The notes beneath the pieces were generated by a model. It searched no databases. It was not told the origin of the DNA and saw only the letters and a list, made by a program, of their open reading frames with translations. Shown here piece by piece: positions 1 through 64,000 of a stretch of DNA of 64,000 bases. Source of the stretch: Sipunculus nudus (taxonomy: Eukaryota > Annelida > Sipuncula > Golfingiida > Sipunculidae); the NCBI GenBank assembly GCA_026874595.1, contig CM049307.1:92664330-92728329 (forward strand), read 5' to 3'. A program made the position numbers and the translations under genes. Each line of letters opens with the position of its first letter. Position 1 is the stretch's first letter.

Positions 1-3000
1 CACTACGGATCACCCCGTCCCTGCCGCGGAAAACCTGAGTTACCAACCCCAAAGGCCATTTCATTCGAGGAACATTGTCTTCCCTAATCAAGACGATACA
101 ACCCTTCCTTATATCGCCCTTGGCGACAAACTTGTTGACTGTTGGTGGGAGATTTCTTATATAATCCTTACTCCAAAGGGACCAAAATAAATTGAGCCGC
201 TTTTGACGGTTGGATTCCCTGAGAGTAAGGTCCCGCTGAGTCACTGCCTCTTCTAGTTCAGAGATTGTGGCCTGGAACCCTGCTCTCTTACCTATTAAGA
301 AATGGGACGGAGACAGAGGGGAGACACTTTCCACTTCGTCTCCAACAAAGGTTAAGGGTCTAGAATTAATACAGGCTTCTATTTCCTGCAGTGTAGTGTC
401 TAGCTCCACTTTAGTAAGGCAGCGCGTGCCCAATGACTTCTTCAATGCACTCTTCACCGAGCGCACCAACCGCTCCCACCATCCTCCCCACCATGGAGAC
501 CTTGGGATAATGAATTTCCACTTAGGACTATTTGGCCCGAAACATTTCAGCATATGAGTCTCCGCACACTTGAAGGTCTTTGCATTGTCGGAGTATATGA
601 CACTAGGTATTCCCCTTCTGGCTGAAAACCGCCTCAGGGCTAACATAAAGTCAGATAGATTCAAAGAATCTGTCAACTCGAGGTGCACAGACCTCACTAC
701 GGCACAAGTGAACAGCAGAATATATAATTTCTTCTTTGGAAGGTCTGAACAGTAGAGAGGACCTGCGTAGTCGAGGCCAGTTACCGTAAAGGGTGGAGCC
801 TGCTGAACCCTTAAATCAGGGAGGGGAGCTACGGGTTGGTTGCTTGCTTGAGCGTCTATCCTTTGACAGTGGATACACTCACGTTTGACAGTCTTTGCTA
901 GGCGCCTCAATCCGACAATCCAGTAATTGTCCCTGAGGGTTGATATAACTGTATCCACACCGGCATGCTTCAGCTGTTCATGCTGGTGCCGTATTATTAG
1001 TTTTGCCAGGTGGCCTTTCGGTATAATGATGGGATGTCTTTCTTCATAAGTCAATTTGGACTGTTGCAACCTACCCTTTACTCGTAGCAACCCGTCTTCC
1101 GCTAAAAACGGATTTAGTCTGGCCAACCCAGACCCTTTGTGAACCGCTTTACTCTTTCTAAGGTTCTCAATTTCCGCAATATAAGCTTGTTCCTGTGTGT
1201 ATTTGAACAAGAGATTCTTGGCCCCTGAAATCTCGCTATGGCCAAGATCTCCCCTATAAACATCTGACGGATGTCTTAAATTATGAACAAACCTCAAAAC
1301 CCATCCAACAACCCGGATGGCCTTGCTAAATCTGCCCCACCTACTGATCTCAAACGCATTATGAGATTTAGTGTCTGTAATCAACGATAGCGAAGGCAAT
1401 CGCTCTTGGGGACAATCTTCCACCTGATCATCATCAAGGTGACTTGTGATCGGCTGGACTAACCAAGATGGACCATTCATCCACAAATCTGAGGATATCA
1501 AGCTTTCTGCAGAAATGCCTCTGGTCACAAGGTCTGCTGGATTGTCCTTTCCTGGGCAATGCGCCCAACAAGTAGGGTCAGTGAGCTCCTGAATTTCAGC
1601 GACCCTGTTCGCTACGAAAGGTTTCCACCTACTAGGGTTACCTTTAACCCAGCCCAAAGCCACTGAAGAATCTGTCCAACATTTGTAAACGACCTGTTGG
1701 AGTTGGAGTGCATTGAGAACAAATCTCAACAATCGTGCGGTCAACAGAGCTCCTAAGAGTTCAAGTCTTGGTAGGGATATTCTCTTTATGGGTGAAACTC
1801 TGGCCCTCGATATGACTAAAGAGACCTCGAATGTACCATCCACCTTGGGAATGCGGATGTAAAGTGCAGCACCATATCCCCTTTCCGAAGCATCCCCAAA
1901 ACAGTGCAGTTCTATGCCCATCTGATCTGACCAAGGTAAGGTTGTATAACATCTGTGGATTCTCCAGGCCCGAATGAGCTCCAAACCTTGAATCCACTGG
2001 TAAAACACCACATGTATAGCGGGAGGAACTTCCTTATCCCAGCTAAGACCTAACTGCCATATGTCCTGCATCAAGACCTTTGCCACCATGATAAAAGGGG
2101 TGAGAAATCCCAAGGGATCATACAATCTAGCCAAGAAACTAAGAACTACCCGCTTGGTAGTTACCAAATCTGGTGGAATTGTGACTCCATCAAATGCAAA
2201 GTCATCAGTTGCAGTTAACCATTTCAATCCGAGAATCTTGACAGAATCAGAAATCAGATGCTTTGCACCAAATTCCTTGAAAAACATCTCCTTGACTATT
2301 TTGTTGTTTGATGTGCATTTTGCCAGGGGCATGCTAGCATCTAAAAGGACCCGGCTGGCTTCTTGAAACAATGCACAAGCTTCATCATCAGTGTTCGCCC
2401 CAGAAAGCCAATCATCTACATACAGATTCTGTTGAAGTTCCTCTATGGCTCTAGAAGGCGGATATCTAACAAGGTGGTATCTAACGGTGGCATTCAACAA
2501 AAATGGACTACTCTTATTGCCAAAAGGTACCCTGGTGAACCTCATGGATTTCACTTCACCATGGTGGTTCCAAAGAAACCGATGAACATCTTGATCTTCC
2601 CTGCGTACCTTGATTTGCAGGAATGCTTTGGTTATGTCTGCGGTCAAGCCTACCTTCCAACGTCGAAAGCGCAAGAGAATTTCAACCAAACTAGGAATGA
2701 GGGATGGACCTGCCTCCAAACAATCATTTAATGAAACACCATTAAATCCGGTAGACGATGCATCAAATACCGGCCTGACTTTTGTGGTAAGACTAGACTC
2801 TCTTATAACCGGGTGATGAGGCATATAGTACACAGGGTTTGAAACTACCTTTTCCTGTGTAGGTATCTCTTCAATGATGCCCTGATCCTGCATCTCGACT
2901 AACACCTCATCATAGCTGCTCTGTAACTCAGGATTCTTAGCTAATTTCCTAGATAGATTATTCAGCCGAATTTCAGCAAGCTTTTCATTGTTCTGAAGTC

Positions 3001-5062
3001 TTGCTGACCCCAATGGCACCTTCCATGGAAGGGCAACCTCATAACGTCCGTGAGTAAAACGGACAGTATCCCTAAATTGGGTCAAGACTGGATCTTCAGG
3101 ACCAGAGTCCTGTGACTTTACAGAATCTATTCCGATTGATTCAAGATCCCAGAAATTCCTTAAACTGCTGTCCTGAATATCCGTTAAACACAACAACTGA
3201 GGTGAAACGGAGAGGCTATGAGCGTGACTCACCTGATCAATTTTACCCGATACTACCCATCCAAAAGCAGTATCTTGGACTACAAGACCTTCTGAGAGTT
3301 TAATTATATCCTGCCTGACCAAGTCCCAGTATGAATCAAGGCCAACCAAGATATCTATAGACATCTCCTTACCTTCAAATTGATCTGCCAACATCAGTTT
3401 GTCCATTGACTGTAGCACATCAGGTGGTATCTGAGGCCGATACATGGGAGCGCTGATCGTCTCAATTTCAACTACATGAATAACTTCCATGGCCCCCTGT
3501 TTATTCTGCAGCTTAAGCTCATACACGTCATGGGATGAATTTGACCTTGGTTTCTTATCCCCAAAAGCTGCATAGGACACATATTTCCCAGATACCCACC
3601 TTGGTCCTACTTTATGCACAAGAGAACTAGATACATAAGTAGTATCTGACCCAGTATCGAACATCAGTGTGGCCCTTACAGTGCCCTTAGCCCCATGTAC
3701 CAAAACATTAGTGGTTTGAAGTACTGTACTTCTATGTGCAGCACACGATACACGAACATGTGAAACAGAACCTTCCTGTGTTTGTTCTACCTCTGGTACC
3801 TGACATTCAACTGTATTCTTAGAAATATCTCGTGTTTTGACATTATCATTTGTGATACCTTTGCATAACAATTCATGGTGCCTACCTCGACACTTGGCAC
3901 ATCTAGCAATACAACCCTTGGCCAAGTGCCCTTTACCTAAACACCTGAAACAGAGTCCCAAATTTTGCAGCTTCTGGTGACGCTCAATGATGGACAGTCT
4001 CCAGATCTCTCGGCATCTCTCAGAGCTATGACCTTTCCCACAAAAGGCACAACTGTATTTGGCCGAACCTGTGGCTGTTTGGAGTGCAGAGGCAGTAGCT
4101 ATACGTGGTTGTACAGCTCTTTTCTCTTCCGCCTTGATTTTGTCATCACCACTCCGTGTCAATCCCTTAAACACCTCTGAGCGTTCTCTCCTGTCAATCT
4201 CCGTCTTAAGAAAAGAGAGCAACCACTCTAAGTCTCTCTCTTTGCCCTCTCCATTGCGGGCCCATTCCATGCGAATGTCATTGGGCAATCTTGACAATAT
4301 CAGCGGTGTCATGAAAACACCATACTCTTCGCCACGTACTCCTAATGCTTCAAGGCTTCTCACATGTTTCATAAGTTCATCTAGTAATTTCCATAACAAA
4401 CTGACATTTGAGCCTTTGGTCTGATTTGGTATGGATACATTCAATAGCCCCTGTATGTGAGCAAAAACAATACGTTCTTTACGGCCGTATCTCTCTTCTA
4501 ATATCTTGCATGCAACGGGATAATTCTCTACTGTAGTGGATAACCCACCTATGACTGTCTTAGCCTCACCATCTAGGAGCGACTGTAAGTATGAGAACTT
4601 ACTAATAACTGGCAGGTCTGTATCATCCACTAGCGCAATGAAGCGGTCCCAAAACGGCTGCCATTCAGTCAACACGCCTGTGAATTTAGGTAATTCCAAA
4701 CGCGGCAGCTTTACATCAGTAACACTTGCCGTCTTACTGGACTCAGAGTCCGTGTCCTTTAACAAACTGGCCAAGCATTTTGCCGCTTGTATCCTCGGCT
4801 TCCTAATATTCTGCCTGAATTGTTCAGCTTCCTCAATATTGCTCTCAAGTTCATCCGGGTCTATTTCTATTTCAAGTTCTGACTGTGCCTCGTCAACAGC
4901 TGCTAACCGCTTATCTAATTCGTCAACAGCGTCCTGTAACACAATGCGATCAACCGGAGTCACCGCCAAAACATCTGTTAACGCCCGTGCGGCTCGAGTA
5001 GCCCAGCCTCTGGCTCCGGCCCTTACTTTCCTAAGTCGCTTCAAATTATCCGTGTTGCTCAT
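1..5062 (-). CDS. BEL/Pao gag-pol polyprotein (3' end truncated by window)
   Basis: One open frame of 1,687 codons runs from the ATG at 5062-5060 to the window edge. Order seen: N-terminal gag-like region with a DUF1759-type segment (about residues 125-270); cysteine knuckles of CxxC...H...C type (about 341-395); aspartic protease with a DTGS motif (about 468); reverse transcriptase with YVDD (about 881); RNase H starting FGDAS (about 1058); an HHCC integrase zinc finger (about 1356-1400); and the integrase core with D, D and E in LDYAG, YSDNAK and WWERL (about 1431, 1491, 1531). A DUF5641-like C-terminal region is cut by the edge. The product would replicate the element through an RNA intermediate in cytoplasmic particles and integrate the cDNA. 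The ATG was chosen because it lies 65 bases inside the primer binding site and starts the open frame. Confidence 0.92.
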   Translation of the reverse strand, partial: MSNTDNLKRLRKVRAGARGWATRAARALTDVLAVTPVDRIVLQDAVDELDKRLAAVDEAQSELEIEIDPDELESNIEEAEQFRQNIRKPRIQAAKCLASLLKDTDSESSKTASVTDVKLPRLELPKFTGVLTEWQPFWDRFIALVDDTDLPVISKFSYLQSLLDGEAKTVIGGLSTTVENYPVACKILEERYGRKERIVFAHIQGLLNVSIPNQTKGSNVSLLWKLLDELMKHVRSLEALGVRGEEYGVFMTPLILSRLPNDIRMEWARNGEGKERDLEWLLSFLKTEIDRRERSEVFKGLTRSGDDKIKAEEKRAVQPRIATASALQTATGSAKYSCAFCGKGHSSERCREIWRLSIIERHQKLQNLGLCFRCLGKGHLAKGCIARCAKCRGRHHELLCKGITNDNVKTRDISKNTVECQVPEVEQTQEGSVSHVRVSCAAHRSTVLQTTNVLVHGAKGTVRATLMFDTGSDTTYVSSSLVHKVGPRWVSGKYVSYAAFGDKKPRSNSSHDVYELKLQNKQGAMEVIHVVEIETISAPMYRPQIPPDVLQSMDKLMLADQFEGKEMSIDILVGLDSYWDLVRQDIIKLSEGLVVQDTAFGWVVSGKIDQVSHAHSLSVSPQLLCLTDIQDSSLRNFWDLESIGIDSVKSQDSGPEDPVLTQFRDTVRFTHGRYEVALPWKVPLGSARLQNNEKLAEIRLNNLSRKLAKNPELQSSYDEVLVEMQDQGIIEEIPTQEKVVSNPVYYMPHHPVIRESSLTTKVRPVFDASSTGFNGVSLNDCLEAGPSLIPSLVEILLRFRRWKVGLTADITKAFLQIKVRREDQDVHRFLWNHHGEVKSMRFTRVPFGNKSSPFLLNATVRYHLVRYPPSRAIEELQQNLYVDDWLSGANTDDEACALFQEASRVLLDASMPLAKCTSNNKIVKEMFFKEFGAKHLISDSVKILGLKWLTATDDFAFDGVTIPPDLVTTKRVVLSFLARLYDPLGFLTPFIMVAKVLMQDIWQLGLSWDKEVPPAIHVVFYQWIQGLELIRAWRIHRCYTTLPWSDQMGIELHCFGDASERGYGAALYIRIPKVDGTFEVSLVISRARVSPIKRISLPRLELLGALLTARLLRFVLNALQLQQVVYKCWTDSSVALGWVKGNPSRWKPFVANRVAEIQELTDPTCWAHCPGKDNPADLVTRGISAESLISSDLWMNGPSWLVQPITSHLDDDQVEDCPQERLPSLSLITDTKSHNAFEISRWGRFSKAIRVVGWVLRFVHNLRHPSDVYRGDLGHSEISGAKNLLFKYTQEQAYIAEIENLRKSKAVHKGSGLARLNPFLAEDGLLRVKGRLQQSKLTYEERHPIIIPKGHLAKLIIRHQHEQLKHAGVDTVISTLRDNYWIVGLRRLAKTVKRECIHCQRIDAQASNQPVAPLPDLRVQQAPPFTVTGLDYAGPLYCSDLPKKKLYILLFTCAVVRSVHLELTDSLNLSDFMLALRRFSARRGIPSVIYSDNAKTFKCAETHMLKCFGPNSPKWKFIIPRSPWWGGWWERLVRSVKSALKKSLGTRCLTKVELDTTLQEIEACINSRPLTFVGDEVESVSPLSPSHFLIGKRAGFQATISELEEAVTQRDLTLRESNRQKRLNLFWSLWSKDYIRNLPPTVNKFVAKGDIRKGCIVLIREDNVPRMKWPLGLVTQVFRGRDGVIRS

Positions 5063-5109
5063 AGTTGCGTACACTCAAACTCACCACACGACGATAACAC
5101 AGGATATTT

Positions 5110-5127
5110 TCCCGGGTCTGGGCACCA
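5110..5127 (-). promoter_or_regulatory. tRNA primer binding site of the BEL/Pao element
   Basis: On the minus strand TGGTGCCCAGACCCGGGA begins 2 bases after the LTR. The TGG start complements a tRNA CCA end, and the CCCGGG stretch fits a T-arm. The cognate tRNA was not identified. Confidence 0.65.
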
Positions 5128-5129
5128 AA

Positions 5130-5374
5130 TGTTGGGGACCACTCTCATAAGCCCAACTTGGCGAGTTTAATCCAGGTCCATATGGAACACGGAGCCAACT
5201 ACGACTTAGAAAATTCAACAGTGTTTATTCTGACTTCATTACAGGAGAGTATAACAGAGAAATCATAACAGAATCAAAAAGGAAAAGTCACACCGTACCC
5301 GCGACGATAGTCACACCGTACCCGTGAAAAAAAACAAAGTAAATTACAGCTGTATATAACAGTCATCGCCAACA
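5130..5374 (-). repeat. Candidate 5' LTR of the BEL/Pao element
   Basis: The segment starts TGTTGG and ends CCAACA on the element strand, a 6 bp inverted terminus. Its inner edge is 2 bases from the primer binding site. On the minus strand it holds a TATATA-like box (5350-5359) near the outer edge and an AATAAA polyadenylation signal (5224-5229) about 95 bases before the inner edge, as expected for U3-R-U5. The inner edge is well supported. The outer edge is inferred from the CCAACA match, because the partner LTR is outside the window. At 245 bp it is short for this superfamily, so the true LTR could extend further right. Confidence 0.6.
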
Positions 5375-6591
5375 GAAGGAGCACTATATCAATATAGTTG
5401 CTGCGACCGGCAAATGGAATGATTGAAAAGACGCTTTCATGCAATATCCTCTCTGTGAAAAAAGTTTGCTGTGCTAAACCCAGGTCCTGATTTGCTTCTA
5501 ACCAGAACATGTTCAATGTCAGCTGCAGAAATTTCTATTCATACAAGAGAGAAGGATTTCTTTACCTTCTGAAGAAGTCGCATATGTACTGTACTGCTTG
5601 TTAATTTTGGTAAAATAAAAGGTGCATCTTCCCCTGTTTATTTTTATCATTTGCATTCTAACTCTGTATGTTATCTGATGACCACAGTCCCAGATATGAG
5701 AGATACAATAAATTGATGATTAATCTATTTTCGTTCTTAGGTCCATCCTGATTAAAGTAACAATAATTAAGTAATAACATAAATAAGTGTTGGAAATATT
5801 TGTGTTCAGTCTCTATTCAGTTCGTTTGTTAATATTAGCTATAGGCACAAAACAATGAAAGGCATGAAAATATAATGAATAGCAGGACATTAATGAATGA
5901 ATTATATTTTTCTTTTAATTATATGTTTGAAATCAGATTTAAAAAAAATATCTTTGCCAGGAGAAACATCTGTTTCTTTCACCTCATTTTAAAATAATAC
6001 CAAAAAAAATGAAAAACTAAAAATCGTCCGCCCGCACTGATTTAAAAAAAAGTGCATGAGAACCAAACCCCTTTTTTCAGCCTTATGGCTTGTTTTTTGT
6101 CGTATGAACCCCATGGAGCCTTAAAGCATGAATTAATCCGAAAAACCAGAGAGGAAAAGCGTAAGGTCGGGTAAAACTGACATCGTCTGTGATATATCGA
6201 ACCATTCCCTTGACGTTTGTGTTACTGGTACAGGAGCAAATGAAGTTAACCAGGTAATTGTATATACTAGTGGTACACCCAAACTTTCGACATGCGATCT
6301 GAGACATCCGGGTTTTTATGTGCACTAAGAATGGCAGCTCCGCTGATCGATTCCGAGTTATAAGAGATATTATCGCGGGGAAGCGACACGAAGTACTAAG
6401 AGGACAGCGCTCAGACCGAATATATCTGCGGAGAGAAGAGAGACGAGGGCGTGTATCGGACAGTTTAAGGACGGAATAATACTTTTTCAGACCACGTCCA
6501 AAACCTCAAACCATAGTACGATAATAAATCCCTAATATATACAACGATAAAGGACTTGGACAGTCGATAGGGGGCCTGGACAGTCGACAAG
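5375..6591. other. No gene recognised
   Basis: AT-rich sequence with only short, unsupported ORFs. Near the right end (about 6553-6605) the 13-base motif cctggacagtcga and close variants occur three times, leading into the SINE head. Confidence 0.6.
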
Positions 6592-6825
6592 GGTCCTGGA
6601 CAGTCGAGTGGTAGAACGCTCCGCCCTCTCCGCTGGCGGCCCCTGTTCGAATCCCAGCATGGCTATGAGAGCGGGTTAGTAGTTGCCCGTCCAAGGCCGG
6701 TGGTTTCCGGGACTCCAGTTTCCTCCTCCCTTACCGACTACCGAGCCCCAACATCGGAGCCATGGAGAGTGCCTCGGATAAGTTATTATAACTAGTTGTA
6801 AAATCCATGTAAAATAAATAAAGTT
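6592..6825 (+). repeat. tRNA-derived SINE
   Basis: The head has a tRNA D-arm-like segment (A-box region about 6600-6620) and a perfect B-box, GTTCGAATCC, at 6645-6654, spaced as in a Pol III internal promoter. It continues into a body (about 6690-6720) with the GGTTTCC...GGTTTCCTCC-type sequence seen in conserved central domains of invertebrate SINEs, and ends in an A-rich tail with AAATAAATAAA (about 6810-6823). No cloverleaf with intact acceptor stem was found, so this is not a functional tRNA gene. Confidence 0.7.
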
Positions 6826-7370
6826 TATATCATTACATCATATGCAGCATCATGGGCACTTAGTCGAAACTTTGGCTGCTACAATTGGTGCAATCCTGAC
6901 CTCACTTTAGCACTTCAGGCATTGTTATGCTATCTTTTAGAGATTTAGAACATCATATGCCCCACAATACTAATTTCCTATCACTTTCATACGAAATTGT
7001 TGCGTCACACATACAGATTTAATGTATCAATGGAAAAAACAGATATTGACACGTTATCGCCGCGCTTCAAAACTGGGCGCGAGTACATATTACTATTTCA
7101 TACTTATTTAGATTATCATTAAGCGTTACACTGCCTTATTTTAGATGCTTACGAAATAATTTCAACAGTAGATAAAAAAACAGGAGGACAGGGGTGTTTG
7201 ATGGGTTGTATATTTATTTGGTCAGCTGCACATAGTCGAATCTTCACTAAATTTCATATATTTTATAGGTGAATAATTCGTTAGTCTACACTTACTGGCG
7301 GACAGCTATCATTATTGTTGACAATCACACAGTTTAGTAACTCATCCTAATATCAACTGTCAAATTCAAA
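6826..7370. other. No gene recognised; upstream flank of HAO copy A
   Basis: AT-rich sequence without recognisable coding sequence. If copy A was once transcribed, its promoter would lie here, but no convincing TATA/initiator arrangement was seen. Confidence 0.5.
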
Positions 7371-8023
7371 ATGTCTAAAGGAGGACCCTGGTGAATGTGG
7401 CCGACATCCAGAACGAGGCTATGAAGAAACTGGATTCCACGCAGATGCTCTTTCTGGAAGAAAGTGCAGGAACTGACCAAACATATCTGGACAACTAGGC
7501 TGCATTTAAACGCTACAAGTTTCTTCCTCACGTGCTCGGAGGTTTAAATAACGTCACCACCAGAACCACCATTTTGGGTCGTGAAGTCCAATGTCTTATC
7601 GGTGTCGCTCCCACGGCGCTCCAAAGGTAATAACCTTAGAATAACGTTGTTATATATGCATCAGAATTCTGAAGGATTCCGTCCGCAATTGCATAAATGA
7701 AAACAGAATCGTTATCCAAAGCATTGCAGATCGACCTATATATCAGAAAGCAATTCAACCGCAATTTTGATGTATAATGTATTCTGAAATGTTTTTAGGT
7801 CAATTTTTGATACGCGTTAGTTACATCACTCTCTGTTTGAAAGAAAATATACATATTTTTGTAGTCTATTCTTAATAAAATAAACAACTCACAATTTTGT
7901 AAAACTAACGCTAAATTAACTCGATAGCGACTTTTCTACAGCTTTCTCGTTTACCGTGGTTGCATTTTGGTGGTAGTTATTTTGGGGTTGTCGCCCAACA
8001 GAGATGGTCTTTAGCCGAGGTTT

Positions 8024-8070
<47 letters not shown>

Positions 8071-9278
8071 AAATACACATATACACACACACAGTGAAGT
8101 CCACCCAGAAGGAGAGAAGGCGACAGCGAGAGCAGTTGCTAAGAAGTGGGTTATCGGAGCTTTCAGCATAGTGTCAGCATTCAACATGGAAGAAATCGCT
8201 GCTGCAGCGCCATCGAGCGTCCACTGGCAGCAAATAGACCTGTTCAAGGATCGAGAAGTGGAACTTGATCTGATCCAGAGAGCAGAACGACAGGGGTTTA
8301 CTGCTCTGCTAGTTTACGTAGATAATGATCATGGTTTCGCAGTCAGATATTTCAGCGTAAAATATAAACCCAAACGTCGCTTTGATATGAAAATGGGCAA
8401 CTTTCCAAATCAGAGACCCCTATCGGAGAAATACAGTACAAGTCCAGGGGGAAAGCTGGGATTACCTGGCCTGGGTCATCAACACAACGTCACTTCCGGT
8501 AGTGGTCAAAGGCATTCTCCGGCTAGAGGACGCAGTGACCGCTGTTGACCTCGGAACCAGCGCCATCTGGGTGTCCAATCACGGTGGCTGGCAAGTGCAT
8601 AATACAACCACCAGATGGCGCCAGGTTGGGTATACAACAATTTTACAATTTGGATTTTGTTTATGAATTTTGTCTCGAGTCTCGCTGAGAGCGACGAAGT
8701 AGTGTGATATAACTATATTTGAGAAAATTCATCTCGGAATACGTGCCACTTACAATGGGTTCCGGTAACATAAATTCTGCGAGTTATGGTAGAAATAATG
8801 ATGAAGACACTTAGTGATTGATATTAATGAACAAATATTTTACATTCAGTCATATAGACAGTCTCCCGGCGAGTATAGACGTCTTGAACGATATAGTTAA
8901 AGCTGTAAACGGGCTAGCGGAGGTGTACATGGACGGAGGGATACGGACAGCCATGGATGTCGCCAAGGCAATCGCTCTAGGTATGTTTTTAATACCACAT
9001 AATAATCGGTGTAAATGTGTCACATTATCCCTATAATAGTTTTTGAAAAGAAATGATGTGGTAAATTTTAAGCTTTCTTTCCTGATTTATTAGGAATCTT
9101 GACAATCGAGTTTAAATATAGTTGTTTCTCCTATCAGTAAAATACACAAATGTTTTAGGCAAGACTGAAAGATATTTTTGTCCTTGATGTTTTACTGCAG
9201 GAGTTCTACAGCACAATGTTACTACTTGGAGCTGACATCCCCGACAAATTGGACTCGACCTTCATCCGCAAACCGTAA
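7371..9278 (+). pseudogene. (S)-2-hydroxy-acid oxidase (glycolate oxidase-like), broken copy A
   Basis: The family is a FMN-dependent peroxisomal enzyme that oxidises glycolate and related 2-hydroxy acids to 2-oxo acids, producing H2O2. Exon-like blocks: 7371-7626 (N-terminal VNVADIQNEAMKKLD, ends at a GT donor); 8095-8594 (HPEGEKATARA, QQIDLFKDREVELDLIQRAE, VVVKGIL, VSNHGG); 8862-8980 (LPASIDVLNDIV, DGGIR, donor GTATGT); about 9179-9278 (QEFYSTMLLLG, then TAA). Lesions: a frameshift just after the start, TAG at 7496-7498 in the conserved DN-x-AAF segment, a frameshift at the G-run 8447-8451, and the GRP...YGLA exon missing. The Arg after the catalytic NHGG His reads Trp. A CT microsatellite lies just before exon 2. 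It is the first of three copies in the same orientation. Confidence 0.9.
8026..8069. repeat. (CT)n microsatellite
   Basis: An uninterrupted CT run of about 44 bases, immediately upstream of the exon 2 acceptor of HAO copy A. It creates long spurious Arg-Glu ORFs on the minus strand. Confidence 0.97.
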
Positions 9279-10478
9279 CAATTCTTGCCATATTTAGCTA
9301 AACGTTGATATGAATAATGTTGTCAACTGAAATAAGAGTTGGTTACAGGTGCCGTCACCGTCAAAAGGGAGCAGGGTTAAACTTACATATCAGATCAAGA
9401 GTTCACGAAAATTGTCTTAGAATTTACCTTAGCTTTTTCATAATTAACCTGTGAACTGTTAAAATTAAACATAAGGGTTATCAACCTAAGATTCAAAATC
9501 AATGGTTGCATCACAAGTAAGTTGTGTCCACCAGATAAATGGCGGTTCCAATTAGGTATTGCCTGTGTTTAAAATCCAGTCAGTGTTAAATTACATCTCT
9601 TTTGGAAAATGACACTTACGTTTCATGTAATATACGAGTGAATAATAATTATCTCCAAAGCAGAAAAAAGAGTCCTTTAAGCAAAAAAATGATGGTGATC
9701 TGGGTTACCTCCAAAGTGTACTTGGCTGTCTCTTAGGTTCCCCGCTAACTCTTAAAAAGTATTATAGAAATCTTTCCTTATCTGTTTTCAGCAAATGTGC
9801 TTTTCGACAAACCAACGGACGGCGATAAAGACATAAATTCTCAGACACCTTGTAGAGTTACAATCAAATGGACCTACTCACATGCCCGGCACGATAGATA
9901 TACATGAAGTACATTGTTTTATCCTTAAAATGGTATCTGCCAATATCATGATCTAGAACCGTTTGCTTACTTCTGTGCACAAATGAAAATAAACTTCCAC
10001 CGGTCACTTTCAATGGTACAGCACATAAACATAGTGGCATACCACCTGGTGGATGCTCCGCACAACTTCACGAGCTGTAAAAGAATTTTTCAATCTTCTA
10101 ATTGATTTATCTCATGTGATCATTCTTTCATGTTTCTTCTCCTTCTTTTGGAGTTTTCAAGAATGTACATAAACATACTTTATATACTCACACACAGAAA
10201 AATAACAACCTATAAGACAACTGAGTGAATCAGAGATGGAAAATTTATGGGCCGGGATGACTTTTCTGGGAACATTTTGTATTCTGCGAAAAAGAACTAA
10301 TAGCATGAGAAAATAAACATTTTAGAATTGTATGTGTCTTTAAAGCAAGGGCATGAGTTGTTCTTTGCCAGGAAAAGTTTGAATTGGTTGATAGACGTGT
10401 ATGCTTCAATAAAATTGAAAAGTTGATGGTATTATTCATTGTTCCAGCAATTAGTTTTCAAGAGCAATCGATTTAAAT
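9279..10478. other. No gene recognised
   Basis: Between HAO copy A and the hAT-like terminus. No coding similarity, tRNA-like or inverted-repeat structure was supported. Confidence 0.5.
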
Positions 10479-10577
10479 TACAATTACTCTCCAGAGAAAA
10501 ACAATCAATCACAGTTACTTGATTAAGTAATTGTAATTACAATTACTGTACATATAATTACTTTTGGACCCAACTCT
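10479..10577 (-). mobile_element. Possible terminus of a hAT-like DNA transposon
   Basis: Read on the minus strand, the segment begins CAGAGTTGGGTCC and is followed by alternating GTAATTGTAATTAC inverted motifs. This resembles terminal sequences of hAT-type elements. The opposite terminus and a target duplication were not found, so it may be a fragment. Confidence 0.35.
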
Positions 10578-11310
10578 GGCCCCTTGGGAATACCCCTATA
10601 TCCCCCTCTGCGCCACGATTTCCTTATCAAGCTTTCATATGTTGTTCTACTGTTCGATGCTTCAACAACACGGATTCACCTGGTCGGTTGCTGAATTAAG
10701 GCTGTCCCTAATACTTATAAATAGAGCGGTAGTCTCCAGGGATAATTAATCGCCAATTGTCGCAAGGTTTTTTAATTCTTTGAATTAAATATATTTTGCT
10801 GATCCAGATTACCTCCACATTAAAAAAAACAACTTATGTAAAAACTTTTTGTTTAGAGATGCTGACAAACCAACCAGCTAACGTACGAAGGGAAAAACAG
10901 AATACTGCCCTGGCGAAGGAAAATACGTAAATTCACCATGAGGATTTAAGAGTGGCAGAAATTCTTAATACTTTATGGTATCAAATAAAAAGGTGACATC
11001 TAGCGGAACTCTATGGTGCGAGAAAATACCATGTTGTCAGCCTTGGATGATAGGCGTGGCTGGAGGGGGTATGTGTAAGGACTCAGGACTATCCAAATGA
11101 GCACCGTTTATGGTTTTGGGAAATAGCGGCATTATTGGCTGATTAAAAGCACAAATAAATGTTGATCAGCATAAAACCTCTGTTTCTACAATTTTCCTTT
11201 TTGTAGTAATCACCCATTATTACGACAAGATTCAATATAAAAATCAATACAATCTGCGTACAGCAACCTGAACACGTTTTCATAAAATAAAAGTACTCTT
11301 TATTGCATGA
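10578..11310. other. No gene recognised
   Basis: AT-rich interval between two repeats. Nothing coding could be supported. Confidence 0.5.
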
Positions 11311-12820
11311 GTAAAGCCCCGTTCCCACTTTCACGAATTTTACGCCGAATCGCCACGAACTTACATCATTAAAATTCGTAGGGACGTCGTGGGAGTGTCG
11401 TAGATGATGTCTTGAACATTCGGTAATGTTCGTAGCGAGGTCTTGAGCACTCAGAATTCGTGGCACTATTTTTGAAATGTTCAAAAATTAAGCTTTGTCG
11501 TCACAAGTCCTAGCTAAGTCGTAACAGTTTCTTGGTAAGTCGTATGAGAGTCTTCATAATTCTTGTAAATTCGTGATGTAAAACGATGTCACGAATGCTC
11601 ACGAAGGACAACGACATCGACACGACTTCAACACGACTACAATACGACTACGACAAGAACCTCTCAAGAGAGAGTCACGTTCATAAAGCCCCTTCCTACT
11701 TCCACGAATTAGGTGACGAATCATCAAGAACTGACATCATAATGTAACGGAAAATTTTATTTTCTTAGTGATTTTTAACTTCTTACAAACCAATGAGGAA
11801 TAAGGTTTAGATGTAAGAACACTGTGTAGATTTGTAAATTTGTTTTAAAGAAGATTTGTATTGTGGTTATTGGTTCCAACTAAATTTGAACTAAAATAAT
11901 TTGAAGAAGCTGAATCAAATTACGTTTCCTTTGTAATTTGTATCTTCTTTGTAAACAAACAAGGAAGTTTTTTCAGTGAGTAAACCATGTAGATTCGTAA
12001 ATTTGTTTTAAAGAATTTTTGTATCGTTAATATTGGTTGACAAAATAAATTTGAACCAAAACAGTTTAAAGAAGCTGAATATATTATACAGTTTCGTCAT
12101 ACTTAAACATATGGTCAATATAATAAATTACGAATTTCCTATTTTACTATTGGAGAATAAACTGAGCCTAACACAAATGATTTTAACAGAATCTTATATC
12201 ATATTGAGAGCTGAATCAATAAGATATTTTAACCAATATTTTGAGAATACAGATATTTTACATCCGCTTAAGACGGTCGTCTACTTGGAATTAAAGAAGT
12301 TAACATCGTATTTGCCACCACATAAATAAGTCGTAATTGTCTAATTACTCAAATCAAATGAGACATATATTATCAGTGTTTTAAACTGGATAACTTTTGT
12401 CAAATTAAAATATCTGGAGAAGTTGAGTAAAGTGTTGTTATGGTGTCCTTTTACTAATATCGTCTTCTTTGTGACATTACAATATCTCATATATCTCATA
12501 TATAGCTATCTAACAATCCGTAGCAAAATTGAATGATCGTAGGAGTATCGTCCACAAGTCACAGATCAATCGTGGAAATATCGTACGAGTATCTTAGACG
12601 TCGTCACTGAGCCGTGAACATTCTTAAAAGTGTCGTGTCATATCGTGCTGGCTTCGGATCACTGTCGTAGCCAATCGTACTGGCATCGTACTCCTTTCGT
12701 ACAATATCGTGGTCGTGATGGAATTTTTATCACTCGACAGGCCGATTGGCCACGAATCGCCACGAATTCAACATCGTGGCGATTCGGCGTCAAATTCGTG
12801 AAAGTGGGAACGGGGCTTAC
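11311..12820. mobile_element. 1.5 kb inverted-repeat (foldback/MITE-like) element rich in TCGTG motifs
   Basis: The left end GTAAAGCCCCGTTCCCACTT and the right end, read in reverse complement as GTAAGCCCCGTTCCCACTTT, match for about 50 bases, including CACGAATTT-ACGCCGAATCGCCACGA. Both arms are dense in TCGTG/TCGTA/ACGAC motifs, while the middle (about 11740-12520) is AT-rich and contains no transposase-like ORF. A second copy of the terminal motif at about 11695-11720 suggests nesting or internal duplication. It is probably a non-autonomous DNA element; the superfamily is not identifiable. Confidence 0.75.
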
Positions 12821-14577
12821 ATTTACAAAGATTGTGATGATAAATAATTAAGTATTTCGATAATAGTCTATTTAATGGTTTCAACATACCATAAAGCCAG
12901 CTATACACTTACCCTTTCTATGGAATTTTGGTGATTCCTTAGAAAATTCTGTTGTGTCCGATCTCCCACCAGATGACCTTGTAAAATTTATTAATTTAAC
13001 GGGCCCCACACATTATATTAGCGTGGATATAAACAAAACGAACAGCCTATGACCGGTAAGATCATTTTTTACCTATCTTTAAAAGGGATTTTTTTAGTAA
13101 ATAAACGTTGTATATGAGAGGGGCCCCTTTAGAAATTCCTTTTCTACTACTGTCTGGTCCTGGTTACGTATTTACAAGACGCGGTTATCTAAATGAATTA
13201 CATGGTTGGTAAGGCGTTGAGTAAATATCAAAGCCACTTATCTGAACAAGCGAATAAAGAGTCTATCATATGACCGAATAGATTTCGGTTGTGTGGACAG
13301 GACATTGATAGTGTATGCGAGTATCATCGACTTTGGGCAATAATATGCATATAACGAAAATGGGATCTTGCCATTGTTTCGAGTTGTTTTTCTCAGCTTT
13401 GAGCTTTTATATTCTGAACATGTGCTCTTGTTGCAACCAAACAAAGCATTTTAGAAAATCGGCGCCACAACTCTACTGAACAGCCATGGAGTCACGCAAG
13501 GTAGAAAGAATCGACAGATTTTTTTCTTAACGCCAGCTATTGTATATATATTTTGATGTATATATGTATATATACAGTATATAGTTGAAGCCGTACATAT
13601 ATTTATATCTATACATATTTTAAAACGGGTTAGCCCATTTACGGATACCTGATATCTGGGAATGAGGTTTTCAACTGCAAAAGATCAGTCTGTCATTGTT
13701 CATATAATGATATTGATAAAAGCTGTCCATTGAAGATTACTGTATGATATACATATAAATTACATAATTTTATCAAATCAACAGTAAAAAAGAGGCAAAA
13801 AATTAAATGTATTTATCTGATTTAAAAAAAGGATAAAATCGATGTACCGGTTTAAACCATTCAAGGTTTTAAACAGTAATCGAATCAACTACTTCCTACA
13901 TATAATACAGCATTTAACCATTAACATTACCTTCAACAACGAAAGGATTAAATTAAAACGCTAGTATAGTTCATAACAGGGACAGTTAACATACAAGTCG
14001 TTTTATGAATAAATAGATATTATCATTTTTACTTTGTTATTAATTACAGCCCCTTCTGTATACTTATTCTTTGAAGTCCTTACTATAAAAACTCCCATAT
14101 TTCTGTAAATCGTCTTGAAAAATTCTGATTCAATGTATTTGAACGGACTACATTACTCTCTTCACTACATATATAACCTACACCGCTGGTGTATTTTAGA
14201 ACCTCCAGTGTATTGTATGGTTTGAATTTCAATGCCCATAAACATTAACCAGCAGAGTAGTACTCGTGTCAGTCCGAGTCTGCGCAGTGTGTCATTCCTG
14301 GTTTTCTCACTTTTGAACAGTGGTGAGGGAGATCTTTGTACAATAATGGTCCTAGGATCACGGTTGGCTGCTTTCTAGAGCGTACGAGCCTCCAGCCTAT
14401 GGTACTTCCATCTTATGGCATTTAGGGTTAATCATTTAGTTAGATCACATTTAGCTCAAGGGCCGGCAATATAGTATCATTCAGCTTAACAATAATTGTT
14501 TTTTCAAATCTTGACAGATCTTTCGGATATTTTGGTAATTAAAAACTGTGCCTGCTTTCTGTATTCGAGAAATTTTA
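12821..14577. other. No gene recognised
   Basis: AT-rich sequence with a TATA-rich tract around 13540-13620. No coding or RNA feature supported. Confidence 0.5.
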
Positions 14578-15112
14578 ACATTCGGAACACCTCGGTCGAA
14601 TCCGCTGGCTTCTAGCCTCGGAGGGAAAGTATTCCGGTAAGTTCAAGGCCACGGCAGGTCAACCGCACACCTGTTGTGCGCTTTGCAAGTGCAAAACAAT
14701 GTATTTTGTGTACAGATACTGCCAGTCCTCACATATTCTACCTTTAAATTTATAAGGTAACTCTGATCCAAGGAACAGAGGGGAAAATCCCTTGTATACT
14801 GATCAGGACCGCTCGAGAATACAGTTCACGCCAGGAAGTCCACCCCGAGTGGGCGATGTGTGAGGTATTCGTTATAAACTGAACTTTCTAGTTAAATTAC
14901 TGTTGGAACCTAGTAATAGTTGATGTTTAGCAACATATCAAGCCCAAATAAAACAAATTTATATTCTTTTTGGAAACTGTAATCCTCTCTTAGACGTGTC
15001 AGTAGAATGGCAAACTGATGGATTCCGAGCGAACTTTACCAAAATTGGTGCTATATCATTGGACCATAAATACATCTGAGGCTAGAAGCCAACGGATTCA
15101 GTGTTCAGAATG
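14578..15112. mobile_element. 0.53 kb inverted-repeat element (MITE-like)
   Basis: The left arm (14578-14622) and the reverse complement of the right arm (15076-15112) share CATTC-GAACAC, GAATCCG-TGGCTTCTAGCCTC. There is no ORF inside. The size and roughly 40 bp imperfect terminal inverted repeats fit a MITE. A target duplication was not resolved. Confidence 0.65.
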
Positions 15113-15184
15113 CTTATTCAGATCTGGTTTTACTTTTGATACAGCGTATAAGACTTAAAGGGGCTCAATCACATATCTGACTTT

Positions 15185-15420
15185 ATAAACTAAAGTAATC
15201 CCTTGGAGTTTTTATAAAAATAGGCCGGGAAACGTGGATATTACCGCACAGGCTGCCTGTTTTGTTTATATTAACGAGTTTATAATATGTGGGGCTCGCA
15301 AAATAATCAAAACAAGTTGAATAAGGGCATCTGGCGGCGAGTCACATAAGCTAGAGCTTTGCAAAAGGCGTTTTGTAACAAGTGAACTTTCGAACTCTGC
15401 ATATATGGATGACGCCAGAA
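15185..15420 (+). repeat. Dispersed repeat, copy 1
   Basis: About 230 bases match 43950-44155 in the same orientation. Shared stretches include CAGGCTGC-TGTTTTGTTTATAT, ACGAGTTTATAATAT and AGAGCTTTGCAAA-GGCGTTTTGTAACAAG. The class is unknown: no termini or Pol III boxes were identified. Confidence 0.6.
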
Positions 15421-15466
15421 ATCAAATCAATCAATTCTGTTAGATAGGTGAATGATTTAAAGATAA

Positions 15467-17920
15467 TCAAGTGGCCCATGGGACATGACGCTCAGCTGAA
15501 TTTAACAAGTTGTCATTTATTTTATTAATGTTATATATTGCCTGTAGGAAAAGCCTATGGCTAATGTGACTTTGTTGAAAAATGGACGGAAAATTCAAAT
15601 TGCAGGTTTCCAAGAATTGCCAAGGACCTTCCTGAATATTACGTTAGAACAGTGTAGGGCTAATAAGTGCCCTGTCTGACTGCTCAAAATTATGCTTACG
15701 ACCTAATTTCACATTTTAAAAGAGATTTGCTCAGGACCTACGCCCATTGCATACAGTTTGTACCATCTGACATTAAAGGTGCTCAAATCATGTTTTTGGC
15801 AGGTTTCAAGTTGGATTTGCCATTGTCTCCCTGGATGTTGTGATGGAAGATTTTAGGGATTAAGGATACAATTTGTGCCCCATCTGACTGTATTAGACAT
15901 GTATTATAAGGATTAATTTACCTAATTTCAGGATTCAAAGGGGACTTGCCAACGACCTCCCTAGACTTTACAACAGAAGGTTCAAGGAAAATTGTACCTT
16001 GTCTTTCAGGGTGCTCAAATTCAATTTTTTTAGCTCACAGCGCATAGAGTATGGCCTGTGCACCATGACCTTATTTCTGGTTTCCAAAGAGATTTGTCTA
16101 TAACCTTCCTATATGTTTCTTTTGAGGATTCTAGACCTATTGCATACAGTTTGTGCCAATCTGACATTCAGGGGCTCATATGACATCTTTTTCCCTGTAG
16201 GTTGCAGAATATAGGTCAAAGTACACTAGTTTCATGTATCAAAGGACATTTGCCTGGGACCTACCTCCCTGAATGTTATTTTAGAATATTCTAGGCCTAA
16301 TATATACATTTTTTGCTCATCTGTCTGGGTGCTCAAAAACATTTTTTCAGCCTAAGTTACAAAATATTGGTCACAGTGACCTAATCTCAAGTTTCCAAGG
16401 ACATCTACCTAGGACCTACCTGAATTTTATGTAAGAAGGTTCTAGACTAATGGATACAATTTAATTGTGCCACATCTGACTGTTTGAGTGCTCAAAATCA
16501 TTTTTTGGTTCAAGGGTCACGAAATATAATTCACAGTGGCGTAATTTCAGATTTCCAAGGAGATTTGTCTAGAACCTCTCTGGATAATTTGTTAGAGGAT
16601 TCTAGGCCTAATGGATACAATTTATGCCCCATCTGACTTTCTGGGTGCTCAGAATCATTTTTCAGGCCATAAATCACATAATATAGGTCACCATGACCTG
16701 ATTTCAGGTTTCCTGGGACATCTGCCCAAGAACTCACTGAATTGTATGTTTGAAGAATCTAGGCCCAATGGATACGATTAGTATCCATCTGACACAAGGT
16801 CGCAAAATATAGGTCATGGTGACCTTATTTCAGGATTCCAAGTATATTTGCCCAGGACGCCTCAAAATATTACATTAGAAGATTCTAGGCCTAATACAAT
16901 TTGTGCCCTGTCTGACTTTCTGGGTGCTCCAAATCATGTTATTTTGGCCTGAAGGTCGCAAAAAAGAGATCACAATGACCTAATGTTTCCAAGGAGATTT
17001 GCCTAGAACCTCCCAGGAATTTGCGTTGGAAGATTTTAAGCCTAATGGATACGATTTGTGTCCATCTGACATTCAGGGTGCTCATTTGACATTTTTTCCT
17101 ATAGGTTGTGAAATATAAGTCACAGTGACCTTATTTCAGGTTTCCAATGATATTTGACTGGGACCTCCCTAAATCTTAAGTAAGAGGATTATAGGCCTTA
17201 TGGATACAATTTGTGCTCTGTCTGACTGCCAAGGTGCTCATAAGCATGTGTTTTAGGCCCTAGGTCACCAAAAACAGGTCACCATGACCTAATTTCAGGT
17301 TTCCAAGGAGATTTGCCTAGGATCTCTCTGGGTGTACGGTTAGAAGTTTCTAGGTCTTTCGTTTAGGATTTGTGCCCATATGACATTCAAGGTGCTCAAA
17401 ATCATCGTCTGACTGTATGGATGCTCAAAGTCATGTTTTCGGCCTGTAGTTCACAAAATATAGGTCACCATGACCTAATTTCAGGTTTCCAACGAGATTT
17501 GCCCAGAACCTCACAGGATATTGCGTTAGAAATGTCTAAGCCTAACAGATTCGATTTGCCCCCATCTGACATTCAGGGACATTTTTTTCCATAGGCACAG
17601 GATATAGGTCATACTGACCTAATTTCAGGTTCCAAGGACATTTGCCTAGAACCCGTTTGAATGTCACGTTAGAGGATTCTGGGCCTTATGGATAGAATTA
17701 AAGTTATCGGCCCGTAGGTCACGAAATATAGGTCACCATGACCTAATTTCAGGTTTCCAAGGAGATTTGTCTAGGACCTCCCAGGATGTACAGTTAGAAG
17801 TTTCTAGGTCTAATGGTTAAGATGTATGCCCTGTTAACGGCCGGTCGGCCGGACGGCCAGACGGACGCCGGACAAAGGGTGATCGCTATAGCTCAGATGA
17901 CTTACGGTGAGCTGAGCTAA
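15467..17920 (+). repeat. Diverged tandem array element, block 1, with IR3 palindromes
   Basis: The block begins with a terminus reading CAAGTGGCCCATGGG-CATGACGCTCAGCTGA and ends with a hairpin at 17889-17919 (TAGCTCAG...CTGAGCTA). In between are about 12-14 diverged monomers of roughly 150-185 bases, each with phrases like TTTCAGGTTTCCAAGGAGATTTGCC, TTCTAGGCCTAATGGATACAA and CATCTGACT-TC-GGGTGCTCA. Most carry an AGGTCAnnnTGACCT palindrome: perfect ones at 16685-16699, 16811-16825, 17276-17290, 17462-17476, 17606-17620 and 17730-17744. The same termini in opposite orientation bound block 2, so this is a mobile or satellite-like family with defined ends. No ORF of note. Confidence 0.85.
17889..17919 (+). 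repeat. Terminal hairpin of the array element
   Basis: TAGCTCAG and CTGAGCTA form an 8 bp stem with a shorter inner stem. The better-preserved copies in block 2 pair as TAGCTCAG-x-TGACT-loop-AGTCA-x-CTGAGCTA, a 13 bp stem with one mismatch and a 3-base loop. Confidence 0.8.
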
Positions 17921-18040
17921 AAACGAGCATATGCGACACTCGGCCCCCTGAGGAGTTGCTATACAACGATCTAGTGCCACTACCGTCAATTATAATACGG
18001 AGACTTATATCACTTATTCAAAGCCGTCGTCATAAATTTA

Positions 18041-18520
18041 GAAAAGCAATTTTAATTAAGATGGAATCGCATAGGGTTGTAAATATATGTGGAGACAACT
18101 CTTGATGGTGACTTTGATCTGGATCAAATGTTGGCGTTGACGGAGACATACGCTCTGTTGTTTATTTCATATATGATGCGTAGCTAATAAGCTTCACCGC
18201 TATTAATCTACTGTCTGGAATTTCTGAATAAATTGTAAGTCTTCGCCACAGTTTACCGTTACGTTGGACGAGCCCTATTTTGTTACGAAGACAAATTGCT
18301 CAGGGGAAAATATTGGGCCGATCCGGGAAAAGCAATTTTAATTAAGATGGAATCGCATAGGGTTGTAAATATATGTGGAGACAACTCTTGATGGTGACTT
18401 TGATCTGGATCAAATGTTGGCGTTGACGGAGACATACGCTCTGTTGTTTATTTCATATATGATGCGTAGCTAATAAGCTTCACCGCTATTAATCTACTGT
18501 CTGGAATTTCTGAATAAATT
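18041..18520 (+). repeat. 194 bp direct duplication flanking a fragment of the foldback element
   Basis: 18041-18234 and 18327-18520 are identical or nearly so by eye (offset 286). The roughly 92 bases between them (18235-18326) are the central part of the foldback element found complete at 19822-20160. The second repeat unit leads directly into the HAO copy B exon. Confidence 0.85.
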
Positions 18521-18574
18521 TGTAAAAATTCAAAATAAAAAAAGTCATCTTTATTTACACAGAAATTTAAATTG

Positions 18575-19057
18575 TCTCCCGGCAAGTATAGATATTCTGA
18601 ACGATATACTTGAGGTGATTGATGGACGGGCAGAGGTGCACATGGACGGAGGGATACGGACAGGCATGGACATCGCAAATGCCATCGCTCTGGGTACGTA
18701 TATTGAAAATAGATTATAATTACATGTCTCTTGAGAGGAGTTTATATATATTAACAAAGGTCATATATGAAATCTATAATGATATGTAAAATATAATTAC
18801 ATTAACAATAATCTACATGAAAATATAAACGACAAATAGTTTTACAGCCAGTTTGACCGAAAGAGCTTTTGTTGTTTCTATAGTATCTCGCGCACAGTTT
18901 ATAAGACGCCCCATGTGGTACGGACTCGCCTAAAACGGCCAGGAGGGGGTGGATAAAGTATATGAGATATTAAAGAAGGAGTTTTACAGCACCATGGTAC
19001 TACTTGGAGCTTACACCCAGGACAAATTGGATTCGTTCTTTATCAGTCAATCATGAA
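18575..19057 (+). pseudogene. (S)-2-hydroxy-acid oxidase-like, broken copy B (3' exons only)
   Basis: The first block (about 18575-18692) reads LPASIDILNDILEVIDGRAEVHMDGGIRTGMDIANAIALG in pieces and ends at a GT donor. The second block (about 18887-19057) reads IRRPMWYGLA, a TAA stop at 18931-18933, then NGQEGVDKVYEILKKEF and YSTMVLLGAYTQDKLDSF, ending at TGA. The FMN-phosphate-binding DGGIR segment is retained. The Gly of the usual GRP motif reads Arg. No 5' exons were found between the preceding repeat array and this block. The C-terminal half matches copy A's last exon closely. Confidence 0.88.
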
Positions 19058-19304
19058 ACGTGTAGGAGACCCGATACGTAGAGACAAGTTAAAGTGCCAT
19101 AACGTGCCATAACATTAAAGCCAGCTATTTACCTACAACATCTGTAGAATTTATGTGATTTCTGGCTAACTCTGCGTACATATCAATGAACTGCAGGTAA
19201 TTTATTTTTTTTAAATTCTTAAAACGTCTCTGTGACGTTTGTATGAGCTTGTCTATCTACAAAATGTTTGTAAATACAGTACATATGCCAAAGTTATTGT
19301 GATT

Positions 19305-19345
19305 ATTATTATTATTATTTTTATTATTTTATTATTATTATTATA

Positions 19346-19394
<49 letters not shown>
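19305..19394. repeat. (ATT)n microsatellite
   Basis: A near-perfect ATT triplet run of about 90 bases, between HAO copies B and C. It explains the poly-Ile minus-strand ORF. Confidence 0.95.
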
Positions 19395-19425
19395 GATGTA
19401 ATAGGATAAACCCCTCTCTAACCAG

Positions 19426-20941
19426 GTTGGCCACGTCAGATGGAGAGAACGCCACAGCCAGGGCGGCAAGGGCAAGGAACATCATCTCGACATTTAGTAA
19501 GGATTCTAAAATAAAAATGGAGGAAATCGCAGCAGCGTTAACTGGTGGGATAAAGTGGCAACAAATCACCCAAATTTCGAGATAGAGACATGACGTTCAA
19601 TTTTGTGAGGCGAGCAGAGCAGTCCGGAGTTTCCGGTTTGGTAGTCTCAATTGATCGTTCAGTTCTTGGTATCTCGTAAAATTTCAAAACGAAATTAATA
19701 AAGGTCACTTGGGCGGACAGTCTGTTGCCTAATTATCCGGACCCTCTCTACCCAAGCTTCACCAATCCAGGACAAGACTGAAACGAGTTTAAGTGGTTAC
19801 GGAACCAGACTAGATTACCAAAAATACGGGTTGATTAAAGCGGACCGAACCGTCTCGATAGTGAAGCCTGCTTTGCCAACGAAGCGGTTGGAATGCCGGA
19901 CATGTGCGCCACCAACATGTGTTCGAATCCCGGAGCGGCCCAATATTTTCCCCTGAAAAATTTGTCTTCGCCACGGTTTACCGTTACGTTGGACGAGCCC
20001 TATTTTGTTACGAAGACAAATTGCTCAGGGGAAAATATTGGGCCGATCCGGGATTCGAACCCGTGCCGGGGGCGCACAAGTTCGGCGTACCTACCGCTTT
20101 GCTAGCAGAGCAAGCTTCACTAGCTAAACAGTTCGGTCCGCTTTTATGTCAACCCGTAACACCAATAATTGTCAAAGGAATCCTCAGAGGGGAAGACGCC
20201 AAAATAGCGATCAACGCGAGGGCTGACGCCATATGGGTGTTAAACCGCGGCGGAAGGTATAATTTTATATTTTTATATTGATAAAAAAAACAATATTATT
20301 CCCTTGCTTCACGAAATCAAAAGTATTGTTGCAAAATCAGCTGTTCATTGGTGACTGGTTATTTGATTAACTACGTGCGAGGCACAGAATTTTGTGACTC
20401 TATAGATCGTTGGGCTGGCGATCTATCTTTCAGGACACAAACATATGAGACGGTGGGTCTATGTTAAAATACCTTTAAACCAATCTGCTTTAATTTCAGT
20501 AGCTGCAACACAAAAATACACAATGTTTGACATTCAGATTATCAGTTCAGTTAAGGTGTTTGAATACAAAGCGCGATTGCTGGTCTATATTTTTAACTAA
20601 AATGTATTTTGGTTTATTCATATTTTTTGTACATAGCAATATTATTAGTACATAGCAAGTATTATTACAGGCTATACCATGTGTGCATGGATATTACTGT
20701 CCGACCACGGAACACATTTAACAGATACTTTTGGCTTTATTCAGTTGTATTTTCCATGCATGTTCTACCGCATTGTGATAATTCTGATTAACATCTAAAG
20801 GGTTCTTGATGGTGTTTCCGCGACCACCGACGTCTTGAGTGAGGTGGTGGCGGCGGTTAACGGAAGGGTGGAGCTGTACATGGACGGAGGTATACGGACA
20901 GGCACGGACGTCGCTAAAGCCTTCGCTCTCGGTACGGTTTA
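19426..20941 (+). pseudogene. (S)-2-hydroxy-acid oxidase-like, broken copy C, split by an insertion
   Basis: The exon from 19426 reads LATSDGENATARAARARN, MEEIAAALTGGIKWQQIT, shifts frame near 19570, then KFRDRDMTFNFVRRAEQSG, SGLVVSIDRSVLG, two stops, and FKWLRNQTRLP. The foldback insertion 19822-20160 follows. The exon resumes at 20161 with PIIVKGILRGEDAKIAI, DAIWVLNRGGR and a GT donor at 20257. The next exon (about 20822-20934) reads LDGVSATTDVLSEVVAAVNG, ELYMDGGIRTGTDVAKA, then a donor. Later exons were not found. The catalytic His of the family's NHGG motif reads Arg (NRGG), so even a repaired frame would be expected to lack activity. Confidence 0.9.
19822..20160. mobile_element. Foldback element with tRNA-like arms, inserted in HAO copy C
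   Basis: The 339 bp insert is flanked by ACCAA on both sides (19817-19821 and 20161-20165) and interrupts a conserved TRLP/IIVKG segment. Its ends are imperfect inverted repeats starting TACGGGTTGA, and each arm is about 148 bases. Read on the minus strand, the right arm holds a perfect Pol III A-box (TAGCAAAGCGG) and B-box (GGTTCGAATCC, about 20050-20060), so it is tRNA-derived. The left arm is a diverged copy keeping the B-box (about 19921-19930). A unique centre of about 30-45 bases separates the arms. Confidence 0.85.
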
Positions 20942-21079
20942 TTGTTTTATTGAGTAAATCTGTAAATCCTTTCGTTCGAGGTGACCGCCTCCATTTTTTA
21001 ATGCCAGCCTAACTAAGTATATATACATCCTCAGTATTCTATTAAACTTTCGGACAACTTTACTTCGCAGTATTACACG

Positions 21080-21330
21080 CTTCCTCTCATTTAATATCCA
21101 GGTGTTAACCGGGCCCGATGTTTGCTGCGCATGCGGGCCCTGGGTGTGTAATCGTCCCCATTGCTGGGTCATACCACAGAGGAACCCCAGACAGGCGCAC
21201 TCGTTGGTGAGTAAACCACGGTCGTTAGGCACGGCCTTCCTATCATGCCTGCAGAGCACTCACTCTAATTTGGGGCCGACCGAGAAAATGTCAGCGCCAC
21301 GGGTGAGATTCGAATTAACTCCTGGCTAAT
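21080..21330 (-). repeat. SINE-like repeat, copy 1
   Basis: On the minus strand a B-box-like ATTCGAATC near 21310 is followed by a body matching 55080-55235 on the plus strand: GGTTCCTCTGTGGTATGACCCAGCAATGGGG versus a near-identical stretch there, and GTTAACAC...GGAAGCGTGT in both. This fits a tRNA-related SINE family. Confidence 0.6.
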
Positions 21331-21449
21331 AATAGGTCTCTCGTATCCCTGAAACGGTTGACAGCCCTGTACAAACGTATATAAAATTTAAAAAAATGTA
21401 TAAATTAAATAAATAATTTATTGATTAATTTTTGTTTACAAATAATTAT

Positions 21450-24236
21450 TAGCTCAGCTGACTGTAAGTCATCTGAGCTATAGCGATCACCCTTTATCCG
21501 GCGTCCGGCAAATCTCCTTGGAAACCCGAAATTAGGTCATGGTAACCTATATTTTGTGACTTACGGGCAGAAAACGTGATTTTGAGCACCTAGACAGTCG
21601 GACGGGGCACAAATTGTATCCATTAGGCCTAGAAACCTCTAACCTGACATTTTGGGACATCCCAGGCAAATGTCCTTGGAAACTTGAAACTAGGTCACTT
21701 TGACCTATATTCTGTGACCTATGAAAAAAAATTGGGAAAAGATGTCATATGAGCACCGTGAATATCAGATGGGGACAGATCGTATCTGTGCAGCCTAGAA
21801 TTCTGACACAATATCCTGGGAGTTTCTAGGCAAATCTCCTTGGAAACCTGAAATTAGGTCATGGTGACCTATATTTTATGACCTACGGGCCGAAAACATG
21901 ATTTTTAGCATCCAGACAGTATTTTTGTTTACAAATAATCATTAGCTCAGCTGACTGTAAGTCATCTGAGCTATAGCGATCACCCTTTATCCGGCGTCCG
22001 GCAAATCTCCTTGGAAACCCGAAATTAGGTCATGGTAACCTATATTTTGTGACTTACGGGCAGAAAACGTGATTTTGAGCACCTAGACAGTTGGACGGGG
22101 CACAAATTGTATCCATTAGGCCTAGAAACCTCTAACCTGACATTTTGGGACATCCCAGGTAAATGTCCTTGGAAACTTGAAACTAGGTCACTGTGACCTA
22201 TATTCTGTGACCTATGAAAAAAAATTGGGAAAAGATGTCATATGAGCACCGTGAATATCAGATGGGGACAGATCGTATCTGTGCAGCCTAGAATTCTGAC
22301 ACAATATCCTGGGAGTTTCTAGGCAAATCTCCTTGGAAACCTGAAATTAGGTCATGGTGACCTATATTTTATGACCTTGGGACATCCCAGGCAAATGTCC
22401 TTGGAAACTTGAAACTAGGTCACTGTGACCTATATTCTGTGACCTATGAAAAAAAATTGGGAAAAGATGTCATATGAGCACCGTGAATATCAGATGGGGA
22501 CAGATCGTATCTGTGCAGCCTAGAATTCTGACACAATATCCTGGGAGTTTCTAGGCAAATCTCCTTGGAAACCTGAAATTAGGTCATGGTGACCTATATT
22601 TTATGACCTACGGGCCGAAAACATGATTTTTAGCATCCAGACAGTATTTTTGTTTACAAATAATTATTAGCTCAGCTGACTGTAAGTCATCTGAGCTATA
22701 GCGATCACCCTTTATCCGGCGTCCGGCAAATCTCCTTGGAAACCCGAAATTAGGTCATGGTAACCTATATTTTGTGACTTACGGGCAGAAAACGTGATTT
22801 TGAGCACCTAGACAGTCGAACGGGGCACAAATTGTATCCATTAGGCCTAGAAACCTCTAACCTGACATTTTGGGACATCCCAGGCAAATGTCCTTGGAAA
22901 CTTGAAACTAGGTCACTGTGACCTATATTCTGTGACCTATGAAAAAAAATTGGGAAAAGATGTCATATGAGCACCGTGAATATCAGATGGGGACAGATCG
23001 TATCTGTGCACCCTAGAATTCTGACACAATATCCTGGGAGTTTCTAGGCAAATCTCCTTGGAAACCTGAAATTAGGTCATGGTGACCTATATTTTATGAC
23101 CTTGGGACATCCCAGGCAAATGTCCTTGGAAACTTGAAACTAGGTCACTGTGACCTATATTCTGTGACCTATGAAAAAAAATTGGGAAAAGATGTCATAT
23201 GAGCACCGTGAATATCAGATGGGGACAGATCGTATCTGTGCAGCCTAGAATTCTGACACAATATCCTTGGAGTTTCTAGGCAAATCTCCTTGGAAACCTG
23301 AAATTAGGTCATGGTGACCTATATTTTATGACCTACGGGCCGAAAACATGATTTTTAGCATCCAGACAGTCAGACAGGGCACAAATTGAATTGATAAGGC
23401 CTAGAATACTGTGACTTTCAGGGAGGTCCTAGACAAATATCCTTGGAATCCTGAAACAAGGTCATGGTGACCTATATTCTGCGACCTATAGGAAAAAGAT
23501 GTCGTATGAACACCCTGAATGTCAGATGGTGACAAATCGTATCTGTAAGGCCTAGAATCTTCTTACACAATTTCCTGGGAGGCTCTAGGCAAATCTCTTC
23601 AGAAACCTGAGATTAGGTCATGGTGACCTACATTTTGTGACCTACAGGCCAAAAACAGGACTTTGAGCATCAAGAAATTCAGGCAGGGCACACATTGTAT
23701 TTGTTAGGCCTAGAATCTTCTAATGTAACATTCTGAAATATCCTTCGCAAATATTTGTGGAAAACTGAAATTAGGTTACAATGACCTATATTTTGTGACC
23801 TTTAGGAAAAGAAGTCATAAAGGCACCCAGACAGTCATTCAGGGCACACATTGTACCTGTTAGGCCTAGAATCTTCTTATGTAACATTCTGAGACGTCCT
23901 TGGCCAATGTCCTTGGAAAACTTAAATTCTCCTTGAAAACATGAAATTGGATCATGGTGACCTATATTCTGCCAGCTATGGACCAGAAACATGATTTTGA
24001 GCACCCAGACTGACAGGGTACAAATTGTATCCATTTTCCTTGGATTCCTCTATTGTGAAATCCAGGGGGTCCTGAGCAGGTCTCCTATGAATCCTGAATT
24101 TTTTTATTTTTCTGTCCATTTTTTCAACACTGTAACTTTAGCCATAGGCTATTCTCACATACAATATATAACATTAATAAAAAAATGAGCACCCAGTCTA
24201 AATTAACTGAGCGTCATGACCCATGGGCCACTTGTT
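21450..24236 (-). repeat. Diverged tandem array element, block 2, inverted relative to block 1
   Basis: On the minus strand the block starts at AACAAGTGGCCCATGGG-CATGACGCTCAG (24208-24236) and ends at the hairpin 21450-21480, the same termini as block 1. The hairpin end has been amplified: hairpins also lie at 21943-21973 and 22668-22698, giving nearly identical units of 493 and 725 bases, with an extra 230-base segment repeated inside (22375-22610 and 23099-23340). Perfect AGGTCATGGTGACCT palindromes lie at 21856-21870, 22349-22363, 22581-22595, 23074-23088, 23306-23320, 23459-23473 and 23615-23629; AGGTCACTGTGACCT at 22185-22199 and elsewhere. Monomers from 23340 to 24130 are more diverged. 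Confidence 0.87.
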
Positions 24237-26099
24237 TTTTTATTGTTCTAACATGTTTTGTCTTGCAGGATCGCGCGCGATGTTTATTTGAGGTTCAGTC
24301 TCGTACGGACCCGTCCACAGCGGTCAGAAGGCCCCCACTTGTTGGACCCGTCCGTCGTTCTAACTCCACCGTCATGTGTCGGGGGCTGTCACGCCTTGAA
24401 GAAAGTAGTTATTAACATTAATTGTATGTACAGTTCGCTTTAATGAAGTCGCATGAGGGTCATATTTGCAGGAAGATGTTAAACATTTGATTATTTAAGA
24501 GACAGTGTTTAGGAGTAATAAATCTTGTGATTGATAATTGATAATCATATGAGGCAGACTTTTTGTTATATTTAGAATTAAGTTTAGTTGAGCCAAAAAA
24601 AAAATAAATAAATAATACTGTAAATCTGTAATATATGTTTACACCTCAGCCCAAAGTGATGTTGACACAAATTATTTTTTTTTATATAATATGATAACTT
24701 AATTATCATTATATTTTAAAGCAACTTCCTATACCCTAAAGGAAGCACGTAGCCGGCCCATAAAGGCCCTTTTAGGCTATTTCGGGTAACTTATGATTAT
24801 AAACTGCTAACATGATTGTATGATGTTTGCTGTCAATATAATACTAACTGATTGGGGTTTTTCACAGATATTTTGTTGGAAAACTGACGCTGGAACAAGG
24901 AAGACGATGGCAACTGGGCAACCATTTGGTCTCAATGTCTTATTCTAAGATCCTTGAGTTCAGTTATGGTCTCTGATCCAATGGCCTTAGTCTAAATCTT
25001 TTATTGGCTGGCTTAGACCACATCATTGGAACTCGTTTGCAAATACATTGCAAAAATGTATTCAATAATATCAATAAATAGATTTATGTAAATATCAAGA
25101 GATTTGTATGAATTGTGTCATTTTTTCACTGTGCCCATAGAATAATTCACATTCGAATGAAGACTCATAATAATATAAATAATTTTACGTCTATTAAAAA
25201 TCATGAAGTAAAACTCATGAAGTAATGAACCTGGAACATCTATCTGAGTATGTTATTGTTTTACTAACATTCATATTAACATTACTTTAAAAGAATGTAG
25301 TATCTAGCTAATCTTGATGCAAAACACTTGTTGCATGGATATGAGAACATCATGTACAGATAAGAATGAAAACCTAAGTCGAATGATGGGTAATCCACCA
25401 GGTTTTTTTTCACGGCTGAAGAAATCGGGTACCTAAAGGTATATTGACAACTATGGTTCTTAGAACATATCATGTCATCCTTATATATTGGATGTCAATT
25501 AGTAATTTTATAGAATGGTCTAGGTTCTTGTTACCCCTTTCGCCGATCCTCATTACTAAACAAGCATAGGAAAATTTACCGACTTGCTAAAAAGTATGAA
25601 TGATTTCAACTGGTCACGGGTCCGGCAAGTTACTTGTTTTACGTTTAAGCCTTCAAATATCAGAGGAACGGTAAAATAAGTTGCCGGAACCTAATTAATA
25701 TTGTTTTTAAACGATGTTTCTTTGAATTATTTATGAAACATAAAGTAACTATTAGGAATTTGCTTAAATAATTATACTGTGTCGCCACTTCCTTTATGTC
25801 CATACAAGGCGTGTGCAGGGAGCCGAGAAAAGCGACAAGTATAAACAGACCTAAAAAACAGTGTAAAGCCGGATGGGACTCTCACGGCCTGATATGAGAC
25901 TATATAAACCCCAGCAATTACCTTTATACATGAAAACACCACAAGTTTTATCAGATATTTTGCCAAAATGGCTGGTATTTATTCCCTGCAGGTGGCACCA
26001 CTTGCAAATTTTGCATTTGAAACATTTAAAGAGTGTTTCTTTTGCTGAGATGTAGGTATATTTCGGTCACAAGTAATGACAGAAATTTTGGGTTATGCA
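24237..26099. other. No gene recognised
   Basis: A weak exon-like stretch follows an AG at 24269 and is open to about 24413 (DRARCLFEVQSRTD...). Nothing in it is recognisable and no partner exons were found. The rest is AT-rich and featureless by eye. From about 25920 the segmental duplication shared with 31130 begins. Confidence 0.45.
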
Positions 26100-26602
26100 T
26101 GCGGCAGGGACCTCAGCAATGGTAGCTTGACTACAGTCTGGTGTACATTTGACATGATTCAGTACACCCACAGACTTGTACTGTTCAATTCCCACATATG
26201 TTAAAAGACTCGACTATTTATAATTTTTATTTATTAATATATGGTCGTGAAAGATCTTATCCTTTTGCATGACGAACTGCCCAGTACAGGATAAGTCAGC
26301 GGAATATAATTTACTAGTGCCTCGAAAAACGTTTAAAGTTGAAGTAACACCCTTTATCTTGTGAATAACTGTATGAAACGAATGTATGTCTTTAGAAGAC
26401 GAAATCATTTGTTAGGATGAGTTGCAAGACTACAAAAATAACAAAAAGGTTTATATATGTAGATGACACGATTATTCAAACACTGCCTCTGTTGATTCAA
26501 CCAGGACCTCTGTGGTTTTGTGTTTATTTTTGCGACAGCGTACAAGTTAACCGGAAGACACATTAGTAAAAACACCAGTCAGCCTGGTGCACTTCACACT
26601 GG

Positions 26603-26608
26603 TATATA
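26603..26608 (+). promoter_or_regulatory. TATA-like box upstream of exon 1A
   Basis: TATATA lies 47 bases before the ATG of exon 1A. The corresponding place in unit 2 reads GATAATA, so only unit 1 keeps a TATA-like element. Assignment as a promoter is an inference from position. Confidence 0.4.
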
Positions 26609-26654
26609 GATTGTGAATAGACGTGAAACTGACTTTTTGCATCAGACAACGGTA

Positions 26655-26677
26655 TGAATAGAGCTGGACAGCTTAGG
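26655..26677 (+). CDS. Candidate first coding exon 1A of the kringle/EGF receptor
   Basis: Seven codons and two bases, ATG to AG, followed by donor GTATGT. It reads MNRAGQL plus a split Arg codon and ends in phase 2. Joined to exon 2 at 40306 it gives a basic n-region followed by a hydrophobic stretch (FTVLAFWFI), a good signal peptide. Exon 1B in the other duplication unit has the same length, phase and pattern (MN-x-x-x-QL-R). Conservation of start codon, reading phase and donor between diverged copies supports both as real or recently real exons. Confidence 0.6.
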
Positions 26678-26904
26678 TATGTATTTTTTTACGTTTAACA
26701 CATTTCTATTGCGTTAATCATATAGTCATTTCAGATAATGGCGATGGGATAATTAAATTAATATATTAATTTGGTTTCTCTTATGGCCGGAATCTGTGAT
26801 ACATTATTAGATGCACAGGGATCACGTTGTGCCTTATACATTACATTTACACTTATACATTGTGCTAAGTCATGCCGCTCACTTGAAGAATACGCCATGT
26901 AACA

Positions 26905-27085
26905 TCATGGTCGATAAATGTATATATATTATTACCAGTTGTTTCTCAACCAATATTACTATCATCGGTCACTATTATCGGCTGTTTGACTGGTAAGAAA
27001 TTAATAAAAGGACTGGTGGCGATTCATTTTTCTTTATTTTAACTTCTGGAGGAGTCTGACCACCCAACTCCGTTCAGCAAGCGCG

Positions 27086-27118
<33 letters not shown>

Positions 27119-27419
27119 GTCCGTTCAGAATCCTCCAATTAATCCCAAAATACCTTATATCATATGCTTTGTCTTGTCAAGGATCGCCGAAAATGATACT
27201 TGTGTACTTATACGCCTGCCTAATTTGGAAAGCTCCAGCTCGCTCAGGGGGTATGGCCAACAGCTGACCAAACCAGCCTTCTACTTAATCACATTACCCT
27301 GCCTCCTAGTCACACAATAAAACCTAATGCCTAAACTAAATTTTTAAATCCTTATGGTAATAATATTAACATCTGGGAACGAAAGGAAACAGAGGTCAGA
27401 TGCACACTAAGACAGCTTA
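26905..27419. other. Intronic sequence, CT-rich tract
   Basis: No gene recognised. An imperfect (CT)n run lies at about 27086-27118. Confidence 0.5.
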
Positions 27420-27811
27420 CTGAAGGCTAATTGAAATTAAAGTTTATACTTGACAATCGTATCCATTGAAGTTCCTACGTTGGGATGAGGTTGATTATTA
27501 TCATGTTTATAAATAGCATGGTGAATGTGTATTGGGAAAATCATCTAATGATCATGAATAAGAACAACTTTAAGAATAATTTATAATGAAATTTCTGAAA
27601 TGGTAGAAATTTTGAGTAATTCTCATCATTCCAATGTTTTATTCTCTAAATGGCAAAGGTACATACAAAATGTCAAACATGTTCGTCAAATTGTTACTGT
27701 GATATTTAAAATTTACAAAATAATCAAAATATATTAGTTATTTAGAAATTTATCAAATATTACCTGAATTTTTAAGGAGTGGCTAACGATTTGATCCATT
27801 TTTTGGATATA

Positions 27812-28641
27812 CAGTAAAGACCGTTTTTCCAAAAGCATCGGGGGACAAGCTTTTCTTTCAGAAAAAAAAAATCGGGTCAAGCGGCAAGTTTTCATGACAG
27901 TTAACGCCATTTTTTTGAGGGAACACTGTTTTCCTTTACAGCATTCGTGATTGACATATAAAAATATTGGCTTCATTGCAGAGCTTGGTAAAGATTAGTC
28001 TAACCGGATACGTGGGTGCCATTTTTTTTTCAAACAAATCCACCGGAAAGTTTAAGGATTGTCAGCTGGTCATCAAAGCATAACGCTGTCCGTTTTCAAT
28101 TCTTTGATTCGATATCTCTGACAAGATAGAGTAAGACGATCGTATTTGAGTAATATGTTTTTCTTGACAGTAAACATGAAATGATGAATATGCTGCATAA
28201 CAACGAGCTTAGACAGATGACACAATTGCTCTTGAGAATGAACCGCTCATTAGTATGGCTAGGCCCGCATTGTTTTGCCTGACACCTAAACCTGCTTGAG
28301 CACAAGCAATGTGTGAATGATACTACACCAATGTTCATGCAAATAAATTGCTCAGTTACCCTCCTAGCCAAAGCGGAACAACTTTGCTTGTTTAAGTACA
28401 AACGACATATGCTTGATAACACACAAGTGCCCTTGGATAAACTATAGCTATAGGGAGCCTAGCGGCAGCGGGACTAGCGCGACTAGCAGTAGTTTTCACA
28501 CCACTGACTGTAGGATCATTTGATATATTTACATGCTGGGAAAATATTTCGTAAATCCGAATAAATTTTCGATTCCAAATTTTAAATTTTGGAAAAACGA
28601 ATTTTCAGAAATTCGGCATTCGGAAAAACGGCGCTATACTG
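27812..28641. mobile_element. pogo/Tigger-like non-autonomous DNA element (MITE)
   Basis: The left end CAGTAAAGACCGTTTTTCC and the reverse complement of the right end, CAGTATAGCGCCGTTTTTCC, are matching terminal inverted repeats beginning CAG, flanked on both sides by TA (27810-27811 and 28642-28643). TA duplications and CAGT termini fit the Tc1-mariner/pogo group. The 830 bp interior has no transposase-like ORF. It sits between the two duplication units. Confidence 0.75.
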
Positions 28642-29133
28642 TATATTCAGATAAGCAATGCCAGTTTTACATTTATATGATACCAAATATTCGATTATTA
28701 AGCGTATGATGATATACAGAATTGAAAGTCTACATCAATAAACTGAAAAGGGCTAATAAAGTTGACAACCTGTATGGCTGAAGTTATTAAATAATTTTTC
28801 TCCTAACAAATTATTATCAACAATTCTCAATTGAAAGGAGCAAAAGGCTCACAGAATATTAATCACCGGAACCTTATTCTTTCGAATAGGATTTCCTGAG
28901 TCCTTATCTGTATGTTGGTAATAATTTTTTGACAGACAATTAATTACATTTATTTATTTTATATTTACACATGCAATAGGTTTAAAATGACATAATATCA
29001 AGTATATGACAAAAAGAGTAAATAAATTCAGTATTGTTTTTACTTCTACTTCCAACAATATTATCATGCGGATAATGTGTTTGTGCTACAGCTAAGCATG
29101 AAAGTAGAAGTATAAATATCATGCTATATGTGA

Positions 29134-29181
<48 letters not shown>

Positions 29182-31129
29182 AATATTTTCATCAGCAAGG
29201 GCCATAGAAACCATTGTTCAGTGTGAGCCCAACTTAATTATTAAAATCTTAATTAAGGGGATTCTAGCGATATGTATATGATAATTGACATCCGGAAGGG
29301 ACATGGAAAGCTCAACCATGATGATATAAGTATATCCCTATCTGTGTTTGTCATCCCTTTTCTATGAAAAAAGCCTGTTTGATATCTTAAGTGAAACTTA
29401 ATCATCAGCAGCTTTGTTCTCAAGAGTGTGACATAATCATCGTAATAATAATGATGTGTACAGAAAGATAAGACTGCGTTTCCTATTTTCGATATTAAGC
29501 TACATCCTTGATCAGAATACCTCCAAACGTGATGACCCAATAGTATAATATAAAGAGACACATGTTCCATGTATCAGCTCAATGCATATTGTACAGTAGA
29601 AGAGATATCTTTGCTAATATGCACTATAAAATATGCTTAAAATAGTTCACATGGTTGTCACAAGTCACTTCTGACAAGTACAGATCATTATGATTTTATC
29701 TTGGTTATATTAGTATACATAACATAGGTTTAATACCTTAGACTCCTAAAATGATTCATGTCCAGATTCAGATGTTACTTTTCTTGACAGATTTGCTATT
29801 ATTGTGTGCAGTCATGCATGCTTTACGTAAAGACGTCCTTAAAAACACATTGGAGGAGTGTGTAAAACTTATAACGTTTTCTTTAGGTAAACTTAGGTCT
29901 TCAATCTGATTTACCGGTACTATTTTATCATTTACATGACATACATTTTACAATTCCGTCGGGCAGAAGTTTGATTCATTTTTAGGAAGTACGAATCAAT
30001 TTGTAATTCCCAGCATGTGACATACGGGCGATAACTGTAAGACAAATTTGATAGGAATATTTGACGCCTTAAATTCCTTCGCTTGCTTCATGAATGCCAA
30101 CTGGCCCAAACGCTTAAATATGTTCATGTGTATAGAGACTATATCCTCCTGCCACGAGGAATTAATTTAAAACACTAGTTATAGCATTCAAGGTAGGTTA
30201 TTACTTTCAGAAATTTATTGTATTGTATTTATGAATGTTATTTTCTTGTATATAAATACCCTCCAGAAATATTAATACCTGTCATGGTCCATGTGTTCAT
30301 ACTGTTTTGCTGGAGGCTTCATATTGCGTTCATGTTTGGGTCCTGATGGGCTTCATTGATTAAATGCAATGGCCATTACAAACAAAGTCATATGATCGGA
30401 TTAAAAATGGTTCAGATACTTTGCATAAATGTCTGGCGGCTCCTGTAGTCGGCAGCACTTGTTAAAAGATGCATTTTGCATTTAAATATTTAAACAGAGG
30501 TTTTTGCGGAGATGCCGGAATATCTTGGTCATTAGTGATGACATACATTTTTGATTTATACGTGGGGTGGGGGGGGGGTTGTAGGAGCCTCAAGGCATAG
30601 TATTAGTTGCGCGGTTAAATATAAGGCAATATTTATTTTTTTTATATAACACATATAAAGTATACGTTTCATAAACCCATAAACACAGAGCAGTATATGC
30701 TGCATATAGAGCCTAATTTTAAAAATACTATCGACGATTACCTCATATATTAATAACAAATTTGCTTCTCATGACCTCGATAACTGTATAACATAATATT
30801 ATTAAGAACTGGCAACAGCTAAACTAGTAAACATAACATTAATATAAAACTTTTTTTTAATTGGGAGCAGTTCATTTGATCTTTGGGGAAACGTATTGCT
30901 GCAACCTGGTAAAAAAATAAATTATTTATCTCGTACGTACGATATAATATCTCGTATGTACGACATGATAAATCTCACAGACCTGATTCACAGACTACAC
31001 AACAGGCCGATACATATATGTATAAGCAATATAGACCAGCAAAATAATGAATCTTCTCCACCTCCTTTTTTTCTATTTTCAAGTGGCAGCAATACGCTTC
31101 CGTATATATTTTATATATATTTTTTTATT
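28642..31129. other. Intronic or intergenic sequence, no gene recognised
   Basis: AT-rich. Contains a (TA)n tract at about 29135-29179, a G-rich run at about 30561-30579, and a short third relic of the segmental duplication at about 30411-30545. Confidence 0.5.
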
Positions 31130-32870
31130 TTAACATGAAAAGTCCACAAGTTTTGCTGAGATATTTTGCCAAAATGATTGGTAGATGATTCAATCGATGC
31201 AGGTGGCACCATTTGTGTTAAGATATAATTTTTTGTATTTAAAGCACTTAAAAGAGGTTTTTGCACAGATATGGATATATTTTCGCCATAACTCAAGTTA
31301 TGCAAGCGACGGGGAATTTACGAGCCAGTGACCTGAGGGTGTATATCAGGCTATATTTATTTTGCTGATAGCAAATGTTAAGTATCCGTTACACAGACCA
31401 TGGAAACAAGGCATGATGTTATGTAACACATCAGCTAACTCTCTCCTGGGTCAAAGGTACATCAGATATCGATACTATGGGGATCATTTACGTTAGATCC
31501 GCATCACATTATCTCGGTAAATTAACAGTTTGTTGCAAAAATTGATCTTGTGCAATGAATACGCTCAGTACGCATTGTACAGTTGTATAATAAAACTCGC
31601 TCTTAGACAGTGTTTGAACACCCAAAGCACAGCTTGACTACAGTCCGAATTTGATATTACTTAGTACACCCACAGACTTGAATGGTTCAATTCTCACATA
31701 TGTAACACGATGAATAACTGCAAGGCCTCACTTTTTGTAATTTATATTTATAATATACGGTGATGAAGATCCCATGACTAACTGTCCACTGCAGGACAAG
31801 TTAGCGAGAAATATGTTTACTTGCGCGTCGTATTAGCGTTTAGTGAAGAGGCAATACCCTTAATTAGTGAATAACTGTGTGAAAAAAATATATGTCAGTA
31901 GCAGACGAAACCATCTGTTAGGTCAATGAGTTTGAAGACTACAAAAACTAGATGAAACAATGTTTAAAACTCTGTCACTAGTCATTTAACAATGACCTAT
32001 GTCGTTTTGCGTTAATCCTAGCGTCTGCGTACAAGTAAACGGGAATAAACATCCGTAAAAACCCACATGGGCATGATTCTTTCAGAGATAATAATATCCT
32101 TGATAAATATCATGACCAGTCAGGCAGGTCTTTCTGGACACTGCAACAGTTGGATAATATTCCTGATCACTTTACCCACTCATTTTGGATCTGAACAGGC
32201 CTGATATTCAATTTGGCATCAGACAATGCAATGAATTTGGGTGAACAACTAAGGTAGGTAGCTTCAGTTTGACAGCTAAATTCAGAATGCCTAGCAATTT
32301 TCGTTTTGAGTTTATAATTTGGTATTTCATGTATTCACAGTTCGATTATTTAAATTATATATTCATTTTGTATTTCTTGTGATTGGAATCCGTGATACCA
32401 TTATGAGATGCTCAGAGATCACGTCGTGCCTCACAAAACTCTTTATGCATGCAAGTCATGCTGCATAGTGGAAGAATGCGTCATGTAACACCATTGTCGA
32501 TTAATGGAACATCTGTGAACAACATACCAGAGATGAAAGAAACAGAGGACCCATGCAACACTAACACAAATTACTGAAGGGAAATCATAATCAAACTTTA
32601 AACCATGACAGTCGTGTCCACGGAAGTTCTTAAGTTGTGACTAGGCTAATTTTTTTTTATCTTTATAAATAGCATGATGAATGTGGATTGGACTTATTAT
32701 CTTATAATCATGAATAAGATAACACTGATGAAAAATTTATTTACCATTTCTGAAACGTTAGAAAATGGGAAGGAATTTTCATCATTCCAATTGTTATTCT
32801 CTTAATGGAGTCTATGTTTTGGTGATTTATAGATACAGCCGATGGGAAAGGTGCATACGGGATCTCAAAT
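31130..32870 (+). repeat. Segmental duplication, unit 2 (contains exon 1B)
   Basis: Partner of 25920-27640, with the same block order and orientation. The LINE insertion site lies immediately after its right end. Confidence 0.8.
32231..32253 (+). CDS. Candidate first coding exon 1B of the kringle/EGF receptor
   Basis: ATG to AG, 23 bases, followed by donor GTAGGT. It reads MNLGEQL plus a split Arg codon, in phase 2, compatible with exon 2. It is closer to exon 2 (8.0 kb) than exon 1A (13.6 kb). Which of the two is used, or whether both are, cannot be decided here. Confidence 0.55.
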
Positions 32871-35800
32871 CAATTGACCCAACCCTGCCAGTATAATTGT
32901 TTCTTTTTTTTAAATAAATTTTATTGCTGAAAAATCATACAATACACATATCACACATAATTGTACAAATCACATCAAATACAATATAAACAAATGTATA
33001 CAAAGCACATTGCCTGGATATTATTCCATCTATATTAAAAATGCTTCCTTACTTTTCCCCATTTTCCTAAATGTGCAGTAATCTTATTTTTCTGTTTTGC
33101 TTTTATATATTATCAATTTTCTCTATATATTTCAATCTCCTCAAAAAACCTGGCATTAAATTGCTTGTGTTTTGATTATTTTCCTTTCTACTTTGATATA
33201 CACACATTTTAAATGTTAAGAGCACCTGATTGATAAGAAGGTTATTCTTAATTGGAAACATTTCATACAATACTTTGTTCAAGGTTAATGGTGGCATTAT
33301 CACTCCAATTTATTTCATCCAATCCACAATTCTGAAATATATATTTTTTGTTACAAAACATTCATAAAAAATGTGTTCCTTGGTCTCTAATTCTATGAAG
33401 CAATAAGAACATCGGTAACTATCAACTAACTTCCATTTGTAAAGTAAACTATTGGTTGGTAGATAGTTATGGAGTATTTTAAATAAGAAATCCCTTGAGT
33501 ACATATCCAATGAGATTTTTCTTGGATGACTCCAAAGTAACTCTCCCAGTTGATATTATCATCCTGTATTGTATGTCTGAACTTGGTCAATGATGAGGGT
33601 GCAGTAATTTTTTTTCCACCAACACATCATTAACATATTTAGAAGATAAAGATTGTATATTTGTAATACCCTAAGTTGTGATTATGATATGCTCCTCTGA
33701 TATAACTAGATTAGATTTGATATCCTCGTCTTGCAATAATTTTAGCCAGTTACATGGTATTGCAGCTAATACAGATCTCCATTTGAGATAGACTCCTGGT
33801 CTAATGCCTGGATATTTTTTAATCAAGTCATACCATTTTAGCATTTTCCCTTCACTTGAGACAAAGCCTTTTACAAACCTTATTCCACACGAGTCCAAAT
33901 GTTTGCAATACACTGAATTTTTATCCATTTTAATCCACCTATTGTCCACAGAGGTTGCAGTTTTACCTCATTTTTTATGGTGGGAGCTTTTGAAACAAAT
34001 TGTGACCAATCTTCCAAACATTGTTTATAAAAGCCTGGTATCTTAGATGGTGTTCTATGGAATTCAAAGTTTGAAGACACATTGGCAACTCCACCTATTT
34101 TCTCAAGATAAAACATTGGTACTGCTTTCCATGCATAAGCACTATTACACAGAGTCAACCTTTTAATCCAAATTATTCTTTGAGTTTTCAATCTGCTGTC
34201 TAAGTCTACAAAGTTTATACCTCCTTTATGGTATGGTCCTATCAGTGTACTTTATCTGACCTTGGGTTTTTTTCCTCTCCATACAAAATGTTTCATCATT
34301 GACATAACAATATCTATGAATGACTGAGGTGGTACATGCATATTGCATACATATATTACTTTGGATAAGGCTAATGTTCTACAAATTTCTGCCCTTCCAA
34401 ATAATGTTAAATTTCTGCTAGACCACACAGTAAAGATTTTTTTCAATTGTTCTCTCACATTATCAAAATTAAGTTTCCTATGATATCTGTATCATATGAG
34501 TGCCAGATGCCAAGAGTTTTAATTGCTCCTTTTGTCAAGTTAACCCATTTACATGAAACTGGTTCTAGTGTACTATACTTACTTGAACCTATCCAGGCTG
34601 CCTCAGATTTATTATAATTGACATGCAGGGAAGAAAATTGTGAAAACACATTTATGGTGCTAATTAAATGTTCAAATGAAGCCGTGTTCCTGATGAAAAA
34701 AGTTATGTCATCTGCAAAACATGTCATTTTTAATTCATATGCACCAACATTGACTCCTTGGATATTTTTATTTATACGAACTTGATGTGTTAACACTTCT
34801 AAAACTAATATAGACAAATATGGGGATATTGGGTCCCCTTGTTTAGTACCCCTAGACAACAAAAAGTATGGTGTTGTAAAACCGTTGTTAATAACACAGC
34901 TTTTCATGTTATTATGCAAAGTTTTTATCCAGTTAATGTACACTGGGCCAAGGCCTAGTTTTTTTAGAACACTTAACATGAAGACCTGATCTACTGAGTC
35001 AAAAGCAGCTTTAAAGTCAGCTCCAAAAAGAATTGCTTCTTGCTGTTCTGTATCATAATACTCCATCATATCACTGATTAAGCGAACTGAATTTCCGATA
35101 TAGCGGCCTGGAACAAAAGCATTCTGATCTGAGTGGACCAATTTTTAAAACCTTTCGCAATCTTGAAACTAAAATTTTACTTAACACCTTACAGTCAACA
35201 TTTATTAAGCTTATTGGTCTCCAGGATTCTATATATCTTTTGTCCTTACCAGGTTTTTCTAAAAGCTTAATAACTTTTTGTTTTTGGCTCTCTGATAATT
35301 CTCCTGATTGATACCTTTCATTTAAACAAGCAGTCATTTCAAAACCTACTTCATTAAATATACTAAAGTATAATTCTTTTGTTATTCCATCATTCCCTGG
35401 TGTTTTATTATTTGGCATACTTTTTAAGGATTCAAGTACCTCTGGTACAGTGATGTTACCTTCACACTTCAAAGACTCATCCTCAGTTAGTTCTGGTAAC
35501 CCATAAATACCTTCTAATAACTTATCACATTCCTCAGAGGTGACATCTGAAGATCTTGAAAACCTTTGCATATAATATTCATGAATATGCGACATTATTT
35601 TGTTGTGATCATTTGTTTCTTCAGACCCTACTATTAATTTTTTATAACTGTCATTTCATGATTTCTCTTTTCAAGATTTAAGAAATATTTTGTGCTGCGC
35701 TCACCCTTCTCATACCACTGAGCTCTGGATCTAACAATTATGCCCTCAGTTATCAGATCATAACATTCTTCAAGTTTCTGCTTTAAATCTTTGTATTTTT

Positions 35801-38800
35801 CAATAATACTATTATCATTGCACTCTCCAATATTACTTTCTAACTGCTCAACTTCATCCTGTTTATTCTGTTAGCTTTGCTTTTTTCTTTTGAGTATGCT
35901 ATCGCAAATTTTCTTATATGATATTTTAAATAGTCCCACTTGGTTTTATCATTCATATTTGTATGAAAAGCTTCATGTTTCACTAATTGTATATACTCTT
36001 TTAATTTGGTTATAAATAAGGTGTCTTCAGCTAATGAATTATTAAATTTCCAGTAAGAAGGCCCATTTTTTGGTATTTTAAAAGAACAAAGTCTAAGTAA
36101 TACCGCTGAATGGTCAGTTCCCACACAAGGTATAATTTCACAGTTTGTGACATACGGTTGTAAAGTCACTGATATAAGAAAATAGTCTAACCTACGTTGT
36201 GTAAGTGGGTTTAATCTCCTCCAAGTAAATCCTTTAATATTTGGATTACGTAGTCGCCATATATCACACAGATCATATGTTTGAAGTATTATTTTTACAG
36301 AGTCAATTGTTTTATATTTGAATGTTGGATTACCACCTTGAGCATCCATGGGGGAGAAACAGAAATTCAGGTCTCCTCCCCAGATAATTTTAGTATTAAA
36401 GTCTATGTCAAATTCTTTTTCAATTATTTTACAAATCTTTTGATAACACAGCACTTGTTCTGTCTCACTGTTTGGACCATAAACATTAACTAATAAAAAT
36501 GGACATTCCTGAATATAGGCATTTAAAATGACAAATCTACCCTCTCTGTCAGAGACACATTTAACTGACTTAAATTGCAGTTTTTGACCAATTAATATAA
36601 TGGCTCCTCTGGCTTGACTAGTTCCATGTGAGAAAAAACATGTACCTCGCCACTGATTTTGCCAAGATTGTTCACTCTTTTCTACTGAATGAGTTTCTTG
36701 TATAAAACTTACTTCTTTATCCATGTCATGTTTTGTTAAGCAATTTAAGAGTTTCCTGCGTCTTACATAATTACTGATGCCACGCACATTGACCTTAGTA
36801 TTGAAAATTTATAATGATCACCTTCCATTATTCAGTTTCAAAGGGATTCCTAGATTTGAAGCTTATTGTTATTGTTATCACTAATAATTTACAATGTATA
36901 ACTGCAAAATGTATACAAGTCAGATTATTATTATTTTTTTCAGTTTCCTGGATGTGCATGTATATGTTTCTAATGATTTTGCTAAATGCCCGCATATAAA
37001 TGCAAATGTGATGTGTACGGCAAATTCATATAAATATTTACAGTTTATAGGTGTATTGCAAAACATATGGCCTGGCGAAGATCTAACTGAAGAATAATCT
37101 GAATGTGAATATAAACTTAAATTAAAAGTAGATATCTTATTGAAAACAAATGCCCAAGTCACTATTATGATAAAAGGTCCATTCATAAATGACATACTGA
37201 TGTACATATAAGGGATTTCTTGGCGTGATGAGGTTAAGTTGCATCGTTTTGCTGAATTTTAAGTTTAGCTACTTTGGGTAAGATAGTTTTCCATTAATCA
37301 CCCTGCTTAAATATAAGTTTGGCCTGTTTCGTAAAGGGGATCAGAGCAACAAATCAATCTCTCATGAGTTTATCTCTTTTTTTCTATGAGCGATTTCCTT
37401 TTCTCCTGTGTAGATTTACAGACATCGTCTACTACTCTGTATTTACCTGTTTTGTAGGATTTCAGTGCTCTGTTTCCATGTTTTAGTATTCCTTCAACGA
37501 CCTCCTCAGCTGACAGTGTGACCAACACAGGCGTTCCCCTATGTGGGTCGCGTCGGCCTTGACCTTGACCTGGTGCCGGCTTTTGTTTTGGTTTGAGCCG
37601 ATACGCGTTGTGCATATGGCACTGATCCAGATCTTTGTTTACATGTTTCAAAACCTCTGTCACTCTTGTTTTGAGGCTTGATTTGGTTTCCCCGTGTATT
37701 TCTGGTACGTTGAGGAGCTTGATGTTTTTGCTTCTCTCTTTATTTTCTAAATATTCAATCCTATTGTCAAGCTGTTTGCTGGAGCCGGCTTCTTGGACTT
37801 TCGCCAAGTCTGACTTGACGATGGGCACTTCGGCTTGGACCAATTCTATATTTCCCGTATGGTGGTCATTGTCCATTTCCAGAGCGCTTATTCTAGTTTC
37901 CAGCGATTCAACTCTTATATGCAGGATATCAATTTTTTGTTCAATCCTGTCAAGAAGCGAGAGTTTTTTTTCCAGATTGCTTCGAGTGTTACCTTGGAGT
38001 CGTTTGTCAGTTCCATGGTTACTATGCGACGTGATGGCTCCTTGATGCTGATCATCTGATTGCCGCTCGACTCGGATTTCTCTCTGTGTTTACTCGCTTA
38101 AACAAACGTTCTCTCTTGGTTTCTTTTCACTGTTCAAGACCCCTTCAGTACTTGAATTAATAATGCACGTTTATACTTTGAATTTCAGCAGCTTTCTAGT
38201 ATGTAGCGAGATAGTTTGTCCCCACTTCACGCTCGCCCATCTGTTTACATTTGTCACGTGACCGGAAATCACGTTGATTGTTTCTTTTAAAATAAATTGA
38301 GTTTAGAATTTAGATTGAGTGGTTTACTATTTCCTTTTATCGATTTTTGGATATATTCTTTGATAAGGCAACTTTTGTTTTCACATATATGATTCCAAAT
38401 ATCCGAATGTTCAGCTGAAACTGATATAAAGAATTGACTTAGGATTTACTATATAAAAGTGGCCAAAAAGTGTGCAATATTGATAGCCTAAATACAATAA
38501 GTAGATATACTGTTTTATTAAGTTATTATTACCGAATCTCAGTTTAAAAGAAAAAAAATGTGAGTATAGATCACCGTAAACTGAATATTTCGAAGCTGTA
38601 TACCTGTATAGTGCATGACACTCCCGTCGATTGTCTTGTGAACTTTCGTCTAATTAAACTAGAGAAAGATTTGCAGATAAATGGACTCTATTACTTTATT
38701 CGTAAAATATTCAAAATGAATTTTAACAAATTGCATTCTTAATCATCAGAGTAATAGCACAAAGACATCTAGTGACCATTGATATTGATAAATATTTGCT

Positions 38801-41110
38801 GAAAAACAAACTTAGGCAAGATGATATTTTAATAATTATTTGTGATGTGTTTCACTGAAATGCAACATTGTTTAGTTCAACTTACTTAAAGTCATCTGGG
38901 CTGTAGCGATAACTTTTTTTTTTTTTGTCGTTTGTGTGTCTGTCGGTTATTCTGTCTGTCTGTCCTTCCGTCGGTCCGTCCGTTAATGGGACACAAATCA
39001 TAACCGCTGGACCTAAACCCTTCAAACTGAAAACCCATCAAGGTCAATAAAATTTTCCTTAAAAACTAAAATTTAACTGTGACCTTTATCCAACGAGCTA
39101 CCGGGCTCGAAAGTACTCCCCAGAATTATTAAACATTTGAAAAAAAATGCTGAATATTGATCATTTTCTGTTTCATAATTTTCTTAAGACTGGTTACGCC
39201 ACCTGTATTTCTTTAATGTTTACGTTTTCTTTCTAATATTAATACCTTAAGATGAAGCAGACCTTTTTTAACAGGGCACAAATCGTAACCGTTAGACCTA
39301 GAAACGTCTAACTGTACATCCCAGGATGCCCTGGGTAAATCTCAACCTGATATCCACCGAGCTATTGGGTTCAAAAGTACCCCCAAGAATAATTAAAAAA
39401 TTGAAACGAAAGCTTCAGTTTCTGAATAACTTAAGCATTCATTGCCATGAGTCTTTCCATTTATATTGATCATGCGTGTTGCCTCATTTCTTGAAGACAG
39501 GTGGCTCCACCTGTATATTTTCTACTTTTTACGATTTTGTTCTCTATATTTGAGACCTTCAAATGAAGCAGTCTGTTAACAGGCCACAAATCCTAATGGT
39601 TAAACCCAGAAACTTCTTACATTGTATCAAGTCATTTCCTAGACAAGTCTCCTCGGAAACCTTGAATTAGGTCATTATCATGAAATGTTTTCTTCTGCTT
39701 GATACTGAAGTATTTAAATTGCTACAGTTGTCGGGATTTCACCTAAAAAATGGCATTTAAATGATAAAATTCCTTTTGTGAATGTCTTCCAAGTCAGCTG
39801 AGCGTCATGACCCTTAGATCATTTGTGTTAGATTATCACAGCATCACCACACATATGTCCGATGACCTTTTCTGCTTTGATTTTACCAGAAATTAATATA
39901 ATTTACTTGTGAAAATATTATAGATATATTTCGTGGAAATCCATTCAATCCATAGTAAGCTATTGCGTTGACACTTAGGAGTAACGGGCGAATGGTTATA
40001 CGGACGAAGGGACCCTGCTAATGACATTATATAACCCGATTAAGCCGAATATATATTAAATGTATGCATTCAAATCGATAGCAGCGATTCCTGTGCATAA
40101 AGTATTGCGTAATACTGGCATTAAATTAGCTATCGCTTTGAAAGGCTTTGATATGCTAATTGTTTCCGCAGACTGCTGGCACCCCTCCCAATGAATGCTT
40201 TGGTGCTGAATCAGGAAATATGCCTCCGATGCTAAGCATGTTCTATGGTGATATTATGACAACAGTTTACTAGTTATTAGTAAATATTAACCAATTACTT
40301 TGCAGGTTTACGGTACTTGCTTTCTGGTTCATCAAATTTACAGGAGCCGCCATACAACCTCACGGTGAGCCATCACCTTTCCTTACTCAGTGTCTTACAA
40401 ACCGTCATGAACAATTTCAACTATACCTGTAAACATAATAGAAATAAAGATATTGAAACTGAAACAAATTATTGATGAAAAATATATTCCAATAAATATT
40501 CGTGCCTCCAATACACTATTATTTGTCAAAACGCTGAAACTGTTCCTACAGGTGCAGTTGAGGATGATTACGATACATGTGTATGCAGTCGTAATCCCGT
40601 TGCCCCTTCCAGTTTGTTTCATTGCCTGATATACTATCCTTCAGCGAAGATATATATTTCTCAATATTTTTATTAATCAAGATTGCAGTCCAGGAAGGTT
40701 TGGCTGGCAGTGTCGGTATGTCTGTGACTGTCAAGGATCATGTAATCCAGTCACAGGGGAATGTGACGCGTGTGAGGGGGAGAAGTGGGGAACAGGATGT
40801 CTGCTGAGTATGGCAATTCTGCATTATATAATAATGCCCATATTTAGCTGAGCTTAACTTTTCCGCTAGATCCCCATAGAGTATTGCAGTCCAAACTTGC
40901 CGGAAACATTATTACAAAAATGATTAAACGATATCAGTCTTTGACTTCATAATGAATAATCTCAGACTCATATAATGTCATCTTTATAATGTGACTGAAA
41001 TCCGCATATGTGTCTATTTAGTCTATCTTTTCTGCACCAACAAATGCATGGTAATATTTTAGTATTAATGTTTTATCACATATCACCGATCTCAAAGTCC
41101 GTTTATATAC

Positions 41111-41182
<72 letters not shown>

Positions 41183-44100
41183 CAAGTTGTTCTTAGTGTG
41201 TACCTTTCATTTCTTATTACAGATTCCTCCTGCAGGTATAATGACTCGAGAGGGAGGTGGTATCAAGGGAAGCGATCATGGGTTGACAGGGTTCGTCTAG
41301 GTTCCCCTAATACCACATCGTGTATTCCCTGGTACCCACAAATAAATCATTATTCAGGCAACACATTTCCAGAGCGAGACCTGCGTAAAGCGTCGAACTA
41401 CTGCCGTGATCCCAGTCGTAGTGGATTCCTCTGGTGTTTCACAAGAATAAAACCGCCGTTCCATGACTGGGGGAGATGTGATCAAGTTCAACCATGTGGT
41501 TAGAATCGACACTTAAAATATGCAATTATAAAACACCATACTCACTCCATGCATTATAAATACGGATGCGTGTTGGTATAAGTTTGAAATAATTAATGTG
41601 GCAATGTACTGACTCTGCTGTGTATAGCGATAGGATATCAGTCAACTGTTTAATTTAAATTACTATCCTTCGTTTAAAAACTCCTTTAAAAACGAGAGAT
41701 TCAATGGACGTATATCCCGCCATAAATCAGCTTCATGTATAAGTGATTAAGTGACACGTAAATCTGTTATAATTAAGTGTTAAATATAAGCTTTCATTGT
41801 CAATGAACTCAATAAAATTCACAATACTGTCTGGATATACTTCTCTCTCTCTCTCGAAAGCAAAATGTATCTTTATGTACTGGAACGAGTGCAGCATCAT
41901 TGTCAAGAAGGAATATGCGACTTATAATAACGTATTTCTGGTTCAAAGGTGTATAGTACCGGTAGTTCTGCCTAGGAAGGCAAAACATTCGTACAATTGC
42001 TGCTTCTTTAGACTGCGAATGGTGGTGAGGTGTATATAATCTAAATATTATAAGTATAGCTAGGGCTTGTCTCTTCACAATTTGCTCTAAATTGCTTTGA
42101 CTCCGTCAGATTGTCCTGACGGTAGGTTTGGTGTAAACTGCCGGGAAGAATGCCACTGCAGAGATAAATCAAACCAGTGTTCCACTGAAACGGGACGGTG
42201 CACCTCTGGATGTCATGAAAGGTTTCAGGGGTCCTCGTGTCAGGGTGAGTACGTTCCGATCCTAGGAAAACATTATGTTGAGGCGCATTTATATTTCCTG
42301 ACTATAAATTAAGTAATCAATCATTTAAATGATTATAATTATTTTTATTGAAAATCCTTGAAACTTTTATAAAAGTTTTGTTTTGGACTAGGTAATAATT
42401 AGTTTATTTATTAAAAAATATTCAATCATTTTTAAATCTTGAAGCGGCCAATACTTATTTCTTTTCTTATAGTTCACACATAATTTGTCAGAGGCATTGA
42501 TTTACCCAGATTTATCATATTTTCCTGTTAATCAGACTGCAAGGACGGTTATTTTGGTTTATACTGTAACGCCACCTGCCGATGTTACGAACAAAGAGAC
42601 GTCTGTGATAAAACGACGGGGGTGTGTAAGAGCGGCTGTGCAGCGGGTTGGACCGGACCGGACTGTCAGACTGGTATATACACGAACGATGTTTATATAA
42701 GCCTGAAACATATCATTAATTTTAAAACGCACAGTGAGACAGATTTATAAATTGTTTCTTATGAAAACTTTATCATAGAATCGAGTGCAGCAACTTTGTC
42801 AAGGCGGAATATGTGACTGATATAACGTTTTTTTCGGAATTAAAGGTGTACTTTACCTGTAGTTCTTCTGAGGGAAAGCAATACATTCGTACTTCTGCTG
42901 CTACTTTAGACTGCGTATGGGAGTGTTGTGTTTATTATCTAAACAATAAGCGTCTAGTTGGGAATTGTCACTTAAAAATATGCTCTAAATTGCCTGTGAA
43001 TCCCTCAGATTGTCCTAAAGGAAGATTTGGCGTCAACTGCCTGAAAGAATGCCACTGTAGAGGTAAATCAAACCGATGTTCCTCTCAAACGGGCCGGTGC
43101 CCCTCTGGCTGCCATGAAAGGTATCAGGGTCCCTCCTGTCAGGGTGAGTACGTTCCGATGTTTAGAATACATATAAATATGTTGGTTAATGTAATTTATA
43201 GTTCTTAACTTAAGCAAAAGATGCTTTTTATGATCATTATACTTTTATTGTAAATCCTTAAGACTTTTATAAAATTTATGTTAGGGACTGGGCATTAATT
43301 ACATTCTTCATTCAATTATATTTATTTTTTGGAAACCTTTTTAGTGCTTTTCATATAGTTCACACAGCATCCGTCAAATGCATTATTTTTACTCAAGTTA
43401 AACCATGTTTTACTGTTAATCAGACTGCAAGGACGAATATTTTGGTTTATACTGTAACGCCACCTGCCGATGTTACGAACAAAGAGACGTCTGTGATAAA
43501 GCGACCGGTAGATGTCAGCACGGCTGTGCAGCGGGTTGGACGGGAGCGGACTGTCAGACTGGTATATTCAAAAACGATGTTGATATAAAGTCAGGAACAC
43601 CTTTCATTAATTTGAAAACGCACTGTGAGACAGACTTAAGGAAGTTTCACACTTGATGTATTCGAACAAATGTTATGTCCGAACGAAAATGTGCTGTACT
43701 AACGTAAAAATAAAACTTTTTATGGTATATTGTTGCATACACATCTAATATGAACGATCAAACCCGAAAGAAAAAGAGGTGTATTTATGTCTTTCTCATA
43801 GGACTAGAACGGCTTCTTTTTTCACTGAAATCTGTTGAATTATCTTTTTGTATTATATCAAGGCTACCGCCTTTATTCACAAAGCGATAGAACATCTTCA
43901 TATTCTTAAAAGGTAAATATACCTATCTGAACTTCATAAACTAAACATGATCGCTTGCAGCCTTTATAAAAAATCGGCCGAAAAAAAACTAGGATATCAC
44001 CGCTCACAGGCTGCTTGTTTTGTTTATATCAACGTGTTTATAATATCAGGGGTCAGCCAAAATAAATAAAACAAATTCATCTGTCGTTAAGTCAGATAAA

Positions 44101-47100
44101 CCAGAGCTTTGCAAATGGCGTTTTGTAACAAGAAATCTTTCCACCTCCGCATATATGCGACGTACCACCATGGGTTACATGTTTTACCGTTTGTCAACAT
44201 TGGTGTGTTTACAAACATGTTGTTGATAAACAACTTCACACATCCTTCACGGAAGCCTTCTAAGAACCTTTCGCAACAAAAATTACCCTTCGATCACCAA
44301 CAAATACACAAGGGAAGTTATCACAAATTCATTTTCAAAAGGTAGATAAATGGACACCTCTCAAGGCCCATATGCTGGACGGTCTCACATTTCAACTTTG
44401 AGAAAAGAAACCTTCTTATTTTCTTTCGTTTCATGTATTTAGTGTTTGTGGACCTTCAAAGTCACTTATAACAATAACGAAAATATTATGTTTGTGTTTA
44501 GACAAAGAAAAAAAGACCATAAGGCAAAAGAAAAAAAGGTTTGGTTCTCAGACACTTTTTTTCAGAAATCGTTGCGGGCAGGGGATTTTTTTTTTTTACC
44601 TTTTTTGTATCTTTCGACAAAAATGTCATATGATCAGAGGAAAATAACAGAATATTTTGACTATACAGGTAAAGGCACCTAATAAAAAGGAACTTTTATC
44701 ACAATTCTTTTACTTTATCTACATGAAAGAAATATCCAGCGGCTGAAGCTCAAAATTGCTTTTTATTGAAAATCAAAATGAATTTTTTTTAATACGGGGG
44801 ATAACGGTTGACCTAACATGTCCAACTATAACATTCAGATAGTATGAATATCTTGTAGCAATCAATTCGTAAACCTGGCCGTTGTTCATATATTTATTTT
44901 TATTATATAGAATGCATCCCCGGGTATTATGGGCCCTCATGTTTGAACAATTGTTCTCAGAATTGTAAGAATAGACAAGAGTGTGACAGAGTGAAAGGAT
45001 TTTGTTTATGCGAAGCTGGGTTCCAACTACCTACATGTAAAAACAGTGAGTGAATATTTTTGTAAGCAGTCCTTATATTTAAGTAAAATTCTAAAAAGCA
45101 TGAATGGCGAAATAGGATAACAATAAGACAACATATTCTCCAATTCGTGGAAATTCTAGATATGTTACATTTCTACAGGTAAGAATGCAGTTTAACTGGA
45201 CTTAAACAGAGGAAATAAACTAATTATGGATACTACATGGGCCAAAGTATATTGAACTATTTTTTTCCGATGCACATGTTGACAGGGTGTCCTCCTGGAA
45301 CGTACGGTATGAACTGTACATCGTCCTGCAGTTCAGGATGTGACGGACCATGTGATCACGTGAACGGAACGTGCACATGCCGTTGTGATTTCAAGGGTCC
45401 CACATGTACTGAACGTAAGTTTTAGGAACAACAAAACACTTATTTACTGTTCGAATTAGGCAATGGCAGTTTTATAAAAACCCAAAGATGGATGTGAGAA
45501 CAATTTTGGCAGATGATGTATTTGTCACATATCAAGATATCGACATCGAATGTAAAAATATAAGTATAGTGTAATAATTAATTAAACCCATTCAGGAAGG
45601 TGCGACTTCGAATTAAATTATCAATTGGAATGTATATTGATGATGAGTTCCAAGATGATGTTGTCGCATAAAGAACAGATATAACGTTAACAAATGGCTG
45701 ACGTTCATTTTTATAATCATAAAATGTTTCCTCAGGAATACTAGTTGGCTCTTCCGGACAGAAAGAAACGTGCCGTATTGGCTGTATTATGGCAGTGGTA
45801 TTTGCTATTCTGTTCCTGTTTGTGGCCGGGCTCCTCATTGCGTTCTTCGTCAGGTAGGAAAGGAAATAAATTTCAAGATAATAAAAATGTTACTGCCAAA
45901 ACAGGACTCGTATGTACAGGTTAAGGATTAAAGCCAATTTTATTTACTGTTAAAAATATTATTTCTTCCTCTTTCAGGTCTGTGCGAAACAGGAACACTT
46001 TATCGAAAGGTGATTAACATAGTACTTGTACACTGTACATACTGTATCATACCTACAGGATTTATCCTTAAAATATATCTAAAACACAACATGAGTAAAA
46101 AGACGGATGGAAGAATGGTCCCGCATGCAGTTGAACAGAATATGTCGGGAGTTGAAGAAAGAAATTTGGGTTTCAAAATAATCTGCAATAGTGTCAGTGT
46201 CAATAGTTTGCAGTATACAAAATATTGTTAATATCATTAATTAATTTTGTCATCTTTTAACCTTTAATGTTGTCGAGTAAAGTTCTGTTATCAGCGCTGT
46301 AAGTTTGATTTCGTATGCGGAAATTATATAGCGTACTTCCATGTGTTTTTCTTTATATCTCAGATACAAATCTTTGGATGAATATGACAGTCGCTGAAGA
46401 GAACAAGCGGAATCAAATCAATCAGGTCCGTGTATTGCGATTTAAAAAAATCTTAACAGGCAGGACAGACTCATAGGTTAATGAATTGCTATAAATAACA
46501 AGTATTTAAAGTCACGTAATAATAACAACCAAATAGAATATTTCGATGTGTAAAGAGTAGTTCTTTCTTTCATATATGTGAATACGTTATACAAATAATA
46601 TAAAAGTAAGGTGTAAGTTCATCAATTTAGTAATCCATGATAGTTCAAAGATATTCGAAGCATATAATTTTTTCATGAAAAATGATATTATTGTTATTGG
46701 ATTAATATGTAATATATCAGTTCTGCTGAAAGTATATCCATACATTTGGATCAAACTTTGCATGTAGAATAAGCCTTGAGATGGTAATGAAGCTTATTGT
46801 ACTGTCATTTAACCAGACATAACAACGTTCGTAACAATGCAAACGGTGTTGTAGATAAGGTCAACTCATGTCTCACTTAATTACATTAGTGTGAGACTTT
46901 CAGGATCTACCAAATTGGTAAATATTTTGTTAAAAGACTCCCTAATGGGTAAATTAGAAAATAATATAGTACAATGATATTTGTTGTAGGTTCGAGACGG
47001 GGATGAAGAATCGGATGCAGGTATTTGCACACAAACATACAAAAAACATGCGGACTCTTGTTATTTTTCTTTAAGGGTGAACGTGTGCGCACACACAGAT

Positions 47101-47598
47101 AAGACAAAAATATTGCCCATCAATATACATACCGTTTATATCCGGATAGTAAATGTATACAACATAAATTTCAAACTGATCACAGTTAGCTATTGTTTTA
47201 CTATTGTATATAACCTTATTGTATATAACTACAATACTAACAAGAAATAAGAGGGATAAGGCCCCATTACCTTAATACATGTATTATGCTGTAATAATAT
47301 TATGCGATTGAAATATTTCATTTAGATTACTATAATCTGGCATCACCTACTTACGAACAGCTGGATGTCCAGACGACTATAGACAATCAAGGTATGAACA
47401 GTGCCATAAAGCTTATAACTCCCATATAAAGTATACCTGAATTATAAAACCCGGTGATCAGTAACATTACAGATCTGGTACGTGCAATATGACAACATAA
47501 CTTGTTCTCGGTACTATAAAAGAAATAAAATCAAAGAGACTTTATTTGAATATATAGCCCACAAATGATTATATTGTCGTTCATATATAGAAACCCAC

Positions 47599-47632
<34 letters not shown>

Positions 47633-47700
47633 TATTACGGTCTGTTTTAGATACCGAATGTGATGGTAACACCTACCAGAGCCTGCAACACATGCAATGA
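32231..47700 (+). CDS. Single-pass receptor with EGF-like repeats, one kringle and a YxxL tail (CED-1/Draper/MEGF10-like)
   Basis: Sixteen exons join with every splice phase consistent to 550 codons plus stop. Exon bounds: 32231-32253 (or 26655-26677), 40306-40364, 40682-40807, 41223-41498, 42110-42244, 42536-42673, 43009-43143, 43424-43561, 44911-45045, 45286-45414, 45736-45853, 45978-46009, 46364-46425, 46990-47020, 47326-47391, 47651-47700. Order: signal peptide, EGF-like, kringle, six EGF-like, transmembrane helix, cytoplasmic tail of about 80 residues. Extracellular domain exons are symmetric phase 1-1. MEGF/Draper receptors clear apoptotic cells or debris through phosphotyrosine motifs. 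That role is an inference here: the kringle is not part of the canonical family. Expression and ligand are unknown. Human-type gene symbols are withheld because orthology cannot be shown. Confidence 0.85.
33300..35600 (-). pseudogene. LINE ORF2, reverse transcriptase and C-terminal part, frameshifted
   Basis: Pieces in different frames: SWRPISLINVDCKVLSKIL; the frame shifts near 35110; FGADFKAAFDSVDQ (motif A), SRGTKQGDPISPYL (motif B), TCFADDITFF (motif C), ending near 34455; then LFGRAEICRTLALSKVIY, and a C-terminal stretch to about 33310 containing CSYCFIELETKEHIFYEC, a zinc-knuckle-like motif typical of L1/Tx1 ORF2 ends. Several separate stops and shifts make it non-functional. Confidence 0.88.
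35600..36810 (-). pseudogene. LINE ORF2, endonuclease part, frameshifted
   Basis: The frame opens NVRGI near 36800 and shows the APE-type endonuclease landmarks: QETHS, GGDLN, RRLDYFLIS and GTDHSAVL. It stops at 35840. The next stretch continues in another frame (about 35870-35640: KGERSTKYFLNLEKRNH), showing at least two frameshifts or stops before the reverse transcriptase. Confidence 0.85.
37370..38059 (-). pseudogene. LINE ORF1 (coiled-coil RNA-binding protein), frameshifted
   Basis: The start (ATG at 38057-38055 or 38016-38014) reads MELTNDSKVTLEAIWKK, then loses frame at an A8 run (plus-strand T-run 37964-37971). The continuing frame reads heptad-rich sequence (LDRIEQKIDILHIRVESLE, ISALEMDNDHH), then LENKERSKNIKLLNVPE. 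That resembles the coiled coil plus RRM-type trimerisation protein of L1/Tx1 elements. It ends at a stop at 37370. Confidence 0.8.
38289..38878. other. Intronic sequence, no feature recognised
   Basis: AT-rich; a 60-residue ORF here (38560-38742) has no recognisable motif. Confidence 0.5.
38879..39832 (-). repeat. Third member of the array-element family, short form
   Basis: The left end carries a degenerate form of the hairpin terminus (AAGTCATCTGGGCTGTAGCGATAAC). The right end reads CAGCTGAGCGTCATGACCC on the plus strand, the same other terminus as blocks 1 and 2. Inside are TCTGTCTGTC/GTCCGTCCG motifs and diverged ACAAATC-TAACCG--AGACC phrases, but no perfect AGGTCAnnnTGACCT palindrome was seen. 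Confidence 0.65.
39833..40305. other. Intron 1 end, upstream of exon 2
   Basis: No feature recognised apart from the acceptor TTTGCAG at 40299-40305. Confidence 0.6.
40306..40364 (+). CDS. Receptor exon 2: signal-peptide core
   Basis: 59 bases in phase 2-1, acceptor TTTGCAG, donor GTGAGC. It encodes FTVLAFWFIKFTGAAIQPH, a hydrophobic core followed by small residues suited to signal-peptidase cleavage. It needs an upstream exon to supply the ATG, which both exon 1 candidates do in frame. Confidence 0.75.
40682..40807 (+). CDS. Receptor exon 3: EGF-like repeat 1
   Basis: 126 bases, phase 1-1. It reads DCSPGRFGWQCRYVCDCQG, CNPVTGECDACEGEKWGTGC: a cysteine-rich EGF/laminin-like repeat of the DCPPGxFGxxC type seen in molluscan multiple-EGF proteins. 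The donor is GTATGG, with the split codon completed by exon 4. Confidence 0.88.
   Translation: MAVQEGLAGSVGMSVTVKDHVIQSQGNVTRVRGRSGEQDVC
41117..41181. repeat. (TA)n microsatellite in the intron before the kringle exon
   Basis: About 65 bases of alternating TA, ending some 40 bases before the kringle exon acceptor. Confidence 0.95.
41223..41498 (+). CDS. Receptor exon 4: kringle domain
   Basis: 276 bases, phase 1-1, a whole kringle in one exon. Six cysteines fall in kringle order: CRYND, TSCIPW, NYCRDP, LWCFT, GRCDQ and QPC, with the family's LRKASNYCRDP and WCFT signatures. The lysine-binding DxD/W pattern of plasminogen kringles is not clearly present. Kringles are disulphide-bonded extracellular binding modules, so this places a ligand-binding domain between EGF-like repeats. 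Confidence 0.92.
42110..42244 (+). CDS. Receptor exon 5: EGF-like repeat 2 (type a)
   Basis: 135 bases, phase 1-1. It reads DCPDGRFGVNCREECHCRD, QCSTETGRCTSGCHERFQG, SSCQG. It is the partner of exon 7, which differs at a few residues; exons 5-6 and 7-8 are two copies of one duplicated unit. Confidence 0.9.
42536..42673 (+). CDS. Receptor exon 6: EGF-like repeat 3 (type b)
   Basis: 138 bases, phase 1-1. It reads DCKDGYFGLYCNATCRCYE, VCDKTTGVCKSGCAAGWTG, DCQT. Acceptor ATCAG and donor GTATAT are both repeated in exon 8. Confidence 0.9.
43009..43143 (+). CDS. Receptor exon 7: EGF-like repeat 4 (type a copy)
   Basis: 135 bases, phase 1-1. It reads DCPKGRFGVNCLKECHCRG, RCSSQTGRCPSGCHERYQG, PSCQG. 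It lies 899 bases after exon 5. Confidence 0.9.
43424..43561 (+). CDS. Receptor exon 8: EGF-like repeat 5 (type b copy)
   Basis: 138 bases, phase 1-1. It reads DCKDEYFGLYCNATCRCYE, VCDKATGRCQHGCAAGWTG, DCQT. It lies 888 bases after exon 6 and differs mainly in the central loop. Confidence 0.9.
43562..44910. other. Intron with a dispersed repeat
   Basis: About 43950-44155 is the second copy of the repeat at 15185-15420. Short A/T-rich ORFs at 44109-44345 and 44446-44682 have no recognisable motif. The intron ends at acceptor TATATAG. Confidence 0.6.
44911..45045 (+). CDS. Receptor exon 9: EGF-like repeat 6
   Basis: 135 bases, phase 1-1. It reads ECIPGYYGPSCLNNCSQNC, QECDRVKGFCLCEAGFQLP, TCK. 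The donor is GTGAGTG. More diverged from the exon 5-8 repeats. Confidence 0.88.
45286..45414 (+). CDS. Receptor exon 10: EGF-like repeat 7
   Basis: 129 bases, phase 1-1. It reads CPPGTYGMNCTSSCSSGC, GPCDHVNGTCTCRCDFKG, PTCTE. The donor is GTAAGT. It is the last extracellular repeat before the juxtamembrane stretch. Confidence 0.88.
45736..45853 (+). CDS. Receptor exon 11: transmembrane segment
   Basis: 118 bases, phase 1-2. After a short polar stretch (RILVGSSGQKETCRIG) comes a hydrophobic run of about 22 residues (MAVVFAILFLFVAGLLIAF) ending in Arg, followed by basic residues in exon 12: a type I single-pass helix. Confidence 0.9.
45978..46425 (+). CDS. Receptor exons 12 and 13: start of cytoplasmic tail
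   Basis: Exons 45978-46009 (SVRNRNTLSK) and 46364-46425 (TNLWMNMTVAEENKRNQINQ). Both have AG acceptors and GT donors with compatible phases. The basic juxtamembrane region supports the topology. No kinase or other folded domain. Confidence 0.78.
46990..47700 (+). CDS. Receptor exons 14-16: tyrosine-motif tail and stop
   Basis: Exons 46990-47020 (VRDGDEESDA), 47326-47391 (DYYNLASPTYEQLDVQTT plus IDNQ) and 47651-47700 (DTECDGNTYQSLQHMQ, TGA at 47698-47700). Three YxxL motifs: YYNL, YEQL and YQSL. The first pair is spaced more tightly (4 residues between motifs) than a canonical ITAM (6-12), the second pair more widely (17). Such motifs bind SH2 proteins when phosphorylated in Draper-like receptors. 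Confidence 0.82.
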
Positions 47701-48114
47701 GTATACAAAGATTAATAACGAAAAAGAATTATTTTACATAATTCCTCTGAACTGTTACCGCGAGTCCTGAATTGTTTTATCATCATTGGAATCTTTTTAG
47801 CAAGAAATATTTTGTTATATTTTTTCTTATATTTGTTACAGTTATACAGGACTTTAACAACAAAAAGTATAAATGTTAATATAGTTCATCTGCACCCTTA
47901 TCATGTATCTGGAACCGTGTCTTCATCATCGGAATAACTTTTCTCCAGAAATGCTTAGTCCTAATGTTTTAATGAGAGTCGTTATAGACAGAGAGACAGC
48001 ACTATTAATATGCGTGAGGTTACTGTAGAAACATGTTTACAAGGTCATCAAGGCTTAACATTAGGATCAACAGTAAAATATCATTGCTTCGCGGATTTTC
48101 ACGGTGACTAAGTG

Positions 48115-48120
48115 AATAAA
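48115..48120 (+). terminator. Candidate polyadenylation signal of the receptor gene
   Basis: AATAAA lies 415 bases after the stop. It is the first good signal in a gene-free 3' flank, implying a 3' UTR of about 0.43 kb. Confidence 0.6.
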
Positions 48121-50749
48121 ACAGTTTTATCAGACTCCTGGGTGTGATCTCTTTTACATGTGTGTTTTTCTTATTGTATTACCTGTGATATATCCCCTTT
48201 ATAAAGAAGTCTGTCAGATGTGTGCATTAAAAAGGAACTTGTGAGTTATCCCAAGAGACCTGTAGATGTCTGTGAGTTATCCACACGTATAGAAACCTGT
48301 GAATTATCCACTTTATATAAAAACTTGTCGCTTATAAAAAACGTTGACATAGTGTAAGCACATCATTCGTTGAAGATGATATCCACTGCTTCGTGTTTTG
48401 AAATGAATCATTTGTAATTTTTTTTTCTGGCACTCATAAGAAAAGCAATATTGAATATCGTATTTAATACAAAAACTCCCTATTGTATTTAGCTTAAATA
48501 GATTTAATATGATATGATAAAATAAAAATGTGTTGTATATAATAGCCCCAACTAATGGATTTATACTGTCTCCGCTTCTTGTAATCCAGGTAAAATCTAC
48601 AATGGCTGTGCTTGACGAAATACACTCAGTCTGGTTAACATAAATAAATAAATAGATTAATATATATTCATTTTTATTTGAACCGATGACTGCCATTATC
48701 TTTACGCAGCACATTTTTGCCAATTAATTGATGGAAAAAGGAAATCGGCAAAATAAATGATTGAATCAATTAGATCATCAGGATTGATAAGTCAGGGTGT
48801 TGTTTTGGGATTATCTTGAAATTATCATTTTTATTTTCCTAGGGAGAACTACCTGTAGAGGGTGATGACCATGACCCGGGGTTAGTGCGCCCTCTGTCAG
48901 CAGCTTTACCCTGGAGTAGTTGGTTGCATGTTCACGAAATTTTGAACTTTGAATGTGTTATACCAAATGCACAGCAAACCATATTTTGTGGCGCCACCTT
49001 CATGTTTGACGATTTTTCGGCCTTATTTACACTTTTACACTTTAGTTAATGATGTTAAAATCGAAAAGAAAAATATGTGAAACATTCAACCATATATCCC
49101 TGTCATGATGCAAATTTTAATGAGAATACGCCGTATCAATTTTCCTCCAGAAATGTAGTAGACACATTCGTGAACTGGACTGAACTGAGTCTTTTCTACC
49201 TAAATGCTGGAACAATCAAAAGTATTCTCAGCTTGTTGAATTTTCCAAATATTTGCCACATATATCATTGGGAGGGGGGGGGCGGGGATGAGGTGGTGAG
49301 GGACTGATGACTATCTGTGCCAGCTACATATGTTTAAGATTTTAAAGTCATTATCTGCAAAAATTTGCATAAATTAAATACCTATTTGTTGGGAATTCTA
49401 CTGTAGGAAATAACTTTAATAAAACTAAAAAAAAATCTTCTTTTGGTGTTGTATATGAAAGAACTCATTTCATAATTAAAATGTGTTTCTTGACATAGAG
49501 AGATTGAATAATAAAATGCTGCCACGGTGATCTCATACCGGTCGTCTGAACATTTGTGTGAAGTTGAAATCCCGGACGCACTTCGGCTATTCAAACTATT
49601 GTCTGTCAGAACACAGTCTGTCGGTGAAAGCAAAGCAGCGATCACCACAATATTGTATAACTCTTGGATAAATTATAACTTTTTGATTAGTAAATTTGTT
49701 TACGAAGCGCCTGTAAATATCTGTCTGGCACATGAAAATCCATACAGCCTTATGCTTTAAAGATGTTTTTATATCTTGTATATATCAAATTGACGATATT
49801 ATTATTTTCCATTCATTGGCGTCATGCCCCTCCCCCCCCCCCCCCCCCCCGGCCTTCCTTTAATGTGTCCCCTCACTTTTTAGTCACGCTTAGAGAATGC
49901 ATAAACATTCCGTCTTAGCATTTGTTATATGAATTTTGTCCATGTTTGTGAAACAATCCCATTTTATTTAATTTCATTTAAAATGCCAGGTATTTAAAAT
50001 AATCCTGTTTCAATTAAAACATTTTGTTGTTGCATATAGTATTTGTCGTGTTTTGGTAGCTGAAATAGCTCCAGTGTTAGTGGGGTATCTCTAAATGACG
50101 ATGGTGATTTTACTTATAGGTCAACCATTTTCTTGCTGCATTTGAAAGGCATACAATTCATTAGATAAAAAATTGGCTGTTGAATCAAGTTAGTGTGACT
50201 AATAAGAAATTATAATCCAACCTCCATTTTGCAGGCTATTTGAACGATATTATTGTAAATATGACCTTTCCATCTTTCCTTATAGAAACAACATATGATT
50301 TAATATTTCATTGTTCTTTAATTTCTTTTGGTACATAATATTCACTAGAGACGTTACAGTTGTTCAAACTTCATACCTTATATTATATTTTATATGAGAA
50401 TTCGTGAGGTGCGATGTCATGAAATAATAAAAGTTATACCTGATACACAGTGAAATGTAGATTCAGGTGACTCTTCTCAGAGAGAGGAGATCTTTTTTAC
50501 TATCAAAGTCACGATGTTCAGGTACAAACTGACCTCAGTCTCGGAAATTCCCTGCAGAAGCGCCACCTGTGTAAAGAGGGAGACTGAAATTAAGCTGATG
50601 ATGGTCTCTCAAACAGACGCCAGGTGCCGCCACAGTTGTTCATCAGTGCGTCTCCAGATACCTTTTATAATAATTCTTGTTTGGGATCAAATGATTCCCG
50701 CAGCTACTACGGTGTGTAGCTTTTTGTCCCACGCTCCGCGGATGCGGGG
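48121..50749. other. No gene recognised
   Basis: Contains a short minisatellite (GTGA-TTATCCAC motifs, about 48236-48335), a G-rich run at about 49270-49288, a poly-C run at about 49828-49851, and AT-rich sequence. No ORF shows recognisable domains. Confidence 0.5.
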
Positions 50750-51860
50750 ATATTGATTTGGGTTTGTCTGTCTGTCCGTCTGGCTCTCTGTCCGTCCGTC
50801 AGTTTTCGTTTTTGTGCGATAACTTTCCTAAATATTATTCGGTTTCATTCAAATTTTGGTCAGTGATTGCTCTCATGTTTACCTTGGTTGGGATTGCTTT
50901 TGAAGTGTCTGGCTTCTGTCTGTCTGTCTGTCAGGTTTTCGTTTCCGTGCGATAACTTTCCTAAATATCATCCGCTTTCATCCAAATCATGGTCAGTGAT
51001 TGCTCTCATGCACACCTTGGTTGGGATTGCTTTTGGAGTGTCTAGGTTCTGTCTGTCTGTCTGTCACTTTGTGTGTCTGTCTGTCAGGTTTTTGTTTCCG
51101 TGCGATAACGTTCCTAAATATCATCCGGTTTCATTCGAATTTTGATCAGTGATTGCTCTCATGCTTACCTTGGTTGGAATTGGTTTTGGAGTGCCTGGCT
51201 TCTGTCTCTCTGTCTGTCTGTCACTTTCTCTGTCTATCTGTCAGGTTTTTATTTCCATGCGATATCTTTCCAAAAAATTATCCGATTTTATTCAAATTTT
51301 GGGCAGTGATTGCTCTTATGCTTACCTTGGTTGGGATTGGTTTTGGAGTGTCTGGCTTTGTGTCTATCTGTCCGTCTGTCACTCTATCAGTTTGTCAGGT
51401 TTTCGTTTCTGTGGGATAACTTTCCTAAATATTATCCGATTTTATTCAAATGTTGGTCAGTGATTTCTCCAATGCTTACTGTGGTTGGGATTGTTTTTGG
51501 AGTGTCTTGCATCTGTCTGTCTGTCTGTCAATCCGTTTGTCAGTCCTCAGATTTTCATTTCCGTGCGATAACTTTCCTAAATATTATCTGATTTTATTCA
51601 AATTTTGGTCAGACATTGCTCTCATGCATACCTTGGTTGGGATTAGTTTTGGAGTGTCTGGCTTTGTTACTATCTGTCCGTCTGTCACTCTGTCAGTTTG
51701 TCAGGTTTTCGTTTCTGTGGGATAACTTTCCTAAATATTATCCGATTTCATTCAAATTTTGGTCAGTGACTGCTTTCATGCATACCCTGGTTGGGATTTG
51801 TTTTGGAGTGTCTGGCTTCTGTCTGTCTGTCTGTCACTCTGTCTGTCCGTTCTTTATCAA
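50750..51860 (+). repeat. Minisatellite with about 153 bp unit, seven copies
   Basis: The phrase GCGATAACTTTCCTAAATAT-ATCCG, then TTGGTCAGTGATTGCTCTCATG, then TTGGTTGGGATTG-TTTTGGAGTGTCTGG and a CTGTCTGTCTGTC run, recurs. GTGATTGC anchors at 50863, 50996, 51149, 51306, 51459, 51612 and 51766 give spacings of 133 and then 153-157. Because 153 is a multiple of three, overlapping ORFs stay open across units; they are not evidence of a protein. Confidence 0.92.
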
Positions 51861-54800
51861 GCATGAAAAACAACAAGATCCAAAAGCCGGGGACATTAAT
51901 TCCACGAATTTGCTTGTTCTGCGTGTATCGAATCTCCCAAATGATTTCGTTTTCATTCGTTTATTAAGGTAACAATCTGCTTATAAGCAATCTTAAGAAT
52001 TCTTATTCTGTCGGATGTATCCGGATGTGACATAAAATGATTATTTTCTATTACAGCTAAGTCATTTAGGGGTTATCTCGCTTCAGTCAATAGAAAAAAA
52101 AATCAGTCTGTCTGAACAGTAAGAGCCAGGGTCTCGTTCTCCATACACAGGTTTTCTTGTCGTGAGTCTGAAGTTATGAAGATGAGACATTGGACCGGAG
52201 ATAGACGTTTAGATACCACCTAATTCACCGAGAAAAACCACCCTGGAGTGAACCGAAAACATTCACATTAACTGGGCCGAATTAAGACCGCTTTTGGCCA
52301 GTCCAACCAGTGGTCTTATTTCACGTCTATGTACAGTCTATTTAAAAGGTGGTATGTGCACAAAGAGAATAATTCTTTGATTTTAATTTGTACGGATCCA
52401 GTTATTGCGAATTAGACACTGCGAATCGCTAAAGACATATACGACTCACTATATTGAATTTAACACACATAGTCTTCCTGTTTGTTTCATAATCAACCTA
52501 GAAAACATGTTACCTTTTAAAAACAGAAATAGTCCATCCTTGAGAAAATTACACCAAATTTGTTAATAGGATTTACATATTCCCTTGTTATGAAAATATT
52601 TATTTTTTAATATTTAGCGAATCACTAAACACAAGTCGATAATGCCAACGACAGCAAAGTTTATAATCGCTGAGACCCGGATCACTATTTTATCTTATTT
52701 ATGTATTAGAGAAATACCAGTTATTATCAATGTTTTGAGATGAATCTAATTTTCTTGTCTGTAAAAAAAGGCTCACTTGCAGATTAAATAACAGGTTCCC
52801 TAATTGGTCAGAGAACTAGGGATCGTTATCATTTCATTTATTATAGCATCATCCATCGTTATATTAAATATATGATATGTATAAATATTAATAATGTATA
52901 TATAAGACTCGGGGCAGGTGAGGTCAGTGTATTTTTAGGCAGCAGCATGGATAGGGCAGCAGAAAATTCCAGGAAAACGATATTTGAGGACACAGAAATT
53001 ATTTATAGCAGGCGGATGATAAGGGAAATTTAATGAATGAAAAAGTTTGCATTGTTGACTTATTCAATAATAAAGACATTACTGTGAATGTCAAGTATAA
53101 ATTACTTGCCTTCACTGCACGCTTTTCGGCAGAAATAAAAAAAAAATTACGCCTGGGAATTGTAAATTATAATTACTATGTAAACAGGGCATGTTTCGAC
53201 AACATCCATTATAATGCATTTGTCAATTAAACTGTCTTTGAATAATCGCAGAGGCGTATCATTTGATTCCATAGATTCTTGCCCCTGTGTGGAGGCTGTA
53301 GAAAATGCATGAAATATGGCCAGTTTTTAGCAGATCCCTTATCAGATCCCTATATCTGGAACAAAATAAAAATGCAGGAGTTGAACTTCAAGGCTGAGAC
53401 AAACTTTAAAACCTCACTTCACTCAGCATCTCTGTAAAAAGGAACATCAAATGCCTCAAGGAAATATCACAAGGCCTTGTGTCCCAGTTGCCTATATGCT
53501 AAATAATGCCAATTTTCACGTACGAATGTCGGCATAAATGACAATTCTTTGGCATTTATATAAATGCATTCTGGAGAAAAGCAAACGCGCGGCTTATACC
53601 ATAAACATAGGAGAGAAATTTGTCGGACACATTGGGGGCTTGTTATTACCTTTTCGGTCATGAGGTCCCCGCCAAATGTCCGACAGGGAGCGTAAATCAG
53701 GCTGGTCTTTGACATGCGGCGTTTATAATCATCGGAACATAAAAATGGGACATGGCGTCGGTCAGTAGGATTAATATTGGATCGTTGTTTCATGCAAAAT
53801 ACCTAATTTTCATTATTCTTCGCCGCGTGAACATCTGACCTAACCATGTCCGCCAGATTTCGTGATCTCCTGACATGACCAGATAAATCATATGTCTTCA
53901 CGTCATGGCGATGACGAGTTCCTCTCAGAAGTTTGTCGAAAATGTTTTAAATAACCATTAATTGAGTATTGTCAGAATTCGTGTCGTTATCTCATACAAG
54001 CTCAATTAAACCCACGATTTTTTTCTTACGTCTAAGTCGAAGTAATATGTACCCGGCTTGGTTGTTCCACTGGGGCCGATAGTTCGTTCGGGGTAGTTGG
54101 GGAAACATTGGCCAATATCATTATGCGATCTCCCTACTGATATGACGCTTCTTGGCTATTTATGCTTCAATCCCGATATACGTACGTATGAAACCTGTTT
54201 TACCCGTGATCGACTTATTTTAATTCAATTTAATTTTACAAGAGAACAATACTAAAAGTATCGAATTATTGAATCGAAACCAAATTTGATAAACTCCCCA
54301 TATCAACTTGGCCCTACACAGTTTACATTAAGTGCATGTCAATACATTTTACCTTTGTGTATATCCAACAACGTTTCGGTTTGACATCAGTATTGACAAT
54401 AAATATGATCGATTCCTCAAACATTCAAAAGCTACTAAATTGAAGGGAATGTTTACTTGTTAACACCTAAATTTACGTGGGGTTCCTCCCTCCCATGACC
54501 ATTAATGATAAAAGAAACATATCAAACATAATTAAAATTACTAAACCTTCAAGTAAAACACATACCTAGTTGGTATATTTGACAAATATAATAAACATTT
54601 GAGAAACTTTCATATGCTTTGAGGACAAAGTACAGGCATGTTTAAATGGATAGCGGGTGAAGTTCAACGCGGCCAAAACACGCCTGTAATTTCGGGCCAC
54701 ACAATAAGTGCAGCAAATTAAATTTAGTGTCGACTCTGAATCTGTCGGGAGAACAGATAAAATTCACGGGGGGGGGGGGGGGAGGGGAAGCCTAGCTCAG

Positions 54801-54984
54801 CTGGCATGGGAGCAGTCCCGAGTGAAGTGTAGATAATCAGGTGGGCCTACACCACTAAATGCAAACGATGTATACCATACAATGATGCATAATGAAGTTT
54901 TCTAAAACTTGGATAAAAGCTACAGATTTTGATCAATTGCTTTCACATTTCAGATTATAAATGATTAGATACTTAGGTGTACAT
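51861..54984. other. No gene recognised
   Basis: Mostly AT-rich, but 53280-54170 is more base-balanced with few simple repeats. A G-run lies at 54768-54787. No exon with recognisable similarity was found. Confidence 0.45.
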
Positions 54985-55240
54985 CCTGTGAACATTAGAT
55001 CAACAGTGCTTATAGGAAAGAAATGTACCGACTTTATGGCAAAGGGCAGAGCACAGGACTCAAAGCCCGGATTTCATCAGTTTGAAGGGTGGGCGCTCTG
55101 CAAGCTTAATTGGAAGGCTCCTCTGTGGTTTGACACAGCAATGGGGTTAGCTTACACGCCATGGGCCAGCATTGGCAGAAACCAAAAGGGCTAGTTAACA
55201 CAAGGTTATAAAATGTGTGGAAGCGTGTGACACTAAATAT
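54985..55240 (+). repeat. SINE-like repeat, copy 2
   Basis: The stretch from about 55110 (GCTCCTCTGTGG-TTGACACAGCAATGGGG ... GTTAACAC...GGAAGCGTGT) matches copy 1 at 21080-21330 in the opposite orientation. The head (about 55030-55090) is diverged and lacks a clean B-box. Confidence 0.55.
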
Positions 55241-55824
55241 AAAAAAACAAATGTAAAAAATGTTGGGCCAAACGTTTTAGGTACTGACTGAACATAAAGT
55301 TTTAGCTCATAAATTTACTCCATTCTGATCTAAATTTTGTTATACAATCAAATCACAGTGATTCAGTTTCGCGTTTGGTAGGAGAACGTAGAGAAATATC
55401 ACAGTATGTAGAATTGCAATTCCTAGCTAAAATGATTTCAAAACGTGACAACAGACAGACAGACAGACAACAAGATGGACGGGCAAACAACCAACGGACA
55501 AGGGGCCTTCGGTAAAGTTCAGTTAACTTAAAGTTAGCTGTGCTAGAAACGGTATTGACTATATTTCAATGAAGAACTAAAGTAAAACACTTTAACAATA
55601 CACAGGCCGGGAAATTCACACAGTGTCCTATTTTGTTGTCATTTTTCAATCCAGGAAGATGCTTAACTAAGCACAGTGATGCCACACACCTCTAGATGCT
55701 TTTGGATTTCATTCCGGGGTAGTGGGTTACTCAGCCTGGTGATGTCACAGGACTTGTGATGATTTGGTAGTTAATTCACAGGAATTGCGCCAATCAAAAG
55801 CGGGAGGAATATTCGAAAGTCCAG

Positions 55825-55832
55825 TGACGTCA
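55825..55832. promoter_or_regulatory. Consensus CRE palindrome
   Basis: TGACGTCA, the full CREB/ATF site, lies 31 bases upstream of TATAAAAG. It is the only perfect copy noticed in this part of the window. Confidence 0.5.
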
Positions 55833-55855
55833 TTTAGGAATTCCTAAGCAAAGTC

Positions 55856-55863
55856 TATAAAAG
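55856..55863 (+). promoter_or_regulatory. Consensus TATA box
   Basis: TATAAAAG followed by GC-rich sequence. The predicted start site would be near 55886, about 58 bases before a small ORF. Confidence 0.5.
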
Positions 55864-55943
55864 CCGCGCAGTCAGGCGTATAAGAATCGCTTCACCCAGG
55901 AATTTTTGTCTGCGCGGTCTTTGTCCACGCGGAAAAGTCGCCA

Positions 55944-56126
55944 ATGGAAATGCCAGTACATAATGTAATGCGAGCGAAATTTTTTAAACTCCGCGCAGAC
56001 AAAAGCCGCGCGTACTACGCGCGTAAACTGCCCCAAAAACACGCCCCATGGAAAAGGGCCTTTCGATTTGATATTCTTTACATCGATCAAAAAACATTAA
56101 AAAGTCGTATTATCCTAATAAAATAA
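55944..56126 (+). CDS. Small basic ORF behind a CRE/TATA promoter, unknown
   Basis: 60 codons from ATG 55944 to TAA 56124-56126, rich in Lys/Arg (MRAKFFKLRADKSRAYYARK), with AATAAA overlapping the end (about 56118). There is no recognisable domain and no signal peptide. The opposite strand of the same stretch is also open for 72 codons, so coding status is uncertain. Local CpG content (GCGCG motifs) is higher than in the surroundings. It could be a tiny gene, a non-coding transcript or a decayed promoter-bearing repeat. Confidence 0.3.
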   Translation: MEMPVHNVMRAKFFKLRADKSRAYYARKLPQKHAPWKRAFRFDILYIDQKTLKSRIILIK

Positions 56127-56408
56127 TTTTATTCTGCCAGAGATTAAAGACAATCGGGACACAAAGCAGCGAATAACATAACAACTTGTGCACTAAATAA
56201 TTCAGTGTCAATACACCCAGCCATTACCTTAACCTTTGAGTGCAATGTATAAGTTGTACCGGAAATTTCAGGTAAAATTCTATATGGCACATTTCACAGT
56301 GATATAGATGGTTCATAATATAATCGATTAATAATAAATCATAGATTGTTGTTTTATCGTTCAATCATCAAACATAATTTTTCAACTGATTCTATCACTC
56401 ATATATTA

Positions 56409-56472
<64 letters not shown>

Positions 56473-59205
56473 TTGAATTGCCTTTTAAATTGACTTGCTG
56501 TTAAGCTTCGGTATGTTACATGTAGGCTTTCAGAAAAAAAGGGTTACAAAATATTTCAGTTATTAGTGTATTCTGTTTATTTAGCCTAAATGCAGAGTTC
56601 AGGTATACCTCTTCTCCTCCATAGTGGAGAAACTAACCCGAGGCGTCTGTAGCATACTTCACAACATGTGTTTACTGGATCTGTATTGAATTATTGGAGG
56701 TTTTATATGTTCAAGGCGGAGTTTATGGAAGCCATTGCAAAAGGAACGTAAACAATTTGTTTTGCAATCTCTCAGAGAATGGAGACGACTTCTCATTAAT
56801 TACCGCTTCAGGTGTCACATAAAGTATGTTTTTGTATACAGGCGCACGTATTGAACAGCGTTATTGTCCTGAATCTGGTAAGTTTAAATAGATCTTTCTC
56901 CGGCTCACAATTACAAGAAAATAATACTTGTGGAAGGAGAATAGTGTTTATGGTTCTATTAACCGAATTAAATGTAGCCCAATGACGGTTAGAGGGTGGT
57001 TTTACAGGTTGCTTTTATACCAAGCGCTAGCTTATAAGTAGCACTGGTAAAGTACCAGTTGTCAGGTAACCCTATCAATATTTTCTTAGATATCAAAATT
57101 AAATTTAGATACTAAAAATTCTCACCGGGCCAAGATGGGAGTTGGTTGCAACTCATGTCTTTATATTGCATATAAAGACCTGTGGGTTGTAGAAACGGCG
57201 TTTTTCGTGGTTTTCTTGCATAATAACCCCACAAATAGCGATTCGAGCAACTGTGGAACAGCCATATGAGCCATTGTATAACATGACTCGCGGCATCATC
57301 CTGAACCATGACCTCGACTCTTTAACTGATTACACACACGAGGTGGCGCTCCACTCTTGCAACCTCACCTTAGTATTTGCCAATAGGCAGGAGGGTCAGA
57401 CGTCAATATACAAAGGTTCTCCACATAGCAACTTCTCGGCCTTTTGTCTGATCAAATGTGAATTCTCAGGACCACACACAATGGCAATGTAGATGTTTAT
57501 TTACTTTGTAAACTATGTCGGTCCCATTAACTGATTGGAGGAACTGACCAGCCTGTAAATGTGATTTTGAGATATTTCGTTGATCAATCATGGAACAGGG
57601 GAAAGAGGCGAAAGATCACCAAATATATAACCTTCGAAACATCATTTACGAATTACAAGCTGATCTCAGTAAAAGGTCATGCCAATTTACAACCAATGAG
57701 AAGGTGGTAAATAGTTACCAAAATGCAATTTACACCATTTAATCGGGGGAAACCATGTGTCTTATGTCGCTGTGGTTATGAAAGAATAATATTTAGTAAA
57801 AATAAGATGCTAATGCTTATACGAGGGGTAAAATATAACATGGCACCTTTGTATAGATCGTGTTAAAACTTGAAAGAAAAACAACTTATGTATAGTTTAT
57901 CAGCGTGCATATCAACTCAATTATTCAATTATTCCATCAAATACGTTAATCAGGCGTTTGGTGAGAATTTGTTAATGGCCGTGATATTCTATACAGTTTA
58001 CAACGCTCCCCGGTGGCAACATAATACGTATACTATAGCAAATAAAAATCAGAATATGACGCTTGTGAATCATGTCTTGCTCGGCTACCAAGAACAATAT
58101 CACAGATCAGCGAAATTCACAGCCCGGCATCTCGCAGGCTTTTTGGATTGCTACTTGAGCTGCTCTGTGTATTTATATAAGAAGCTGTAACAGGTGTATA
58201 CACTCATGGTAGGCGGGCCACTTTCTAATGTGTTTATGCAGTGGCAGGTTTCAGGTCATGCAAACATATTCCAAATTTCATTATATTCTCTTATAACACA
58301 CTTGCCCTTGAAAAAATATTAATATAGATTTACATAAACTGAACCCAATTACTGGAACAAAAACTATTTTGCCATTTATTTTTTCCATAAATAAACGTGA
58401 GAAGATGTGAGGTTTGTTCAAAAACTATTGGCACATCTATGAGCACATCAACTCGGCGGTTACTGCAACCCCTAAGACTGAAAATTCTAGATCTCATCAA
58501 AAGTTTAGTTTTCTGACACTTTCAGCCCTAACCTTTACGGAAAGAATAAAAACAATAATGTTTTGTTAGATTTATGTCATATCTATTTTTTGCATTTGAC
58601 GTCACACTTTGCACCAGCTAATAACATCAGGGCGCAGACTGTTCTGGATGAAATGCTCCATACACAAAATACTACCACCATGTGCTATTACGTTTGCCTA
58701 ACATTCAGAATCGGGTGTTTTCCTGGCCCTGCAATATGCCTGATGAATACTTTATTGTTTACATAAAGCTAACGACTTACTGCAAGATACCTACCATGAG
58801 TTATGAAACGGTACTAAGAGTGACACATGACTCATGAAATATGCAGTGAGTTTTCAGTCGATTCGAAACTACTCTCTCTCTCACGCTAAACTATTTTTGG
58901 AACGTAACTGGCAGAAGACCTTTACAACTCAGAAACAGAAGCCAGTTCGTAGCCTTCCGGAAGTCTAGATTATGATGCATGCCTTCGAAGAACATTATTA
59001 AAAATGAAATGTCTTTCATAACACGTCACAACGATCTTGTCACCAATGAGGGTCCCTGCGCGAAACTGTCACCGACAGGGCGGCGCCTCATAAGCAAGGG
59101 TCCCTCACCGACCCAAGTCCCCGGATGTGCATAGCGCTTGCTCCTTTGTTTACAATCGAATTGCGAAGTTTTCTTAGTATTATTATCGTTGTAATATCAG
59201 ATAAA
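56127..59205. other. No gene recognised
   Basis: Includes a (TA)n tract at about 56408-56468. The ORFs at 57253-57492, 57870-58190 and 58563-58766 lack recognisable domains or splice context. Confidence 0.5.
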
Positions 59206-59391
59206 ATGCCTCAGACACGGTGTTGTGTTCCTGGCTGTTCCAAACGGGGGGCCATCGATGGCAGAAAGACCAGGATCTACTCCAGAAATGGATGCACGCA
59301 GTTAGACGGGATCGTTTTACACCGAACCAGCACACCGTCGTATGTCATGCACATTTCTCGGCTGACGACTACGTCGAACAGAACGGCTTGG
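59206..59391 (+). pseudogene. THAP zinc-finger exon with a frameshift
   Basis: The THAP domain is a C2CH DNA-binding module of about 80-90 residues found in nuclear proteins and P-element-type transposases. It begins at the ATG with MPQTRCCVPGCSKRG, giving the Cx4C half. At a run of six G (59246-59251) the frame is lost; the downstream half continues in the next frame as LLQKWMHAVRRDRFTPN and TVVCHAHFSADDY, giving the CxxH half, and meets a GTAAGA donor at 59392. It is therefore a first coding exon broken by a single-base deletion, or intact with a sequencing error in the homopolymer. No downstream exon was recognised. Confidence 0.8.
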
Positions 59392-59973
59392 GTAAGAACC
59401 GCTTTTAATATGTTATTTATTTTTGTGAAACATATTATTATAAATATAAGTAGAGAAAACGGCGCAGATTTACGTTTTCGAGTATTGATTTTCTGTTCAT
59501 CTGATAAGTAGACCCCGTTACCGTGTCACTGTCACCGTTTATCGGCCCTTATAGTTGTAACATTACTGTTGCATGTCTCGATCCTTGCCAAACTGAAGGG
59601 AGCTATCTTGACAATTAGGGCGTTTATCATTGGAAAATTATGCGTTACTAATAAACTTAAAGTTACTAATTGTCGAGGCAGATATATCATACTTACCAAT
59701 TCAGTTTAATAAAGAAAAAAATACCAAGCCATCAGTGGTGAATATTTTCTTTGCTAAAACAATTATCATAATGTTAAGTGATTCATTACCGAGCCAGAGT
59801 TGGAACATGTAATAATAAAGTAAATAAAGGAATAAACACAAAGTCTGCAGTATTGAATGTTTACTTTCTGGTACAGATATATATATATAACACTTGTTAT
59901 ACTGATATTTTGACATGGTTGTATCACACTTCAAGTTGTACAGCTAACAATATTGCATATTTCAACATGTATG

Positions 59974-60014
<41 letters not shown>

Positions 60015-60692
60015 GTATTTATGTATATATACTATTAATTAATAATTAATAGATAGTAATTAGCACAATGATATTGTTTGTCCCTAATTCAACCAACAGT
60101 GTGTATACTTTATTTGAAAAGATGTTTTATTTTATCAAATTTACTGAATCTTTTATTTTATTTTGGTGAATAAAATTAAGCATGTACTGAAAACTCCAAT
60201 GTGCAAAACTGTTAAATAGTGATTCAAGGAATATTCTTGTAGATGCCATGTTGTGGCATTATTTTCTTTTAAATTCAGTTTAAACATTTATGATTTAAAA
60301 TAATAAAATATATGTGTATGCATAATATGACCCAATATGAGCTACACTCTGGATATATGATGATTGCAACTTTTGCAACAATTCTAATATTTTAACTTAT
60401 AGTTTCAGTTTTTTACTCTGTATATATAATGATTGCAACTTTTGCAACAATTCTAATATTTTAACTTATATTTTCAGGTTTTTTTTTTTTTAATTTTATA
60501 AAACCTGTTAATAAAAATAAATGATTCAGATAAAAACTTCCTAATTGAAAAAGTGGATATGCTTAAAAAAATAGGCTTATATATAAACTTAAATGCATTA
60601 TTCCCTTGAAAGTGAAATAAAGGTATTAGTCCATTCTGTCCACTTGCCCGTCCATCTGTAAATTTTCATATGCATTACAGTATCTCAAAACT
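59392..60692. other. No further THAP-gene exons recognised
   Basis: AT-rich, with a (TA)n tract at about 59974-60011 and a tandem pair of about 63 bases (TGATTGCAACTTTTGCAACA... at 60360-60475). Confidence 0.5.
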
Positions 60693-61610
60693 TTTACTGT
60701 TTTTCTTCATGACAGTCTTGTCAGAGTATTAGTTTGCAATCATATATTTAGAACTTTACTATAACCAAGTAGGAGGGCCCCTTTCCTCTTAGCGTTTCAT
60801 ATTCTTATATAAATGAAAAAAACATTACAATAGAATATTTCTACATCCACCTTCACGCTGCCCTCACTTTTCCCTTCTCCGAACCCCATCCCATAGTCAG
60901 CCCGAGTAAGCAAGAACAAGATGAATCAGATATATTCATACTTTAATATTTTGTATAACTATTCGTCCATAGGTACCTATGTACATGCCAGAAATTATGT
61001 CAATATCGTGTAATATGTAGACATAGTGGGCATCACAATAATGTACCTTGTCAAGACTAAAGAGATATTGTGTCATACAGTCACAAATTCATAAATCACT
61101 TTATCAGCATTGTTAATCATAACATAATATCTGTCAAATTGAAAGCTTGCATTTACTGTTTTTCTTCATGACAGTCTTGTCAGAGTATTAGTTTGCAATC
61201 ATATATTTAGAACTTTACTATAACCAAGTAGGAGGGCCCCTTTCCTCTTAGCGTTTCATATTCTTATATAAATGAAAAAAACATTACAATAGAATATTTC
61301 TACATCCACCTTCGTGCTGCCCTCACTTTTCTCTTCTCCGAACCCCATCCCAAAGTCAGCCTCAGTAAGCAAGAACAAGATGAATCAGATATATTCATAC
61401 TTTAATATTTTGTATAACTATTTCTCCATAGGTACCTATGTACATGCCAGAAATTATGTCAATATTGTGTAATATGTAGACATAGTGGGCATCACAATAA
61501 TGTACCTTGTCAAGACTAAAGAGATATTGTGTCATACAGTCACAAATTCATAAATCACTTCATCAGCATAGTTAATCATAACATCATATCTGTCAAATTG
61601 AAAGCTTGCA
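60693..61610. repeat. 459 bp tandem duplication
   Basis: 60693-61151 and 61152-61610 are nearly identical (for example TTTACTGTTTTTCTTCATGA at 60693 and 61152, and GTCAAATTGAAAGCTTGCA at both ends), with scattered single-base differences. No ORF of note. Confidence 0.92.
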
Positions 61611-61893
61611 AACTACCATACACTTTAGATCCTTCAACAAATAGCCTTATCATCATTCTACTACTGCTTATTACTGCTGTCATTGCATTCATATTTGCTC
61701 AAATATATCACAATTAACCCCTCCTAAATAAATAAAAAATAAACCACTATATTTGACTCTGTTAATCCATCAGTCAGGTTATTTCATTTATCATTTACTC
61801 ACATATTACATTACATTCCTTTATAATAGCCCAACATGTCCATGATATTCATAAGCTTTATCGACTCGATATAGTATCACAGTGGAGAAACAT
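61611..61893. other. 3' flank of the SWIM-YqaJ gene
   Basis: AT-rich, no coding similarity. On the minus strand TTTATT/AATAAA-like motifs occur around 61730, but a signal cannot be assigned with confidence. Confidence 0.4.
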
Positions 61894-61909
61894 TTATAGT
61901 CCAATCATG

Positions 61910-61945
61910 ATCAGCTGAGCGCCGTGACCCATGGGTCCCTTGTTT
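61910..61945 (-). repeat. Array-element terminus forming the C-terminus of the YqaJ ORF
   Basis: On the minus strand the segment reads ACAAGGGACCCATGGGTCAC then GGCGCTCAGCTGATC, matching the outer terminus of the elements at 15467 and 24208-24236. It encodes the last residues NKGPMGHGAQLI of the YqaJ frame before the stop at 61894. Confidence 0.7.
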
Positions 61946-63464
61946 GTATAAACAACAAAATCGCAATGTTCCCTTGCTGCACAGTAAAGCTGTCCCTGAA
62001 CTTGGAAGTAATAGTCATGTGATTGGTCAAGACTCAGGGACCCATTGCTGCAGGTAAGGTAAGGCACACTGACATGTGTGATATCTTTGTCTCTGGCAGT
62101 ACAGGGACACTTCACCTCCAGCAGTGTACTCTCACTGACTATGCCATCAGGTGAACTAGCCAAATATGGATGTTCAGGCTGGATAAATATCCCACACCTT
62201 TCAACAACATTACCTGTCATAGTCTCATACATTTTCACCGCCTCGCTCTCATATGTCTGCCCGTGCTTAATCGCTGGGCATTTTAATTTTGTGGGCAGAG
62301 TGTAACCCCTAGCCAGAACATCCATGTCGGTTTTGCTTGTCGCCTTGCAGATTCTACCAAAATTAGATAAATGAACCCTGTTCAGTCTCTCCTGTTTCCA
62401 CAGCTGATTACTGCCTTGACCCCTTGTAGAATGTTCCAGTTCATCACATTCACTTTGACTAATACTGGAAACTTTCAGATGCTTTAATAGCCTCTCAGGA
62501 CCTGTTTCCTTGCAATAATCATAATCATGGTATAAGGCAAAGGGATTCGCTGGATCAACAGTCTGAATGAAGGACATTTTTGTTTTTTTTGCCGAAAAGC
62601 TAACAGCCAAATTTCTAACATAATCTATGTAACCTTTGTTTTTTACATACTGTGGTTTCCTTGTATTGAATCGAGTTTCACTTCTGTCACAAACACTTTG
62701 ATCTGAATTTTCACCTACAGAGTTTGACAATTTGCCAAAAGACAAGCCCCCCATTTTGACTGGTGAACCAGTAAATTTCTTTGCCTTATGAAAGGTTTGG
62801 AGTTTTTGCGTACAGGTTTGTTCAGTTCTGAGTTCACCTCTCACGAAGAACTTTACTAAACTGAAAAGTAGACACAGTATATGCTTACAGCTTGCATATG
62901 GACTCATGCCGGCAGCACATTCACACTGAGACTGCTTGACATTTCCACATTTATACACTCAGGTCAACATTATATGTTACAGTTTTTTTTTCATTTCTGC
63001 CTTACAGTTGCCCCTTATGTAGGTAGTTTCATCAACTTGACACCAACGGACATGTCGCAGGAAGCTTGATTCCCAGAGCTTGTCTTTTTTTCCCCAAGTT
63101 CCTTATCAAACGGCATAAGGTACTGGTTAGCAGCAGCCTCAGTCACTCTTGGTATCTTAAATTATAAATCAAAACATCCATTTTCATGATTTGTACTATT
63201 AAAAGTGTTTGTATATATTGTATAATATATTGTATTCTTGTCAAATGAACATAGAACTTTGTATATGCATAGGTCATATTTCCTTGTAAATTCAATGTTT
63301 ATATTTAAAGTATCATCTTTTAATAGTACTATAATATTTTTTACCTTTTTTGCTGAATCAGCTCAGGAATAAGAAAAGAATGAATATGCCAAATGGACCA
63401 GACAGTGTAGTCCCACTAGGAAATATTTGTCATGATTATCTTTACTGCATGCATTTGTTTTCAT

Positions 63465-63467
<3 letters not shown>

Positions 63468-63506
<39 letters not shown>
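63468..63506. repeat. (TA)n microsatellite within the SWIM-YqaJ intron
   Basis: About 39 bases of alternating TA, between the 63666-63783 exon and the next exon. Confidence 0.95.
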
Positions 63507-63509
<3 letters not shown>

Positions 63510-64000
63510 TGTTTCTAACATGTTTTACAGTTATGGTTAAAAATAAAAATGGTTGAGGTTTTCTTGTTGTTCCGCAGAATGTTTGTGTTTGCTTCATGTC
63601 AGTTGAACGAGTTTTTAAAAGTCTCTCTTTGCATGGGCCATGGTAAAAAAAAAAAGTAAACCCACCACAGCTCCTGTGTTCAGATCCTTGTATTCATCAT
63701 AAGGAGGCAGGTTCATCTTGAATGTGGGTGAACTGTCGTCCAGTTGGGCACCGAAGTTCTTGTTCCTGTCATAGGACAGCAATCTGTGGAGAAAATTCAC
63801 TCGTCTTGCAAAGTATAAAGTGATGGAAAATTGACATGATGAATTATATAAAATAAAATCCCATCTGATAACCCGTCTGTTAATTTTTAACATCAATATT
63901 CCTTTAACTGTCACCATGCCATGAGATGGCGAGAGGACCGTGTTGACTGACCTCTGCATTGTCGGTAACAACGGACTTGGGATGGACTCAAAACTGTCAC

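Follow-up and report, generated by a model that had tools for sequence, protein, structure and literature searches.

A putative EGF-kringle-EGF membrane receptor of Sipunculus nudus from a family that includes receptor-type tyrosine phosphatases

Introduction

The kringle is a domain familiar above all from clotting, from growth factors and from ROR kinases. Engulfment receptors of the CED-1/Draper/MEGF10 type carry an N-terminal EMI domain, a long run of EGF-like modules and an NPxY motif in the tail. To our knowledge, the ectodomains of receptor-type protein tyrosine phosphatases (RPTPs) are built from Ig, FN3, MAM or carbonic-anhydrase-like domains and do not include kringles. In vertebrates, some receptors come in activating and inhibitory pairs that place a common ectodomain on opposed cytoplasmic modules. 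The flatworm protein Tmed-krg1 is reported to be a membrane protein with six kringles, which are proposed to bind a lysine-rich adhesive, and its knockdown results in a non-adhesive phenotype (PMC9229212). In the eastern oyster, agranulocytes are reported to show higher expression of Draper-family genes by the dozen and of more than 40 receptor PTPs; the word kringle is absent from the text of that paper (PMC13070813). A literature search covering few subscription journals returned nothing that we recognised as an EGF-kringle receptor family.

Here we describe a gene, initially annotated as a Draper/MEGF10-like receptor carrying a kringle, that lies in a stretch of 64,000 nucleotides from Sipunculus nudus (the window).

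Results

The gene spans positions 32231-47700 of the plus strand, to which all coordinates below refer, and comprises 16 coding exons with 551 codons including the stop, i.e., 550 residues. The product begins with a predicted signal peptide and one EGF-like module, continues with a kringle and six further EGF-like repeats, crosses the membrane with a single helix and ends in a tail. The 16-exon model with consistent phases proposed in the initial annotation holds in the sequence: all 15 introns are GT-AG, all exons are open and the phases match at every junction. Exons 2-16 each find a match in one or more paralogs from the genome itself, which puts the model beyond chance. An Rfam search at the gathering score gave no match.

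The weakest exon is the first (32231-32253; phase 0 in, 2 out), which provides the start codon and encodes MNLGEQL. Over the 20 kb upstream, no other ATG exon of at most 150 bases has an equally strong donor by a generic score, and paralog L014 has an ATG exon of equal length with the same donor; alignment scores of exon 1 were, however, not above those of shuffles in any of six paralogs. Exon 2 (40306-40364), which would encode the hydrophobic core of the signal peptide, is found with 45-70% identity at five of 20 paralog loci; the N-terminal hydrophobic stretch of the product is modest (1.2, by hydropathy).

Each of exons 3-10 begins and ends in phase 1, in support of the 1-1 phases of the initial annotation. 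Exon 3 (40682-40807) and exons 5-10 encode one EGF-like module each, with eight cysteines, or nine in exon 10. Exon 3, searched alone, has no Pfam match, and the genome contains 54 matches to it (EGF1 hereafter). Modules 2 and 3, in exons 5 (42110-42244) and 6 (42536-42673), are recognised by Pfam and in paralogs, and modules 6 and 7, in exons 9 (44911-45045) and 10 (45286-45414), by their cysteine count and in paralogs. Modules 4 and 5, in exons 7 (43009-43143) and 8 (43424-43561), are copies of exons 5 and 6, respectively, which were doubled by a tandem duplication within 41886-43638 (units 41886-42747 and 42782-43638). The two units are 77% identical over 879 columns, with 84 and 91% identity in the exons and 69-78% in the introns, and the duplicated exons have a dN/dS of 0.29.

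The kringle lies in exon 4 (41223-41498; six cysteines, phase 1-1) and is recognised by Pfam, phmmer and a family profile. The HMM search of the product called for in the initial annotation bore that reading out in part. EGF_laminin matches exons 5-10 with E=1.5e-15, and the kringle exon, taken as an isolated domain, matches Pfam Kringle with E=1.1e-6; however, at 29.3-29.6 bits the latter is below the curated cut-off of 34.3, and a full-length Pfam scan of the 550 residues does not list the kringle. An NCBIfam search of the kringle gave no match. The claim of a kringle in an EGF-repeat receptor is nevertheless upheld by the family, in which every one of the 20 undisrupted exons matches Pfam Kringle with an E-value of 0.01 or lower, the best being 3.5e-14. 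This set consists of the window gene and 19 of 21 paralogs, with L014 (no AG, broken frame) and L023 (stop) dropped. By phmmer, the window kringle matches plasminogen with E=1.3e-9, and a profile built from the 20 kringles matches plasminogen (3.9e-63), HGF (1.8e-45) and ROR1 (1.8e-12). Six cysteine columns with kringle spacing are invariant in all 20. An AlphaFold2 model of the exon, made from a single sequence only, has a pLDDT of 48.5, too low for the model to be of use for the three-loop fold.

The kringle exon also occupies one slot across the family: all of the 22 rows but one (L014) have an AG acceptor, and 19/19 kept paralogs have a GT donor one base past the last cysteine codon. Kringle dN/dS is 0.17-0.68, below 1 in each of the 22 pairs with dS under 1.5; the other 168 of the 190 pairs, in which dS reached at least 1.5 or was saturated, were set aside. 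Judged by these substitution rates, the kringle is under purifying selection. A stray exon or chance frame is ruled out by this selection, together with the common slot and phases in the paralogs. Plasminogen-type lysine binding depends on an Asp that follows the NP motif; this residue is present in five of five plasminogen kringles and absent in 20/20 kringles of the family, and therefore lysine binding of that type is not expected.

The suggestion of an expanded family proved correct, in that the same genome has at least 48 EGF1-kringle loci, 44 of them on contig C2, some disrupted. Of the 42 kringle matches, 38 have EGF1 upstream of them, and another 10 loci likewise pair EGF1 with a kringle. 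A separate scan of genome contigs found no relative. The window gene follows the family pattern, in which the EGF1 exon precedes a kringle exon of class 1-1 and the EGF2 exon comes next. In the other direction, 51 of 54 EGF1 matches are followed by a kringle match less than 10 kb downstream, and the kringle was therefore likely present in the ancestor of the family. That is, the earlier proposal that this gene gained the kringle is probably wrong, and a gain by the window gene alone is unlikely given the EGF1-kringle pairing across the genome. A candidate kringle-less sister cluster (C2, 87.2-89.6 Mb; 16 of the 54 EGF1 matches) was also rejected, since divergent kringles were found for 13 of the 16. 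Three of the 54 are still without a kringle, one of them with a stop in EGF1. Distances in EGF1 and in the kringle are correlated in a set of 17 loci that leaves out L013, L014, L018, L019 and L023 (Mantel r 0.76, p 0.0001). The kringle tree, with one of 17 inner branches starred, gives little resolution on the order of the exchange between tail and phosphatase.

Stops occur in L010, L011, L014, L018, L021 and L023, and the kringle slot of L014 lacks the AG. Several paralogs are thus disrupted, and therefore loss is common in the family, which would be in keeping with the window gene being a relic, i.e., a partial or decaying member without function. We consider this very improbable: the window gene has 16 of 16 exons open with intact junctions, and its dN/dS is 0.27 in the ectodomain against L009 (a total that took exon 8, not exon 6), next to the value of 0.29 between its own duplicated exons.

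Two relatives, L025 and L013, were read further. In both, an ectodomain of the window gene's kind precedes exons that encode two PTP domains, located in L025/L031 and L013/L033; by their predicted domains, these two relatives are RPTPs, and the first PTP domain of one of them is seemingly inactive. The PTP search scored 150 of 496 candidates, and the locus counts rest on the matches listed, 33 in number (26 on C2 and seven near loci on C4, C10 and C12). Among these, a PTP match lies within 20 kb downstream on the locus's own strand for 15 of 38 loci (of the 42 kringle matches, the four that lack EGF1 are left out), as opposed to 1/38 upstream on the same strand and none on the opposite strand; 22 of the 38 are without a PTP among the matches listed. 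At 45 kb the contrast is weaker: the same strand has 16 downstream and 4 upstream, the opposite strand 5 and 1. Random points on C2 gave 0.41% as a position control, which takes no account of clustering; we relied on the fairer control by strand and direction. In the window, no PTP was found by motif or peptide match.

These relatives bear on the proposed kinship to Draper/MEGF10, which our analysis does not support. A Draper/MEGF10-type engulfment receptor that acquired a kringle would account for the laminin-type EGF repeats, the single helix and the tyrosine motifs, as well as for a weak match to a PEAR1-like EGF model (E 0.0014, under the cut-off). However, a Pfam scan of the product up to E 0.1 has no EMI, the tail has no NPxY, the EGF-like modules number seven and are split by a kringle, the relatives read furthest are phosphatases, and the ancestor of the family probably already had the kringle. 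This origin is therefore improbable.

The membrane helix is encoded by exon 11 (45736-45853), which contains the strongest hydrophobic stretch of the product (residues 446-470) and is 74-82% identical in L009 and L010. The cytoplasmic part begins with juxtamembrane exon 12 (45978-46009), matched in L009 with 90% DNA identity and both splice sites, and continues in exon 13 (46364-46425), of which a 16-residue stretch is 75% identical in L010 and which was not found in L009, the nearest paralog. Exon 14 (46990-47020) is matched in L009 with 85% DNA identity and both splice sites. Exon 15 (47326-47391) carries YYNL and YEQL, and exon 16 (47651-47700) carries YQSL and the stop codon, with 71 and 69% identity in L009 and L010, respectively. 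A pattern search of the tail found no ITAM, ITIM or NPxY. This short tail is confined to three loci, the window gene, L009 and L010, the last of which has an EGF exon broken by an in-frame stop; the short-tail branch has three YxxL-type motifs in place of PTP domains. Such a gene might be a decoy or competitor that has lost its PTP domains and dampens its phosphatase siblings through the same ligand, its tail tyrosines doing little. The confinement of the tail to three loci and the closeness in the kringle of the PTP-bearing L012 and L013 (dS 0.51 and 0.48 to the window) fit this reading, but the YYNL/YEQL exon is 95% identical in L009, more conserved there than any ectodomain exon, and 73% identical in L010, and we think a decoy unlikely. 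Over the tail exons, dN/dS is 0.82 on 46 codons, too short for a selection test.

Discussion

The reading that we favor, to which we give roughly an even chance on the strength of sequence comparison, is that the window gene encodes a type I receptor whose ectodomain is of the EGF-kringle-EGF type, and that it falls in the branch with short tails within an expanded family of kringle RPTPs, perhaps acting in a paired-output scheme. The ligand of the kringle and flanking EGF modules would be a protein or glycan, carried by microbes, by dying cells or by other cells. Clustering by the ligand would then allow a Src-type kinase to phosphorylate the tail tyrosines, which might recruit SH2 proteins, while phosphatase siblings with the same ectodomain type could set the threshold by dephosphorylation. 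More tentatively, and with somewhat less confidence than an even chance, the approximately 50 EGF-kringle-EGF loci may form a lineage-expanded recognition system in which tandem PTPs or a tyrosine tail give opposed signals and the kringle is the variable recognition module. In an animal that lacks antibodies, the family would offer a candidate, open to testing, for the recognition of self or of microbes, and a kringle as the fixed module of an expanded PTP-linked receptor family would add a new ectodomain to the RPTPs.

The window family has kringles by sequence in common with plasminogen, HGF, ROR1/2 and prothrombin, but no protease or kinase was seen with them. Tmed-krg1 is likewise an invertebrate membrane protein with extracellular kringles, yet it has six, and the available portion of the text mentions no EGF modules or comparable tail (PMC9229212). 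Laminin-type EGF repeats, one helix and tail tyrosine motifs are common to the window gene and CED-1/Draper/MEGF10/PEAR1, whereas the window gene lacks EMI and NPxY, has seven EGF modules and places a kringle between EGF modules 1 and 2. Although no PTP domain was found for the window gene itself, the two relatives combine its EGF-kringle-EGF ectodomain type with the two PTP domains of RPTPs. Finally, compared with vertebrate paired receptors (SIRP, KIR, Siglec), the domains are unrelated and the partner would itself be a phosphatase, but the likeness lies in common ectodomains placed on opposed cytoplasmic modules.

A sixteen-exon EGF-kringle-EGF receptor gene

The 16 exons between 32231 and 47700, rebuilt from the DNA, join in phase into 551 codons including the stop, and all 15 introns are GT-AG; the consistent phases reported in the initial annotation were thus reproduced. 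Every exon from 3 to 10 is of class 1-1, so that the reading frame would be kept if any one of them were skipped. Each exon of this set other than exon 4 encodes a single EGF-like module. The EGF-like repeats described earlier were recovered in an HMM search, in which exons 5-10 matched the Pfam laminin-type EGF domain (E = 1.5e-15) and exon 3 alone gave no Pfam match. The membrane helix is the top hydropathy peak of the product, and a modestly hydrophobic N-terminus suggests a signal peptide. The tail contains the tyrosine motifs YYNL, YEQL and YQSL; a pattern search of this tail yielded no NPxY, ITAM or ITIM.

Exon 1 is the weakest exon call, because the first intron spans 8 kb and contains a degraded LINE in antisense orientation (33880-38089, minus strand). 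Within this element lie a coiled-coil frame, a reverse transcriptase (Pfam, 9.9e-21) and an endonuclease match that falls slightly short of the cut-off. In the 20 kb searched upstream, exon 1 is the sole ATG exon (of at most 150 bases) with an equally strong donor, as ranked by a generic score. The paralogous locus L014 has an ATG exon of equal length (23 bases) followed by an identical GTAGGT donor; this exon lies about 0.6 kb ahead of exon 2, and the stretch preceding it matches the window in part; the alignment of exon 1 itself did not rise above shuffles in L014 or in five other paralogs.

The segment 41886-42747 is repeated in tandem as 42782-43638 at 77% identity, so that two pairs of exons are copies of each other; the duplicated exons are 84 and 91% identical and the introns 69 to 78%. 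Between the duplicated exons dN/dS is 0.29 jointly, and 0.21 and 0.47 singly. Among the paralogs, the kringle of the neighbouring L009 is followed by four EGF modules, and in L014 the first post-kringle module is also present a second time, as a disrupted copy.

Elsewhere in the window, a 1691-aa open frame at 2-5074 (minus strand) runs off the edge and reads by eye as a BEL/Pao-type retrotransposon polyprotein, and a frame at 61897-62958 (minus strand) has a YqaJ-type recombinase domain (Pfam, 1.3e-13). A plus-strand frame at 8015-8545 matches FMN-dependent dehydrogenase (5.5e-14); a second, similar-looking by eye, lies 11 kb away at 19274-19585 (plus strand), and the two are possibly hydroxyacid oxidase copies. 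Tandem arrays occupy 16208-17398 (units of 157-314 bases), 21428-23716 (156-493 bases), 50787-51847 (133-306 bases) and 60693-61610 (unit of 459 bases).

The kringle exon

The kringle initially assigned to this gene is upheld. The domain was unlisted in a Pfam scan of the full-length product; the isolated exon 4 domain scored 29.3 bits against Pfam Kringle (E = 1.1e-6), under the curated cut-off of 34.3, and matched plasminogen in phmmer (E = 1.3e-9). All 20 kept family kringles match Pfam Kringle, their profile matches plasminogen at 3.9e-63, and 14 columns, including six cysteines, are invariant across them. An AG stands at the expected base of the kringle slot in 21 of 22 rows, window included, and a GT follows one base past the last Cys codon in 19 of 19 kept paralogs. 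Of 190 kringle pairs, 22 have dS < 1.5, and in these dN/dS ranges from 0.17 to 0.68 (median 0.31), so the domain is maintained by selection. A perfect TA microsatellite of 33.5 units (41114-41180) ends 42 bases before this exon.

The Asp of the kringle NPD motif is part of the lysine-binding site. NPD is present in all five plasminogen kringles, and Asp follows the invariant proline in none of the 20 family kringles. Hence, the family kringles are expected to bind a ligand other than the lysine type recognized by plasminogen.

An expanded EGF1-kringle family

The genome searched comprises 1.43 Gb in 153 contigs, with the window at C2:92664330-92728329. With 150 of 181 candidates scored, the kringle exon has at least 42 matches, 34 of them on C2. 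Twenty loci of about 10 kb each were read; since one, L022, carries two kringles, these hold 21 paralogous kringle exons. Within the fetched pieces, tblastn placed an EGF1 (exon 3) match ahead of the kringle at 18 of the 20 loci and an EGF2 (exon 5) match after it at all 20; for L013 and L019, EGF1 matches lie 5.9 and 2.6 kb upstream, beyond those pieces.

EGF1 has 54 matches in the genome. With the kringle-exon query, 38 of these are followed on the same strand by a kringle match no more than 10 kb away, and EGF1 lies upstream of 38 of the 42 kringle matches. The remaining 16 EGF1 matches fall at C2 87.2-89.6 Mb. Two of these loci were read and contain divergent kringles, and a search with one divergent kringle found more, so that 13 of the 16 also have a kringle (10 distinct kringles). 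In total, a kringle accompanies 51 of 54 EGF1 matches, at no fewer than 48 distinct loci, 44 of them on C2; the expanded family suspected at the outset is therefore found in the animal's own genome. Some loci are disrupted, with stops in L010, L011, L014, L018, L021 and L023. EGF1 and kringle distances are correlated over 17 loci (Mantel r = 0.76, p = 0.0001), showing joint inheritance of the two modules.

Kringles in general are very numerous in this genome, with at least 150 over the cut-off of the Pfam model (150 of 350 candidates scored). The matches listed fall on C9, C10, C15, C6 and other contigs, and include dense clusters such as those at C9 28.89-28.95 Mb and C10 33.3 and 39.2 Mb; most listed kringles lie away from the EGF1-kringle loci studied.

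Phosphatase relatives and a short-tail branch

Several relatives encode protein tyrosine phosphatase (PTP) domains. In L025, a helix was seen by eye downstream of the ectodomain, followed by PTP peptides. Four of five pieces of the first-domain region match Pfam Y_phosphatase, at E values from 0.002 (under the cut-off) to 1.5e-12, and one has no match; in L031, the continuation of this gene, two of five pieces match (2.6e-5 and 3.4e-7) and are taken for the second domain. At L025 8860-9280 an intron interrupts the first catalytic loop, HGSAGVGRTG, in which Gly replaces the catalytic Cys, so this domain is likely an inactive phosphatase. The kringle of L013 shares 67% identity with that of the window, and this locus has exons of both PTP domains; in its continuation (L033 2320-2860) the first loop, HCSAGVGRTG, keeps the Cys and spans a GC-AG intron. 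L012 likewise has the start of a PTP domain.

Genome-wide, the PTP model has at least 153 matches (150 of 496 candidates scored). At 15 of 38 EGF1-kringle loci a listed match follows on the same strand within 20 kb; upstream on that strand the count is one, and on the opposite strand it is zero. Within 45 kb the downstream count is 16, versus 4 upstream on the same strand and 5 and 1 on the opposite strand. Of random C2 points, 0.41% are near a listed match. Among loci with a nearby PTP, L012, L013 and L025 were read, and the others are assigned by position. At 22 of the 38 loci there is no PTP match among those listed.

PTP motif patterns are absent from both strands of the 64-kb window, and PTP peptides found nothing at E < 0.5 in the window, L009, L010, L011 or L014. 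The window tail as query retrieved three loci: the window itself, L009 (about 26 kb further on) and L010 (C2 52.32 Mb), where a stop interrupts one of the EGF exons. Between the window and L009, dN/dS is 0.27 for the ectodomain, the tail being too short for this comparison.

Proposed role and comparison with known systems

From its anatomy, we propose that the protein would act as a recognition receptor at the cell surface. Its tail, once phosphorylated, would recruit SH2 proteins, and this signal may be opposed or tuned by sibling receptors that share its type of ectodomain and carry phosphatase domains.

In the eastern oyster, dozens of Draper-family genes and more than 40 receptor PTPs are reported to have higher expression in agranulocytes (PMC13070813), a pattern that fits an immune setting for the receptor, but kringles go unmentioned in that text. 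Kringles are reported with MAC/perforin in a mussel protein (PMC4581086), in Manila clam mannose receptors (PMC12321717), and with M12A peptidase, ApeC and CUB domains in a limpet adhesive-mucus protein (PMC7333891). In a flatworm, knockdown of the kringle-containing membrane protein Tmed-krg1 abolished adhesion (PMC9229212).
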